Assembly (NCBI GenBank): GCA_019044685.2 | Contig: JAGTXX020000006.1 | Coordinates: 62,001-126,000, forward strand | Length of the DNA: 64,000 nucleotides | DNA from: Nannochloris sp. 'desiccata' | Lineage: Eukaryota; Chlorophyta; Trebouxiophyceae; Chlorellales; Chlorellaceae | Direction: 5' to 3' | In this document: positions 1 to 64,000 of the stretch, one piece after another | Layout of the letters: the number at the start of each line of letters is the position of its first letter | Position numbering within the stretch: the stretch's first letter is position 1 | Made by a program: the position numbers and the translations under genes | The notes under the pieces: model-generated | What the model saw: the letters and a program-made list of their open reading frames with translations, nothing else | Database searches by the model: none | Told to the model about the DNA's origin: nothing

Positions 1-2345
1 AAGGCGAATTATTCGATTTTGGACAAGAATGTCTTGATCGTGTTTCATTGGCACTGGGAGGAAAGACACTGGTGCCTATCGCTGGTGCTGCGTTGTCTGC
101 ATTAATGGCTGATGCAGATTGGAAGAAACGTCATGCTGCGCTTATTTGCATTGCTCAGATCGCTGAAGGCTGTGTAAAACTGATGAGTCAAGAAGCGGTG
201 ATGGGTCAATTGGTGGCGTTGTGCTTGACTGGTGCTGCAGATACACACCCCAAGGTTCGTTGGGCTGCATGCCAAGCTGTAGGACAACTATGCAATGATC
301 TAGGACCTGAATTACAAGAAACTCAGCATGCAGCTGTCTTGCCTGCTTTAATGGCGCTGATGGACGACTTCCAAAATCCCCGTGTACAAGCACATGCGTG
401 TGCAGCTACAGTCAATTTCGCTGAAAACTGCGATCAAGATGTTGTAGCACCTTACTTGGATACTTTAATCGGTAAATTACTGGCATTATTACAGCAAGGG
501 CGTAAGAATGTCCAAGAAGGTGCTTTAACTTCATTGGCGTCTGTTGCTGACTGTGCACAAGACTACTTTGTCAGGTATTACGACACCTGCATGCCATTAC
601 TTCGTCATGTGTTGGAACATGCTCAAGACAGTACACAACGTCTCATGCGTGCTAAAGCATTGGAATGTATCTCTCTTGTCGGCATGGCTGTAGGCAAAGA
701 ACGCTTTGGCAGTGATGCTGGAGCAGTGATGCAATACATCCAAGCAGTTACAGCACAGGGTCTTGAATCTGATGATCCTTTTGCATCGTATATGGTACAA
801 GCTGGTGCACGTATCTGTACTACATTGGGCCCTGATTTTATTCCGTACTTGCCTATTGTGATGCCAGAGATGTTACAAGCGGCACAGCTGGAACCTGACG
901 TTGTGGTTAATGAAAGCGACGATGAAGCTGAAGAGAGTGGTGCTGATGGCGATGGAGGTGAAGATGATGGCGATATGGAAACCTACTTGATTAATGGAAA
1001 ACGTGTGAGCTTGCATACAAGTCTTTTGGAAGAAAAAGCTAGCGCATGTACTATGCTGTGCTGTTATGCGTACGAGTTAAAGGAAGGTTTCTTCCCCTAT
1101 GCTGAACAGGTGACTCAAATTATGGTTCCATTACTCAGGTATTATTTTAATGAAGAAGTGCGTGGTGCAGCTGCACAGGCACTTCCTGAATTGCTCCGCT
1201 CTGCTGTTGAGTCTATGAAGAAGAATCAAGGTGCTACTCAAGCATTCTGTGTTAATATGGCACATTATATGTGGCATCCTCTTGTTGAAGCTGTGGCTAA
1301 AGAAGGTGATCCTGATATCGTAAGCACTCTACTTACATCAGTAGAGGAAGTGCTGTCTGTCGCTGAAGGTCCCGCTTTGATCCCGGTCGAGATGTTGGCC
1401 CCACTTTTCCAAACTTCCTTCCCTACTGTGCTTGAAGACTATGAAGGACGTAGGAAGGAGAGAATGGAACGCGCTTCTGGTGAAGATTTCGATGCAGAAG
1501 AACAGGAAGCATTAGAAGAGGAACACGAAGCTGAAGGTGAGCTTCTTGATGCTTTGGGCACTGCCTGCACCACCGCCTTGCGTCTTTATGGCGATGCAGT
1601 GATGCCTTTGATTGAAGGCTTGATGCCTGCTGTGGGACAGCTACTCGAAAAAGGTAGATTTGTTGAAGAAAGACGCGTTGCCTTATGCTTAATGGATGAC
1701 GTGATTCAGTACTCACCGGCTGGTGCTGCCAAATACATGCCAACAGTCATGCCGATGCTACTTGCTGGTGCATCCGATAAAGACACTAATATTAGACAAT
1801 GTTGTGTCTATGGTCTTGGTCAAGCAGCTCAACATCGTTCTGATGGATTTAGGCAGCATGCTGGGCCTGCTGTGACTTCAATCTTGGCAATTATTCAAGC
1901 ACCAGATGCACGCAGTGAGGATAATCTGTCAGCAACCGAGAATGCAGTCAGTGCTTTGGGTAAAGTTCTTGAATTTTTACCTGATTGTATTGACCCTGGT
2001 ATGGGGGCACTATACGTACAGAATTTACCCATTGAAGAAGATGAGATTGAAGCCAAAGTAGTCCATGCTCAATTATTGCGCCTCTTGCGTGCGTCTGACC
2101 CGCGTATTCTTGGAGAGAATAATGCACACTTGCCGAAACTTGTTGAAGTAATTGTGCGTGTACTTGCCAAAGGGAAGGCATTAATTGAAGATGAGGATGC
2201 GGCTGGAATGGTTATGTTGTTGAAACAAATGCAGGGAGCATTGCCTGCAGAGACGTTTAATGGATTTATTGGTGCACTGAAACCGAAGCAGCAGTCTACT
2301 TTGGCTTCTCTGTTGGATGGGAAAGCTACATTATTATTAGAATAA
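1..2345 (+). CDS. Importin-5/karyopherin beta-3 homologue, 3' part
   Basis: Nuclear import receptor of the importin-beta family, carrying ribosomal proteins and histones through nuclear pores in the Ran-GTP cycle. The frame is open from the first bases of the window (codons from position 3 read GELFDFGQECLDR), so the first ATG-like codon at 48 (actually TTG) is not the start and the N-terminal part lies outside the window. About 780 residues are visible, against roughly 1,100 for the family. The protein is built of repeated helical HEAT units (for example HPKVRWAACQAVGQL and DTNIRQCCVYGLGQAAQ) with an acidic loop near residue 290 of the visible part (NESDDEAEESG). There is no intron in the visible part. 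The stop is TAA at 2343-2345 and a TGTAA follows at 2442. Family assignment is firm; the exact subfamily rests on the conserved FGQE..DR block. Confidence 0.93.
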   Translation, partial: GELFDFGQECLDRVSLALGGKTLVPIAGAALSALMADADWKKRHAALICIAQIAEGCVKLMSQEAVMGQLVALCLTGAADTHPKVRWAACQAVGQLCNDLGPELQETQHAAVLPALMALMDDFQNPRVQAHACAATVNFAENCDQDVVAPYLDTLIGKLLALLQQGRKNVQEGALTSLASVADCAQDYFVRYYDTCMPLLRHVLEHAQDSTQRLMRAKALECISLVGMAVGKERFGSDAGAVMQYIQAVTAQGLESDDPFASYMVQAGARICTTLGPDFIPYLPIVMPEMLQAAQLEPDVVVNESDDEAEESGADGDGGEDDGDMETYLINGKRVSLHTSLLEEKASACTMLCCYAYELKEGFFPYAEQVTQIMVPLLRYYFNEEVRGAAAQALPELLRSAVESMKKNQGATQAFCVNMAHYMWHPLVEAVAKEGDPDIVSTLLTSVEEVLSVAEGPALIPVEMLAPLFQTSFPTVLEDYEGRRKERMERASGEDFDAEEQEALEEEHEAEGELLDALGTACTTALRLYGDAVMPLIEGLMPAVGQLLEKGRFVEERRVALCLMDDVIQYSPAGAAKYMPTVMPMLLAGASDKDTNIRQCCVYGLGQAAQHRSDGFRQHAGPAVTSILAIIQAPDARSEDNLSATENAVSALGKVLEFLPDCIDPGMGALYVQNLPIEEDEIEAKVVHAQLLRLLRASDPRILGENNAHLPKLVEVIVRVLAKGKALIEDEDAAGMVMLLKQMQGALPAETFNGFIGALKPKQQSTLASLLDGKATLLLE

Positions 2346-2346
2346 T

Positions 2347-2780
2347 GTATTCACAGATGTCATGATACATCAACTTTGTTCTTTATACATTGTCTTTTGG
2401 GGCACCTTCCTTTTTGTTATCCTCCATCTTCTGTCGCTACTTGTAATTAGTAAGATATAGAAGACTTGCGTTGGTAGTGAAGGTGAGGATCTCAAACCCA
2501 CCACTCAAAGAAGTGCGTGTCCGTGGCATCTCATCTGTCTCATCTTGAGCGCGCCGGGCCAAAAGCGCACGCCGGGCCATGCTTTGGTAACTAATCAGTA
2601 GAGAATAAACAATTACTCAAATCCAGTTTGTGTGTAAAAGAAGGTATATGCCCAATTTTTAACACTGGGCCAACTGCCCAGAATGCGCTTTGTCTGTATT
2701 GCATTCGATGCAAACATCTGATCGAATAATTTAGAGAGATTAGGTAATTGAGTAACGCCAAAGGTCTTATCACGTGTAGC
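2347..2780. other. Intergenic, importin 3' end to GUCD1 promoter
   Basis: No coding sequence seen. It holds the importin 3' UTR with its TGTAA and, at 2553-2578, an 8-bp direct repeat GCCGGGCC separated by 10 bp inside the most GC-rich stretch of the interval. The remainder presumably contains the promoter of the next gene. Confidence 0.5.
2442..2446 (+). terminator. TGTAA polyadenylation signal of the importin gene
   Basis: TGTAA about 100 bp after the importin stop codon, the pentamer used as polyadenylation signal in chlorophyte algae. No other candidate lies closer. Confidence 0.5.
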
Positions 2781-3590
2781 ATGGCAATAAAAATGTCGAC
2801 TCTATCTTTGCTCCAAGAATTCGAGAAATTGAGCAAGGATCCATCAATATCTCGACCCCTCCCATCTTCCCTAGTGCCGGTGGTGGCTGTTCAGCAGCGT
2901 CAGACCTGGGATTGTGGCTTAGCCTGCGCTGCAATGGTTTTATCACTATTCTATCGTCCATCTCCATCATTAGAATCACTCGAAGCTATGGTTGGTACAC
3001 AAAGCGTCTGGACAATAGATCTTGCCTACCTCCTGCGCCGCTGCTTTCATGTCAAGAACCAATTAAATAAAAATTTCCATTTCTGTCTTCTCCTCACAAC
3101 GACCTACCTTGGTCTCAACCCTGCTTACAAAGAGGAAAAATTCTACGCAAAACACATGGATAAAGACCATTCTCGAGTTAATTCTCTATTTAAACAAGCA
3201 GAGTCTGATCAAATTGCTGTTTTAAAACGTTCTATTAGTGCTTTAGAATTGAAATGGACTATTTCGATTGGTCGATTTCTTGTTGTCGTTCTCGTAGATA
3301 AAGGAAAACTTGGCATACCTAATGGAAAATGTAGTGGTAGTAGCAGCATTAGAAGTGACACAATTGAAGAATCTGTGGGGTATATAGGTCATTTTATACT
3401 TGTCCATGGGTATGACAGCACCACCGATTGCTATTTTATTAAAGATCCAGCTGTGTTGGATATTGCTGCGTCAGAACAGCAGCAAATGGTCTCTGCAGGA
3501 CAGCTTGAAGTCGCACGACTTGCCCATGGGACTGATGAAGATATGTTGTTTATTGAATTACCGAGCAAATTTACTGTAAGACATTCTTAA
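2781..3590 (+). CDS. GUCD1-like protein (plant guanylyl-cyclase-1 family)
   Basis: Homologue of the GUCD1 family (Pfam guanylate cyclase 2 family, papain-like C39 fold). Members were described as soluble guanylyl cyclases in plants, although the fold resembles a cysteine peptidase and the activity is debated. Visible signatures are QRQTWDCGLACAAMVL near the N-terminus (active-site-like Cys), a GLNPAY block, and YIGHFILVHGYD...YFIKDPA near the C-terminus with the matching His and Asp. The true ATG is at 2781; the open frame before it starts at a TTG. A second in-frame ATG is four codons later. The single-exon protein has 269 residues, normal for the family. A stretch of about 12 residues after LLRRCFHV is longer than I expect and could be an insertion. 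A possible TGTAA signal is at 3832, inside the 3' region of the convergent kinase gene. Confidence 0.85.
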   Translation: MAIKMSTLSLLQEFEKLSKDPSISRPLPSSLVPVVAVQQRQTWDCGLACAAMVLSLFYRPSPSLESLEAMVGTQSVWTIDLAYLLRRCFHVKNQLNKNFHFCLLLTTTYLGLNPAYKEEKFYAKHMDKDHSRVNSLFKQAESDQIAVLKRSISALELKWTISIGRFLVVVLVDKGKLGIPNGKCSGSSSIRSDTIEESVGYIGHFILVHGYDSTTDCYFIKDPAVLDIAASEQQQMVSAGQLEVARLAHGTDEDMLFIELPSKFTVRHS

Positions 3591-3651
3591 AAAATCAAAA
3601 TCTCTTTTCTGCGTACACAATTTTTACCGCCATATTTTTTCATTATTCAAA

Positions 3652-3656
3652 TTACA
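3652..3656 (-). terminator. TGTAA signal of the CDKL kinase gene (TTACA on + strand)
   Basis: TTACA on the plus strand, i.e. TGTAA on the minus strand, about 210 bp after the kinase stop. The convergent GUCD1 gene has its own TGTAA at 3832-3836, so the two predicted 3' UTRs overlap antisense by roughly 180 bp. Confidence 0.45.
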
Positions 3657-3864
3657 AGTCAGCATTTTCCTTTAATTTACTGCTTCCGTATCTGTATCCC
3701 CTTTTCTGCACGCCTCTCAGGCGGTTCTGAAGTAATACCCCTCTCTTCCTAACTTAATTTCGAATTGACTTTATATTACTTTCTTTAAATATTGATGATG
3801 TCTCAAAATTAAGCCGAGAATTGTTTCAAAATGTAAACTTAAAGGGAAAAAACTATCTATTTAT

Positions 3865-6232
3865 CTAGGTATTCGACAGTCCTGAACGTTTAATTCCACG
3901 TTCAGGTGATTTAAGCGTTACTTTAGACTCTCTTTTTGATCCATGTATCAATCGGCTCAAGAACCCACGATGCTTTGGCTGCTGTGGAGTCGCCGCCCCC
4001 GCTGCAGCAGCAGACACTGGAAGTACTGTGGACGCTGCTGCTTGCATGGTAACAATAACATCATGTTGCTGGTGCTGGTGCTTCTGTTGAGCTACCTCAT
4101 TGCTATTAATGTGGATACTAGCAATTGGCTTAGATTGAGGTACAGGCGCTTGCAGTACCTGAGGTGGATTTTCTGTAAACGTGATATGGCGGCGAGATGG
4201 GGGTGGCACTGACATTGGCATTGGAATCGAAGAAGAACCAGAGCCAGAGATATTCACCCCTGCACCATTACGAGATGCCTGAGCGGTTGTTGAGCGATTA
4301 CTTGCTATTAATCCATCTTGGTTGCGTGTACGCTGTGCACTGCGTTTCGTAGGACTCGGGATAGCCTTTGTGGGGGGTCGCAGAATTCCAGCACTTGTGA
4401 TTCCAGCACCGCCATTAGAATAGCTATTACCATTATTTCCAGCGGCATGTCTTGCTCCTCGTGTTAAATAAGGAGAAGCTCTAAGAGGAGATGCAGCAGC
4501 AGAAGTAGAGGTGGTCGTCGTAGTGCCGTTGCTGTCTGTATTGATATTTCGATGTTGTTGTGAATGCATTCCACCGACACGGGTTGAAGCAGACGCATTA
4601 CTAATACCATCACTGCTACGCGGAATGGGCCAGGAAGCCACTGCACCTGCGCCTGTAATGTATTTAGAGAGTGGTGTTCCTCTCCTGCTACCGCTACTTG
4701 GGGCAACGCCAGTGCTGGTTGCCAGTCTTCTAGGATGGAACTTTGTAGGCGAATTGATGTTGCTAGAAGAAGAACCGTGAGATTGTTTGTGCATGATTCC
4801 TTCAGCTGTTTCATTTGTCGTAATCTGGGCAGAGATACCAAGCTTACTACCAGCATAGACTGACTGTGGTTTGGGTGCTGCACCAAGTGCGGTTGTTGTC
4901 GATGCAGAGGAGCTGTTGCTTTGTGGAGGCAATTGTAAGACTTGTGCGGTACTAAGCTGCATCCTTTGACGACGTAGTACGAGTTCTCTACGGTGTATTA
5001 ATGCATCCCTTTCCATTTCACGTGCTGCAAGGAATTCAGGAGTCAGCCAGCTGTGGCTTTGCTCGGTCAACCATGGGTGCTCTAATAGCTGTGCTGCAGA
5101 TGATCTATCGTATGCCTTTCCTTCTAAACAGCATTCTAAAAAGGAAACTGCACCATTACCTAAATGTGCATATCTAGTTTTCACAGGACGCAGCGTTGCT
5201 GGCATGGCTACTGCTACTGCTGTGGCCGCAACATTGGTGACATCGCCAGCATCACGAGCACAACTATTAAAAGATGATTGAAATAGGTGTGGCAGTGGAC
5301 CAGTACATTCAAGCACTAGTTGCAACTGATCTACATCAGTAGCACCAGGGAATGCGGGTTTCCCAGTTAATAATTCAGCTACAAGGCACCCTACAGCCCA
5401 AATATCCACCTCTGGTCCGTACTGACCCCGGAACTGTCCTCGTGTTAATAGCTCAGGGGCACGGTACCAACGCGTAGCTACATAGGAAGTATATCTACCA
5501 CCTGTTTCTAGAGTAGCTATTTCATGGACTCGACGGGCAAAACCAAAATCACAAAGTTTTAATATACCTTCGTTGGAAATTAATAAGTTTTCAGGTTTTA
5601 TGTCCCTAAATAATGGAAAATAAATTAGTTGAGAATAGCTGCTTCATTGATTCTGCTATATATGCTAGTGTTTTATTTTATTAATAAAGTAAAAACGTAG
5701 TTACGCACCGGTGCATAATGTTTTTTTGAGAGTGGAGATAGTCAAGCGCTTGAAGTAGTTGCCAGATGATACGTTTAACTAATGGTTCGCAAATACCAGT
5801 AGCGCTACGTTCAAGCATTTGGAGGACTGTGTATTGGACATACTCAAATACTAAACAGAGTCTGTTTCTGTGGCGGAAGACATCAAGAAGGGAAACTATA
5901 TTATCATGATGGAGAGAACGCAGCATGCCTACTTCACGCATGGCGGTTTTAAGAACCTGTACAGTATGTAGATTCTAGTGAGTCGAACTGTTGATGAAGA
6001 TAGCGGAAATCTAATACAGTAGTGTCTGAAAAAAACAACTCGCCTGAGAATCACCGCCTTCGTCAGACTCTTTATATTTTTTGATAGCAACAACATCCTG
6101 CGCGCCCTTCACATTGCACCTGTAAACCGTTCCATAGGTTCCTTCACCAATATGGAGGATTCGGTCATAGTTCTGCAACCATTGGGAGCTCAAATTAGTA
6201 GTGAGGATTTGCCTCGACGCGATAGTATGCAT
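3865..6232 (-). CDS. Cyclin-dependent-kinase-like (CDKL) protein kinase
   Basis: CMGC-group serine/threonine kinase of the CDKL family, whose members control cilium and flagellum length in algae and animals. Exons on the minus strand are 6044-6232, 5709-5956 and 3865-5605, giving 725 residues. Kinase motifs in order: [11 protein letters not shown]ly loop, [38 protein letters not shown] and [13 protein letters not shown]. The activation loop reads T-S-Y where CDKL kinases usually have TEY. The kinase occupies about residues 20-310; the rest is a low-complexity Ser/Asn/Ala/Gln tail without recognisable domains. The first intron (5957-6043) has a GC donor, CAG|GCGAGT; the second has GTGCGT. All exon phases agree. 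The gene is divergent from the deubiquitinase gene across about 430 bp. CDKL assignment is strong; the ciliary role is by family only. Confidence 0.88.
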
Positions 6233-6659
6233 GGGAGCTGTATGTAGAGTCTACAAGCTAACCCACGTCTTTAACCAACTTTTATCTATTGATACATACC
6301 TCCATAGCAACGTATATCCTAAAATTTGAAGGTTTTTAAACCATTTATTGCCGCATGTGTGATTGGTCTTCTGATACGCTCAAAGAACAAGATTGAGCTA
6401 GATAACACTCTTCTAATGATCTTTAGTAGCATATTAGTCTGATACACTATCAACTGTCCCTTCGATTTTGTCTTTGCATTGGGTGAGAAGCGTTTTGTTT
6501 TGGGTCAACCAAGTGTTGTGCATCGAAAGAAAATATATTCAACGTGGCAATGCTAAAACTCTTCTCCAACCTTTGGTAAGAAGCATACCAAATTCAAACA
6601 GATATAGAAAAATAGAATAACTAGGCAATGCGGCGTAGGGCATAGTGCAGTATACAAAA
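6233..6659. promoter_or_regulatory. Divergent promoter region between CDKL kinase and USP22-like gene
   Basis: About 430 bp between two start codons facing away from each other, so both promoters must lie here. No TATA box or conserved operator can be singled out by eye, and no ORF in it looks coding. Confidence 0.5.
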
Positions 6660-9600
6660 ATGGCCCCAAAGCGGCAGAAAATGGCGATTCCGATCGGCTC
6701 GAGCTGCCCTCATCTTGATGCACTAACGCAGATGAAGCGAAGGAAACTTCTAGATTCAATATGGTCATCTTTAACCAAAAGCGTAGGTGCCCCCATTCTT
6801 TGCTATTGCGCATCTACCCAAAACAAAACTCAGGCATTTACAATGCAGAACCCACATTGGGCGCTATTGCAAAGCGCCCGTTACTCCTTCCATGCATTAC
6901 ACTTTATCATTCCTTCCTCGCATGACTGCAGACGCATCTCCAGGACCAAGCACACACTTTACAGTGTGTTACATGCGGCCGCCAGTCGGCTGACGCCGCC
7001 GAGCACAAGGCAGCGCACCCTGGCAAAAAGGTTCCTGCTGGGCATGAACTGGCTCTAGATACCAGCAGTGGAGAAATTTATTGCACTGTATGCAATGACT
7101 TTGTTTACGACTTTGAAGTAGATCGTGCAGTAACGGCTCTGTTAGCTGCTAAGAATGAAAATATTCTACCCCGTGAGAAATCTCTTGTTGAAGAAGAACC
7201 ACCAGCTATGATATCTCCAATAATAATGGGAAGTCCTCAAGGAGCTGTAGCTATAGCCCTTGCTACTGATGCTGCCACTGCTGTTTCCCCTGCTGCGGAA
7301 ATTCCCCCAATAGATGGAAATAACAACACTACCAGTGACCCATCCTCACTCACTGCTGCTGCCGGTGCTGTTGCTGCTCCACCAAATCTTCCTTATCCTT
7401 CTTTTCTACCTCTTCCTCGTCAAGTAGACGATTTCCCTGCTGGTCTACGTGGCCTCAACAACATGGGTCACACCTGTTTTATGAACTCAATCTTACAAGC
7501 GTTCTTACACACTCCTTTATTGCTGGAGCATCACTTGGCACATGGTCACAGCTGCGGTAATTGCCTTGATGGCACAGCTACTATTACCACTAGTTTTTCG
7601 ACGCACCATATGAATGATAACAGCGGTAGCGATCCGTGTTTAGCATGTGAACTTGACCGTGTCTTTTCTGAAGCGTATTCAGGAAATAGGGTCCCATTAT
7701 CTCCGGCATCGTTCTTGCATGCCTGGTGGTCCATGGCGGGGGGTGACCTTGGCGGTGGGTGTAAACAACAAGATGCACACGAATTTTTTTTATTTATGCT
7801 ACAAATGATCTCTTCAGTCAACGGCAATAGTACAGGGAGTGCTGCTACTAATAGTAATGAAGGGACTTTACTTTCTAAATTATTTGATGGAAGTATCCGA
7901 TCAGATGTGGTCTGCTGTGCATGCTGTGCTGCATCCACTACAATAGAGCATTTCACGAATCTTTCTTTAGATATACCCCCACCTACACGGTTACTCCCAC
8001 CACCTATAGTACCTAGACCAAAAGCCCAGGCCACTAATGCGAAATCAGGCAAAGGTGCTGCTGCAGCCAAGGCGGGAAAGCAACTTGTGGGGGCAGCCAA
8101 AGCAGCTCATTTAGCAAAACTTAATCGACAAAATAGCGGGAAAGGAGTGGCTGCGTTGATGCTACAACCTGAACCGACACCTGAACCGAGTAGCCAGTTT
8201 CTTGTTGATTTGACTATGGAGGAATCAATGGCAAGTGAGCTCACTAGTGGCGGTGGTGATGTTGATGGCGCAATTGGCGGTGGTGCTGAGGGTGCGAGGC
8301 CAGCGTCCCAAATTAAAATCAAAAAAATGTTTAATAGAGCAGGTCGCGGTGCTGCTGCTACCGTTCGTCCACGTCCCTCGCCTCCTACAGAAGGTATGAA
8401 TGCGCCACAACCCGAACAAGGCAGCGGAATCAATGCATTAGGAGCTACTGTGCTTGGTGCTGCTGCTGACGGAGGTGAAGACACACTCAGCTCACCGCAA
8501 CGTAAAAGAGCAGCTGCAGCCGCAGCAGCAGCTAATGTTAAATCTGGTAGTCTTCCACCTAGGAGCAGCTCTTCCCCTAGTGCTGACGGTATAGATCCTC
8601 AGCAGATTCAAGCTGCCGCTGCTGTCGCAGCAGCAGCTGCTGGACCTGGAGCATTCGCCCACCCTGCTTTGGCTCAATACTTGCATTGGCCTGGTGAATC
8701 TTTGATTGGATGCCTTAGACGGTTTGTATGGCCTGAACAGCTGGGTACAACAGGTCGGTGGAGGTGCTCTAAATGTGGATCTGAAGATGGTGCAGTAAAA
8801 CAACTTAGTTTAGCGAGATTACCTCCAATTTTGGTGCTACATGCAAAACGCTTTGAACATGCTGGTGGCACACGAGCAACTGCCAAGAAATTAGATACGT
8901 ATCTTTCGTTTCCTTTAGAAGATTTAGATATGGCGCCGTATTTGACAGCAGAGGCGTTGAAATCCAGGCATGTAGCTAGACCAACACCTCCTTCTAATGA
9001 TAAAGCTGCGGCTCCGGTGACAGGACTGGCAGCTACCATGAGCACTCCTGTTCCTGTTCTTACTACTGGTGCTGCTGCTGCGGCAGCAGGTGGTTCAAGA
9101 GGTGGTCGTTCTAGACCAATGTCAGCTGTAGCTGGAGACTCGACTATTCGGCGCACACGTAGTGCTGCTGCTGCTGTTGCTGCTGCTACAGCTACAGCGA
9201 CGGCCACTGCAGCTGTTGCTGGTGTCGATAAAAGCGGCGGTGGTGGTGGTGGTCGTACTCGTTCAACTGCAATGACCCGCTCAGCCTCTGCCGCTGCTAT
9301 AAGCAATGCTCTCTTTAGTGATGGAATAAATAGCAGTGGTGATGCTCCACGGGTGTTGCAATCCCCTAGCTCTACTGCTTTGCCCTCCACTGCCCACAAC
9401 AACGCAGATAGAGGGAAAGCTACCGTCGGTACCTCTAGTGCGCCCAGTAGCGCTTCCATGTATGATCTCTTTGCTGTGGTCTGCCATCGTGGCACCTTCC
9501 AAGGAGGCCATTACGTTGCATACGTTCGAGCAAGTGACGGGAATTGGTATTTGTGTGATGATGCCTATGTGCAGCGTGTGAATGAAGAAGTCGTCAGGAC

Positions 9601-9673
9601 AAGTCAAGCATATATGTTGTTTTATGGACAGAAAGGACTCTTGCCTTGGAATTCTAGAGGAGCAGCGAGGTAA
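6660..9673 (+). CDS. USP22/UBP22-like ubiquitin-specific protease
   Basis: Deubiquitinase similar to the SAGA-complex enzyme USP22/Ubp8, which removes ubiquitin from histone H2B. Exons are 6660-6782 and 6932-9673 (954 residues). The N-terminal zinc finger is split by the intron: CPHLDAL in exon 1, then LQCVTCGR, GHELALD and EIYCTVCNDFVYD in exon 2. The catalytic domain starts with GLRGLNNMGHTCFMNS (nucleophile Cys) and ends with GGHYVAYVR and WYLCDDAYV (His and Asp). A Zn-ribbon CxxC pair (CSKCGSEDGA) and the SIRSDVVCCACC block fit USP22. The usual GNTC reads GHTC, but the Asn five residues before the Cys is kept. Long Ala-, Gly- and Ser-rich inserts lie inside the catalytic domain (about residues 330-570 and 690-850). 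The start ATG at 6660 is preferred over a GTG at 6645. Bre1, the opposing H2B ligase family, is also in this window. Confidence 0.87.
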
Positions 9674-9958
9674 AGAATATCCAATAGTGCTTGGAGATGT
9701 ATTTACATTCAATCAATAAATCAAAAGAGAGAACAAACCATTAAAAACCAATTTTTATTCACAGACATATAAAACAAAAGAGGCACAGAAATGCAGTAGC
9801 AATTTGTAGGTACACAAATGACTTATTATATACAAAAATCTTATTAGAGAGGGTAACCATTTATTTGTATTGTTCAACAGGGGTAATACCAACGACAAAA
9901 GCAAAAAAAGAATAAAATTGCATCGTCCTCGCCTTTTTTAGTATTTATTACGTATCGA
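9674..9958. other. Convergent intergenic region, unique left flank of the kinase array
   Basis: About 290 bp between the stop codons of the deubiquitinase and kinase copy A. AT-rich, no coding signal. Its right end (9958/9959) is the point where the sequence shared by all array units begins. Confidence 0.5.
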
Positions 9959-9965
9959 TATTTGT

Positions 9966-12588
9966 TTACACTTCTCCAGACATCACCTGGCAATTTAGCA
10001 ACATCGCTTGCACCTCCACCCAAGCCTCTGCCGCAGTCGGTCTCTTTTTTCTATCACTGTCCAAACACCGTTTAACTAGACTTTTCAATGCCTCAGGTGC
10101 ATGCTCATCATTTTCAGGTAGACTTCGTAACCCACGGCCATGGCACACTGCATCCACAATCTGCTCTTGTCGTTGACCACACCATGCACGAACACCAGTA
10201 TACATTTCCCAAAGAATAACGCCAAATGAGTACATGTCTGTAGCCAAACTTAGTACCCCTTCAGCTAGGAGCTCCGGAGGCATGTGGGAGACAGTGCCGT
10301 AGTGTCTAGTAGACATGGATGCCTCTTGAGCAACACGAGCTATCCCGAAATCAGCCAACTTTGCCACAAAGCCTCGAGGATCTGAAGAATTGGCATTGGC
10401 AGCTTCATTATCATTTTCTTCTTGTTGAGGAGGCGGAGGTGATGTAAGCAAGACGTTATTATACGTCAAATCACCATGGATGATACCTTTGGAATGCAAG
10501 AAACCCAATGCAGATGCAATATCTGCAGCTGTGTAGAGATACTTTGCTAAATCAATCGGAGCTTCAGGGCCTCTCCATTTACGGAACCAGCCGCGGTCGA
10601 GAGCGTCCCCTAGCTTGCCACCAGTGCACAGCTCTTGAACAATCCATACACAATCTACTTCTTGTAAAGGGGCGGTGGGAGCTGACCAATAGCCACCTCC
10701 AGCAGTAGACCCTAAAGCACCAGAAACGTCTGGCTGAACAGCTTTACGCCATCGACAAAAATCAACTGTCTGAACTATGTTTGGGTGATGCAACTCAACG
10801 CTTAATGCACCTTCAATAACAGCACGCTCGACATCTTCCCAATACGAGCTATCTACGGGAAATTCAATAAGTTTTACTGCGACGATAGTGCCACGCCACA
10901 CAGCACGATGGACACGAGCGAAAGACCCACTTCCCAATAAAGGACCTAGCTGCATATCTGTGTATCTCTCAGGTAATACCATTTGATAGGGCAAGAGTTC
11001 TTTGGGAGAGACAGCTGCAAGCCTTGAAGCAGCAGTGGCAATATCCCCTTCTTCTTGATCTTGCAATCTCTTCTTGGGCATGGCAAATGGCTGCTTAGAA
11101 CGGGCATCAACCACACCTCTGGGAGTTTCTCTGTGTGATTCAAAGCTCTGTCGTTTCTGGGAATCCATACTGCTTCTCCTCGACTGACCGTCACCAGCGC
11201 CACTGCCGGCTTTACCAGAGGACGAAGTTGGTGAAGTGCTGCCAGAAGATGTAGCGGATTTGTAAGATGTCGCAGCAATAGAAGTACAACCACCAGCAGC
11301 AGGTGAGCTTACAGGTGAAGCTAGGCTATGCAAGGTTGCAAACCATAAATTGCCGCTGTGAGAAAGATCTGCACCGTCGCCAGCAGTAGTTCCCAACTGC
11401 GTATTGAAAGGAACAAAGCCAGGGATACCAACGGGGGTACTGCCAGCTATAATATCACTTGCAGGACGTAATACAACTCTCAATTGTTGTTGTTGTTGGT
11501 TGCCTTCTCCTTTCCTTTTCAATTGCACTTTTAGTTTGACTGGTCGGCGTGACTGGAGCGCAGCAGGCACATCACGGGCTATCTCTTCAGGATCTACGCA
11601 GGTAAACATATCCCAGAAGGATCTCATATCGTTCGAACAAGATGGGATGGCTATGTTGCCACCTGGAATATCGTCACTAAGGCGGCCATTAAGTTGCTGA
11701 TTCCAATATCTGTTGCCATAAAGTAAAGGCCAACCCTTAACATCCAAATCCAACAGGGCAATGGGATCTTCAAAATCCGATTGCGTGCGTCGTGCAATAT
11801 CACCTAGATGTTGTATCTTGAAAGGAGCACCAAAATTGCCTTGCTCAAGCTCACGAGTTGCGAGCTCAGCAAAATTAACGAGAGTATTCAGTAGATTACA
11901 AGGGAAGCTACGAGGCTTTACATCCAATATGCAGAGAGTGCCATATCTGTGCCCCGTAGAACCAACAAGAGGAGCGCCAGCGTAGAAACGTAGATACGGT
12001 GGGCTCTTAATGAACATATTTTCGGAAAACCGAGCGTCAGTCAAAAGGTCTTCAACAACCAAGACCTCTGGGTTATCGCTAACTTGAATTTTGTCGCAGC
12101 AACTCTGTTTACGATCTGCAGAACGCATCTCCATAGGGCCTGCTACGCTCTTGCACCATTGTTCTTCAGCGTAGCCTAAAGAAACGAGAGCTACAGGCGT
12201 GTGGAAGATTGAGCTCATCAGTCTGAAGGAAGTAATAAAGAGATTTGTTAAAACCCATGGATTTTTCGTGCAACTCCTTGTTTATTTGCTAGTTAACTTA
12301 CTTGGTAATGCAATCGAACCTAAATTCCTCTGGTGTTTTATAAATCGCAAAGCTTTGTAAGAGAGCTAATCGTTCAGGTTCGCTGGCAATTTTTGCAGGG
12401 TCATTCCATGTGGCTATATAATTCTCGTTTATATCAGGCAAGCTCTTTTGGGACTCCGAGGTACTTGACCCTGCTCTTTGACATGGTAAGCCGGGTAAAA
12501 GATTCTCAGATGGATTGCATTGCCTGTTTTGCTGGTCTGAGCTCCGTCTCCGGAGAGCTGCTCCAAGTATTTGATTTAATCGCACCAT
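9966..12588 (-). CDS. GAF-domain TKL (Raf/MAP3K-like) kinase, copy A
   Basis: Predicted sensor kinase: an N-terminal GAF-type domain followed by a tyrosine-kinase-like Ser/Thr kinase domain. Exons are 12302-12588 and 9966-12222, intron 79 bp (GTAAGT...CAG), 847 residues. The start is the ATG in ACCATGG at 12586-12588 because the divergent copy D keeps the same MVR start. GAF-like motifs at about residues 75-250: RFDCITK, TPVALVSLGYAEEQW and LRFYAGAPLVG..GTLCILD. A Ser/Thr/Ala-rich linker follows. The kinase domain is at about 520-840: GSGSFARV loop, IVAVKLIEF, IIHGDLTYNNVLL, LADFGIAR and HMPPELL. The catalytic loop has HGD for HRD and T in place of the usual Lys; this is common in algal TKL kinases, and Asp and Asn are kept. 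The stop codon overlaps a TGTAA. Ligand and substrate are unknown. Confidence 0.85.
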
Positions 12589-12706
12589 GGTGCTTTGATA
12601 AAATAATAGCAGGATGTCGAAACTTTTGGGGTTATACAATTGAAGTGCCGGAAAAAGTGCTGCGGCAGCCAATAAAGCCAATAAAGGTAGGCCACCCAAT
12701 AAAGTG

Positions 12707-12714
12707 AACCGCAA

Positions 12715-12750
<36 letters not shown>

Positions 12751-13251
12751 ATTACAGTCTCTGGCGCAGAAAATGTGCCCTACTGCCAGTAATATTAGCC
12801 ATCTAATAAAGACAATTATTTAGAAAAATAAACAGAGAATCGATAGCTTAGAAAGAGTGTTAGAAAACTAACAAGGAGAAATCTCAACACCTGACGATAT
12901 CGCCGCCAGCTCAGGAACAGAGTAGATCCATCAGAGTGAACTGATGGAACCACACCTTCATCTTCTGATCTTCCTGCTCTGGACACAAAAGAGCCTGGTC
13001 GCCTGCCACGGCGGCTCCGTTTTCCTGAACCTCGAGGCCGGCCACGAGGTGCACCGGTGTAAGGTCCAGAAGGGGGAGTATAGGGTCTTCTATCAGGAAC
13101 ACCAGGGAGAAGAAGGTTATTTGGGGCAAGCCCCATTCGCACAAGGGTTCTGTCGCCAGCAGTAGGCAGCCCTGGGGGGCCCTGAAAGGGCGGTGCAGGT
13201 GCAGGCGCCTGAGGTGAAGTGTCAAAATTTCCCAACACAACCGCAAAGCAC
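12707..13251 (-). mobile_element. 519-bp retroposon-like insertion with 13-bp target-site duplication (unit A)
   Basis: The 13-mer AACCGCAAAGCAC occurs at 12707-12719 and 13239-13251, directly flanking 519 bp that copy D lacks. Copy D has the corresponding uninterrupted site near 23396-23412. Read on the minus strand, the insert holds a Pro/Arg/Gly-rich reading frame ending near 12816, then a short 3' region with TGTAA (plus-strand TTACA at 12752-12756), directly followed by a (TG)n tail of about 16 units. That is the shape of a 5'-truncated retroposed transcript or LINE-like end. No reverse transcriptase is present. It sits in the promoter of kinase A. Confidence 0.65.
12752..12756 (-). terminator. 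TGTAA just before the (TG)n tail of the insert
   Basis: Minus-strand TGTAA followed within a few bases by the (TG)n run, in the expected order of polyadenylation signal then 3' end for a retroposed transcript. Same arrangement in units B and C. Confidence 0.45.
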
Positions 13252-13264
13252 GACTCGTGCTCTC

Positions 13265-13415
13265 GGAGAGATGATCTACAGCCTATTGTATTGCATTTTT
13301 GAAGGCTGCAGTACCTATAATAATGGTACATTGGTCAGCCTCCCGGGCTTTGCCGCTGTTAACGAGGAAAGCCGAGCTGAACATGATGTCTCGCAACAAC
13401 ACTATTGAGGCTTTA
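13265..13415 (+). pseudogene. Remnant of CABIN1 first exon, unit A
   Basis: Similar to the start of the CABIN1 gene at 23420-23580, including GCTGCAGTAC and the stretch encoding PGFAAVNEESRAEHD. The start codon position reads TTG, not ATG. Homology stops after GAGGCTTTAG and the frame soon closes. It is a duplicated piece of the divergent neighbour's 5' end, now decaying. Confidence 0.75.
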
Positions 13416-13530
13416 GTATCAAGATGCTTCTTCGTATAATAGTGTTGCTGTTTTGCAAGCAAATAAATGGCAATTCAAAGAACATTGAAAGGGGAAAGAG
13501 TCTGGAATTGTTTAGGAAATCGGTATTTGT

Positions 13531-16153
13531 TTACACTTCTCCAGACATCACCTGGCAATTTAGCAACATCGCTTGCACCTCCACCCAAGCCTCTGCCGCA
13601 GTCGGTCTCTTTTTTCTATCACTGTCCAAACACCGTTTAACTAGACTTTTCAATGCCTCAGGTGCATGCTCATCATTTTCAGGTAGACTTCGTAACCCAC
13701 GGCCATGGCACACTGCATCCACAATCTGCTCTTGTCGTTGACCACACCATGCACGAACACCAGTATACATTTCCCAAAGAATAACGCCAAATGAGTACAT
13801 GTCTGTAGCCAAACTTAGTACCCCTTCAGCTAGGAGCTCCGGAGGCATGTGGGAGACAGTGCCGTAGTGTCTAGTAGACATGGATGCCTCTTGAGCAACA
13901 CGAGCTATCCCGAAATCAGCCAACTTTGCCACAAAGCCTCGAGGATCTGAAGAATTGGCATTGGCAGCTTCATTATCATTTTCTTCTTGTTGAGGAGGCG
14001 GAGGTGATGTAAGCAAGACGTTATTATACGTCAAATCACCATGGATGATACCTTTGGAATGCAAGAAACCCAATGCAGATGCAATATCTGCAGCTGTGTA
14101 GAGATACTTTGCTAAATCAATCGGAGCTTCAGGGCCTCTCCATTTACGGAACCAGCCGCGGTCGAGAGCGTCCCCTAGCTTGCCACCAGTGCACAGCTCT
14201 TGAACAATCCATACACAATCTACTTCTTGTAAAGGGGCGGTGGGAGCTGACCAATAGCCACCTCCAGCAGTAGACCCTAAAGCACCAGAAACGTCTGGCT
14301 GAACAGCTTTACGCCATCGACAAAAATCAACTGTCTGAACTATGTTTGGGTGATGCAACTCAACGCTTAATGCACCTTCAATAACAGCACGCTCGACATC
14401 TTCCCAATACGAGCTATCTACGGGAAATTCAATAAGTTTTACTGCGACGATAGTGCCACGCCACACAGCACGATGGACACGAGCGAAAGACCCACTTCCC
14501 AATAAAGGACCTAGCTGCATATCTGTGTATCTCTCAGGTAATACCATTTGATAGGGCAAGAGTTCTTTGGGAGAGACAGCTGCAAGCCTTGAAGCAGCAG
14601 TGGCAATATCCCCTTCTTCTTGATCTTGCAATCTCTTCTTGGGCATGGCAAATGGCTGCTTAGAACGGGCATCAACCACACCTCTGGGAGTTTCTCTGTG
14701 TGATTCAAAGCTCTGTCGTTTCTGGGAATCCATACTGCTTCTCCTCGACTGACCGTCACCAGCGCTGCTGCCGGCTTTACCAGAGGACGAAGTTGGTGAA
14801 GTGCTGCCAGAAGATGTAGCGGATTTATAAGATGTCGCAGCAATAGAAGTACAACCACCAGCAGCAGGTGAGCTTACAGGTGAAGCTAGGCTATGCAAGG
14901 TTGCAAACCATAAATTGCCGCTGTGAGAAAGATCTGCACCGTCGCCAGCAGTAGTTCCCAACTGCGTATTGAAAGGAACAAAGCCAGGGATACCAACGGG
15001 GGTACTGCCAGCTATAATATCACTTGCAGGACGTAATACAACTCTCAATTGTTGTTGTTGTTGGTTGCCTTCTCCTTTCCTTTTCAATTGCACTTTTAGT
15101 TTGACTGGTCGGCGTGACTGGAGCGCAGCAGGCACATCACGGGCTATCTCTTCAGGATCTACGCAGGTAAACATATCCCAGAAGGATCTCATATCGTTCG
15201 AACAAGATGGGATGGCTATGTTGCCACCTGGAATATCGTCACTAAGGCGGCCATTAAGTTGCTGATTCCAATATCTGTTGCCATAAAGTAAAGGCCAACC
15301 CTTAACATCCAAATCCAACAGGGCAATGGGATCTTCAAAATCCGATTGCGTGCGTCGTGCAATATCACCTAGATGTTGTATCTTGAAAGGAGTACCAAAA
15401 TTGCCTTGCTCAAGCTCACGAGTTGCGAGCTCAGCAAAATTAACGAGAGTATTCAGTAGATTACAAGGGAAGCTACGAGGCTTTACATCCAATATGCAGA
15501 GAGTGCCATATCTGTGCCCCGTAGAACCAACAAGAGGAGCGCCAGCGTAGAAACGTAGATACGGTGGGCTCTTAATGAACATATTTTCGGAATACCGAGC
15601 GTCAGTCAAAAGGTCTTCAACAACCAAGACCTCTGGGTTATCGCTAACTTGAATTTTGTCGCAGCAACTCTGTTTACGATCTGCAGAACGCATCTCCATA
15701 GGGCCTGCTACGCTCTTGCACCATTGTTCTTCAGCGTAGCCTAAAGAAACGAGAGCTACAGGCGTGTGGAAGATTGAGCTCATCAGTCTGAAGGAAGTAA
15801 TAAAGAGATTTGTTAAAACCCATGGATTTTTCGTGCAACTCCTTGTTTATTTGCTAGTTAACTTACTTGGTAATGCAATCGAACCTAAATTCCTCTGGTG
15901 TTTTATAAATCGCAAAGCTTTGTAAGAGAGCTAATCGTTCAGGTTCGCTGGCAATTTTTGCAGGGTCATTCCATGTGGCTATATAATTCTCGTTTATATC
16001 AGGCAAGCTCTTTTGGGACTCCGAGGTACTTGACCCTGCTCTTTGACATGGTAAGCCGGGTAAAAGATTCTCAGATGGATTGCATTGCCTGTTTTGCTGG
16101 TCTGAGCTCCGTCTCCGGAGAGCTGCTCCAAGTATTTGATTTAATCGCACCAT
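13531..16153 (-). CDS. GAF-domain TKL kinase, copy B
   Basis: Same gene structure as copy A: exons 15867-16153 and 13531-15787, 847 residues, start ATG at 16151-16153. I see only a few amino acid differences from copy A, for example DARY for DARF and NFGTP for NFGAP in the GAF region, and KAGSS for KAGSG in the linker. Kinase-domain residues appear unchanged. Reading frame and splice sites are intact, so it is probably functional. Near identity with A and C implies very recent duplication or continuing gene conversion. Confidence 0.85.
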
Positions 16154-16271
16154 GGTGCTTTGATAAAATAATAGCAGGATGTCGAAACTTTTGGGGTTAT
16201 ACAATTGAAGTGCCGGAAAAAGTGCTGCGGCAGCCAATAAAGCCAATAAAGGTAGGCCACCCAATAAAGTG

Positions 16272-16279
16272 AACCGCAA

Positions 16280-16313
<34 letters not shown>

Positions 16314-16814
16314 ATTACAGTCTCTGGCGCAGAAAATGTGCCCTACTGCCAGTAATATTAGCCATCTAATAAAGACAATTATTTAGAAAAATAAACAGAG
16401 AATCGATAGCTTAGAAAGAGTGTTAGAAAACTAACAAGGAGAAATCTCAACACCTGACGATATCGCCGCCAGCTCAGGAACAGAGTAGATCCATCAGAGT
16501 GAACTGATGGAACCACACCTTCATCTTCTGATCTTCCTGCTCTGGACACAAAAGAGCCTGGTCGCCTGCCACGGCGGCTCCGTTTTCCTGAACCTCGAGG
16601 CCGGCCACGAGGTGCACCGGTGTAAGGTCCAGAAGGGGGAGTATAGGGTCTTCTATCAGGAACACCAGGGAGAAGAAGGTTATTTGGGGCAAGCCCCATT
16701 CGCACAAGGGTTCTGTCGCCAGCAGTAGGCAGCCCTGGGGGGCCCTGAAAGGGCGGTGCAGGTGCAGGCGCCTGAGGTGAAGTGTCAAAATTTCCCAACA
16801 CAACCGCAAAGCAC
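16272..16814 (-). mobile_element. Retroposon-like insertion, unit B copy
   Basis: Same insert as in unit A, 517 bp, with the 13-mer AACCGCAAAGCAC at 16272-16284 and 16802-16814. It was copied with the unit rather than inserted again, since position and ends are the same. Confidence 0.65.
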
Positions 16815-16827
16815 GACTCGTGCTCTC

Positions 16828-16978
16828 GGAGAGATGATCTACAGCCTATTGTATTGCATTTTTGAAGGCTGCAGTACCTATAATAATGGTACATTGGTCA
16901 GCCTCCCGGGCTTTGCCGCTGTTAACGGGGAAAGCCGAGCTGAACATGATGTCTCGCAACAACACTATTGAGGCTTTA
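16828..16978 (+). pseudogene. Remnant of CABIN1 first exon, unit B
   Basis: Copy of the unit A remnant with lost start codon. It differs from A by a G in GTTAACGGGG, a change shared with unit C. Confidence 0.75.
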
Positions 16979-17094
16979 GTATCAAGATGCTTCTTCGTAT
17001 AATAGTGTTGCTGTTTTGCAAGCAAATAAATGGCAATTCAAAGAACATTGAAAGGGGAAAAGGGTCTGGAATTGTTTAGGAAATCGGTATTTGT

Positions 17095-19717
17095 TTACAC
17101 TTCTCCAGACATCACCTGGCAATTTAGCAACATCGCTTGCACCTCCACCCAAGCCTCTGCCGCAGTCGGTCTCTTTTTTCTATCACTGTCCAAACACCGT
17201 TTAACTAGACTTTTCAATGCCTCAGGTGCATGCTCATCATTTTCAGGTAGACTTCGTAACCCACGGCCATGGCACACTGCATCCACAATCTGCTCTTGTC
17301 GTTGACCACACCATGCACGAACGCCAGTATACATTTCCCAAAGAATAACGCCAAATGAGTACATGTCTGTAGCCAAACTTAGTACCCCTTCAGCTAGGAG
17401 CTCCGGAGGCATGTGGGAGACAGTGCCGTAGTGTCTAGTAGACATGGATGCCTCTTGAGCAACACGAGCTATCCCGAAATCAGCCAACTTTGCCACAAAG
17501 CCTCGAGGATCTGAAGAATTGGCATTGGCAGCTTCATTATCATTTTCTTCTTGTTGAGGAGGCGGAGGTGATGTAAGCAAGACGTTATTATACGTCAAAT
17601 CACCATGGATGATACCTTTGGAATGCAAGAAACCCAATGCAGATGCAATATCTGCAGCTGTGTAGAGATACTTTGCTAAATCAATCGGAGCTTCAGGGCC
17701 TCTCCATTTACGGAACCAGCCGCGGTCGAGAGCGTCCCCTAGCTTGCCACCAGTGCACAGCTCTTGAACAATCCATACACAATCTACTTCTTGTAAAGGG
17801 GCGGTGGGAGCTGACCAATAGCCACCTCCAGCAGTAGACCCTAAAGCACCAGAAACGTCTGGCTGAACAGCTTTACGCCATCGACAAAAATCAACTGTCT
17901 GAACTATGTTTGGGTGATGCAACTCAACGCTTAATGCACCTTCAATAACAGCACGCTCGACATCTTCCCAATACGAGCTATCTACGGGAAATTCAATAAG
18001 TTTTACTGCGACGATAGTGCCACGCCACACAGCACGATGGACACGAGCGAAAGACCCACTTCCCAATAAAGGACCTAGCTGCATATCTGTGTATCTCTCA
18101 GGTAATACCATTTGATAGGGCAAGAGTTCTTTGGGAGAGACAGCTGCAAGCCTTGAAGCAGCAGTGGCAATATCCCCTTCTTCTTGTTCTTGCAATCTCT
18201 TCTTGGGCATGGCAAATGGCTGCTTAGAACGGGCATCAACCACACCTCTGGGAGTTTCTCTGTGTGATTCAAAGCTCTGTCGTTTCTGGGAATCCATACT
18301 GCTTCTCCTCGACTGACCGTCACCAGCGCCACTGCCGGCTTTACCAGAGGACGAAGTTGGTGAAGTGCTGCCAGAAGATGTAGCGGATTTATAAGATGTC
18401 GCAGCAATAGAAGTACAACCACCAGCAGCAGGTGAGCTTACAGGTGAAGCTAGGCTATGCAAGGTTGCAAACCATAAATTGCCGCTGTGAGAAAGATCTG
18501 CACCGTCGCCAGCAGTAGTTCCCAACTGCGTATTGAAAGGAACAAAGCCAGGGATACCAACGGGGATACTGCCAGCTATAATATCACTTGCAGGACGTAA
18601 TACAACTCTCAATTGTTGTTGTTGTTGGTTGCCTTCTCCTTTCCTTTTCAATTGCACTTTTAGTTTGACTGGTCGGCGTGACTGGAGCGCAGCAGGCACA
18701 TCACGGGCTATCTCTTCAGGATCTACGCAGGTAAACATATCCCAGAAGGATCTCATATCGTTAGAACAAGATGGGATGGCTATGTTGCCACCTGGAATAT
18801 CGTCACTAAGGCGGCCATTAAGTTGCTGATTCCAATATCTGTTGCCATAAAGTAAAGGCCAACCCTTAACATCCAAATCCAACAGGGCAATGGGATCTTC
18901 AAAATCCGATTGCGTGCGTCGTGCAATATCACCTAGATGTTGTATCTTGAAAGGAGTACCAAAATTGCCTTGCTCAAGCTCACGAGTTGCGAGCTCAGCA
19001 AAATTAACGAGAGTATTCAGTAGATTACAAGGGAAGCTACGAGGCTTTACATCCAATATGCAGAGAGTGCCATATCTGTGCCCCGTAGAACCAACAAGAG
19101 GAGCGCCAGCGTAGAAACGTAGATACGGTGGGCTCTTAATGAACATATTTTCGGAATACCGAGCGTCAGTCAAAAGGTCTTCAACAACCAAGACCTCTGG
19201 GTTATCGCTAACTTGAATTTTGTCGCAGCAACTCTGTTTACGATCTGCAGAACGCATCTCCATAGGGCCTGCTACGCTCTTGCACCATTGTTCTTCAGCG
19301 TAGCCTAAAGAAACGAGAGCTACAGGCGTGTGGAAGATTGAGCTCATCAGTCTGAAGGAAGTAATAAAGAGATTTGTTAAAACCCATGGATTTTTCGTGC
19401 AACTCCTTGTTTATTTGCTAGTTAACTTACTTGGTAATGCAATCGAACCTAAATTCCTCTGGTGTTTTATAAATCGCAAAGCTTTGTAAGAGAGCTAATC
19501 GTTCAGGTTCGCTGGCAATTTTTGCAGGGTCATTCCATGTGGCTATATAATTCTCGTTTATATCAGGCAAGCTCTTTTGGGACTCCGAGGTACTTGACCC
19601 TGCTCTTTGACATGGTAAGCCGGGTAAAAGATTCTCAGATGGATTGCATTGCCTGTTTTGCTGGTCTGAGCTCCGTCTCCGGAGAGCTGCTCCAAGTATT
19701 TGATTTAATCGCACCAT
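17095..19717 (-). CDS. GAF-domain TKL kinase, copy C
   Basis: Exons 19431-19717 and 17095-19351, 847 residues, start ATG at 19715-19717. Relative to A and B it has IIAGSIPVG (I for T) and RLQEQEEGD (E for D) in the linker. Both changes are shared with copy D, so C and D exchanged sequence most recently. Frame and splice sites are intact. Confidence 0.85.
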
Positions 19718-19835
19718 GGTGCTTTGATAAAATAATAGCAGGATGTCGAAACTTTTGGGGTTATACAATTGAAGTGCCGGAAAAAGTGCTGCGGCAGCCA
19801 ATAAAGCCAATAAAGGTAGGCCACCCAATAAAGTG

Positions 19836-20370
19836 AACCGCAAAGCACACACACACACACACACACACCATTACAGTCTCTGGCGCAGAAAATGTGCCCT
19901 ACTGCCAGTAATATTAGCCATCTAATAAAGACAATTATTTAGAAAAATAAACAGAGAATCGATAGCTTAGAAAGAGTGTTAGAAAACTAACAAGGAGAAA
20001 TCTCAACACCTGACGATATCGCCGCCAGCTCAGGAACAGAGTAGATCCATCAGAGTGAACTGATGGAACCACACCTTCATCTTCTGATCTTCCTGCTCTG
20101 GACACAAAAGAGCCTGGTCGCCTGCCACGGCGGCTCCGTTTTCCTGAACCTCGAGGCCGGCCACGAGGTGCACCGGTGTAAGGTCCAGAAGGGGGAGTAT
20201 AGGGTCTTCTATCAGGAACACCAGGGAGAAGAAGGTTATTTGGGGCAAGCCCCATTCGCACAAGGGTTCTGTCGCCAGCAGTAGGCAGCCCTGGGGGGCC
20301 CTGAAAGGGCGGTGCAGGTGCAGGCGCCTGAGGTGAAGTGTCAAAATTTCCCAACACAACCGCAAAGCAC
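19836..20370 (-). mobile_element. Retroposon-like insertion, unit C copy
   Basis: Insert of 509 bp between AACCGCAAAGCAC at 19836-19848 and 20358-20370. The shorter length is explained by the (CA)11 run. Confidence 0.65.
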
Positions 20371-20383
20371 GACTCGTGCTCTC

Positions 20384-20534
20384 GGAGAGATGATCTACAG
20401 CCTATTGTATTGCATTTTTGAAGGCTGCAGTACCTATAATAATGGTACATTGGTCAGCCTCCCGGGCTTTGCCGCTGTTAACGGGGAAAGCCGAGCTGAA
20501 CATGATGTCTCGCAACAACACTATTGAGGCTTTA
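20384..20534 (+). pseudogene. Remnant of CABIN1 first exon, unit C
   Basis: Third copy of the truncated exon, with the same lost start codon and the same breakpoint after GAGGCTTTAG. Confidence 0.75.
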
Positions 20535-20643
20535 GTATCAAGATGCTTCTTCGTATAATAGTGTTGCTGTTTTGCAAGCAAATAAATGGCAATTCAAAGA
20601 ACATTGAAAGGGGAAAAGGGTCTGGAATTGTTTAGGAAATCGG

Positions 20644-22326
20644 TATTTGTTTACACTTCTCCAGACATCACCTGGCAATTTAGCAACATCGCTTGCACCT
20701 CCACCCAAGCCTCTGCCGCAGTCGGTCTCTTTTTTCTATCACTGTCCAAACACCGTTTAACTAGACTTTTCAATGCCTCAGGTGCATGCTCATCATTTTC
20801 AGGTAGACTTCGTAACCCACGGCCATGGCACACTGCATCCACAATCTGCTCTTGTCGTTGACCACACCATGCACGAACGCCAGTATACATTTCCCAAAGA
20901 ATAACGCCAAATGAGTACATGTCTGTAGCCAAACTTAGTACCCCTTCAGCTAGGAGCTCCGGAGGCATGTGGGAGACAGTGCCGTAGTGTCTAGTAGACA
21001 TGGATGCCTCTTGAGCAACACGAGCTATCCCGAAATCAGCCAACTTTGCCACAAAGCCTCGAGGATCTGAAGAATTGGCATTGGCAGCTTCATTATCATT
21101 TTCTTCTTGTTGAGGAGGCGGAGGTGATGTAAGCAAGACGTTATTATACGTCAAATCACCATGGATGATACCTTTGGAATGCAAGAAACCCAATGCAGAT
21201 GCAATATCTGCAGCTGTGTAGAGATACTTTGCTAAATCAATCGGAGCTTCAGGGCCTCTCCATTTACGGAACCAGCCGCGGTCGAGAGCGTCCCCTAGCT
21301 TGCCACCAGTGCACAGCTCTTGAACAATCCATACACAATCTACTTCTTGTAAAGGGGCGGTGGGAGCTGACCAATAGCCACCTCCAGCAGTAGACCCTAA
21401 AGCACCAGAAACGTCTGGCTGAACAGCTTTACGCCATCGACAAAAATCAACTGTCTGAACTATGTTTGGGTGATGCAACTCAACGCTTAATGCACCTTCA
21501 ATAACAGCACGCTCGACATCTTCCCAATACGAGCTATCTACGGGAAATTCAATAAGTTTTACTGCGACGATAGTGCCACGCCACACAGCACGATGGACAC
21601 GAGCGAAAGACCCACTTCCCAATAAAGGACCTAGCTGCATATCTGTGTATCTCTCAGGTAATACCATTTGATAGGGCAAGAGTTCTTTGGGAGAGACAGC
21701 TGCAAGCCTTGAAGCAGCAGTGGCAATATCCCCTTCTTCTTGTTCTTGCAATCTCTTCTTGGGCATGGCAAATGGCTGCTTAGAACGGGCATCAACCACA
21801 CCTCTGGGAGTTTCTCTGTGTGATTCAAAGCTCTGTCGTTTCTGGGAATCCATACTGCTTCTCCTCGACTGACCGTCACCAGCGCCACTGCCGGCTTTAC
21901 CAGAGGACGAAGTTGGTGAAGTGCTGCCAGAAGATGTAGCGGATTTGTAAGATGTCGCAGCAATAGAAGTACAACCACCAGCAGCAGGTGAGCTTACAGG
22001 TGAAGCTAGGCTATGCAAGGTTGCAAACCATAAATTGCCGCTGTGAGAAAGATCTGCACCGTCGCCAGCAGTAGTTCCCAACTGCGTATTGAAAGGAACA
22101 AAGCCAGGGATACCAACGGGGATACTGCCAGCTATAATATCACTTGCAGGACGTAATACAACTCTCAATTGTTGTTGTTGTTGGTTGCCTTCTCCTTTCC
22201 TTTTCAATTGCACTTTTAGTTTGACTGGTCGGCGTGACTGGAGCGCAGCAGGCACATCACGGGCTATCTCTTCAGGATCTACGCAGGTAAACATATCCCA
22301 GAAGGATCTCATATCGTTAGAACAAG
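20644..22326. repeat. Partial fourth unit, shared with unit C up to a sharp breakpoint
   Basis: From 20644 to 22326 the sequence is almost identical to unit C (17088-18770). Immediately after TTAGAACAAG the two diverge strongly. The breakpoint lies inside the kinase gene, just before the end of the GAF-proximal coding region. Confidence 0.9.
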
Positions 22327-23309
22327 TAACAAGGGCTGCGACATCATCGCTACTTTTATTTTCACCACTGCCACCACCACCACCACTACTACCATGGACG
22401 TCTTGGCTCCAAAAGGCGTTACTATACAGCAATGGCCAGCCTTTCACATCCAAATCCAACAGTGCAACAGGCTCTAAATAATCTGCTCTCGTTCGTTGTG
22501 AAATGTCGCCTAGATGTTGGATTTTTGAAGGGGTAGCAAAGTTGCCTTGTTCCAGCTCTCGAGTAGCTAGCTCGGCAAAATTAACAAGAGTATTAAGTAA
22601 ACTGGCAGGATAGCTACGGGGCTTTGTGTCAAGCACACATAAGGTTCCATAGCGATGCCCAGTTGTTCCAACCAACGGAGCGCCAGCGTAGAAACGAAGA
22701 TGGGGCGGGCCGGCGACTGCTGGATGAGCAGAGAACCGTGAATCTTGGGACAAGTCTTCAAGAACCACAATTTCAGGGTTATCACCACAATTTCAGGGTT
22801 ATCACTGACGTGAATTTGGTCGCAAAAACTGGCCTTGCGATTAAGGCACGAACCGAAAGGCCCTGCAACGCTCTTGAACCAGAGTTCTTCAGCGTAGCTC
22901 AGAGAGACCAGAGCGACGGGCGTGGAGAAAATGGAGGCCACTAGTCTGAAGGAAGTTTTGAAAAGGTTGTGTTAGAGCATTGAAACACTGATCGCCAGCT
23001 GAGCATAAACGACATCATTACTTACTTAGTGATACAGTCGAAGCGGTGTTCTGCTGGAGTGCGAAGAACTCCGAAGCTTTGGAGTAATGAAAGACGTTCC
23101 TGTTCGCTGGCAAATTTTGACGGGTCGTTCCATGCTGCAGCATATTTTTCATGTATATCATCTGAATCAGTTTTGTTCGCGCCCGAGACGCTTAACCCTT
23201 CGGTTTGAGAAGATAAATCGCCGACTGAGTGTTCATCTTCCGGTCTCTGTTGGTGGTCTGAGCTCCGTCGCCAGAGAGCCCCTCCCAATAGTTGAGTAAA
23301 ACGCACCAT
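20651..23309 (-). pseudogene. GAF-domain TKL kinase, copy D: chimeric and frameshifted
   Basis: Exons by comparison with A-C: 23026-23309 and 20651-22945. The C-terminal two thirds (kinase domain and linker) match copy C, but the N-terminal GAF region is a divergent paralogue (TPVALVSLSYAEELWFKSV, GAPLVGTTGHRYGTLCVLD) with a Gly-rich insert SSGGGGGSGENK. Within the GAF region, 20 bp (22764-22783) are tandemly duplicated at 22784-22803. Because 20 is not a multiple of three, the frame breaks after SDNPEIVV; the downstream frame stays open to the normal stop. Either this is a recent pseudogene, or translation restarts at an internal ATG (22766-22768) giving 705 residues without the first part of the GAF domain, or the duplication is an assembly error. 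Its promoter lacks the insertion found in A-C. Confidence 0.7.
22764..22803. repeat. 20-bp perfect tandem duplication causing a frameshift
   Basis: ACCACAATTTCAGGGTTATC occurs twice in direct succession at 22764-22783 and 22784-22803. Removing one copy joins the two reading frames of kinase D. Confidence 0.97.
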
Positions 23310-23499
23310 GCCGATGATAAAATAATGACGGGATGTCAAATATTTTAAAGGGTTATTCAATTACGTACTGGAAAAAGGTGCTGGGTCCGAAAAAAGTGAA
23401 AAATAGCAAAGCATGGGAGACTTGATGGGAGATGATCGAAGATCTACAGAATATTTTAGTGCATTTTTTGAAAGCTGCAGTACATGTAATAAAGATACA
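23310..23499. promoter_or_regulatory. Bidirectional promoter of kinase D and CABIN1
   Basis: Only 190 bp separate the two divergent start codons. Related sequence is found upstream of kinases A-C, split by the 519-bp insertion, which shows that the whole bidirectional promoter was part of the duplicated block. Confidence 0.6.
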
Positions 23500-26400
23500 A
23501 TGGTCAGGCTTGCGGGCTTTGCCGTTATTAACGAGGAAGGCCGAGCTGAACATGATGCCTCCCAACAAACTATTGAGGCTTTAGAATCGCGAGTGATAGA
23601 TGAATATGAACGCGCCCTCAGAGAGATTCAAGCGAATAATTCGATAGAAGCAGAGGTCAGTCTTTGGCTATAATCATTTACCTATAATCTAGCTAAATTG
23701 TTGAATTTTTTAAATTGTTTACTTGAGATCACTTTTCATTTATTACTTTATAACATCTATTTGCAGGCCGCTTTCCGCTCGGTGCTCTCTGATCAATTAG
23801 TTATCGACGGAGCTACAGAACAACTTCAACGCTTGCGTTTCCTCTCCCTCAAAAACCTTGCTGGCGTCGTCGCCTCCCCCAGCCGTGCACACGAAGCCTT
23901 ACAGCTCTTTGCTCTCGCTGCTCAGGAAGATGCCAGTGACGTCGCGTTATGGGATCGATACGGCACTCTCGCAGCTGAAACTGGAGAGTGGGCAGTTGCT
24001 AAATCTGCTTTTGAGGAGGCTCTTTCCAGAGATCCCCGCCATCCCACCATCTCAACAAAGCTATTACAAATTCTAGTTCATATTGGCGATACGACACGGG
24101 CAAACGCATTTGCTAAGTATTGTTTAGAGCAAGATCCATGGCATCCACTTGCTCGAAGGGTAGTTAAAAATAAAACTGGAGAAGACTTGGTAGCAGCGGG
24201 AACAGCTCTTGTATCGTTGCCTTCAGTCTATACCGGCCCTGCTACGCCTGATTGTTCAACTGCAACGCTGTTTCCTACTGCGTATATAGCTACAGTGACG
24301 TTAGAAAAGGCTTCTTGGAGAGTTCTATTAAGACAATGCATTAAATTATTGTCTAATCCACTGGCAGCGGTGGCCAACGTGAAATTTGTTGCACCACAGG
24401 CGATAGCTGTAGCATCACCTGCAGCTGCAGCAGCAGCGGCTCTACCATTACCCCCAGCAGAAGTGGCACCTCAAGAGCCAGCTGGAGTAGCTATTGAAGT
24501 AGAGAAGCCACTGGTAGAGAGTATACAATCTCCACAGGAGCCAGCAGGAGAACTGGCTGTTGCTGATCCTGACGACACCAAAAAGAAGGGAGAAGCACAG
24601 GGAGCGCAGCCAACAGATACTAATAAAAATGCTCAAGAAGCTGTATCTCCTCAACGCCGTTCAGTCCGTACTACCAAATGTAGACACAAACCTCAACATA
24701 ACAGCAATGCTGCAACAAATACTGCCACCACCACCAATGGTGCTACGATAGATCCTTTTAATCTAATACGTACTCTGGCACCGTCAATGTGCCCGCCACA
24801 ACGCCCGGAAAGTGCACAGCTCGCAGCACCATCTGAAGAGTTCATTAAACCCAGAGCTGGCAGTAGTAAAGTAGCTGTAACTACCACAGCAGTTGATGAA
24901 GCTGAAGAAGTCCATTCTTGTGAGTTGTTACATGTTCGGTCAATCTCTGCTGTGCACGCTGCAATAACCCTCGTGTTACATTTGACACAACCACAGCATG
25001 CAGCACGATTACCACAACTCGCAGGAACCTCTGGTGCACTGCTCAAGCTTGTTTCTATGCTTGAAAAACAACAGCAGTGGAAGGGACAGGGGATGGCACC
25101 TGAACAATACTTGGTTCTCGGTGAGCTGTTCTCCGATGCTGCAACTACATCTATGAGAGCACATGCTTCAAATAGTTCTATTTCCAGCGCCGCCGCTGCT
25201 GCTGCTAGTAACAACAAAACACCTTCTGCTGCAGCATCAGCACAGCAGAATTTAAATGAACTGAACTTAGCCGAGTTTCAACGTGGTGGTGCTTTGTGGT
25301 TGTCTAGATTCCGAGCCTCTCATCTTGCCGCCGGACCTGCATCTGATGTTCGTGGTAGTACTGCTGCTGGTGGTCCTCGTACTAGCCGTACTAAAAATAA
25401 CAACATTCCTACCGCAATAACGGGAGCAGGAATTCTATTGATAGAAGCGAGATATTGGTGGGCACGTGGTCGTCTCAATGAAGCAGCATCAAGGCCAACA
25501 GAAGCGTACGAGTGCTATTCGCAGTGCAGCGCTCTGTTGTTACAACAACAGAAATATATGTTGCAGAGTATACTTGCTGAAGGGAAGACCTCTAAAAAGC
25601 AGTTGAGAAGTGGCGCAGCTAAGAATACCACCACCACCACCACCACCACCACCACAAGTTCTATTGCTGAAACTACTACAATAGAAATAAAACTGCCTCA
25701 CTGCTGTTTGGATGCCACCATCACCGCCAAAAGTGTCCAAGCTAAATTAGAGCTGCTGCAACTCCACGACGTGCTTACCGAGGCAGAACTGCGTTTATCT
25801 CAAAATAAAGATGCCGAGGCAGCTGCTATTTTAGCGCCTGTAGTACTGGCTTGTTCAGATACTGAATATCTCATGGCAGCTGCAGATAGACCTACCTGGA
25901 TCAAATCTTTGAGGACATTGCGTAATGCCGCAGATAAGGTGAAAGATTCTGTATTGGCGTTGCGGTGTCATCTGAGGTTGTTACGTGCTGGATTACCCTT
26001 GGTGCCCTCAACAATTGAAGCGGTGTTGCGAGGTAAGTAGAGAGACACGTTTTAAAATTTCAGATTGTATCTTTGTAGCATCACCTGCAGCCTCTGATTT
26101 TTCTTTATTGATTTACTTTATTCCATTATGCTTCTTTTGCAGATCCTGACAGTGAGCAAGCAACAGGAGGAAGTGAATCGCATTTAGCACATTTCTTTAT
26201 AGATACGCAGCATTTCGTGGCTACTGGTGCAGCTGCTGATCTTACTGCAGCAGCTGTGTTCCTTGGGGATCCCGTCAATTTTAAGAAAATTAAAAACACA
26301 CTCTGTACTTCAGATACTGCAACCACGAGTACTACACCACCATCTGCACTGCACCCTACGTTTGAATTACATGCACTCCGTATGCTGATTAAACAAAGTT

Positions 26401-29400
26401 TAGCTTTGGTGCATAGTTGTGGTGCTGCTCTCCATGCTACACCTGATAGAAGATCAACTCTGAATACTCGAGCACTTGTATTACGTCATTCAATGTCTGA
26501 CGCTGCTGTAGTAGGTTTACAGCTATGGTTATTAGATACTGCGTCGAAATGCACTCCTGGGTATGTGTTGGAATGGTGCTACGGCTTGGCAGATGCGTTG
26601 GCAGTTGCAGGCGCTTTAACTGAACGACATGGCGCTTTGCCTGCTGTGGTTCTTCCTCATTTACAAAACGCTCTCTCTACTGCTGAATCAATGCTCGGGA
26701 ATCATGAGGGACAGGTGTCTACTGCTGTTAACATTGCTGTCCCTTTTACAAAGAAGAAAGCGGCAGCAGCAACAGCTACACCTACGCCAAGTCTACAATT
26801 AACTGACAGTGAAATTGAAGAATTGAAAGATGTAGTAGAAAGTTTACACTGTGGTGTAGATAATTGTCTACTGTGGTTGTATGGAGTGCGTTTACCTGGT
26901 GTTGATGAAGAAGAATGGGGTGGCAGTGTCGTAATCACTACTATTAGCGGAAATAATAACAAGGTTACTGCTGCTGGTTGTTGTGCTCCAAATGCAGCGG
27001 TAGCAGCAGCAACGGCTGCAGCTGCTGGCAATAACAGTAACCCTGCTATTACTACTGGTTCTCTGCCAGATACGTCTACGAGCATTTTCATTCCACCTGG
27101 TGGATTACGTCCTTTAGCATCTCAAGACGCTGCTCTCGTAATGTGGTCATCCGTTTCAGATCACCTTGTCGGGCAAAGCGTGTCGGCATTACAGAAACAT
27201 AAAGGGTTTTTAGAAAATATGGCGAAACTCTTTCCTAGTTTACCTCCACAGTTACAAACCAATGTAGATGCTGTATTTGAGGAAATGGCGCGTCGAGAAC
27301 CACCTGAACTGGATGAGAATCTCGAAAAGAAAGGATTAAAGAATCCAATGGACGGTATCTTAGAAGCTGCCCTGCTCGAACAAGAGAGAAAACAGCAAAA
27401 ACAGGGCAATGAAGGCGAAGATCTATCTTTTTCTCCTCTTAATAATTGGACAAAATATCTCCCTATCTACCGCACTTTATTCCACCTCCTAAGCTTAATT
27501 CAACCATCTACTCCCTCTATCATCGACCAAGCTGGATTTCCGGAATATCTCGGGATATTAGACCCTGGTGCAGATCAGATCTTATCGACACAAATCGTTG
27601 CACCACTCCTTGCAGATTTAACAATGAATCCACGTAAATACCCTGAACGTTGGTCTTCTTTGGCTTTACTTTATCACGAAGTTGCTGATTTGATGTTAAT
27701 CAAAGCCGCACACGAGGTACCTACTCGGCAATGGTTGTATCGGACAGATTTACATCGGAGAGTGAATTTGTACCGCAGATTAGGACATTGGTGCACAGCC
27801 ATAGACGCTCTATGCATCGCTGAGTCTCAAAAACAAGAGGAAAGTGATGAAAATTTAGAAGAAAAAGCAGAGTTGTTGGAATTAAGCGGGTCAAAGCGCT
27901 ACAATGAGGTCAACGATGTCCCTCCACAGTACAATCAACTCGACTTACGACCATTACGTGATGATGCTAGTTTACTAGAAGCTACAGCATCTGCATTACG
28001 TGCATACAAGTCTGCTGAATTGATACTTCCAGATGAATGGGCATTTAAAATTAATATTGGTCGATGTTTGAGAAGGTTGGGAAGGGCGCCACAAGAGTAC
28101 TTCCCGTTGTTTGCACGTGCGTGTCAACTTGCTATAAAGCATCATAATGGTGGACTAGTCGATCCAGTGTATACTCTACATAATGCGAGATATAAATTGG
28201 TACAACAAGCGCAGAAGGAGAATGCTGCTACAAAAAGTGTCCTCTACGGGGTTGGCAAGTTTTGTTTTTTAAAAGAGACGCAGACCAAGTTGAAAGACAT
28301 TTGCCCTCGTTTCTTTGACAGCACTGAAACTTCATATACCGAAATGTCTGATCAACAGGCAACTGCATGTTGTAGTGCTTTACTCGATGATTGTACTGCA
28401 GCTTTGGAGTGGTGCCTTGAGAAACAAAAAGGTTACCACCGAGCATCCTTGGCGCTGGCTAAATTTCATGCTGCAAATGGAGATTCTGAGCAGGTTATCA
28501 AGTATTTAGCGCCGTTATTTTCAAGGTATAAGGCTATTTTTACTTTAAATATGTCGCCGATTGTAGCTACGACCAGTCGTAATAGTTCAAAACAAAAACG
28601 ACGTGGTGGTGTTGGGGGGGGTGATAACAAAACAACTGCTGCTGATGGTGCTACTACTGATGCAACAGTGACCTTGACAATGGAATCTGATTCTGAATTA
28701 GATCAAGCTATCTGTCCTACTGCAAAGAACATAGGTATAGGGGTATTAGAAAGCGAAGTTGTTTTCATCAGCCGAGTACGAAAGGCGCTACACCTCTACT
28801 TGACTGCTTTATTCCGCACCAACACCCGCGACGTATTAGCTGCAGCAGATTTATTTTTCGACAATATTAAATTAAATAAAGATGCTGTACAGACATTCTG
28901 GATGTCTAAACCGGGTTTTGAAGATATTAGAAAGTTGGCGAGAGGGTATCACGTGCTGTGCCTGCTGAGCTCTGCATTTGATATTTGTCCATTGGTTTTA
29001 TTCATCCTTCCACCTGAAAGTAAGGGAGAGAGGAGAGAAGCAGGACCAGAGCCTCGTCTTCAACGAGCTTCTCCCAATGTTTCACCTAGTAAGCAAGCCG
29101 CGATTCGCGCGCAAGCACGAAATTTAAATAGACAACACCGTCATCTCCGCACTATTGCTGGCCAAATTAACCCTGCGATAGGTGAACCAGTGCTGCAAGA
29201 GTTGTATAAACTGTGGTCTGAGCACATTGGTATAGTAGTTTCTAGTGGCAATGTCGCTCTAGATATTTCTAGTGGTGCGAGTGGTAGTGCTGGTGGGTAT
29301 GTGCCTGGCATGGATTGGTGGGAACCAGCAGTTGCTGCACCTGCTAGATTTGCACTTGATGTGTTTACTACAACTGCATCAGCAAGTGAAGGAACTGAAG

Positions 29401-30764
29401 AACCGTCTCAAACAGCAATAGAGACTTCTGCTCCTTTGCCTCATGCCGAGTCGTTAGCAGCAGTATTGCAAGGTCCAGCCAGCCAAACGGTAACCCAAAC
29501 CTACGCGCAGCTATACATCCACCTTTTAGCTGTACATGGTGGCACTGAAAAGATCAAATCCATGTTGGCACCTCTGAAAAGAAGGTTTAGAAAAATAAAA
29601 TTATGTGGAGAAGAGCCTCGTAAATTAATTATTCAATTATGTTCTGCTGGTGTGGGTTCACTTGTAGCTGAAACAAAGGAACTAATGGCCAGCGCTGCTG
29701 CTTTAGCACCTGTTTTATCTCAACCAGCAGAGCCTCTAAGAGATATTGTAGCTGATAATGCTGCTGCAGCAGTGGCAACAGCTGCTGGTGGTGGTAGCGG
29801 TACGCCTGGTGGAGTGCATACGAATGATGCTCTTGCTGGATTACAGTCCCCCACAATAACAGCTCCATCTCCTTCAATTCAAAGACCAAATATTCCCCCT
29901 CCTCCACCTGTTCCAGCTGCTGCAATGATTCCTACCACGCTCAATCAAGCTCAAATGCACATGTTGCAAAACAGAGCTCTTCATCGATGTCAGCAATATA
30001 TGCTTGGTGTTATCCAAGAAAACGCAGCTAGAGGTATTAATTTACCTCCATCAGTAGTACAATTTATGCAAGAGCGAAGATACACCCAAGAAGTAGCTGA
30101 ATTGCAACGTCAAGCGTGTGCACAGTTGAATCAAGCACGACAAGCTGCTCAATTTCAACACTCGGAGGCGATGCGGCACTATGCTATTCAAGTGAAAATG
30201 ATTGAACAAGCACATCAACGTGCTCTTTCTGGACTCGCAGCCACCGCACCGACTACTCCTGAAGAGAGAGTCCTTCAAGATCGTATTATTACAGCAATGC
30301 AGCAAGTTATTTTGTTCATAAGAGCAGCTCCGTGGCTGAGTGATGACGACACGTTGCCGTCCTTGAAAAGTGCAAAAGCGGCTGCTGATGATTTGAGGTT
30401 TGAATTGTTACGGTGTTACTTGGTATTAGGGCATATCAATTTACCTACTACTAGACAACAAGCCTTCAAAATGTGTGATGAAGTAATCAAGCTGCATAAA
30501 AAGGGGACTGTGGGTTGTGGTGGCGGGGGAGGTGGTAGCAGCAGCAGGCCGACAAGCGCTGCAGCCCCTGCTGCTGCTCCTGTATTCAACGCTGTTGTTA
30601 CTGATCCTCATGAAGTTGCTCCAGGACAGGGGTTACAACAGGCAACGGCGAGTATGCAACCTGCTCCTCCCACTGCTCTTACTAATAATGGCCAGGGTGA
30701 GCCAAGTCCCAAGAGGCAGCGTGTGGAAGCAGAAGTAATTAATTTGGTCGATGATCAACATTAA
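23500..30764 (+). CDS. CABIN1/HIR3-like histone chaperone subunit
   Basis: Large TPR protein related to CABIN1/Hir3, the scaffold subunit of the HIR complex that deposits histone H3.3 independently of replication. Exons are 23500-23655, 23767-26032 and 26143-30764, giving 2,347 residues. The start MVRLAGFAVINEE resembles the MIRIAALN start of CABIN1. N-terminal TPR-type motifs are at about residues 35-160 (LKNLAGVV, LWDRYGTLAAETGEWAVAKSAFEEAL). A second block of conserved helices lies at about 1180-1330 (RTDLHRRVNLYRRLGHW, EWAFKINIGRCLRRLG, RARQ-type repeats). Low-complexity segments separate these, including a Thr run encoded by (ACC)n at 25627-25656, and Ala/Gly-rich stretches near the C-terminus. 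The tail has a basic SPKRQRVEAE nuclear-localisation-like motif. Some plant homologues are about 1,900 residues, so this one is longer. Homology is clear by motif, not by full alignment. Confidence 0.82.
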
Positions 30765-30835
30765 TTTACCTTCACTTAAAAGCCTATAGTATTCTTTTGT
30801 TTCTAGCCAGATTAGATATCGAATCTCTTTGACTC

Positions 30836-30845
30836 TGTAATTACA
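30836..30845. terminator. Palindromic shared polyadenylation signal TGTAATTACA
   Basis: A perfect 10-bp palindrome that reads TGTAA on both strands, 72 bp after the CABIN1 stop and 69 bp after the TTC4 stop. One short element can therefore serve both convergent transcripts. Confidence 0.65.
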
Positions 30846-30913
30846 AGTACAATAAATAAACCACATACAAAGTAACCACCAAAAGAGAAAAAAGCTGTCG
30901 CCTGACTTTCCAA

Positions 30914-32101
30914 TTAAAACATAGGCACATCCCCAGCCAAGAATCTTTCCTTAAACGGTGTATTCTTTGCCAGTACAAACATTACAGGTATTCCCGGGGC
31001 GACATGATCTTCTTTGCTCAGCAATTCCCCAAGGGTCAAATTTTCATCAACTCGTACCCATTGAGCAGCTGTCGGGCCATACCTTTGAGGTCCTTCCTCA
31101 ACTACACTTGGCCACCCTCCATGCATCGCTTCTATTAACCCACCCCTATCCATTGGTTTCGCAGCATATGATAGGTAGTACACTTCTATACTATCACGTG
31201 TATATTGCCTATCTGTATCCCATTCTAATGGAGGGGCTGTTTCGGGGTCAAACATAACATCTAAATGAGCTGAGATGAGATCGTGTTCACCGAAAGCTTC
31301 AATTGCATCATTTTGCATTGATGCTTCAGGGTAGAATAACAACACTGGCCAGCGTACTTCTGAGTTTTCAGAGATTTCATCTAAAAATGGTTTTTTATCA
31401 CCGACGCCAAATTGAGGTCTGCCAATTTTCCATCCTCTACTTAACAACGCATCTGCAAGCTTCCGTGCAGGTGCACGCAAGGTATACTGTCGATCCTTTT
31501 CTGCCTTTTCAGCTGCTTCAGTCTCTGTTTGCCGTTTATCAGCGTCTTTTCTAATGGTTGCCAGCTCAGCGTTATCGGGATCAACTTCAAGTCCAGCTGC
31601 ACACAGTTTTCTACACTCGTCGTACTTACGCAAGTTTAACGCTGATTTTGCTGCTCTATAATATGCTTTGATATTACCAGGATCAAATCGAATCGCGTCT
31701 TTAGCATCTAATAATGCGTTACCAAAATTTCCTAATAAGAGGTTCACGTGAGATCTATTTGAAAATAAAAGAGAATGAAGTTTAGCATCTGCACATTGTA
31801 AATGTAATCCTTCGGTATATTGTTCGATTGCTTGACGTAAAAAGAATTTCTTGCGTTGTTCTAGTCCAGTTTTTAATGCTCGATTGCCTTGGTCTTTGAA
31901 ACTAAGTGCCCGCTCTTCTGGTGTGGATTCATCAATAAGAGCGTTGATAGCAGCGAGATCTGGGTTCTCTTCAGCATTATCAGGCATTTCATCCCAAAAG
32001 AGAGCAGGGACGTCTTCAGGGCGGAAGGATCCAGGTTTTAAAGGCAGGGCAGACTGACGACGTGAGGCTTTGTCTCCACTACCGTCACTGTGATCAGACA
32101 T
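30914..32101 (-). CDS. TTC4/CNS1-like Hsp90 cochaperone
   Basis: Homologue of human TTC4 and yeast Cns1, a TPR cochaperone linking Hsp90/Hsp70 to translation factor folding. Single exon, 395 residues, normal for the family. The N-terminus has the typical PALFWDEMPDN...ENPDLAAINALI block. Three TPR units follow at about residues 60-180 (KDQGNRALK, LLFSNRSHVNLLLGNFGNAL, IKAYYRAAKSALNL). The C-terminal wheel domain covers about 200-395 (WPVLLFYPEASMQNDAIEAF, VMFVLAKNTPFKERFLAG). The start ATG follows a run of divergent-gene promoter sequence, and the stop lies 150 bp from that of CABIN1. Confidence 0.9.
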   Translation of the reverse strand: MSDHSDGSGDKASRRQSALPLKPGSFRPEDVPALFWDEMPDNAEENPDLAAINALIDESTPEERALSFKDQGNRALKTGLEQRKKFFLRQAIEQYTEGLHLQCADAKLHSLLFSNRSHVNLLLGNFGNALLDAKDAIRFDPGNIKAYYRAAKSALNLRKYDECRKLCAAGLEVDPDNAELATIRKDADKRQTETEAAEKAEKDRQYTLRAPARKLADALLSRGWKIGRPQFGVGDKKPFLDEISENSEVRWPVLLFYPEASMQNDAIEAFGEHDLISAHLDVMFDPETAPPLEWDTDRQYTRDSIEVYYLSYAAKPMDRGGLIEAMHGGWPSVVEEGPQRYGPTAAQWVRVDENLTLGELLSKEDHVAPGIPVMFVLAKNTPFKERFLAGDVPMF

Positions 32102-32562
32102 GATGCTAAAAAGAGACTATATACGGAGATAAGCTGAAATGATAATATGGGTTCGATTCCTGGATGGTAATAAGCAGGTGAGACTGCTTTTCAAGTAAGT
32201 CGGTGAACTTTTTATGCAAAGATGTTTCAGATTTTGCACACGAATTATTTAAAATTATATGTCACAACAAGAGTATCTAAGATGTAGTAGATGCTTTATA
32301 GATATTCAGAAATGTATTGTATACGAATTACTGCCCCGATGTCAAAGTATTGGGAGAAATATGAGTCCTGTCTTGGTTGCTGTCATTATCATGCCAAAAA
32401 TAAAGCTTTAAAGGGCTTGCCACCATCACACATTATGGAAATTTAAAATCAACAGAACCACTTGAAGCTAGCCTAAAGAATTTAGCACTTTCCATAAGCA
32501 TGCATAATGCATCCGACAGAAATTAGCTCAAATTTCGTTAATTAATACTCTGCCGGAAAACT
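32102..32562. promoter_or_regulatory. Divergent promoter region between TTC4 and Fcf2 genes
   Basis: About 460 bp between facing-away start codons. AT-rich. A GGGTTCGATTCC string at 32149 resembles a Pol III B box, but no tRNA can be folded around it. Nothing else recognised. Confidence 0.45.
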
Positions 32563-33591
32563 ATGGTGAGCACGCGCAGCCAGTCTCGTCTGAGTGGATC
32601 TAGTCTACAGACAGGCCAAGATAAAAATACAGATGTAGGCGCTGGAGAGGTCACGTCCAAAGAAGCAGCTGCACGCTCCACCAGGAGAGGCGGCCGACTA
32701 TTGCAACAACAATCACATGCTTCTCTTGAAGTTATCGCCGAGGAAGCAGGCCCTTCAAAAAAGACTAGAATAACACAATCAGATCAACAGCAGAATGCTT
32801 TTACTGAAGACGATGCTCCTATTGATGATAAAATAATTGATAAAGTAGCCGACAACATTTTTGCTGCTCTTGAAGACGCTTTTGGCTCTGGGAGTGATAG
32901 TCTAGATAGTGAGGAGAGTAGCGATGATGAAGATGAGCAGGTAATTAAAGAAAGAAATCTGCATTGGAGACCTAACCTACCTGGTTTTGAATTTGGTCCT
33001 TCTTCAAATGGAAATCGTAAAACCAGTGAAGTTAGTACACGCCAACGAAATAATGTTGTAGCAGGTCCTGGTAGCAAAGCAGGCGCAGCAGCAACTGCTG
33101 CAGAGGAAGATATCTTAGAGGATAAACGTGGATTTAATTTATCAAAACATCTTCACGTACCTTCAGCAGATAACCGTGCTCTAAGTAGAGTAGCGAGAAA
33201 GAGCGCTCCAGACACAGCAGGCAAATCATGGTATGATCTCCCTGCTACTACAATCACAGATGAAGTGAAGAATGATTTACGTGTTCTTCGATTACGTTCT
33301 GCATTGGATCCGAAAACGTTCTATAAAAAATTTGATACCACGAAATTTCCAAAATATTTTCAGTTTGGAACTGTAGTTGAAGGTGCTGCTGAATTTTATT
33401 CAAGTAGATTAGCTAGAAAACAAAGGAAACGCACGTTTACTGAAGAGATTATGGCTGATAGTCACTTGACAGAGGTGAGAAAGAAGAGGTATACAAAGAT
33501 GCAGGACGAAGCTGCGAGAACAGCACCTAGAGGTGGGAGAAAAAGTGGGAACGAGCGTCAGCAAAAGAAACCTCATAGAGCCAAGCACTGA
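32563..33591 (+). CDS. Fcf2/DNTTIP2-like pre-rRNA processing factor
   Basis: Nucleolar protein of the Fcf2 family, part of the small-subunit processome needed for early cleavages of pre-rRNA. Single exon, 342 residues. The C-terminal Fcf2 domain (about residues 215-310) is diagnostic: KSWYDLPATTITDEVKND, LRLRSALDPKTFYKKFD, KFPKYFQFGTVVEG, then the basic RLARKQRKRTFTEEIMADS. The N-terminal half is poorly conserved, with an acidic Ser/Asp/Glu segment (DSLDSEESSDDEDEQ), typical of nucleolar proteins. The C-terminus is highly basic (GGRKSGNERQQKKPHRAKH). TGTAA at 33668 lies 77 bp after the stop. Confidence 0.9.
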   Translation: MVSTRSQSRLSGSSLQTGQDKNTDVGAGEVTSKEAAARSTRRGGRLLQQQSHASLEVIAEEAGPSKKTRITQSDQQQNAFTEDDAPIDDKIIDKVADNIFAALEDAFGSGSDSLDSEESSDDEDEQVIKERNLHWRPNLPGFEFGPSSNGNRKTSEVSTRQRNNVVAGPGSKAGAAATAAEEDILEDKRGFNLSKHLHVPSADNRALSRVARKSAPDTAGKSWYDLPATTITDEVKNDLRVLRLRSALDPKTFYKKFDTTKFPKYFQFGTVVEGAAEFYSSRLARKQRKRTFTEEIMADSHLTEVRKKRYTKMQDEAARTAPRGGRKSGNERQQKKPHRAKH

Positions 33592-33667
33592 ATTGATTTC
33601 TTTATTTGTTTGGGTTTACTCTGTGCTTTTTTTAATTGGAATGCTCGTAATATGGCACAAGCTTTGT

Positions 33668-33672
33668 TGTAA
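33668..33672 (+). terminator. TGTAA signal of the Fcf2 gene
   Basis: TGTAA 77 bp after the stop codon. Confidence 0.5.
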
Positions 33673-33861
33673 GCACGTATCCGTGTGATAAGTAATATTT
33701 AGGCCTGGCCCAGGCCGCCTGGTAGCTCCACGTGCAAGATTATGTATGAACGAATTCGGTGCTCGCGATAGTCCTGGTCAGCGGCGGTCCTTTACTCGTG
33801 GACAACTGAGTGAGCCCGGCATCTTAAATATTTGCACCAAGTATCCTTTATTGCTGCCACA

Positions 33862-34393
33862 ATGAGCAAAACACCCAAAACTATTCTCTATGAGCTTTTT
33901 GCCATTAACATGTGCCCTCATACCCTTGATTTCGAAACTGAATATGTAAGTTTATGATACAATTTATTAAAATGCTAAGAAGCGCTCCAGAAAGTAGCGA
34001 AGTTAGCTAGTTTTGGGGGGCCATGGGCCACCATCACCGCCAGTACTTCACGGTTCAGCCAAACCTTCAACTCTCTCACCATCGCTTGCAGATCGGAGGC
34101 CCTCCGCATATGCCGACCTTTGAGTCTGATGTCAAAATAATGGCATGGCGCATCGGCAGCAAGCAATTCCCAGCAGTGACTGTTAAAGGGGAAGAGGGCG
34201 ATCAAAGAAGGCGGCCGAGCACGATGCCGCAGACCAGGCACTGCTGGAGCTGGAAAAGGTCGACGGCTTGGCTTGGCCTGATGAGCCCTTGACTACGAGC
34301 TTGTGCTTTTCCCGTCAATCGCGCTCCATCACTGCACGTCCGTCAGAGCAAAATGGGCTTATCGCACTTCAGCCTGCAAGGTCTGGCCAATAA
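33862..34393 (+). pseudogene. Small dsRNA-binding-domain protein, upstream copy, frameshifted
   Basis: Exons 33862-33945 and 34092-34393, intron 146 bp (GTAAGT...GCAG). Exon 1 encodes MSKTPKTILYELFAINMC, like the start of the downstream copy. Exon 2 begins IGGPPHMPTFESDVKIMAW in the same position. After KGEEG (near 34200) the conserved helix RSKKAAEHDAADQALLELEK is found only in another frame, consistent with a one-base loss. That frame then runs to TAA at 34391-34393, so the original domain can be followed to the end. A TGTAA lies shortly after. Probably a recent pseudogene; a sequencing error is the alternative. Confidence 0.7.
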
Positions 34394-34957
34394 TCTGAAA
34401 GGGCCGTGGAGCTTCTTGCAGAGCTCTTTCCAGGTGAACTGGCGCGCACAGACGTGTAATAAAGATATTGTATACAAATTGTTTCTACAGAGTGAAGAAA
34501 CAGGAGAAGAATAAGAGGTAATTGACCGTGCTGGGTGATGCACCGTCGGTCGGGACTTTGTATTTTTACTTTTCTTGTTCTAGGATTATCGAACAGTCAG
34601 ACTTATATGTTGCTTTCTCTGCCTTTTATTAAGTAATGTATTTTGATAAGTAAGTAAGTAAGCAAGCATGATATCTATAAGAAGATGATAAGAAAATGGG
34701 GTAGATTGGCTTAGCTCAACTAAAACAGAGGACCATGGTCTTGGGGATCTCCGGAATCATGCAGTGCATGAAATGAGAGGGTCCTCGGACAGAGCTGCTG
34801 ATCAGCGAATACAGCCGCGCAGCTACTTAAAGGCGATTTTGCAGCACTGAGAGCCCTGTAGATATTATATTATTAGATTTAGAAACAAGGTAGACCTAGT
34901 AAAAGCTTAAGCATCGCTTATCGCTTCTCCTTCTATTCCAAGAAAACTTGTGCCAAT
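34394..34957. other. Spacer between the two dsRBD genes
   Basis: No coding signal. It contains a TAAG/CAAG tetranucleotide run at about 34645-34666 and the 3' end of the upstream copy (GTGTAATAAAG near 34455). The promoter of the intact dsRBD gene must be in its right part. Confidence 0.5.
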
Positions 34958-35516
34958 ATGAGCCGCAAAACACCCAAAAGTATTTTGAATGAGCTTCTCA
35001 TGATGAATCTGTGCTCGCAGACCCCTGTGTTTGCTACTTCAAAGGTAAGGCTATAATAACCTGCATGCACGGTGCAGAAAGGTGGCCGGAAATAGCTAAC
35101 AACTGAGGCAAAGTTTGCGAGCTTGTTACATATATTTTGGTATTTTCTGCGAAATTTTGCAGATCGGAGGTCCTGTCCACATGCCCATCTATGAGTCTAT
35201 TGTTACAATCATGGGCTGGCAAATGGGTATCAGCAAAATGATTCCCACCGTGGCTGGGCAAGGCCAAGGAAATTCTAAGAAGCAGGCTGAGCACGAGGCT
35301 GCTGTAGAAGCATTGCTTGAGCTGAAGAAGGTCGATGGTTTAGCTTGGCCTAATTTGTTTTTAACTCCAAAATCACGCTCTTATCCTGCCTTCCAGCCTA
35401 TGCCCCAGCCTGGGCAGCAAAATGCCTTCATGCTCATCGAGGCAGCTCACGTCGGTGGCAATAGGACTGCAGATTATTACGCTAATAGAGTGGCACATAC
35501 CACTGATGTTTATTAG
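34958..35516 (+). CDS. Small single-domain dsRNA-binding protein
   Basis: Exons 34958-35044 and 35163-35516, intron 118 bp (GTAAGG...TTTTGCAG), 146 residues. Nearly the whole protein is one dsRNA-binding domain: KSILNELLMMN (helix 1), GPVHMPIYESIVTIMGW (strands with the GPxH loop), then GQGNSKKQAEHEAAVEALLE (KKxAE RNA-contact motif and helix 2). There is a longer loop than usual between IMGW and GQGN. After the domain comes about 60 residues without a known motif (PQPGQQNAFMLIEAAHVGG). No RNase III, Dicer, deaminase or kinase domain accompanies it, so it may act as a cofactor in RNA silencing or RNA sensing; that is inference. A tandem frameshifted paralogue lies 0.6 kb upstream with the same intron position and phase. 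Confidence 0.8.
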
Positions 35517-35983
35517 ATCAAGCAGCAAAACATATATTCGTGATCTGAACGAATGTGAAGAAAAGCAGCATATAATAAGAAACGAGTGGGAGCTGCCGCC
35601 AACGCCCACAGCAGGCTTTATGCATTTTTTCTTCTTTTTTTCCTTCCCTTTTTCCAGATCGATCGTCCTAAATTCAATCCTTTGTCTACACCACACAAAA
35701 TCAAAAGCAGAACATGCTTCATAAAAGTGTACATTTTAAGATAAATAGAGAAAATATATAACTAGACTCGTAGTTAAATTCCTTAAATCCCCTTGTTCAT
35801 GTCGCTCGACCGATCCCCGTCTTATAAAAAACTGAAATGTTTTTAACCTCGGACTTGGACTGTGCATAAAACCATCAAATAGGAGTAAAAAAGACGAAAC
35901 CCTTAAACAACAGGACTTGCTACTGCTTCATATCTCAACCTTTTTCTCAGGCATTAGCACCCTTCCATTCCCATATTTCTATC
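35517..35983. other. Convergent intergenic region
   Basis: Between the stops of the dsRBD and fatty acid hydroxylase genes. AT- and T-rich (poly-pyrimidine near 35627-35650), no coding signal seen. Confidence 0.45.
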
Positions 35984-37152
35984 TTATTTCTTCATAGGCC
36001 CCATCGTTCCTAAAATAAAATCAAACAGTGGGGAAGATATCCCATACGCTCTGCTGCTATCGATATAATGATGCCTCATGTGGGCTGCCTTCAACGGTCC
36101 ATGTAACAGGCCACTATGCATCCAATAATGCATGCAATCGTATGCTACATAACCCAGCATGATGCCTCCAAACACAGCACCAGCCACGGCACGGGTCGGG
36201 GCCATTGCATTAACTGCACAATAAACCACGGCAACAATCCACGAAGCAGGTATTGGAGGAAACACCAGTCGTTCTATATCCATTGGATATTTGTGGTGGC
36301 ATCCATGTACTAAGAAATGAAGGAATATTCCCATAGGTGTGGTGGGATGTAGGTGAAATAAAAAACGGTGAAGGGAATATTCAATACCTTGCCAGATAAC
36401 TATCCCTAGGACAACTAGAAGCATAATCGTCGTACTGGAGAGTAAAAGGTCATCAGCACTAACAGGACTATGACTACTAGTATTACTATAATTACCGCTC
36501 GAAGTAGCTTTAAAGAGTAATTGGTGGGCAACTACGGGCAACCACAACAACGGCACAACCCACCATGGCGTTTTTGTTACAGCCTCTGCCCAGTTGCTTT
36601 CAAAAAATCTAGGTTGACCTGGCACTGGAGATTCTACCCAGTCCATGTAATGGGTGCCTAAAGAACCGACTTGCCACAATAATGGCCTGGATTCATCTAT
36701 TAAAAATGGCTGCTGTTGTTGCTCTTGATCTTCTGACGTTGGTAGGTTCGCCGTCAAGCTGCCGATATAAAACTTTTCAAGTAGATGGTGTGCTGCTGAG
36801 CTATGGGCATGGCCTAGAGGATATTCGCCACTAAAGAGGTCAGTGATATCTTTGCCAGAGTGCTCGGCAAGGATCTACACGAGGGGAAAAGAATTGGAAC
36901 AATAATGAAATGGGACCTTGGGTCGAATGTGATCATTGAATTTGAAAAATTGGGCGAAGCAATACAACCAGAATCCATTGATGCATTGCCTACCTCATTT
37001 CCTCCAGGGTGTAGAAAGTCCTCATTTACGCAGTAAACTCTATCCTCCAGAACAAACACCAGGCGCCCTTCAACATCCATTCGCGCGACATCCTCCCACG
37101 TAGCCGATTTCTGGCCATCGACATGCAATGGTTGGCACGATGTGCCTTGCAT
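35984..37152 (-). CDS. Fatty acid 2-hydroxylase with cytochrome b5 domain
   Basis: ER membrane enzyme that 2-hydroxylates the fatty acyl chain of sphingolipids (Scs7/FA2H family). Exons are 36994-37152 and 35984-36874, giving 349 residues. The N-terminal cytochrome b5 domain (about residues 18-95) is split by the intron: FLHPGGNE at the end of exon 1 (haem ligand His), ILAEHSGKDITDLF and the second haem-side HAHSSAAHHLL in exon 2. The hydroxylase domain carries the di-iron histidine clusters HRFLFHLH, HGCHHKYPMD, HYWMHSG and HMRHHY, between hydrophobic membrane segments (LLVVLGIVIW, GAVFGGIMLGYVAYD). This two-domain form is that of animals and fungi; land-plant FAHs typically lack the fused b5 domain. 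Splice phases agree. Confidence 0.9.
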
Positions 37153-37373
37153 TCTTACTTAAAAACTGTGAAATTAAATTAGAAGGGCTTTGCTCGTTTT
37201 ACTTTGTGCAGTTGAAGTCAGTTGAGGTGGACGCAGCGCCCATCGTCCACAGCAGCCTCTGATGTATTCCATTTTTTTCACTCTTACAACACTCAATTGT
37301 GGTATGCTCCAAGGCAAGCACCAGTCATAAACAATAACTAATATATCAATGTGAACAGAAGCGAAGATCAAAA

Positions 37374-38629
37374 TTACTTTTTCTTCCCCTTGACGGCAGC
37401 AGCACCATTTTTATCATCAGAGCCTCCTCCATTCAAAGCTCCTGCGGGCACAAACAACACATCTCCCCATTCCCCTTTATTATCCGCCTCCATCTTCACA
37501 ATCACTTCTTCCAAACACCCAACATCCACACGTGGCAAAGATTTCTTTGCCGTCGCCTCCGCCAACTGTCTTTCATATTTCTGAACTCTTTTAAAAGCAG
37601 CATCAGCTTTCCTTTCAGCTGCTTTTTTCAGTCTTCCCTCTGCAGCAGATTGCGCTTCTGTCTGCGCTTCCTGTAATTCACTTCTAGCTCGCTCTGCCTT
37701 GCCTCTAGCTTCTGCCTGAGCTTCATTATCTCTTGTCATATAGGCATCCTTGAGCGCCATGTCCAAATCATCTTTTGAGAAAAACAATGGTGTATATCGA
37801 GCAGCGTCTCCACGCACAGTTAACCCTTCAGCTTGAAATAATGGAACACCGGTGAATGAAGATGATGGTAATCCGGCATGACGGTATAACTCCAATGCAT
37901 TTTCAACTTGTCGGCCCTCAGGCATGAATCTAAACACGACACCCTCGGTGCCTGATTCACCTCGAGGTGTGACTGCGAACTCGTACACAGCATCCATAGA
38001 AGTAGCAATAATTTTAGCAGATTTGCCTAATTTGGGATTTTGTTCTTTGATTGTAAAAATTAAACCTTCGGCATCTTCTTTATTGAAAAAGAATAAACCG
38101 AGTTGTCGGTCTTCGTCATTATCTCCGCTGACGAGAACAAATTCATTTTTACTGTTGACGACAGCAAAGACAGGGATTCCTGCAAGTCGGAGTTTAATTT
38201 CATCTGGGCTAGCAGCGAGATCGAAAAGGGAGGCGTGGTGGGCAGCGGCGACCGCAGAAGATGCAGCATTATGAGCACCGCTTACCGACTGCACGGAGGA
38301 GAAATAAATAATAAAATTGAGAATGGGATTAATGTGCAATTGCCTCGGATTGATTCTGCAAACAATACGCATATTATCTTTAATATACTTACAGCAAATG
38401 CCACTTGGGGTGCTGCAAGAGGTGCTGAAAATTGGGATGAAATCTGCTGGAAGTGATGCACCATCCTGGCTGCTCCAGTAGTCAGTTCACCCAGAGGCTG
38501 TCCAACTTTGTGCTGCAAATCTTGAATGCCAGAATTCACATTCTGCCCGAATAATTCAAAGGCTTGGTGAACTTCAAGAGCTATTTTTTGCAGCGGATGA
38601 AGGTGATGGCTCAAACTATTTTGCGACAT
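37374..38629 (-). CDS. Tic22-like chloroplast import protein
   Basis: Member of the Tic22 family, intermembrane-space chaperones that pass preproteins from the TOC to the TIC translocon of the chloroplast envelope. Exons are 38393-38629 and 37374-38288, giving 383 residues. Tic22 features: LAGIPVFAVVNSKNEFVLV, QLGLFFFNKEDAEGL, TSMDAVYEFAV and GVPLFQAEGLTV...PLFFSKDDLD. The N-terminal about 80 residues are amphipathic and rich in His, Gln and Leu, perhaps the targeting region. A long charged coiled coil (RGKAERARSELQEAQTEAQ) follows the core at about residues 270-325, and the C-terminus is Lys-rich (VKGKKK). This resembles the larger Tic22-like plant proteins rather than the short Tic22. Minus-strand TGTAA (plus TTACA) lies near 37277. 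Confidence 0.82.
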
Positions 38630-38851
38630 GACGCTTTATGGGGTCTTGTCGAAGCTTAAACCCGATTTACAGAGAAACAACAATGCTTCATAGAGTGCTG
38701 ATCAGGCCTTAAGTGAGAGATGCAGGCACTTTTCGAGATGTTTTGATTTTTTTCTTCCATTTTTTTTCAGTTTGCGTTGGACCTGTTTTCAGTTTTAGCA
38801 AACGATATTTACGCATCTTTTCATATCTCTACTTTGCTAAATTTCATCACA

Positions 38852-39716
38852 ATGGTGACAGCAACAGCCACTAAGAACACAATCACGCTCAAAGGTTCCA
38901 CTGACACAGTGTCTGAATTCTTTCAGTATGCTCTCAGCTCTATCCTTTATCAGCGAGGCGTGTACCCTGCAGAGAATTTCGAACCTCAAAAAAAGTATGG
39001 TCTGACAGTCATGGCTGTCAGGGATGCTAAGTTATGCAGCTACTTGCAATCCGTTCTGCGTCAATTTTCAGGTAAGTTTGTTAGAGATTCAAATATACTT
39101 GCTTTTGGATTTCTATCCTGGTTAGAATATGCAATACATTTTCATCTTTTCTACTACAGAATGGCTCGGCTCTGGAACCTTGCAAAAGGTAGTTTTGGTG
39201 GTCACCAGTGCATTCTCTAAAGAAGTCTTAGAACGCTGGACATTTGATATTCAGACCAATAAAGCAGCAGTAACTGGAGAAGAGTGAGTTTTGTGTTCGT
39301 TATAGAAGAAATTTCCTGGTTCAAATACTGCTCCAAAGGATATTCAGTTTGCTCTTCTCGAGAACAACTCAATTAAATCTCTTTTGCTGTCACGGCCCCC
39401 CCCCCCCGCCTCTCATCCTGTTTTCTCCTATTTTTTCTCTTTATGCAGCGCTCCTACTGAAAAGTCCGAAGCAGCGATTACTCAAGAAATCCAAGCCATT
39501 ATCCGTCAAATCACAGCCAGCGTCACGTTCTTACCTCTCCTCAATGACACCTGCACTATTGATTTGTTGGCCTATACAGATAAGGAGTCTGAAGTGCCGT
39601 TTGAATGGGAGGAAAGTGACCCTCGTTATATAACTAGTGCTGCCAATGTGAAATTGAGGTCATTTAGCACGAGTGTCCACAGTGTAGAAGCATTAGTATC
39701 ATACAAGGCAGAATAG
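38852..39716 (+). CDS. MAD2: MAD2 spindle checkpoint protein
   Basis: HORMA-domain protein that binds Cdc20 and delays anaphase until all kinetochores are attached. Exons are 38852-39071, 39160-39283 and 39449-39716, giving 203 residues, the usual size. The start is MVTATATKNTITLKGS; upstream in-frame codons begin with a non-conserved stretch. Conserved segments: VSEFFQYALSSILYQRGVYP, YGLTVMAV, IRQITASVTFLPLL, CTIDLLAYTDKE, PFEWEESDP and the safety-belt region VKLRSFSTSVHSVEALVSYK. All phases agree across introns. The second intron contains a 12-C run (39396-39407) that may be prone to sequencing error but is non-coding. TGTAA follows at 39801. Confidence 0.93.
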
Positions 39717-39800
39717 ATTAATTAAGGGTTTAATAATGACAGTAACTTCAATTAGAATTTTAGAAAACGTCCTTGGATACTAGGCCTTGTTGTACCGTTG

Positions 39801-39805
39801 TGTAA
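39801..39805 (+). terminator. TGTAA signal of MAD2
   Basis: TGTAA 85 bp after the MAD2 stop. Confidence 0.5.
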
Positions 39806-40057
39806 TTGACAAAAGCAAATAAGTTCTTTTGTCTGTTATTCAGTGTATCAACTGGCATCTAGACATCAAAATGGTTTGATTGATTAATTATAAAGCAACA
39901 TAACAAGGTGAAAGCGTTGATATATAAATACTGCTTTAGCTGGCTAGTAGAAATTGTTTTGCCGTCGATGTCGTTTGCAGCACAGCAACCTTAGTACTTT
40001 TCTTCTTTACTGATTCACAACAACACCCCATTTTTGTCATAAGATACAACTCAAGGG

Positions 40058-40430
40058 TCATCCAGAGAGGGTATAGTGATCAAAGACACTAAATAATACC
40101 CAGAAGAGCATCGCACCTAATGGATTATGTCCCAACCAACCAACATTGGAAATATGTTCTGCGTATGTAGTCGAGGTGGGATATATAAACTGCTGTAGCA
40201 GTAGAATAAAGAAAAATTGTGATACCGCCAATTACCGAAAGATGCCACTTACCTAATAAATACGTCCCAAATACGATAACTTGCCCCACAGCAGCAATTC
40301 GTACAATCCGTATCCAAGATATTTTTATATAAACTGCTTGTTTTTCATTATTATCATTATTTGCATCTTTGTTTTTGTAGTATCTTTGAGGTTTTTTAGC
40401 ATTAAATAATAGAACAGGGTCTTTATCCTT
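40058..40430 (-). CDS. Cryptic membrane-protein reading frame, possibly frameshifted
   Basis: On the minus strand an open frame starts after a stop near 40427 and reads KKDKDPVLLFNAKKPQRYY, then two hydrophobic segments (IAAVGQVIVFGTYLL, LSVIGGITIFLYSTAT). The best protein-like sequence then shifts frame: TTYAEHISNVGWLGHNPLG followed by AMLFWVLFSVFDHYTLSG and TGA at 40058. There is no ATG, so this should be internal or 3' exons of a gene, or a decayed gene. A GTAAGT at about 40252 and a pyrimidine-rich CTACAG at about 40193 could bound a 60-bp intron, but the frames do not join. I do not recognise the family. It lies between MAD2 and the CUSTOS-like gene, on the latter's strand, and could be its downstream exons. 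Confidence 0.3.
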
Positions 40431-40446
40431 CTTTTAATTTTTTTCC

Positions 40447-40476
40447 CTTCTTTCTTTCTTTCTTTCTTTTTCTACA
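40447..40476. repeat. (CTTT)n microsatellite
   Basis: A short TTTC tetranucleotide run just after the stop of the CUSTOS-like gene. Confidence 0.8.
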
Positions 40477-40492
40477 GCTGCCGCCGTCTTTT

Positions 40493-41390
40493 CTATTCTT
40501 TTCTCACCTCCACTGCCACCGCTCTTCTTTTCGCTTTTCTCCTTGTCTCCTCTTCTTCTCTTAATCTCTTCCTCCTTCTCTTCTTCGCTTTTCCACCTTC
40601 ATCATCACTTGTATGGTTCACAGGCATGATTAAATTTTTGGCCCTCTCTGCCGCCCTTTCAGCATTTTGTAGTAGCACATCAACATCGACTGCTGCTGCT
40701 CTGCATCTTTTCGTGCTTTCTTCCTCATCTGAAGATACTTCAGCTGCTCCTTTTGAACGAGGAAGAGGTCCGTGTAATTCTCCATTAATTCCAGAACCTC
40801 CCTTCCCTGCTGTTATTACTTTTGTTATCAGAGGAGCATTTTTAAATAAAGCAACTCCCCCGCCGTCACCGTCGCTATCTTGTTCTTCTTCTTGTTCAAC
40901 TGCTTTCTTTTCTTCGTTCTCCTCCCTGATACCTTCTTCTGATTCAGATGAAGATCTAGCTTCTAATTTTCTCTTTTCAATTGGCCCCAATTGCCCTAAA
41001 TCCTTCTTTATTCTTTGGTGTAGTGCATCTGCTATTTTTATTTGAGCTGCGTTAAGGAGTCCGTCCTCGCTATCACTATCCGGTCTTACCCCAAGGACGC
41101 CACCCCCACCAGCACGTCTCTGTGCAGCTTTGATCTCTCGTTTACGAGCATTCTGTGCCAAGGAATATAGTGTTTGATAGTTAATCAGTAAAAATGTTGC
41201 GAGCAGTAGAGAAGAGAAAAATGTCATTGCTGCCGCAAAGGGGGGGATTTTTTAAAGCTGGGATAACTATTGAAATTGTGAGATTTACCTGGGCACTTTT
41301 CACTGCTCCTTCGGCTATTTGATTACCAGTCACTGCGACAGCAGCAAATCTCGCAAAATCGCTGTCTTCTGAACTGGATGTATCAGACAT
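40493..41390 (-). CDS. CUSTOS-like charged nuclear protein (tentative)
   Basis: Exons 41289-41390 and 40493-41152, 253 residues, intron 136 bp (GTAAAT...ACAG). The layout matches CUSTOS (C12orf43 family): an N-terminal SDTSSSEDSDFARFAAVA motif, a central KIADALHQRIKKDLGQLG helix, a FKNAPLITKV patch, then SSDEEESTKRCRAAAVDVD, which resembles the duplicated SSSxEDS...CREAAV motif of that family. The C-terminus is a long basic segment (AKKRRRKRLREEEETRRKAK) suited to nuclear or nucleolar localisation. In vertebrates CUSTOS is linked to Wnt signalling and nuclear shape; the role in an alga is unknown. The assignment rests on short motifs only. A GTGAGA near the stop could be an alternative donor leading into the cryptic frame downstream. 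Confidence 0.55.
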
Positions 41391-41887
41391 GGCAATAATT
41401 TTGGTGTTTCAGAAGCATATGAAAGTTATCGCTAAAGAGCCGTGATATCGCGGTGATGAACTTTTAAAGGGGTTACAAAAGAATTCAATATGTTAGCGGA
41501 GGGCTTTAAGCTTTTATTTTCGCACCATCACTACCGTCAACAAAGCCTTAAACCCTTTCTTGAACATAGTTTTCGATCTTACTGAGGGTTCTAAAATTAA
41601 GCCCATCAATGTGGCAGCTAGCAATTATCTATACTATATAATCTATTTTTACGGAACCACAATTATCGCCAAAGCCTCTCTGGTTGAATTGAATTTCAAA
41701 ATTGCAGTGAACTAAAAAGTGTCACTGAACACAGATATTATCGAGCTGTTCACACACTAGGGTCTTAAATGAGATTTATCCAGCGCTACTGTTGAACTTT
41801 TCGAGCACAATCTGTTGCGCCTCTTCACAAAGTTGTCATTGCTGCCTACTTGTTTAGTTGTCCCGGTTAATTCGAAAGTCAGGCACC
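41391..41887. promoter_or_regulatory. Divergent promoter region of the CUSTOS-like and TIO genes
   Basis: Almost 500 bp between two divergent starts, AT-rich, with no ORF or repeat that stands out. Confidence 0.45.
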
Positions 41888-44800
41888 ATGCAGCCTGAGT
41901 TCGTAGGTGACTATCGTATACTTGAACTTGTAGGCGAAGGTTCCTTCGGAAAGGTAAGTATTGGGTGCTATGTGGAATTTATTTTTCAATGCCGGACTGC
42001 CAATGTGATCATGATGTGTTGCTCTTAAAACTGAAAGCCAATTCATCCTGAGCTAATTTTGGGATCGTGCAATGACTAACCGCATCATCACACAGCTAAC
42101 CCCCCACGCCTCCCTCTTTCTGCACACATATCTAGGTATGGAAAGCTCGTAAATCCGGATCCCTTCAGACAGTGGCGGTAAAATTAATCAGCAAAGCTGG
42201 CAAGAATGAAAAAGACGTATTAGGCTTACGTCAAGAAATAGACATCTTACGTACACTGCGTCACCAAAATATCATCGAAATGCTCGATGCATTTGAAACT
42301 AAAACTGATTTCTGTGTTGTTACGGAATTTGCTCAAGGCGAGTTGTTTCAGATTTTAGAAGATGACCAATCACTGGCTGAAGATGTAGTACGTAGTATAG
42401 CTCGACAGCTTGTAGATGCATTGCATTATTTGCATTCAAATAGAATTATACATAGAGATATGAAGCCACAAAATATTCTCATAGCAGCTGACGGGACAGG
42501 TAAATTCTTTCACTTCTTCCCTTTGATTTAGCACATTTCCCCTCACTATTAACCCTAACGTATATCTCATAGTCTTGGAAGTACATAAATTATTAACCGA
42601 CCTAATTTATCGAACTTTCCTTCTATTTCAGTAAAACTATGTGATTTTGGCTTTGCTCGTGCCATGTCTACCTCCACCCTCGTTCTCACATCAATCAAGG
42701 GTACTCCCCTCTACATGGCACCTGAGCTCGTTCAGGAACAGCCCTACACCCATACAGTTGATCTCTGGTCATTAGGTGTTATTCTCTACGAACTGTTTGT
42801 AGGGCAACCTCCATTTTATACTACCTCTATTTATGCGCTGGTCAAACAAATAGTTCGAGATCCAGTGAAGTTTCCACCTACAATGTCCCCTCCTTTTATT
42901 AATTTTTTAGCTGGGTTGCTGGAAAAGCAACCGAATAAACGATTAGATTGGCCTGCATTAGCTGAACATCCTTTTTTAGAGGATCCTAATAGCAAAAAGA
43001 GCAATAGGAATAAAAACACGATGACGACAACCACAACGCCACGGAATGTTGTTCGTGATGGTGAGAAAGAGGCTAATACCAGCGGTTTAAATGCTGATGA
43101 TATGAATACAGCTGCTGTAGGTGGTATTTCTAGGACATTACAAGCAACAACCTTATTAGAAGGTGAACAGAGAATAGCCAATGCTGTCGCTTCTGCTGCT
43201 GCGGTCGATACCGCTGCAAATGCACTACACCCGATGAGATCAAGTAGTGGAGAATTTGCTAAAATTTTAGAAGAAGAACTAGGTCCGCCTATTGATAGTA
43301 CACCAAATGGACAGCCACCAAATGGTGCAGCAGCAACGCCACTCCCCTCGGCTAGATCACCTAGGAAACCACCATTACACCCAACAACAGCGACACCAAG
43401 TACTACTACAAACACCCCTTCTGCTGCTAGTACAACTGCAAAGCCCATTCCTATGTCAAAATCAGCTTCAGGTGGCGGTTACGAAGGCAGTCCTGCTCGT
43501 CCTGGATATGAACCTGTCTTTGCAAACCCGCCTCAGTTCTCACCACAAGGCACCACAGCGTTGGCTGGCTCCCTCGGAAATACAGATGCAGGAGGTCTTG
43601 CTCGTACGGGAAGTGGCGGTAATATTGGTGGAACGCCATCAAACACAGGGGCTAGTTCACAACCATCGGCACTGTCAGTTTTAGTAGATGCAGAGAGAAG
43701 GGCAAAAAGAAATCCTGATAGCATCGCTGCTGCGTGGGCTGACCGTACTTTGCACGTGACCATTCAAGAAGCACTGCAACCCCCAAAAAGTAATGTAGGA
43801 GTCGCTCGTTGGGCTAAAATGCAAGAAACAGGACAAACATTACGTTTATTAGATTTGCTGCTAAAAAGGCCACCACGGCAACCTTCAGAATCCTTCTCTG
43901 CTGCTGTGCGTGCTGTGGTCAAAGTAGGCCATGCTACTATGGGAATCAACCCTCAGGTAGCGTGTGCTGCTGTAGATGCCTTGTGTGGAACTGAATTACA
44001 TCGATCAGAGAGGGAGGCTATTGTTTTATTTTGCGAGATGATTAGCGTACGTGGTGCATGGCCATCTGCAACAGCAGGCTGTCTAGCTCTAGCCCAAGCT
44101 GTGACCTCTGCACAAACGACTTTACTATCTCCTTCTCCACGTGGGTGGCCATCTCCAGAAGCAGCGGAAGCTGTTCTCCAAGCTACTGTTGATAAAAGAG
44201 CCGCTGGTCGGTTGTGTCGATGCATTGAAGATGCTCAAGTTGGGGGTTTGCCTGGTGCTCGTGGAGCGACACACGCAGCATTAGAAGCTTTAGCAGCATT
44301 GGCACCAAGTGTCTCTACGATTAGACGAGCTGTCCCTGAGAAAGGAGCTCCTGCTACTGCTGCTGCTACTACTGCTGCTGGTGGTAAAAGTGACATCACG
44401 ACGACGAGTGTTGTTGCTCGACATTTCCCTTGTGCTTTATTAGGTCAAACACCAGAACTACGCGCATGGGAGGCTCCTCTGTCACATCCACTTATTTCTA
44501 GAATTTGGGGTGAAGCTGCTACGGCTGTATTAGGCTCAATGCCTGTTCAACATGCAGTCGGTGCATCTTTGGGAGGCGATGCTGCCACCTCACAAACTTT
44601 ATTATCTATGGCAGTGGCACGTTTATTGCATCGTGCTGCCTTATTAGAGCCACATATCGGTCCTGCAGCTGTCTCTGCTCGGCTACCACAGCAATTAATC
44701 GAAGCTGCTACCGGCAGTGACTCTGTAATGCCTTTGATAGCCTTGGGAACTACCTTGGCAGCAGCGGCAAAAGTAGCCCCACCTCATAGTGGATATGGAG

Positions 44801-46659
44801 CACTAAGCCGCGCAGCTGGCCCTGGTGGTCCTGAACGGTTCTTAACTGTGTTATTACCAATTGTTCAATCGCTTCCTAGGGATGTGGCAGCTGCCTCAGC
44901 AGCTGCTGGTGCATTAGGAGCTGCCTTAACGCTTGCAGCACCACCACTCGCCCGTCAAATAGAGTCCCCTTTATCACCCAACCACCACCCAATGCATTCG
45001 AATCTTCGAGCGCTTGCACAAAATGTACCTGATACTATACTGCCTGTACTACGCCGGTTCCTTCTTTCTTCCTTACAAGCCTCAAAAGAGCTGTGGTTCC
45101 AACCGTTGGAAGGATGGCCGTGCGCAACTGGTTTACTAGATGGTCCTGCATGCCTTGCTGCTGCGTTATCACGTGCTCAACCGTTGCGTATGATACAATC
45201 AGGCATTGTAGGTGCAGCTTTACAGCTGTTGTGCTCCTTACCTCACACTGGAGGACCTGGCTCAGCGCCTCCTGGCTCTGAGTTGTCGCCTACAGGTTTG
45301 CTCTCTGTACTATCGACCCTGCAAACTGCAGCACATCAACAACCTTCAGGCTCTGATTTATTAGCTAAAGAACCATTAGCTGTACCTGCACTGCTTGCTG
45401 CACTGCACCCAGATTTTTTGAATGCAATTCAAAAATCTTTAGACCACGGGGCAGCAGGCCCTCCCGGCACCGGAATTGCAGCAGCTGCCCACGCTCGTTT
45501 TTTAGTCACTTCAATGCTTCAATCTCCGTTTAGCCATGCGTCACGTGATTCGAAACATGAAACTTCAGCTTCTGCAGTGCAAGAAGCTTTACTTTCTTCT
45601 CGTGGAGCTGTACCTGCATTGGTGTCATGTCTCTCTGCAATCGCCACTGCTGATTCTGAGGTTCAAAATGAAGCACGTGCGTCGTTACCTGCCTGCGCCA
45701 GCTTGTTAGCACGTCTTGCGGTAGCCAGTGAATCTGCAGCAGGTGCCTTTGCGCAAGCTGGAGGCCTTACTCCTTCAATTCTCGCTGTGCTTCTAGCCGC
45801 AGACAACCCTGGCCCAGTGCTCGCAAGTGGTTTATTGGTTATTTCTCAGCTTGCCCGTGCAGCGACAACTGCAAAATATCAGGAATCATTCGCATCAGCA
45901 CAGCTCGTTCCATTATTACCCCCTTTGTTATCGCACCACGACGCGGCAGTGCGTGCTCGAACTGCAAACTTACTTGGCAACTTGTGTCGCCACAGCGATA
46001 GACTCTATGCAGAGATGTCAAAGCACAATGTAGTTGATCCTTTAATCGCTTTGTGTGGAGATACAGACCGTTCAACGAGGAAATTTGCTTGCTTTGCTAT
46101 TGGTAATGCTGGTTTTCATAATGCTTCACTGTACCCTGTACTCCGACCAGCGGTGGCGCCCTTGGTTGAGTTGCTTCGGGATGAAGAAGACCGTACGAGA
46201 GCAAATGCTGCTGGTGCTCTAGGGAATTTACTACGCAATTCTGATGAATTGGTTCCAGAAGTACTCGATGCAGGGGCTTTACAAGCATTATTGCAGTTAG
46301 TTTCTCCCAAAAAGAGCACTGGCATCGATGGCAATGGTCCTGGAGGATCTCCTTCTTCTACCCCTTCTCCTGCTGCAGCCTTGAATACAGGTCCTGGTTC
46401 CTCAGTTTCTATTGCACTGTTCTCTCTAGGCAACGTCGCTGCCCATAGGGAATGTGCTGAACGATTAGCTACACTGGATGTAAATGGAGTTTTACAGGGC
46501 ATTGACGCTGGGAATACAGACCCTACAATTGGTAAGTATGTTGCTAGAATACGGGCAAAGCTGGCATCACACAGGACGAGCACTAGTGGCACTGGTGGTG
46601 TCAGTGGAAAGAGAGGTAAAGGTGGACCAATGCCTCAACAAACACCCATGAGGTCTTAG
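41888..46659 (+). CDS. Fused/TIO-type protein kinase with ARM-like repeats
   Basis: Homologue of the Fused/STK36 kinase, called TIO (TWO-IN-ONE) in Arabidopsis, where it is needed for phragmoplast expansion in cytokinesis. Animal Fused acts in Hedgehog signalling and cilia. Exons are 41888-41953, 42136-42499 and 42632-46659, giving 1,485 residues. The kinase domain at about residues 7-260 includes [42 protein letters not shown] and [11 protein letters not shown]. The start ATG in CACCATGCAG precedes the Gly loop by only 15 residues, as in other Fused kinases. A low-complexity Ala/Thr/Pro region follows (about 260-510), then an extended helical-repeat region, clearest at about 1240-1440 ([47 protein letters not shown]), as in TIO. 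All catalytic residues are present. Confidence 0.9.
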
Positions 46660-47014
46660 AACAAAAGTCGGAAGGGTGTGCTGTGTAGAATAAATTATAA
46701 ACTGAATTGAATATGATTTTCTCTGAATCCGCGAACTTGATTGTACATACTGCTTCTTGGTATCTCTGTTTAAAGATAAAGAATTGTTGTTTACACAAAA
46801 CAGGGACACCTGTGCAAGAGCGTGCAAAGTTCTAAAAAAAACAAAAGTTTAAAAAAAGAGAGAAAAGTCTGGGTGGGTCTATTACTATATTTGTCAAGTC
46901 AGTCACCGAGTGCTCATAAAAAGTACTGTCCTATTAATCGATAGCTGCTCGTGTCTATCTATACTTCTCTAAATAAACAGTATTTAAAGCCAAGTAATTA
47001 CACAATCAACCCTG
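46660..47014. other. Convergent intergenic region, TIO and Bre1
   Basis: About 355 bp. A TTACA at 46996-47000 is TGTAA for the Bre1 transcript only 15-20 bp past its stop. No coding signal seen. Confidence 0.45.
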
Positions 47015-50000
47015 TCAAGTAAAATAAAAAGGCTTGACATCATTCACACCAAACCTATCACCACATCCGGGACATTTGCGATGGCGGGTATTCAAATTGG
47101 CATCTATACAGTGGGAACAGAAGAGATGGTTGCATTTCGTGATGATACGATCCTTCATACGAGCGTGACATACATTGCAATTGACCATTTTTAGCAGAGC
47201 AGCAACCTCTGCTTTATCACCACCTCCACCATAACCAGCGCCAGCAGCAGCACTGGTACCCAGGCGACGAATGCGATCTTGCAAGTCTGCTGCATCAGCA
47301 AGGGCCCTATCTGCACGTGTCTTTTCCTTATGTAATGCTTCTGCTTCAGTATCACGCTCAGCAGCACGTGTTTTGGCTTCATTTCGCGCAGCTTCTGCAT
47401 CTCTGGTAGCTGCATCGACGGCTGCTCTGGCTGCAGCTGCTTCACGAACAGCGCCATCAGCTTGGGCAGAGAGCTGCCGCGCGTCTTTTCTCGCCTTTCC
47501 TAGCTCTAATGATAATGCATTCACACGTGCATCCAGCTCTTCGACTGCCCTGCGAGCTATATCAGCTTCTTGTTCAGCTCTGCGTGCTGCTTCCACAGCA
47601 GCGCTCTTTTCATCCACCATGTTTGAGCGTTCTCTGGTAGCTGCTGCAGCTTCACGTAATAACCTGACATTCTCTTCATCGCGGTTTTGGATACTAGCTA
47701 ATAATTTTACGTTTTCTTCTTGTGCTGCTTCGTATGCTTCGCTGACACTTTCTACCTCTTTTAAAACTGCTTCTCCATCTTCACGGAGCACAGCAGCCTC
47801 AGCACGCAAGGCGTCTGCTTCTTTTTGGAGAGATTCCACACGTGCTGTAAGTACTGCACGCTCTTCCTCTAAGGCTTCTACTTGGGAAAGAAGCTCACTT
47901 TCGCGAACAGAAGAAGGACCATGTGAGGTTGCTCCATCAGCAGCCTTGGTCGCCGTTTCCAGTCGTTGAGAAACAGCAGCTGCTTGTTTATCTAAGAATT
48001 GGGTAATTTGTTTCTTCATTGCATCTGCAGAGAGATTAGACATGGTATCGCCATTTGCGTTGCCTCCATCACTCCCACCAAGAAGAAGGTTTTGAGAGAC
48101 TTCAGCAAATAATCGAAGTTCTTCTTCTCTTTCTACTGCTGCTTTACGTTCAGCAGCCCAGTTCAAAGCATCAGTTCTCGCCGTTTTTAACCTTAGTTTC
48201 ACAGTTTCTAGCTGTGCTTTGCTCTCTGCCAGCAGTCGAGTTGCTTCAGCAGCTGTCGTGCGTGCAGTCTCAGCTCCTTCAGCCGCTGCCTTGTGTTTAT
48301 CCCGAGATTTTTTAAGTGAAGCCAGATCTTTCTGAAGAGAAGAGACCATTTTAGATAATTCTTCTGCACTTGGAGCAGTATACGCTGTAGCACGTAGACG
48401 GTCCACCTCAGATTCTGCTGCTGCTTGTTTTGCTTGAGCATCCGCAATTCTATTCTTAAGTGAGTCAATGTCCTCACGAGCTGCTCTCAATCTACGACTC
48501 GCATCTCTACCAATGTCGATTTCTCTCTTTGCGTCATGAAGATTATCCAGCAAGTGATCACGTTCACGTTGAAATTCACGAAGACGACCATCAAGACCAT
48601 CAAGCTCAGCCTTGTAATATTTAACTTGTTCTTTCGCACTTTCACGAGCACGCGCTGCATTTTCACGTTCTATAGTTAATTTAGCACGCATTTCACGAGC
48701 TTCTCTGCATAAAACAAACCAAAAAGAGATACATGTGTTAAAATCGCGGGATGGAACATAAATTTTCAAATTCTCCGAATAGGGTCACAAAGAAATTGAA
48801 CCATTGGCGTTTTCGCCCTGATTATGGCGCCCAGAACGTTAATGTTATCTGGAGGTCGCGGGTTCGATCCCCGCAGGCGATAGCCAATGGTTGTCTGTCC
48901 TCGGAACCGAGGAAGGTCGCCTTAGCGCAGTGGATTAGCGCGCCAGACTTCGGCACTTCATTTTTTGCGCTGCTATACTACTCGACAAACTCGCCTTTCA
49001 CTTTTGGCCAAAGCCCCATCACGTTCTTCTACCTCTACTTCACGTCTTTGCAGCACACGCTTGACATTTTCCAACTCGGCAACCAAAGCAGCTTGCTCTG
49101 CAGAATTCACTTGCCGTCGTGCACTGGCATCCTCTGTACCACCAGGTACAGAGGGCTGTGTTGCCGGAGAAGCAGTTGGAGCAATACTTGCATTCAAACC
49201 ACTCGTTGGCCCTCCTGCCTCTTTCATCTGTACAAATTTCCGCTGCGCCACCAACAGCTCTTCTTCTTTATCAGCCAAGCTACTTGCCAGGCCTTTAATC
49301 TTCGTAGCATCGTGTAAAGCTTGGTCTTTTAGTCTGTTATTTTCAGCTTTTAGTAAGTTGTTCATCGCAGCCAGCTGGGATTCTTTAGAGGCAGAGGCAG
49401 AGGCAGCTGTCGGCGTGCCACCGCCAGCGCCACCTTCTCGAGGAGTACCGAGACTACTACAACGAGCTTCTTCTACAGCTTCGAAGACACGTGCAGCAGC
49501 TTCCAAAGTAGCAGACATACGTTTCCGGAGGGCTGTTTCTATTTCCGACAGGTCTTCCACCAGGCTTTTTGCAGTGCTTGCTGCCAGTCGGTCTCCACCA
49601 AGACATGAAGACAGAAGCTTGGCTAGGAAAGGGTTGGCTTGTTCTAGAAGCTCAGAGTCTCTATTTTCGTCAGCTTCAGTATCATTCTGGGATAAGTTGC
49701 CGGTAGCTCTGCAAATTGAAAAGGGGATTAAGTAAAATGATTTACAGAACACGGAACACAAACTATGGCGGAAGAAAATAATACATATTTAATAATCAAG
49801 GCAGACTGTATTGAAGCCAAAGCTTACCTAAATGATAGGAATGATATTGAACCATTGAGTTCTTCCCATAAACGGTTGACGCAAAGGACAGTCTCCTGAC
49901 GTTCTTCTTCCTTGTCCTGCAAGTCGCCTAGGGTGCGCTGCAATCTATTGATTTCCTGGCGTTGAACTGAAACTTGCGCACTAAGCTTGGAATTGCGATC

Positions 50001-50042
50001 CTTTAACAGGTCCAGACGTTTGGATGGCGGTTTATTCGTCAT
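47015..50042 (-). CDS. Bre1/HUB-type RING E3 ubiquitin ligase
   Basis: Homologue of Bre1, RNF20/40 and plant HUB1/HUB2, which monoubiquitinate histone H2B. Exons are 49828-50042, 48995-49708 and 47015-48704, giving 872 residues, the size of HUB proteins. Nearly all of it is predicted coiled coil rich in Ala, Glu, Arg and Lys (for example EEERQETVLCVNRLWEELNG near the N-terminus). The C-terminal RING (about 815-872) has the ordered Cys/His ligands CNVCHARMKDRIITKCNHLF, CSHCID, HRKCPGCGDRF, and the VNDVKPFYF end typical of Bre1. Intron 2 (48705-48994, 290 bp, the longest in the window) has a GC donor, AAAG|GCGAGT, and contains a permuted tRNA gene on the opposite strand. The USP22-like enzyme at 6.7-9.7 kb belongs to the family that reverses this modification. 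Confidence 0.9.
48847..48953 (+). tRNA. Permuted tRNA-Arg(UCG) gene: 3' half upstream of 5' half
   Basis: The 3' half (48847-48882) comes first, then a 33-bp intervening sequence (48883-48915), then the 5' half (48916-48953). Joined as 5' half plus 3' half they give a 74-nt cloverleaf. Acceptor GTCGCCT/AGGCGAT: six Watson-Crick pairs and a G-U at 1-72. D stem GCGC/GCGC. Anticodon stem CCAGA/TCTGG. Loop CTTCGGA with anticodon TCG. T stem GCGGG/CCCGC with loop TTCGATC, discriminator A. The junction falls between positions 37 and 38, where eukaryotic tRNA introns lie. The B box (GGTTCGATCC) therefore precedes the A box (TAGCGCAGTGG). A T6 Pol III terminator (48961-48966) follows 7 bp after the 5' half. 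The intervening sequence holds a 6-bp hairpin, CCTCGG/CCGAGG. It lies antisense in Bre1 intron 2. Maturation would need splicing to a circle, then RNase P and RNase Z cuts. Confidence 0.9.
48961..48966 (+). terminator. RNA polymerase III terminator T6
   Basis: Six T residues 7 bp downstream of the 5' half of the permuted tRNA, in the tRNA orientation. Confidence 0.8.
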
Positions 50043-50200
50043 TTTACCAGCTAGCTTGAAGCGATTAAAAAAATGTTCTCACTTTGGTAGGCATTAAACT
50101 GCCCTTTGGGGCCGCGTCATATATTGTATATTATGAGTCTGAAGCAGAAATATTTTTAATTATTTATAATTTGCTGTTTTGAAGTGAAGGCGGCTGATCA

Positions 50201-50431
50201 GTGTCGGCTAAAACTTTTATACGAACGGCGGCCGATATACTAGCTGCTACACCTCCTCGGACTCGTGGTGCCGGTCCCATCACAGGAGAGCTCAAAGCTC
50301 TTGGGGAAGACTTCGGTAACGGGGTGTCGGCTTGGGCGAGGTGGATGATAGGCTTGATGGTTTTTCTGCACTTGCAGCTTTTAACATTTATTCTTCTCTC
50401 CTGCTGTTATTTGTCCTTGCTTTCTACTTGA
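50201..50431 (+). CDS. Possible small membrane protein without ATG start
   Basis: An open frame of 76 codons beginning GTG: SAKTFIRTAADILAATPP, then GPITGELKALGEDFGNGVSA, WARW, and a C-terminal hydrophobic segment MIGLMVFLHLQLLTFILL. The composition is protein-like, but an in-frame TGA lies two codons upstream of the GTG and the first ATG is at the membrane segment. It could be the last exon of a small gene whose first exon I cannot find, or chance. It lies in the 540-bp gap between the divergent Bre1 and LRR genes. The region beyond it (50432-50586) shows only a CT dinucleotide run near 50490. Confidence 0.25.
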   Translation: MSAKTFIRTAADILAATPPRTRGAGPITGELKALGEDFGNGVSAWARWMIGLMVFLHLQLLTFILLSCCYLSLLST

Positions 50432-50586
50432 ATTAATGTATACCCTGCAGTAGGGTGCGTTCTCCGCGCTATAAGGCTGTAAATCTCTCTCTCTCTCTAA
50501 AACTTTTATAAAATTTTGAAACCATCTCTTGATGGGTTTCCAGCAAATTACATGGGCAAAAATATATAGAAATATTATTTAAAACT

Positions 50587-52093
50587 ATGGCTTGGGGTGC
50601 GCCACGCGGCATCGATGACATCATCGCTAGAGTCCGAGCCAACGATGCAAGTTTGGCATCTCTCTACTTGATGAGACAACGCAGGTTTGAGCTTGCTGAT
50701 GCCAACGCGCTGTGTGCTGCACTTGTTGAGAATACCGTGCTCGACGATCTGAACATCAGCAGCCATGCAGTGTCTCCAGAGATTGCAGCTGCCTTTGCAT
50801 CTCTTCTCGCCTCCACCGCCGCTCTGAAAAGTCTCGACCTTGGCAACGCCTCTTTCGGTGATCAGGCGAGTAATAGGATGGTTTTGTGTACATCATACTG
50901 AAATAATAATACAATGAGATTGTCTATTTAAGTCTAGATCTCAAATATCTTCTTCTTCTATTTTCGAACTCTTTTAGGGTCTTTCTGCACTGTGCCCTGG
51001 TATTGCATCTTCCCGCTCTCTCCTTCGTTTAAACCTCGAAAACAAGGGTTTGACCGCTTCGGGATGTATTCATCTAGCGGAAGCACTAGCTACAAATTCT
51101 TCTCTTCAAGAATTAATCTTAACTCGCAATAATATCGGTGAACAAGGGCTTGCCGCTCTCTGCCCCGCTCTAGGTACTCTACAGATTCTTTCTTTAACTG
51201 AGTGTGGCCTCTCTGGTACAGACTCTGGTGCAATATTATCTACACTACTCTCTACCTCATCATCTCTAAAAGTACTTAGACTTGAGGACAATACAGCCCT
51301 CGATGCAAATTTTATGAATGCATTGAGCCCAGGACTTGCCGTCTCCTCTTCTTTACAAGAGCTTTATTTACGAGGCTGTCCCCTACAATCTGAGGGAATA
51401 GCCACCTTATTTTTCAACTTACCTTCAGCCTTATCACATTTAGACATCTCTGGGACTGATCTTGGAACTGAAGGGCTCATATCAGCAACTGTCGCTTTGG
51501 CTGAACGCAGTGGAGGTGCTCAGCTTAATCTCCGGCGTCTTGTTGCTTGCGGTTGTGGAGGTGATGATCTCTCCATCGGTGCTCTAATCGTTGCCCTAAC
51601 AACAGAACAATGCTGTTCATCCCAAGGTATATATCTTGATTTCAGTGGTAATGCTGCTGGTCTATTAACTCTCACTGCTCTTGCGCATTGTCCTCAGCTA
51701 CGGGCCGTCTGTCTCCATGATTGCAAACTTGGATTTGAAGGCGGCGATGCTTTATACTATCAAATACTTGGTCTTAATGTTGCTGTTGATGATAGTGATG
51801 ATGAAATTCAAGCAGGAACGTTTTTTGATTTACAAGAGCTGGATATTTCCGCAAATGCTCTTGAAAGTACACAGCTCGTCAATATTTTGGATGCTCTCCA
51901 AACTACCTCTGACACCTGTTGCCCTACGTTAAGACAGCTGGTCATCGCTGCAAATCCTGGGGCGATGGAAAAGGATGTTACGGATGCTATTGAACGTTTG
52001 CAAGCAGTGAGGACAGGCCTGGACGTGGTTAGGAGAAGCGCTGACACAGGGGAAAGAGATGGGCACAATAATAATAATAATAACACGAGCTAG
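50587..52093 (+). CDS. Leucine-rich-repeat protein, ribonuclease-inhibitor type
   Basis: Exons 50587-50865 and 50978-52093, 464 residues. The protein is made almost entirely of LRRs of the RI/NLRC3 type (for example LASTAALKSLDLGNASFGDQ, SRSLLRLNLENKGLT, NSSLQELILTRNNIGEQGL). No signal peptide, membrane segment, NACHT or kinase domain is visible, so it is probably a cytosolic or nuclear scaffold. The intron has a GC donor, CAG|GCGAGT, and acceptor TTTTAG; the repeat spacing is continuous across it. The C-terminus ends in a poly-Asn run from (AAT)n repeats. Such LRR proteins are numerous in green algae and their partners are mostly unknown. Confidence 0.8.
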
Positions 52094-52360
52094 GTGTTTA
52101 TCTTTCTTTTCTTTAATCAATTAATGATCCTCTCTAGAATGTTACAATGTACTTTAGGAATTTAAAGAGGTGTGATATTACTACACTGCCTCACTCTCAT
52201 TTCCCATCTCATGGATTCTTGTTTTTTTTTCCGATTGACGATTTTTTTCATTTTTAAAGAAAAGCAAAACAAACAAAAAACTAGCTATTCTAAGTTAACT
52301 AGCCAGACTCCTTCCTCCATCAATCACATATTTTAAATTTTAATTAACTCGAGTATTTAT
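52094..52360. other. Convergent 3' region of LRR and PsbP genes
   Basis: Under 300 bp, AT-rich. TTACA at 52141-52145 is TGTAA for the PsbP transcript. Confidence 0.4.
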
Positions 52361-53434
52361 TTATGCGACAGTGAAAGAGTTCCAGGCACCAAGAGCTTCA
52401 ATGGAGGCTCCCTTGAACCAACGCTTGTCACCAACCTGGACCTTGAGGACGTAGAGATCACCCTTGGAGACAGTGGCAGCAACGAGATGATGGCGACCAC
52501 CTTCATTACCATCAGCAGTACGGGTGACAACCTCGTACTTGTAGTACTTCTTGCCGTTCTTGTCAGTAGCTTCCTGGACGTCAAGGACGGAAGCGGCAGC
52601 GACCTTACCGGGTGCGAAACCACCCTCAGAGCGAGCATTGCTCTGGTTGAAGGCAGCCTGGTCACCGAAAAGGTAGGCATTGTCTTGGAGGAACTTGTCG
52701 GGGGAGCCAAGGCCATCAATGGAGTCCTTGCCCACCTTCTGCTGCAACACAAAGAGGTTGTTCACGGCATCAAAGTTATCCTCATAGCGGAGAACAACTC
52801 CAGAGAAATCCTTCTCCTTGGAGGGGTTCCATTTGGCAGGGAGGAGGAGAGCAAAACCCTCGCCGGCATAGGGAGTGAAGCCTGCATTGGATAGAAATAT
52901 AAAATAAATAAGATAAGCGATAAAATAAGTTGGATATTTTGATGGGTCAGTTGAACAAGCTAATCGAGGGAGATCAGCCCCGATCGCAAGTGAAACATAA
53001 TACAATATTTCTAGATCTCTAACGCACCGGACTTGTTGGTGACCTTGCCAGCGAAAACACGGGCAGCATCACCATAAGCAGCCTCAGAGGGCTTGGCAGT
53101 GGCCAAAGCAGCGGCAGCGGCAAAGAGACCGAGAGCAGAGCGACGCTCAACACCCTATAGATCAAAAATGATAATTAATTAGGGGCATCAAACTTTAACG
53201 AACATCAGAAACCGGAGAATAGTCAGATGACTCAAGCCCATTTGCTAGTGCCGGTCATCGGGGCGCTTCTTTAGCTACAAACCGACCGATGCTTCATCTA
53301 CATTATCGATCATTACATACCTCCTCTTTCTGAGCGCGGACCACCACGGGGGAGCGGACAGACTTTGCACCCACACGGGCCTTGGCCTGAACTGCGGTTC
53401 CAGACACGAATGCCTTTTGCTGAAGAGCCTGCAT
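52361..53434 (-). CDS. PSBP: Photosystem II oxygen-evolving enhancer protein 2 (PsbP)
   Basis: Extrinsic lumenal subunit of photosystem II that stabilises the Mn4CaO5 cluster and its Ca and Cl cofactors. Exons are 53321-53434, 53028-53154 and 52361-52881, giving a 253-residue precursor. It starts MQALQQKAFVSGTAVQAKAR (stroma-targeting peptide). A bipartite thylakoid signal with twin Arg follows: ERRSALGLFAAAAALATAKP, then the probable mature start around AYGDAARVF. Mature PsbP motifs: FTPYAGEGFALLLPAKWNPS, LRYEDNFDAVNNLFV, YYKYEVVTRTADG and GGRHHLVAATVSKGDLYVLK. Codon use is strongly biased to C/G-ending codons (GTC ACC AAC AAG), unlike neighbouring genes, which favour A/T endings; this fits high expression. 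The second donor is GTGCGT. It is the clearest evidence for a photosynthetic green-lineage host. Confidence 0.95.
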
Positions 53435-53903
53435 TGTTCCTATAAGTATCGATAAAGATAAAATAAAAGACTGCTGATTTTACGTCAAGAGAAGGGGGGT
53501 AGAGCTACTTATAAATCTTGCTTAATTTTTCAAGCTATCTTTACTTGATCGATAGCTTACGGGGACAAACGATTGAAATTCACTTCGCAGGGCTCGATGA
53601 CCAAAATGCGCCTTGAAATTACTTTTTTTTTTTTTCTCTTTAATAATGCACATTAGTTTTTAAATCGTTATTTCAATTACAATGTCGCGAGTATTCTGAA
53701 CCCAGATCAAGTGGGGCACAGAGAGGCAGGAATTTTTTTCCCTCTAAATTCAGATCATTTCCGCCACCGCCTCAACACACTCATTCTTAGCCTGACAGTT
53801 CTCCTTATGTTTCAAAAAACAAATATACATATCAGGGCACTTATCTCATATACACTTAATTCTCTGATCTTTACTCTCTTACTGTATCTCACCACCCTTG
53901 GTG
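53435..53903. promoter_or_regulatory. PsbP promoter and PWWP gene 3' region
   Basis: About 470 bp. It should contain the PsbP promoter (right of 53434) and the 3' UTR of the PWWP gene, with TTACA (minus TGTAA) at about 53676. A T-run occurs at 53624-53635. No gene seen. Confidence 0.45.
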
Positions 53904-55052
53904 CTAGTGACCTGAATGACCCGTCGCCTGTTGCGGTTTCAATGCTCCTGTGCCCATCTTGCCCATCACATCTGGCCTTGGTTGCCCTACACTCACCCAC
54001 GCTTGATCAATCGCACGCTGTAAAGACTTATTCCTAGGTGCAGCAAATTTACTATATTCAGGTAAATTCGCTCTAAACAGTTTCAATTCGCTGATAGGCA
54101 ACCAACTATAATCAGCGGTGCCGTAGAAAACAATGAAAATATCTGTAGAGCTATGACGTAATCGCATTTGGTCCTGTGATGGGTGCTGGACTTGAGCAGG
54201 CCACCAGGGGTAACTCTGCATTTTTGCCCATACTACAGTGCCGTGTGCATAATCTGCAGCAGTTGCAGTGAACGGAATACTAGCGGAAGAGGGAGCAAGA
54301 AGATTTTTTCCGCTGTCATGGCCAACACCGCTGCCACCGCCAGAGCTGCCTCCATTGTTATCAAACAGAGGGTGAGGTGGAGGAGGTAAGTTGGGATGTC
54401 CACCAGACGACTTTAAAGATGCCAGACGTGCTAACGCTGCTTGAGTAGCGCCAGGACTGATCACTTTTCTTGGTCCAGCATCATTGCTCGGGTGAGCGGT
54501 GGCAGCGGGAACAGCCGCTCCAGGTTGTTGGAGGCTTGTTGGTGCTACGTTTGAAGGTAATCCTCTGCTTCCTAAACGAGCTAAAGCAGCTTGAGTGGCA
54601 CCTGGAGCTAGAACTTTGGTCCCAGAAGGAGCCGCAGCCGCAGCAATGGGAGGGGAAGGTTGTTTAGGAACAGCAGCAGCAGGCTTGGATTTAGGTTTAG
54701 GCCGTTGCTGTTGTTGAACCACCGCCGCTTTTGAGCTACCAGGTTTTAAAGGGGTTGGGGTTCCTCTTCCTTGAGCTTTAAGCGCAGACAATCGCGCAAT
54801 AGCAGCTTGAGTTGCTCCAGGGGTTATTACTTTACGTGGTTGATCATCGTAAGAAGAAGGCACGTGCTGAGCAGGAGGTGCTGCCGCTGTTTCGGCAGCA
54901 GGAGGTTGGCGGTGACTTGGTGGTTCAAGGCTTGTTGGGTCGTCGAGAGCGGTCGCAGCAGTGCGTTTTCTCCCGTGAGAATCGTGGTAATACATTTTAG
55001 ATTGAGGAGAAGGGTTTAGAAGGCCCCCCGATGTAGAACGGTTCTGGTTCAT
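53904..55052 (-). CDS. PWWP-domain protein with triplicated PGATQAA motif
   Basis: Single exon, 382 residues. The PWWP domain, a reader of methylated histone or DNA, lies near the C-terminus at about residues 265-350: HGTVVWAKMQSYPWWPAQV, then DIFIVFYGTADYSWLP. The N-terminal 250 residues are low complexity (Pro, Ala, Ser, Gln) apart from three copies of one motif: RKVITPGATQAAIARLSALK, TKVLAPGATQAALARLGSRG and RKVISPGATQAALARLASLK. They lie about 60-85 residues apart. The basic GRKRT near residue 30 may be a nuclear localisation signal. No SET, HMG or other catalytic domain is present. Partner complexes are unknown. Confidence 0.85.
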   Translation of the reverse strand: MNQNRSTSGGLLNPSPQSKMYYHDSHGRKRTAATALDDPTSLEPPSHRQPPAAETAAAPPAQHVPSSYDDQPRKVITPGATQAAIARLSALKAQGRGTPTPLKPGSSKAAVVQQQQRPKPKSKPAAAVPKQPSPPIAAAAAPSGTKVLAPGATQAALARLGSRGLPSNVAPTSLQQPGAAVPAATAHPSNDAGPRKVISPGATQAALARLASLKSSGGHPNLPPPPHPLFDNNGGSSGGGSGVGHDSGKNLLAPSSASIPFTATAADYAHGTVVWAKMQSYPWWPAQVQHPSQDQMRLRHSSTDIFIVFYGTADYSWLPISELKLFRANLPEYSKFAAPRNKSLQRAIDQAWVSVGQPRPDVMGKMGTGALKPQQATGHSGH

Positions 55053-55625
55053 TTTCTCAATATACCAGTGACAACGACGGGCGCTAATGGGTGAGAATTG
55101 AACCTTGAGGAAAAAAACTTTCGCCTAAAAGTCTAACGATCGTAATTGCTTGCAAACTCAATGCAAAATAACTACACTACACTAGCCACGTCTGCAATAA
55201 TCAATGCAAGTTTATAAATAGAAGAGCAGAGGAGGAGGTGCATGGGAAGTTGGTGTTTTGAACAAGCACTTGTCATAATAGTCTCTCGGCTTGGGACTCC
55301 CGCCGAATAGACGATACTAACCGCAATTAAGATTAATAGGAAGCGCCCAAATGCTAGATTTCTCCGCGAGATTCTTTGGTCAATGGGCAGGCCAAGGAGC
55401 TCGAAAAAATCTTATGATCTAGTATGCAAAGCTACAGCGATGTCTTAGCTATTTGCATTGTGATGTATAATACATAATGAGAATTGTATATGCGGCTGCT
55501 TCGTTATTTAATTCGATCTTATCGGGACCAATCTGCATCCTCTATTTAAACTGGAGATTTCAGGCTGCTTCAACTATTGTTATATTCAGAGTTAATTCTG
55601 GGAATTTTCGCGTTTTCAGTGCATT
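55053..55625. promoter_or_regulatory. Divergent region between PWWP and SDR genes
   Basis: About 570 bp with both promoters. I see no conserved element; the GAATTGAACC string at 55096 looks like an inverted B box but no tRNA folds there. Confidence 0.4.
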
Positions 55626-56925
55626 ATGGATCTCATCAAAATCATGTATGAGTCAATGGCAGTCGGCGTCGAGGTCGCCTTGCAGGTAAAAATTATTGAA
55701 CAAAATCCTTGCAATCTCCTTTTCAAAGTTTGTTTAGAAGGTTTTCCTTCCATTTATGCCTTAATTGCTTTCCATTATATTATGCAGAAGCTATGGATGA
55801 TGAATTTACCGTCTTTAGACCTCATCGGTGGCCCAGTAGAGGGATTAGTCTGCGTTGTGACAGGGCCGACAAGCGGAATTGGCAAAGAGACAGCAACAGA
55901 GCTAGCACGTCGTGGAGCCCATGGTATGCGCTTCTGCGGTGCATTGATTGCAAAGTGTTACAGTATAGTATTAAATACTAGATAGGACTACATTTGAATA
56001 ATTTTCTTAATTAAATAATACAATAAATAGCAAAACTTCTTGACACCACTGCCGCCAACTTCATTAATTTCCAATTTTAATTGCAGTTGTCTTAGCTTGC
56101 CGGAGTATGCAGCGTGGCCAGGCATTACGCCGTGCCATTGAAGCAGACGCCAAGGCATCGGGACGTGCAGATCCTAGCCTTGAAGTCATGGAACTTGATT
56201 TATCTTCTCTACAATCAGTTCGCAATTTCGCCACCGCCTGGTTTACGGAAAACAGCAACCGCCCTGTCCACATTTTGATCAACAATGCAGGGATCTTTTC
56301 AATGTCCGCTCCACGCTTTGTCACTGAAGATGGATTTGAATCTCACATGGGAACAAATCATCTAGGTCATTTCTTGCTTACGTTATTACTAATGCCTGCT
56401 TTGCACGCTGCGGCAAAAGATATTCAGCAGCCAGCTCGAGTCGTTAACGTCTCTTCGCGCTTAAATCTAATGGGCAAGTTGCATCGTGAAAATCCTAATC
56501 TAACCACAGGATACAGTTCTGTGGTAGCTTATGCTCAAAGCAAGCTTGCCCAGGTTGCCTTTGCAGCAGAGCTTTCCCGTCGTAGCAATGGCAAGGTGAT
56601 TGCTGTCGCAGTGCATCCAGGGGAAGTAGCTACTGACGTTGTACGATCGTTACCTCCATTTATTCAAAAGCTGTATAATACCATCATGGGAGCTGTTTTA
56701 CTTACACCAGCCCAGGGAGCCCGCAGTTCTGTATTTTGTGGAACGAGTCCCGACCTACATACCAAGCCATCACTGCAAAATATTTTTTATTATGATTCAA
56801 ATTGTGCGCCTGGAACAGCTGCAAAAGATGCATATGATCGTGATGCATGTGCTTGGCTGTGGAAATGGTCAGCAGAAGCAGTGAAACTAGATCCAAAAGA
56901 TGATCTTAGGGCCACCACAGAGTAA
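55626..56925 (+). CDS. Short-chain dehydrogenase/reductase, retinol-dehydrogenase type
   Basis: NAD(P)-dependent oxidoreductase of the SDR family similar to RDH, WWOX or TIC32-type plant proteins. Exons are 55626-55685, 55788-55923 and 56087-56925, giving 344 residues. Cofactor motif VTGPTSGIGKETATELARRG near residue 45; then VVLACRSMQRG; ILINNAGIF; SHMGTNHLGHFLLT; the active-site Ser in RVVNVSSRL; and YAQSKLAQ (Tyr and Lys of the catalytic tetrad). After the core comes VAVHPGEVATDVVR, typical of this group. The N-terminal 30 residues are hydrophobic/amphipathic and may be an anchor or plastid signal. Substrate cannot be told from sequence; lipid, pigment or retinoid-like aldehydes are possible. 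Confidence 0.88.
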
Positions 56926-57384
56926 AGAAAGCCAATTTTTGAAGCGTGCATTTATCACGTCTTTGCTTGTTGGAGATTTATTTAATTTAATTTTGTATTC
57001 TTTTATCCAGTCAGTTCATTAAGTAACCAACGAGAGAACCAACCAATACACCATTACTTCCATGCTCCAACAATAGTACGACTTATTACAAGAAAGTAAG
57101 CAAGCAAGCAAGAAAGTAAACGTCAGTGGAAGGGGACACCAATTGTTTTTTAGGGGCGCTCTCTTATGTATAGTCTCTTATGTATAGATTCAACAGACCA
57201 AAGCTACCTTGAGTCCATCTAACTCTCCAACCAGCCATATATGTAGCAGCTTTCCATATAAAGCTACACTGCAAAGAAATTAAGCAAGCACAGGAAAAAC
57301 AGAGAGAGAGAAGACAGAAAAATAAACAAGAAAACACGTGGGTCAGGTGCAACGCTCATTCCTATTTTCTTTCAAACGTTATTC
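56926..57384. other. Convergent intergenic region, SDR and SR34
   Basis: About 460 bp. TTACA at 57083 is a candidate TGTAA for the SR gene. A short (AAGC)n/(GTAA)n run is at about 57094-57118. No gene seen. Confidence 0.45.
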
Positions 57385-58521
57385 TTATACTGGTACATCA
57401 ACGTCTTGAGAAAGAGAACGAGAACGAGACGGTGAGCGGCTGGCATCACGGGGTGCAGGAGAACCTTCCTGTGCCTCCTGCTGCTGCCTGGGGGGAGTAC
57501 CTGCACTGCGGCTGGGAGCGCGCTGACGAGGAGCAGCAGCAACAGGAGACCGACTCCTGCTACGACTGGGGCTTGCAACACGACGAGGAGAAGGGGAGCT
57601 GTCCCTACGATTATTAGCAGGACTACGGCTACGACTGCGGCTCTTACGTCTACCAGCACCATCACCACCACCGCTGCGGTGCTCTTTGTCTTCGAGTACC
57701 CTCACATAGCAATCTTTATCAGCATCCTTACTCTCAAACTTCGTATCATCAAGCTTAGAAATGCATCTTTCCACATCTTCAAGATTTTCAAAACCTACTA
57801 CACCAATAGCATTTTCCTCTCCATCTTTTTCAACATCGGTGTAAATAGGCCTGACGGCCTTTTTAATGAAGTCTTTGAGATCTTGCCAAGATGCACCAGA
57901 AGGAAGGCCTTTGACGAGGACACGGAAGGCTGTGTTACGGGGACGGAATTCACGGCGGGTGCGTTCTTTGCGGTCACCGCCACGGCGATCATCGCGACGG
58001 TCACGATCGTCTCTGCCTCCCCTTTTGTCATCTCTTCTATCGTCCCTGGCGTAGCGATCACCACCCCGGTCGCCCCTGTCACGGTCATTTCCACGATCGT
58101 TACGCCTGCCCTTGGCAAACTCTACGCGAAGTCTGTAGCCGTAGAAATCGTAGTTGTCGCGACCACGGACTGCGTCACTGGCATCTCTGGAAAAAAAAGG
58201 AACAGAGAGAGGAAAAATTAAGCGAGGGGCAAGAAGACAAGATTGTTTTCAAGGGCAAAGATGAGTGCCTCAAGATGGGATTGGGGTTGGTTTTCATTCC
58301 ATGCATAGTGCGATATATTTTGTTCTTTTTACTCTATTTCCTCACCTGCGGTCACTAAATTCTACAAATGCGAATGGAGGAGGTCGGGCAAGTTTTTTAA
58401 TGTTGACAGCCCTGATGCGGCCATACTTTCCGAAGATATTGTCAATATCACGTTCCCTAACATCATCGGGAAGATTGGATACGTAAATAAGACGTCCTTC
58501 CTCAGCTGCGTAGTTACTCAT
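57385..58521 (-). CDS. SR splicing factor, SRSF1/SR34 type
   Basis: Serine/arginine splicing factor that binds exonic enhancers and recruits U1/U2AF. Exons are 58346-58521 and 57385-58186, giving 325 residues. RRM1 at about residues 10-80: RLIYVSNLPDDVRERDID (RNP2) and PPFAFVEFSDRRDA (RNP1). A hinge of about 50 residues rich in Arg, Asp and Gly follows (DDRRDDKRGGRDDRD), where SRSF1 has Gly/Arg repeats. RRM2 at about 140-220 is a pseudo-RRM with the diagnostic SWQDLKD heptad. The C-terminus is a classic RS domain (RRKSRSRSRSPANNRR, SRSPSRSRSLS). The donor is CAG|GTGAGG. Plant SR34 genes regulate their own splicing through a long intron; here only a 159-bp intron is seen. Confidence 0.92.
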
Positions 58522-58924
58522 CTTATTTTTTGGGAAAAAGATTTATTGATCAGAGACTATCAAAGACTTTGACCGCTTCCACGCCGAACCAAATTTACAA
58601 TCTAATAATTTGAGTATGCTGACGCTCTTTAAAAGCCATGCATGATGTTTAAAAAAGCGAATGAAAATAAAAATACTTGGGATTGAAGAAAGACGCGTGA
58701 GTAGGTCAAAATGTCTCAATAGGAAGATTTAAAGGCATAAGAAACATTTTACCAAATATAAAACTGTGTAAGGGACGCCTGAAATACAGCTTCAACCTGC
58801 AGATTTCTGCCAATTTCGCTGTGTCAATTGCAATTTGTTTTTAAGGGGTTGAATTTTAGTCAGCTCACTGTTGCTGCAGACCTCGATTCGTGTCAATAGA
58901 GACAGCACTTACTGACCATTACGT
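58522..58924. promoter_or_regulatory. Divergent promoter region of SR34 and AP180-like genes
   Basis: About 400 bp between divergent starts, AT-rich, no ORF of note. Confidence 0.45.
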
Positions 58925-60877
58925 ATGGCAGAATTGACTACTGGCCAGACTGTTAAACAGTCTGCCAACAAAATTGGCCGAAACTGGAGCGACCGCCTCA
59001 AAGTCGCCTCTGCCAAAACTTCCAGCAGAAATTCAAAAGACGTCGACATAGCCATTTTTAAAGCTACTACATGCCGTTTCCACGTCGTACCTAAGGAAAA
59101 ACACGTTGTCACTTTGAAATACGTCGTCTCAGGTTCTCGAACAGGCGGGAGCTACATTGCAGGCGCTTTGTTAAAACGCCTTCACACGGCCACTGATTGG
59201 CTTACTGCACTTAAAACTCTCGTTGTTGTCCATCGATTAATCCGAGAAACTGACGCAGCTGCATTTATGGAAGAGTTACTCCGTGCGGGCGGCGCTGATG
59301 CACGTGGGCGTGGCGGGCGTGTGCTCAACGTTGACAATTTTCTAGATACCACAAATATCGAAGGGCGCTTTGACTACTCAGAATGGGTTCGTGGTTATGG
59401 AAAGTATCTCGATGAGACCCTTGAGACGTTTTCTGCTATAGCATGGCAAGCACATGTCGAAACTTCAGGTACACAATCTAAATTGCGTACCTTATCTCCT
59501 AAAGATTTACTCCAACACATGCCATATCTCCAAAGATTACAACGTCGATTGGTGGATTGTTTACCCCGAGGTCAAGCGGCACACGATGAAGTGGTTTTAT
59601 TGTCGTTATCGATGGTTGTTAATGAATCGTTTAAGCTGTATAAGGCATTAAGTGAAGGGGTTATTAATTTAGCAGATTGTTTCTTTACCATGGAGTATTT
59701 GGACGCTGCCAAGGGGCTTGAAGTGTACAAGGAAGCTCTGTTGTCTGGAGAGGCCTTGGCTGCGTATTATAGCACTTTACAGAACGTGCATGCATTTAAA
59801 TCAGCTGGTGAGTTGCCTGTGTTGAGTCAACCCCCTGCGGATTTTGTAGGAGAGATGGAAGCGTATATTAAAGACGCACCTAGACCTGAGATCAGCGATA
59901 CTGGAGTGCCTGGCGGCGGCGGCAGTGGTGGTGGTGGTGCTATTCCACCTCGTAGAAATGTGCCATTACGTAAAGGGAGAGTAGCAGTACAATCTTCATT
60001 CAAGAGCACTGCAAGAACTACCTCTGGTGGTGATTTAGGTGCTGTCTCTTTAGTTGACCCAGGGATAGTGATGGCGGCGGGGGGGGTACCTGCCATGCCA
60101 GCTTCTCCATCAGTAAAGAACGGAGGAGGAGAAGAAGGGAGAGAGGTAACAGAGCAAGAAGCAGAAGAGGTTGTGGCTGCCGCTCCAGTAGAGCCTCAAC
60201 AGCAGCCTATTCTTGATTTATTAGGCTTTGACGATGTACCTGGTGCAACTGAAAGTGGTCTGGTAGAAGAGCAAGCTGCCGTTCCTGCACAAGCTGCTGT
60301 CCCTCCTTCAGCAATGGACCTCTTAGGGGAGCTTGATTTCGGTATGGTGAACCTAGGAGGTGGTAGTCAATATAATATTAATCAACACCAACAGCACCAG
60401 GCGGCGGGTGCACATTTGTCCTCTCCCAGTATTCCGGATGCATTTGTTGTTCAAGCAGCAGCTGACGTCTACGGCAGACCGCCTCCGTTACACGAAGCTG
60501 TAAATTATGCGAGTACATCCTCTGGTACTGCTGTCGGATTTTATGGTTTAACTCCAACACCAGGAGCAGCTACCCCAACTCCGATTGGAGCAGCACCCGT
60601 CCCGCCACCATGGATGCCTCAGCAGCAGCAGTACAATCCTGTACAGCAACAATTTCCAGTACAGTATGCGTATACTACCCCAGCATACCAGCAACCACAG
60701 CAACAGCAACCGTTTAATATGAGTGGGTCTGTTAATTTTGGTCAGCAACAACAACAGCAGTGGGGATCGCCAATGGGTACTACACCCCCAGGTGGTCGTT
60801 CCGACTCAGGGCTTATTCGGCAAGCTGGGGCGCATGATCCATTTTCAGCTTTGCCTGGACTACCTAGTAGTCCTTAA
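58925..60877 (+). CDS. AP180/CALM-like clathrin assembly protein (ANTH domain)
   Basis: Endocytic adaptor that binds PI(4,5)P2, clathrin and AP-2. Single exon, 650 residues. The ANTH domain covers about residues 20-285: DIAIFKATTCRFHVVPKEKH (KATxxxxxPKEKH lipid-binding motif), DWLTALKTLVVVHRLIRE, ILDTTNI-like FLDTTNIEGRFDYSEWVRGY and MEYLDAAKGLEVYKEA. The C-terminal half is disordered, Gln/Pro/Gly rich, with short adaptor motifs: DLLGF and DLLGELDF (clathrin-box-like), and DPFSALP at the very end (DPF, AP-2 binding). Plant relatives have the same layout. TGTAA is at 61008, about 130 bp after the stop. Confidence 0.92.
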   Translation: MAELTTGQTVKQSANKIGRNWSDRLKVASAKTSSRNSKDVDIAIFKATTCRFHVVPKEKHVVTLKYVVSGSRTGGSYIAGALLKRLHTATDWLTALKTLVVVHRLIRETDAAAFMEELLRAGGADARGRGGRVLNVDNFLDTTNIEGRFDYSEWVRGYGKYLDETLETFSAIAWQAHVETSGTQSKLRTLSPKDLLQHMPYLQRLQRRLVDCLPRGQAAHDEVVLLSLSMVVNESFKLYKALSEGVINLADCFFTMEYLDAAKGLEVYKEALLSGEALAAYYSTLQNVHAFKSAGELPVLSQPPADFVGEMEAYIKDAPRPEISDTGVPGGGGSGGGGAIPPRRNVPLRKGRVAVQSSFKSTARTTSGGDLGAVSLVDPGIVMAAGGVPAMPASPSVKNGGGEEGREVTEQEAEEVVAAAPVEPQQQPILDLLGFDDVPGATESGLVEEQAAVPAQAAVPPSAMDLLGELDFGMVNLGGGSQYNINQHQQHQAAGAHLSSPSIPDAFVVQAAADVYGRPPPLHEAVNYASTSSGTAVGFYGLTPTPGAATPTPIGAAPVPPPWMPQQQQYNPVQQQFPVQYAYTTPAYQQPQQQQPFNMSGSVNFGQQQQQQWGSPMGTTPPGGRSDSGLIRQAGAHDPFSALPGLPSSP

Positions 60878-61007
60878 AGGTGTTGTCAAGTGTCTAAGAC
60901 ATTGTCTTGGCGTGGTTGCCGCTCTGTTGGAAGAAGGCTCACTTGGAGCTTCAAATTAGTTGGAAATTTGTTTGACAATGTTGTTAAGGTGTTGTACTTC
61001 ATGTTTT

Positions 61008-61012
61008 TGTAA
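61008..61012 (+). terminator. TGTAA signal of the AP180-like gene
   Basis: TGTAA about 130 bp after the stop codon. Confidence 0.5.
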
Positions 61013-61170
61013 TGGATTTGAATCTATATGCTCTCCTTTAAGAATAATTAATCTGGGCCTTTCCCGCCGCCTCATGCTTTGAGCTCAAAGTTTGAGCACC
61101 AGAGAATACATTCCCTTCTGCATGCCGAAAGGCTGTAAAATAACAAGTATTATACAAATATTTAATTAAA

Positions 61171-62494
61171 ATGAGTAAACCACCTGCATCAAAGAAGACT
61201 AGGGTGGCGCACCAGACTGTCGATCTTTATCAATTTGTTATAGATGATACCGTCTCCAAAGTAAAGGGAGAGTTTGTCCAGGAAGGAATAGCTGAGTGAG
61301 TATTAGGATAGTCGCAACCTCTGGCTGTCGAAATGTATTTCACTCAGGACGGGTGTTATTTTCGATTTTGATCACTTTTGTGATTTACTTCTTCTGAGCA
61401 GGGATGTTTTAGATGAATTGCGAGCTCTGTGGGAAAACGCTCTCAGCAAAACAGGTGTATGTGCAGTTGATGAGCCACAGGCAGAAGCCGAACCGTAAGT
61501 GAATATCCCTCGATTTTTTAAACTTGATCAAATCAAAAAACGTTGCCTCTCACTTATTATTATTTCACATTTTCACAGGGAAGCACAGCCTGCTCCAGCT
61601 GCAGCAGCTTCACAACCACTTGCATACAAACAGGAACCAGGCCCATCAGCCTCCCAAGGACTAATGCCTCCAAGCCTGACACAACAATATCAAGCCCGCG
61701 CCCCTGGCCCCTCCCAACCTCAACCTTCCTATGCTCCGCAAGTCCTTCAATCTCAACCCCCACCACAAGCAAACTACATGATGCAATACCTCCCCCCGCA
61801 CCAGCAACAAATGAATCCCCTGGCTATGCCACCACAACAACAACAGCAGCAGCAATATATGAATATGCAGCCTGGCGCCTGGCCTATGCCTGGTGGTGCC
61901 CATTACACTCAGCAGCAAATTCAAGCATACCAACAACGCATTTTTCAACAAGCTGCTACTCAAGCTCAAGCACAGCAAGCTCAATATATGACCCAAATGC
62001 AGCCGGCTAGCTATCCCATGCAAGCACCTCCAGTAACTACTGCTCCACCGCCAGCTCTAGCTTCTTTAGCTGGGCATAAACGATCACTCGATGAAATTGG
62101 GGTGGCTTCTACCGCCGATGCTGCCCCTGCAGCAAAGCAGCTTAATACTGGCAATGGTCTGAATGCCCCTACCATTCCTCAACAGGATGGTCCTGCCGAT
62201 GATGGTGCAGCTCCAGCGACGACTTCCGCACCAGCTTCTACAGCAGCAGAAGAAGAGGAAGATGGCATTGGACCAGGTGACAGCGGAGACGAGTTAAATG
62301 AAGGTGATGACTTGGCAGATGTAGACGATCATGAAGAGATAGATGAAGAATTAATTAAAGATGTAGTATTAGGTCAATTTGAAAAGGTACATCGTAGTAA
62401 AGCGAAATGGAAAGTGAATTTGAAAAATTGTGTAGCGACGATTAATGAGGTAGATTATCTTCTGAAGAAAGTGACGGGAGAAATGAATTTTTGA
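61171..62494 (+). CDS. TFIIA large subunit (alpha/beta)
   Basis: General transcription factor subunit that stabilises TBP on DNA with the small gamma subunit. Exons are 61171-61295, 61402-61494 and 61579-62494, giving 377 residues. The N-terminal four-helix part, DLYQFVIDDTVSKVKGEFVQ then DVLDELRALWENAL (residues 18-62), is split by intron 1. A long Gln/Pro/Met-rich linker follows (about 75-260). An acidic stretch leads into the C-terminal beta-barrel: GDELNEGDDLADVDDHEEID, VVLGQFEKVHRSKAKWKVNL and KNCVATINEVDYLLKKVTGE. The C-terminus ends immediately after MNF, as in other TFIIA-L proteins. TGTAA follows at 62590. Confidence 0.93.
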
Positions 62495-62589
62495 AGTGGG
62501 AGCTGCTTACCTAGTAGTATACTGTATGCGTTAGCCCCGTCTAGTAAATCTTCCGTCTTCAGCTTGTGAATTTGTAGCTTGCACTATTG

Positions 62590-62594
62590 TGTAA
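62590..62594 (+). terminator. TGTAA signal of the TFIIA gene
   Basis: TGTAA 96 bp after the stop codon. Confidence 0.5.
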
Positions 62595-62868
62595 TGTGAC
62601 CTTGAAAAGGATTTTGAGGTTTCAAACTCTTGAGATATAAAAGAAGGATTCTCTCCGATCGCGCTGCTGCTGGAATGATTAATGTTAAGGATGCTATTGT
62701 TCAAAAAAATCGCCTAGATATATTATGTAGTGAGGCAATGCATACATCAGCAAAAGACGCTACACGAGCGGTAAATAGAAGTTAGGTGTTTGCGGTGTTG
62801 CGTTGTGAGACAATTATGTGGGCTGTGAGACAGTCTCAGATCCAGCAGAGGGTATAATAATAGTAGGC

Positions 62869-63005
62869 AAGAAGTGCAGCAATTACAAGATTGTGCGCTA
62901 TTGCTCTGCAAAATGCCAGAAAAAAGGACTGGAAAATGCAAAAAAAAAAAAAAAAAAAAAAAAAAAGCGTGCAAGGCCGTCCCAGTGGGGGAGGGAACTG
63001 GCAAG
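62869..63005 (+). pseudogene. Decayed MYND-type zinc finger fragment with a 27-A run
   Basis: The frame from 62868 reads KKCSNYKIVRYCSAKCQKKG, matching the second half of a MYND finger (CSxCKxVxYCSxxCQ). The second Cys is Tyr and the usual Trp is Leu. An A-run of 27 (62940-62966) follows. After it the sequence KACKAVPVGEGTGK, which fits the end of a MYND finger (HKxACKAV), appears in another frame and ends at a GTAAGT donor-like site. So a MYND exon seems to have been broken by growth of an A-rich Lys codon run, or the homopolymer length is wrong in the assembly. No start codon or further exons were found. Confidence 0.45.
62940..62966. repeat. Poly(A) homopolymer, 27 bp
   Basis: 27 consecutive A inside the MYND-like fragment. 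The length is likely variable or uncertain. Confidence 0.9.
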
Positions 63006-63309
63006 TAAGTAGCTTTTTTTTTTCTTTTTTTTGAATTCAGTTGATTCCAAGTATTAAACACAAAATAGGGACCGGTGGATTGTAGTAAAGCCCGTCCAAA
63101 GCTTTAGTGCACATATTTATGCCCCCCAAGAAGGAAAGGGAAGAACAGGAAAGAGCCTGTTGCTGAACTTCAGCTGCGCCTTCCGAAGTTCGCCCAGCTG
63201 TGAAGTGGAAATACCTTTATTTGTTGAAAGTTGAATTTATTGATGCATTTCCTGTGCTTTAACGATTGAATTTTGATCCCAGGGTGTTAAAGGTAACCAG
63301 CATCCAATT

Positions 63310-64000
63310 ATGGCTGAGTCGGAAGAAGAAATAGAAGCTGGATGGAGGGACCTTGATTCAAAAGTGGATGATGCGATCACGGAACTCGGTGTTCTTATAA
63401 AGGATGCAGAAAAACAAAAGGAAGAGATGGAAGTGTACTGTACCCCTCATATTTTGCGGCTAGTCTTAGCTGGCCTGCAGGTTAAAAATGATGGCAGTCA
63501 CACCCTCGGGGCATTGTCGTGAGTTTTGCTCCTGAAAGAGAAGTTGTTCTTCCCTTTGAAGTGTATTCCAGCCCCATTGTTAAAATGATTCTCAATCTCA
63601 ATCGCAGGGCTATTCTTCCCTTGGCGAAATACTTTGAAGACGCTGTTGTGCCCTGGGCAGACAGTTTCCTGAAAGAGATTTCTACCGACATTGGTGTGGA
63701 CTGCTCTTTTCTCAAAGAACAACCAATTCAAAGGGAATCTATTTTAGGCAGGCTTCTGCTTATTACTAACCTCTTTGAAGGTTACATATTTATAGTTATG
63801 TGGACCCTGCACAACTTTAAAGGCCACCTACCCTACAAAGACGTAGCAACATTGCTAGCCCCGTTGAGCATCCAGTTTAGAGCGATGGACGTAATTGAGA
63901 AGAATTTGCCTACAGAGAAGGATATTTCCGATATGAACAGCAGCACTATTCCTATTTATACTAAAACAGAAAACATGCTGACGACCTTCATCTTGTTTGA
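63310..64000 (+). CDS. Unknown protein, 5' part (continues beyond the window)
   Basis: Exons 63310-63518 and 63608 to the window end; intron 89 bp (GTGAGT...CGCAG), phases agree. About 200 residues are visible. It starts MAESEEEIEAGWRDLDSKVD (acidic, helical), then LGVLIKDAEKQKEEMEVYC, HILRLVLAGLQVK, and in exon 2 a largely helical sequence with mixed hydrophobic residues (LGRLLLITNLFEGYIFIVMW, FKGHLPYKDVATLLAPLSI). No domain is recognised. Position after the MYND fragment may be coincidence. Confidence 0.6.

Follow-up and report, generated by a model that had tools for sequence, protein, structure and literature searches.

The window analysed here (the whole stretch of 64,000 nucleotides of DNA) carries on its plus strand, at 48847-48953, a circularly permuted tRNA-Arg(UCG) gene, in which the 3' half of the molecule is encoded upstream of its 5' half on the same strand. 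This is very probably a working nuclear gene, and one of a large set. A partial survey of the genome found 37 nuclear-type tRNA species, 27 of which (73%) are permuted at the same point, between positions 37 and 38, a fraction that is provisional because missing tRNAs may be diverged or broken elsewhere.

The tRNA-Arg(UCG) locus

The upstream half of the gene (tRNA positions 38-73, at 48847-48882) comprises the 3' strand of the anticodon stem (48848-48852), the variable region (48853-48857), the T arm (48858-48874), the 3' strand of the acceptor stem (48875-48881) and a discriminator A (48882); a pattern listing places the B-box, or T-loop, motif GGTTCGATCCC at 48861-48871 (110861-110871 of the contig). 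A spacer of 33 nt (48883-48915), without TTTT and with no encoded CCA, separates it from the downstream half (positions 1-37, at 48916-48953), with the acceptor strand (48916-48922), the D arm (48925-48941), the 5' strand of the anticodon stem (48943-48947) and the anticodon TCG (48950-48952). A T6 run of the Pol III terminator type (48961-48966) starts 8 nt past position 37. All these features lie on the plus strand; both halves were delimited by ARAGORN on the rejoined halves, by a finder of permuted tRNAs and by a covariance model termed R2, the 5' half being also read directly on the sequence. Once rejoined, the halves make a full cloverleaf, tRNA-Arg(tcg) for ARAGORN, with acceptor stem 7/7 (G1-U72 included), D stem 4/4, anticodon stem 5/5 and T stem 5/5. 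The preliminary description of this DNA was right in its coordinates and in all its stem counts, as rechecked on the sequence and by ARAGORN, and the break exactly at 37/38, the 33-bp spacer and the T6 terminator are present as it had them. A spacer devoid of terminator, followed by T6 beyond the 5' half, is a sequence sign of a single transcript.

The finder gives the locus a score of 28.5, and no other match in the window reaches 20. When applied to 150 dinucleotide-preserving shuffled copies of the window (9.6 Mb), it returned six matches of at least 25, with a maximum of 26.0. R2 is a permuted-order covariance model made from eight permuted tRNAs of this genome, Arg excluded, and it recognizes the locus with 67.5 bits (E=3.6e-21 in a search of 75.8 kb). 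Its companion R1, also in permuted order, was made from 10 permuted tRNAs of the genome, Arg(UCG) among them. In native order the window yields no tRNA from ARAGORN and none from Rfam at gathering score, which is expected, since the gene is permuted. That the locus reflects an assembly artefact or a chance likeness to a tRNA is hardly credible: its finder score exceeds every match in the shuffled sequence, a model ignorant of Arg retrieves it, and one and the same design recurs in 27 species on 14 contigs, with spacers and leaders that differ.

On the opposite strand the locus faces a protein-coding region (47015-49788, minus strand) made of ORFs 48973-49788 and 47015-48784, the latter with a C-terminal RING domain. 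These look like exons of one gene, and the tRNA gene sits between them, apparently inside an intron; their architecture may be 'Bre1-like'. The host is a trebouxiophyte green alga. A TTC4-like protein of the window has its nearest named relatives in Parachlorella and Picochlorum (58-60%), hence in Chlorellales, and an ANTH-domain protein has them in Apatococcus, Trebouxia and Micractinium (48%), which does not point to Chlorellales; for both, the nearest named relatives are Trebouxiophyceae, and there are other, closer relatives up to 89% identical. This lends support to the earlier claim of a permuted tRNA-Arg(UCG) in a chlorophyte-type genome. Elsewhere in the window (9966-22792), three near-identical tandem ORFs of 771 aa are accompanied by a fourth of 713 aa, which matches them over most of their length and has a diverged start; by eye, the C-terminal part of these ORFs is kinase-like.

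A partial survey of tRNA genes in the genome

Places to be considered were collected with the patterns GGTTCRANYCC (141 places), GGTYNNNNGTTCRANNC (39) and AGAYNNNNGTTCRANNC (19), and the surrounding sequence was examined at 139, 34 and 19 of them, respectively. The patterns are not commoner than their reversed controls (141 vs 187, 39 vs 40 and 19 vs 62), so that most places must be due to chance and the surrounding sequence alone decides. Three D-arm patterns, with mismatches, were added to the survey (17, 9 and 11 places, of which 16, 5 and 11 were examined), and their sole new tRNA was Tyr(GTA). In 20 D-arm regions neither ARAGORN nor the finder detected a tRNA, and seven of these, viewed directly, had none. 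The AGAY T-arm pattern, examined at 19/19 places, brought nothing new, and a concatenated paralogue DNA query matched only its own sequences. The finder was designed for breaks at 37/38, the sole break point that the survey covers.

Beyond Arg(UCG), 26 species are broken at 37/38, 25 of them retained by the finder with a score of at least 25 and Leu(CAG) recognized by eye. The permuted set, given by anticodon, includes Arg TCG, ACG, CCG, TCT and CCT, that is, five out of the five Arg isoacceptors found, together with Ala TGC and CGC, Asn GTT, Cys GCA, Glu CTC, Gly TCC, Ile AAT and TAT, Leu CAA, AAG, TAA and CAG, Lys CTT, Met CAT, Phe GAA, Ser AGA and GCT, Thr AGT, CGT and TGT, Trp CCA, and Tyr GTA. 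Colinear species are Val TAC, Gln CTG and initiator Met, without intron, and His GTG, Pro TGG, Ser TGA, Asp GTC, Pro AGG, Ser CGA and Pro CGG, with introns. As these seven linear tRNAs have ordinary anticodon-loop introns, the splicing endonuclease should be present in the cell. Some eight of the tRNAs to be expected (Ala AGC, Gly GCC, Glu TTC, Gln TTG, Lys TTT, Leu TAG, Val AAC/CAC) did not turn up. As the searches need a near-consensus T or D arm, the corresponding isoacceptors may be diverged or broken elsewhere. Two identical linear tRNA-Ser(GCT) genes found on two contigs (L004 on C6, L005 on C13), probably organelle-derived DNA and presumably plastid-like, were excluded from the count of 37 species.

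Several candidates were set aside or renamed. Finder matches of 22.0 to 24.5 (seven, one and two in three runs), falling below 25, were discarded as chance. The ARAGORN label Pro(cgg) at L018 was overruled by eye in favour of Ser(CGA), and its Ile(aat) with a 122-nt intron at L038 in favour of Pro(CGG), a reading with which ARAGORN concurred once an insert described below was omitted. A Thr(tgt) with a 107-nt intron at L070 was discarded, as its T arm belongs to a permuted Trp gene. The permuted tRNA-Trp(CCA) gene is itself present in three copies on one contig (L068, L070; C8), one of which has small inserts resembling decay or assembly error.

All 27 permuted species match R1 or R2 at E<2e-6, 10 of the 27 belonging to the training set of R1. 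On 90 sources R1 produced 20 matches below this limit (the 10 training members, two extra Trp copies and eight untrained genes), and on 60 further sources it produced eight, all outside training; Tyr(GTA), run against R2 only, reached E=9.9e-21. The best R1 match to a non-permuted gene is partial and concerns a linear tRNA-Val (E=7.4e-5), which means that weak model scores are by themselves no proof of permutation. Among the genes accepted, Ser GCT (R1 E of 1.9e-6) and Leu CAG (1.5e-6) match most weakly; Gly(TCC) has 3.9e-8 with R1 and 0.24 with R2, all its stems being paired. Some finder scores come near the maximum of the shuffled sequence (Leu TAA 25.5, Trp 26.0, Arg CCT 26.5, Thr TGT 26.5). 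Among these, Leu TAA, Arg CCT and Thr TGT, none of them used in training, have R1 E values of 7e-11 or better, and Trp is a training member of R1.

In several cases where the variable region is long, the 3' half starts a few bases further downstream in the model than in the finder. Ala(TGC) and Leu(TAA) each have one anticodon-stem mispair, and Thr(CGT) and Thr(TGT) one acceptor mispair each. In Cys(GCA) (L016:368-454), 7 extra nt of ambiguous placement lie between anticodon stem and variable region, corresponding either to a later start of the 3' half, with a U-U mismatch at 29-41, or to a short insert; a U-U mismatch at 29-41 is also seen in Ala(TGC). Rfam YrlA (Y RNA-like) falls over two permuted Arg genes (L067:178-287 and L036:150-287), far below gathering score.

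It might be that the Arg(UCG) locus is a dead rearranged copy, left unexpressed after duplication and deletion, while a linear Arg(UCG) or some other Arg tRNA does the work. We find this very improbable. When the whole genome (21.55 Mb, 18 contigs) was searched at the DNA level for the rejoined tRNA (E<=10), a search that may miss diverged paralogues, only its own two halves matched and no intact copy did. A genome search with RF00005, in which 63 of 825 candidates were scored, returned nine ordinary tRNAs at E<=0.001 and, when run to E<=10, 10 above the model's own cut-off, with zero Arg. An intact linear tRNA-Arg(UCG) elsewhere, which together with a lack of junction reads would, for the preliminary description, reduce this locus to a relic, was found by neither search. 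To be sure, a linear Arg tRNA may have been overlooked because the survey is partial (its T arm might be unusual), and the eight or so isoacceptors that escaped us leave the dead copy some room. Against it, all the stems of Arg(UCG) are intact, the four other Arg isoacceptors found are likewise permuted, the break point is common to the other permuted genes and a T-run follows in 25/26 of them; furthermore, decay is visible where it is present, as in one of the three Trp(CCA) copies. We therefore keep to a working permuted gene.

Common features and likely maturation of the permuted genes

Feature statistics were compiled for the 26 genes identified by the finder, Leu CAG being omitted. Acceptor pairs are formed in 180/182 instances and anticodon-stem pairs in 128/130, stem quality being part of the selection. 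By contrast with this built-in property, R37 is present in 26/26 permuted genes and the finder made no such demand. Discriminators in the 26 genes agree with amino-acid rules: Cys has U, Ser has G and Leu has A. A T4 run starts at most 20 nt from position 37 in 25 of the 26 genes, vs 14% of 6382 arbitrary positions, the exception being Ser AGA, with T4 at 26 nt. Spacers, 5-73 nt long (median 16), contain TTTT in 0/26 cases and none of them starts with CCA.

The G located three nucleotides before the 3' half of Arg(UCG) had been noted for its capacity to pair with C32. This base, leader position -3 (48844, plus strand), can indeed make a pair of the anticodon-intron type, and the pair finds support across the permuted genes. 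Base 32 and leader -3 make a Watson-Crick pair in 17/26 genes, against a mean of 10.5 when leaders are shuffled among genes (p=0.001), and base 32 pairs with the remaining leader positions from -1 to -6 in 1 to 8 genes out of 26; the Watson-Crick 32/-3 pair is missing in 9/26. We take it to be the anticodon-intron pair of eukaryotic tRNA splicing. The pairing of CATT in the trailer with AATG in the leader, also put forward in the preliminary description, exists at Arg(UCG) but is no general feature. In the 26 genes a helix between leader and trailer (the central one of a BHB) is not supported, a gene's own partners doing no better than mismatched ones (mean duplex energy -0.99 for real pairs vs -1.21 for mismatched pairs, p=0.79). 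In seven permuted genes the T-run comes immediately past position 37, which leaves hardly any trailer for pairing. An upstream TATA-like element is not enriched either (TATA in 5/26 genes; 16% of 60-mers in the control).

In the pathway that we propose, Pol III would transcribe leader, 3' half, spacer and 5' half, terminating at the T-run. The precursor would then fold as a normal tRNA body, with an anticodon loop open at 37/38 and acceptor ends bridged by the spacer. The tRNA splicing endonuclease, directed by the tRNA body and the 32/-3 pair, would cut off leader and trailer, and tRNA ligase would seal position 37 to position 38, making a circle with the spacer looping out of the acceptor stem. 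RNase P and tRNase Z would then excise the spacer, after which CCA would be added and, finally, the matured tRNA-Arg(UCG) charged.

A different fate can be imagined, where the halves are never ligated and act as a two-piece tRNA, or serve another role, as in two-piece tmRNA. A functional tRNA whose anticodon loop stays open is not known to us. The lack of support for a leader/trailer helix would suit such a fate, as would the existence of two-piece forms of permuted tmRNA (PMC3978253). Yet the break coincides with the canonical site of tRNA introns, the 32/-3 pair is retained above chance, and circular intermediates have been demonstrated in other algae (PMC3978253), all of which makes unligated halves very improbable in our eyes. 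All six Arg codons are used in four ORFs of the window (188 of 2969 codons) and the five Arg tRNAs found are permuted, five out of five, so that the cell most likely depends on the circular pathway. More generally, as most tRNA genes found are permuted, it probably must cut, circularise and re-cut these RNAs for protein synthesis.

GT...AG inserts in two tRNA genes

The permuted Leu(CAG) gene has its D loop interrupted by an 89-nt insert (L092:299-387; C11), which starts with GTAAGC, ends with TTTCAG and has a CTAAC finishing 27 nt before its end. Pro(CGG), besides an ordinary 29-nt anticodon-loop intron, has a 93-nt insert after position 31 (L038:109-201; C5), organized as GTACGT...TACTAAG...TTGCAG. 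For comparison, the one clear protein-gene intron in the window reads GTAAGT...TTTTGCAG. With the inserts omitted, ARAGORN reports tRNA-Leu(cag), confirming the permuted reading of this gene, and tRNA-Pro(cgg), two species that the set otherwise lacks. Both inserts follow a donor, branch-point and acceptor rule which was defined after they had been seen and which is also followed by 5 of 255636 fixed stretches of the same lengths in the window. They have no likeness to each other or to other sequence examined (blastn, E<=0.1).

The idea that the inserts are parts of overlapping protein genes was rejected after considering ORFs of at least 100 aa in the surrounding 10 kb. Around the Leu(CAG) gene (about L206:4940-5120), one ORF ends at 4292 and the next starts at 5771; the Pro(CGG) gene (L207:4761-4955) is flanked by ORFs 3536-4771 and 5197-6855, the former overlapping its first 11 bases. 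Judging from their sequence, the inserts of Leu(CAG) and Pro(CGG) look like spliceosomal (U2-type) introns, and the spliceosome would be what removes them. The full picture, a nuclear tRNA gene set that is mostly permuted, with true spliceosomal introns in some precursors, one of them permuted, is one on which our opinion is evenly balanced.

Relation to known systems and significance

Permuted tRNA genes have so far been treated as rarities. They occur in archaea besides algae, and for algae, red as well as green, the maturation pathway described by Soma and co-workers is established (PMC3978253). This review, which dates from 2014, tabulates 34 permuted tRNAs in seven organisms, none of them Arg(TCG), with Cyanidioschyzon merolae as the richest. 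Permuted Ser genes are common to the nucleomorphs of two chlorarachniophytes (PMC4494063). C. merolae (Soma 2007, via PMC3978253) is like the present alga in placing the 3' half first and a T-run after the 5' half, in not encoding CCA, in having some genes with an extra intron, and in its short spacers (7-74 bp there, 5-73 here). It differs in that 11 of its 43 genes are permuted, at four break positions (here 27 of 37 species, 37/38 being the sole break examined), in its TATA-like upstream element, whereas none is enriched here, and in its extra introns, which are of the BHB type whereas one permuted gene here has a GT...AG insert (PMC3978253). Ostreococcus and Micromonas (Maruyama 2010, via PMC3978253) likewise have mostly type II genes with the 37/38 break, and several of their isoacceptors overlap with those found here (Arg TCT, Asn GTT, Cys GCA, Leu TAA, Ser GCT, Ser AGA), but the count is 3-6 permuted genes per genome and Arg(TCG) is absent from the 34-gene table.

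Whether permuted tRNAs had been reported in this lineage was left undecided by the preliminary description. They have: Auxenochlorella, a trebouxiophyte and thus a member of the same green-algal class, was the subject of reports in 2025 (PMC12633428; PMC12636532; Plant Cell), its genes having been found via an incomplete ordinary tRNA set (PMC12636532). Literature searches covering green algae at large, the Trebouxiophyceae and Chlorella turned up no other report of permuted tRNAs in a trebouxiophyte. On tRNA genes with spliceosomal introns, a search of mostly open-access literature retrieved nothing on topic, as judged by title and abstract opening. Some yeasts have mRNA-type introns in their U6 snRNA genes, a similar case of a spliceosome-type intron in a Pol III-type gene, the host genes here being those of tRNAs.

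This kind of permuted tRNA is already known; what may be new is how widespread it is within one genome, along with the GT...AG inserts. If true, nuclear tRNA genes with spliceosomal introns and a translation that relies mainly on permuted tRNAs would both be new with respect to the literature searched. The GT...AG inserts would let spliceosomal processing of tRNA be tested directly. A permuted majority would account for the incomplete sets that such algae yield with standard tRNA finders and, including as it does every Arg tRNA found, would tie translation to the circular pathway. Such a genome would offer a natural system for asking why permutation persists.
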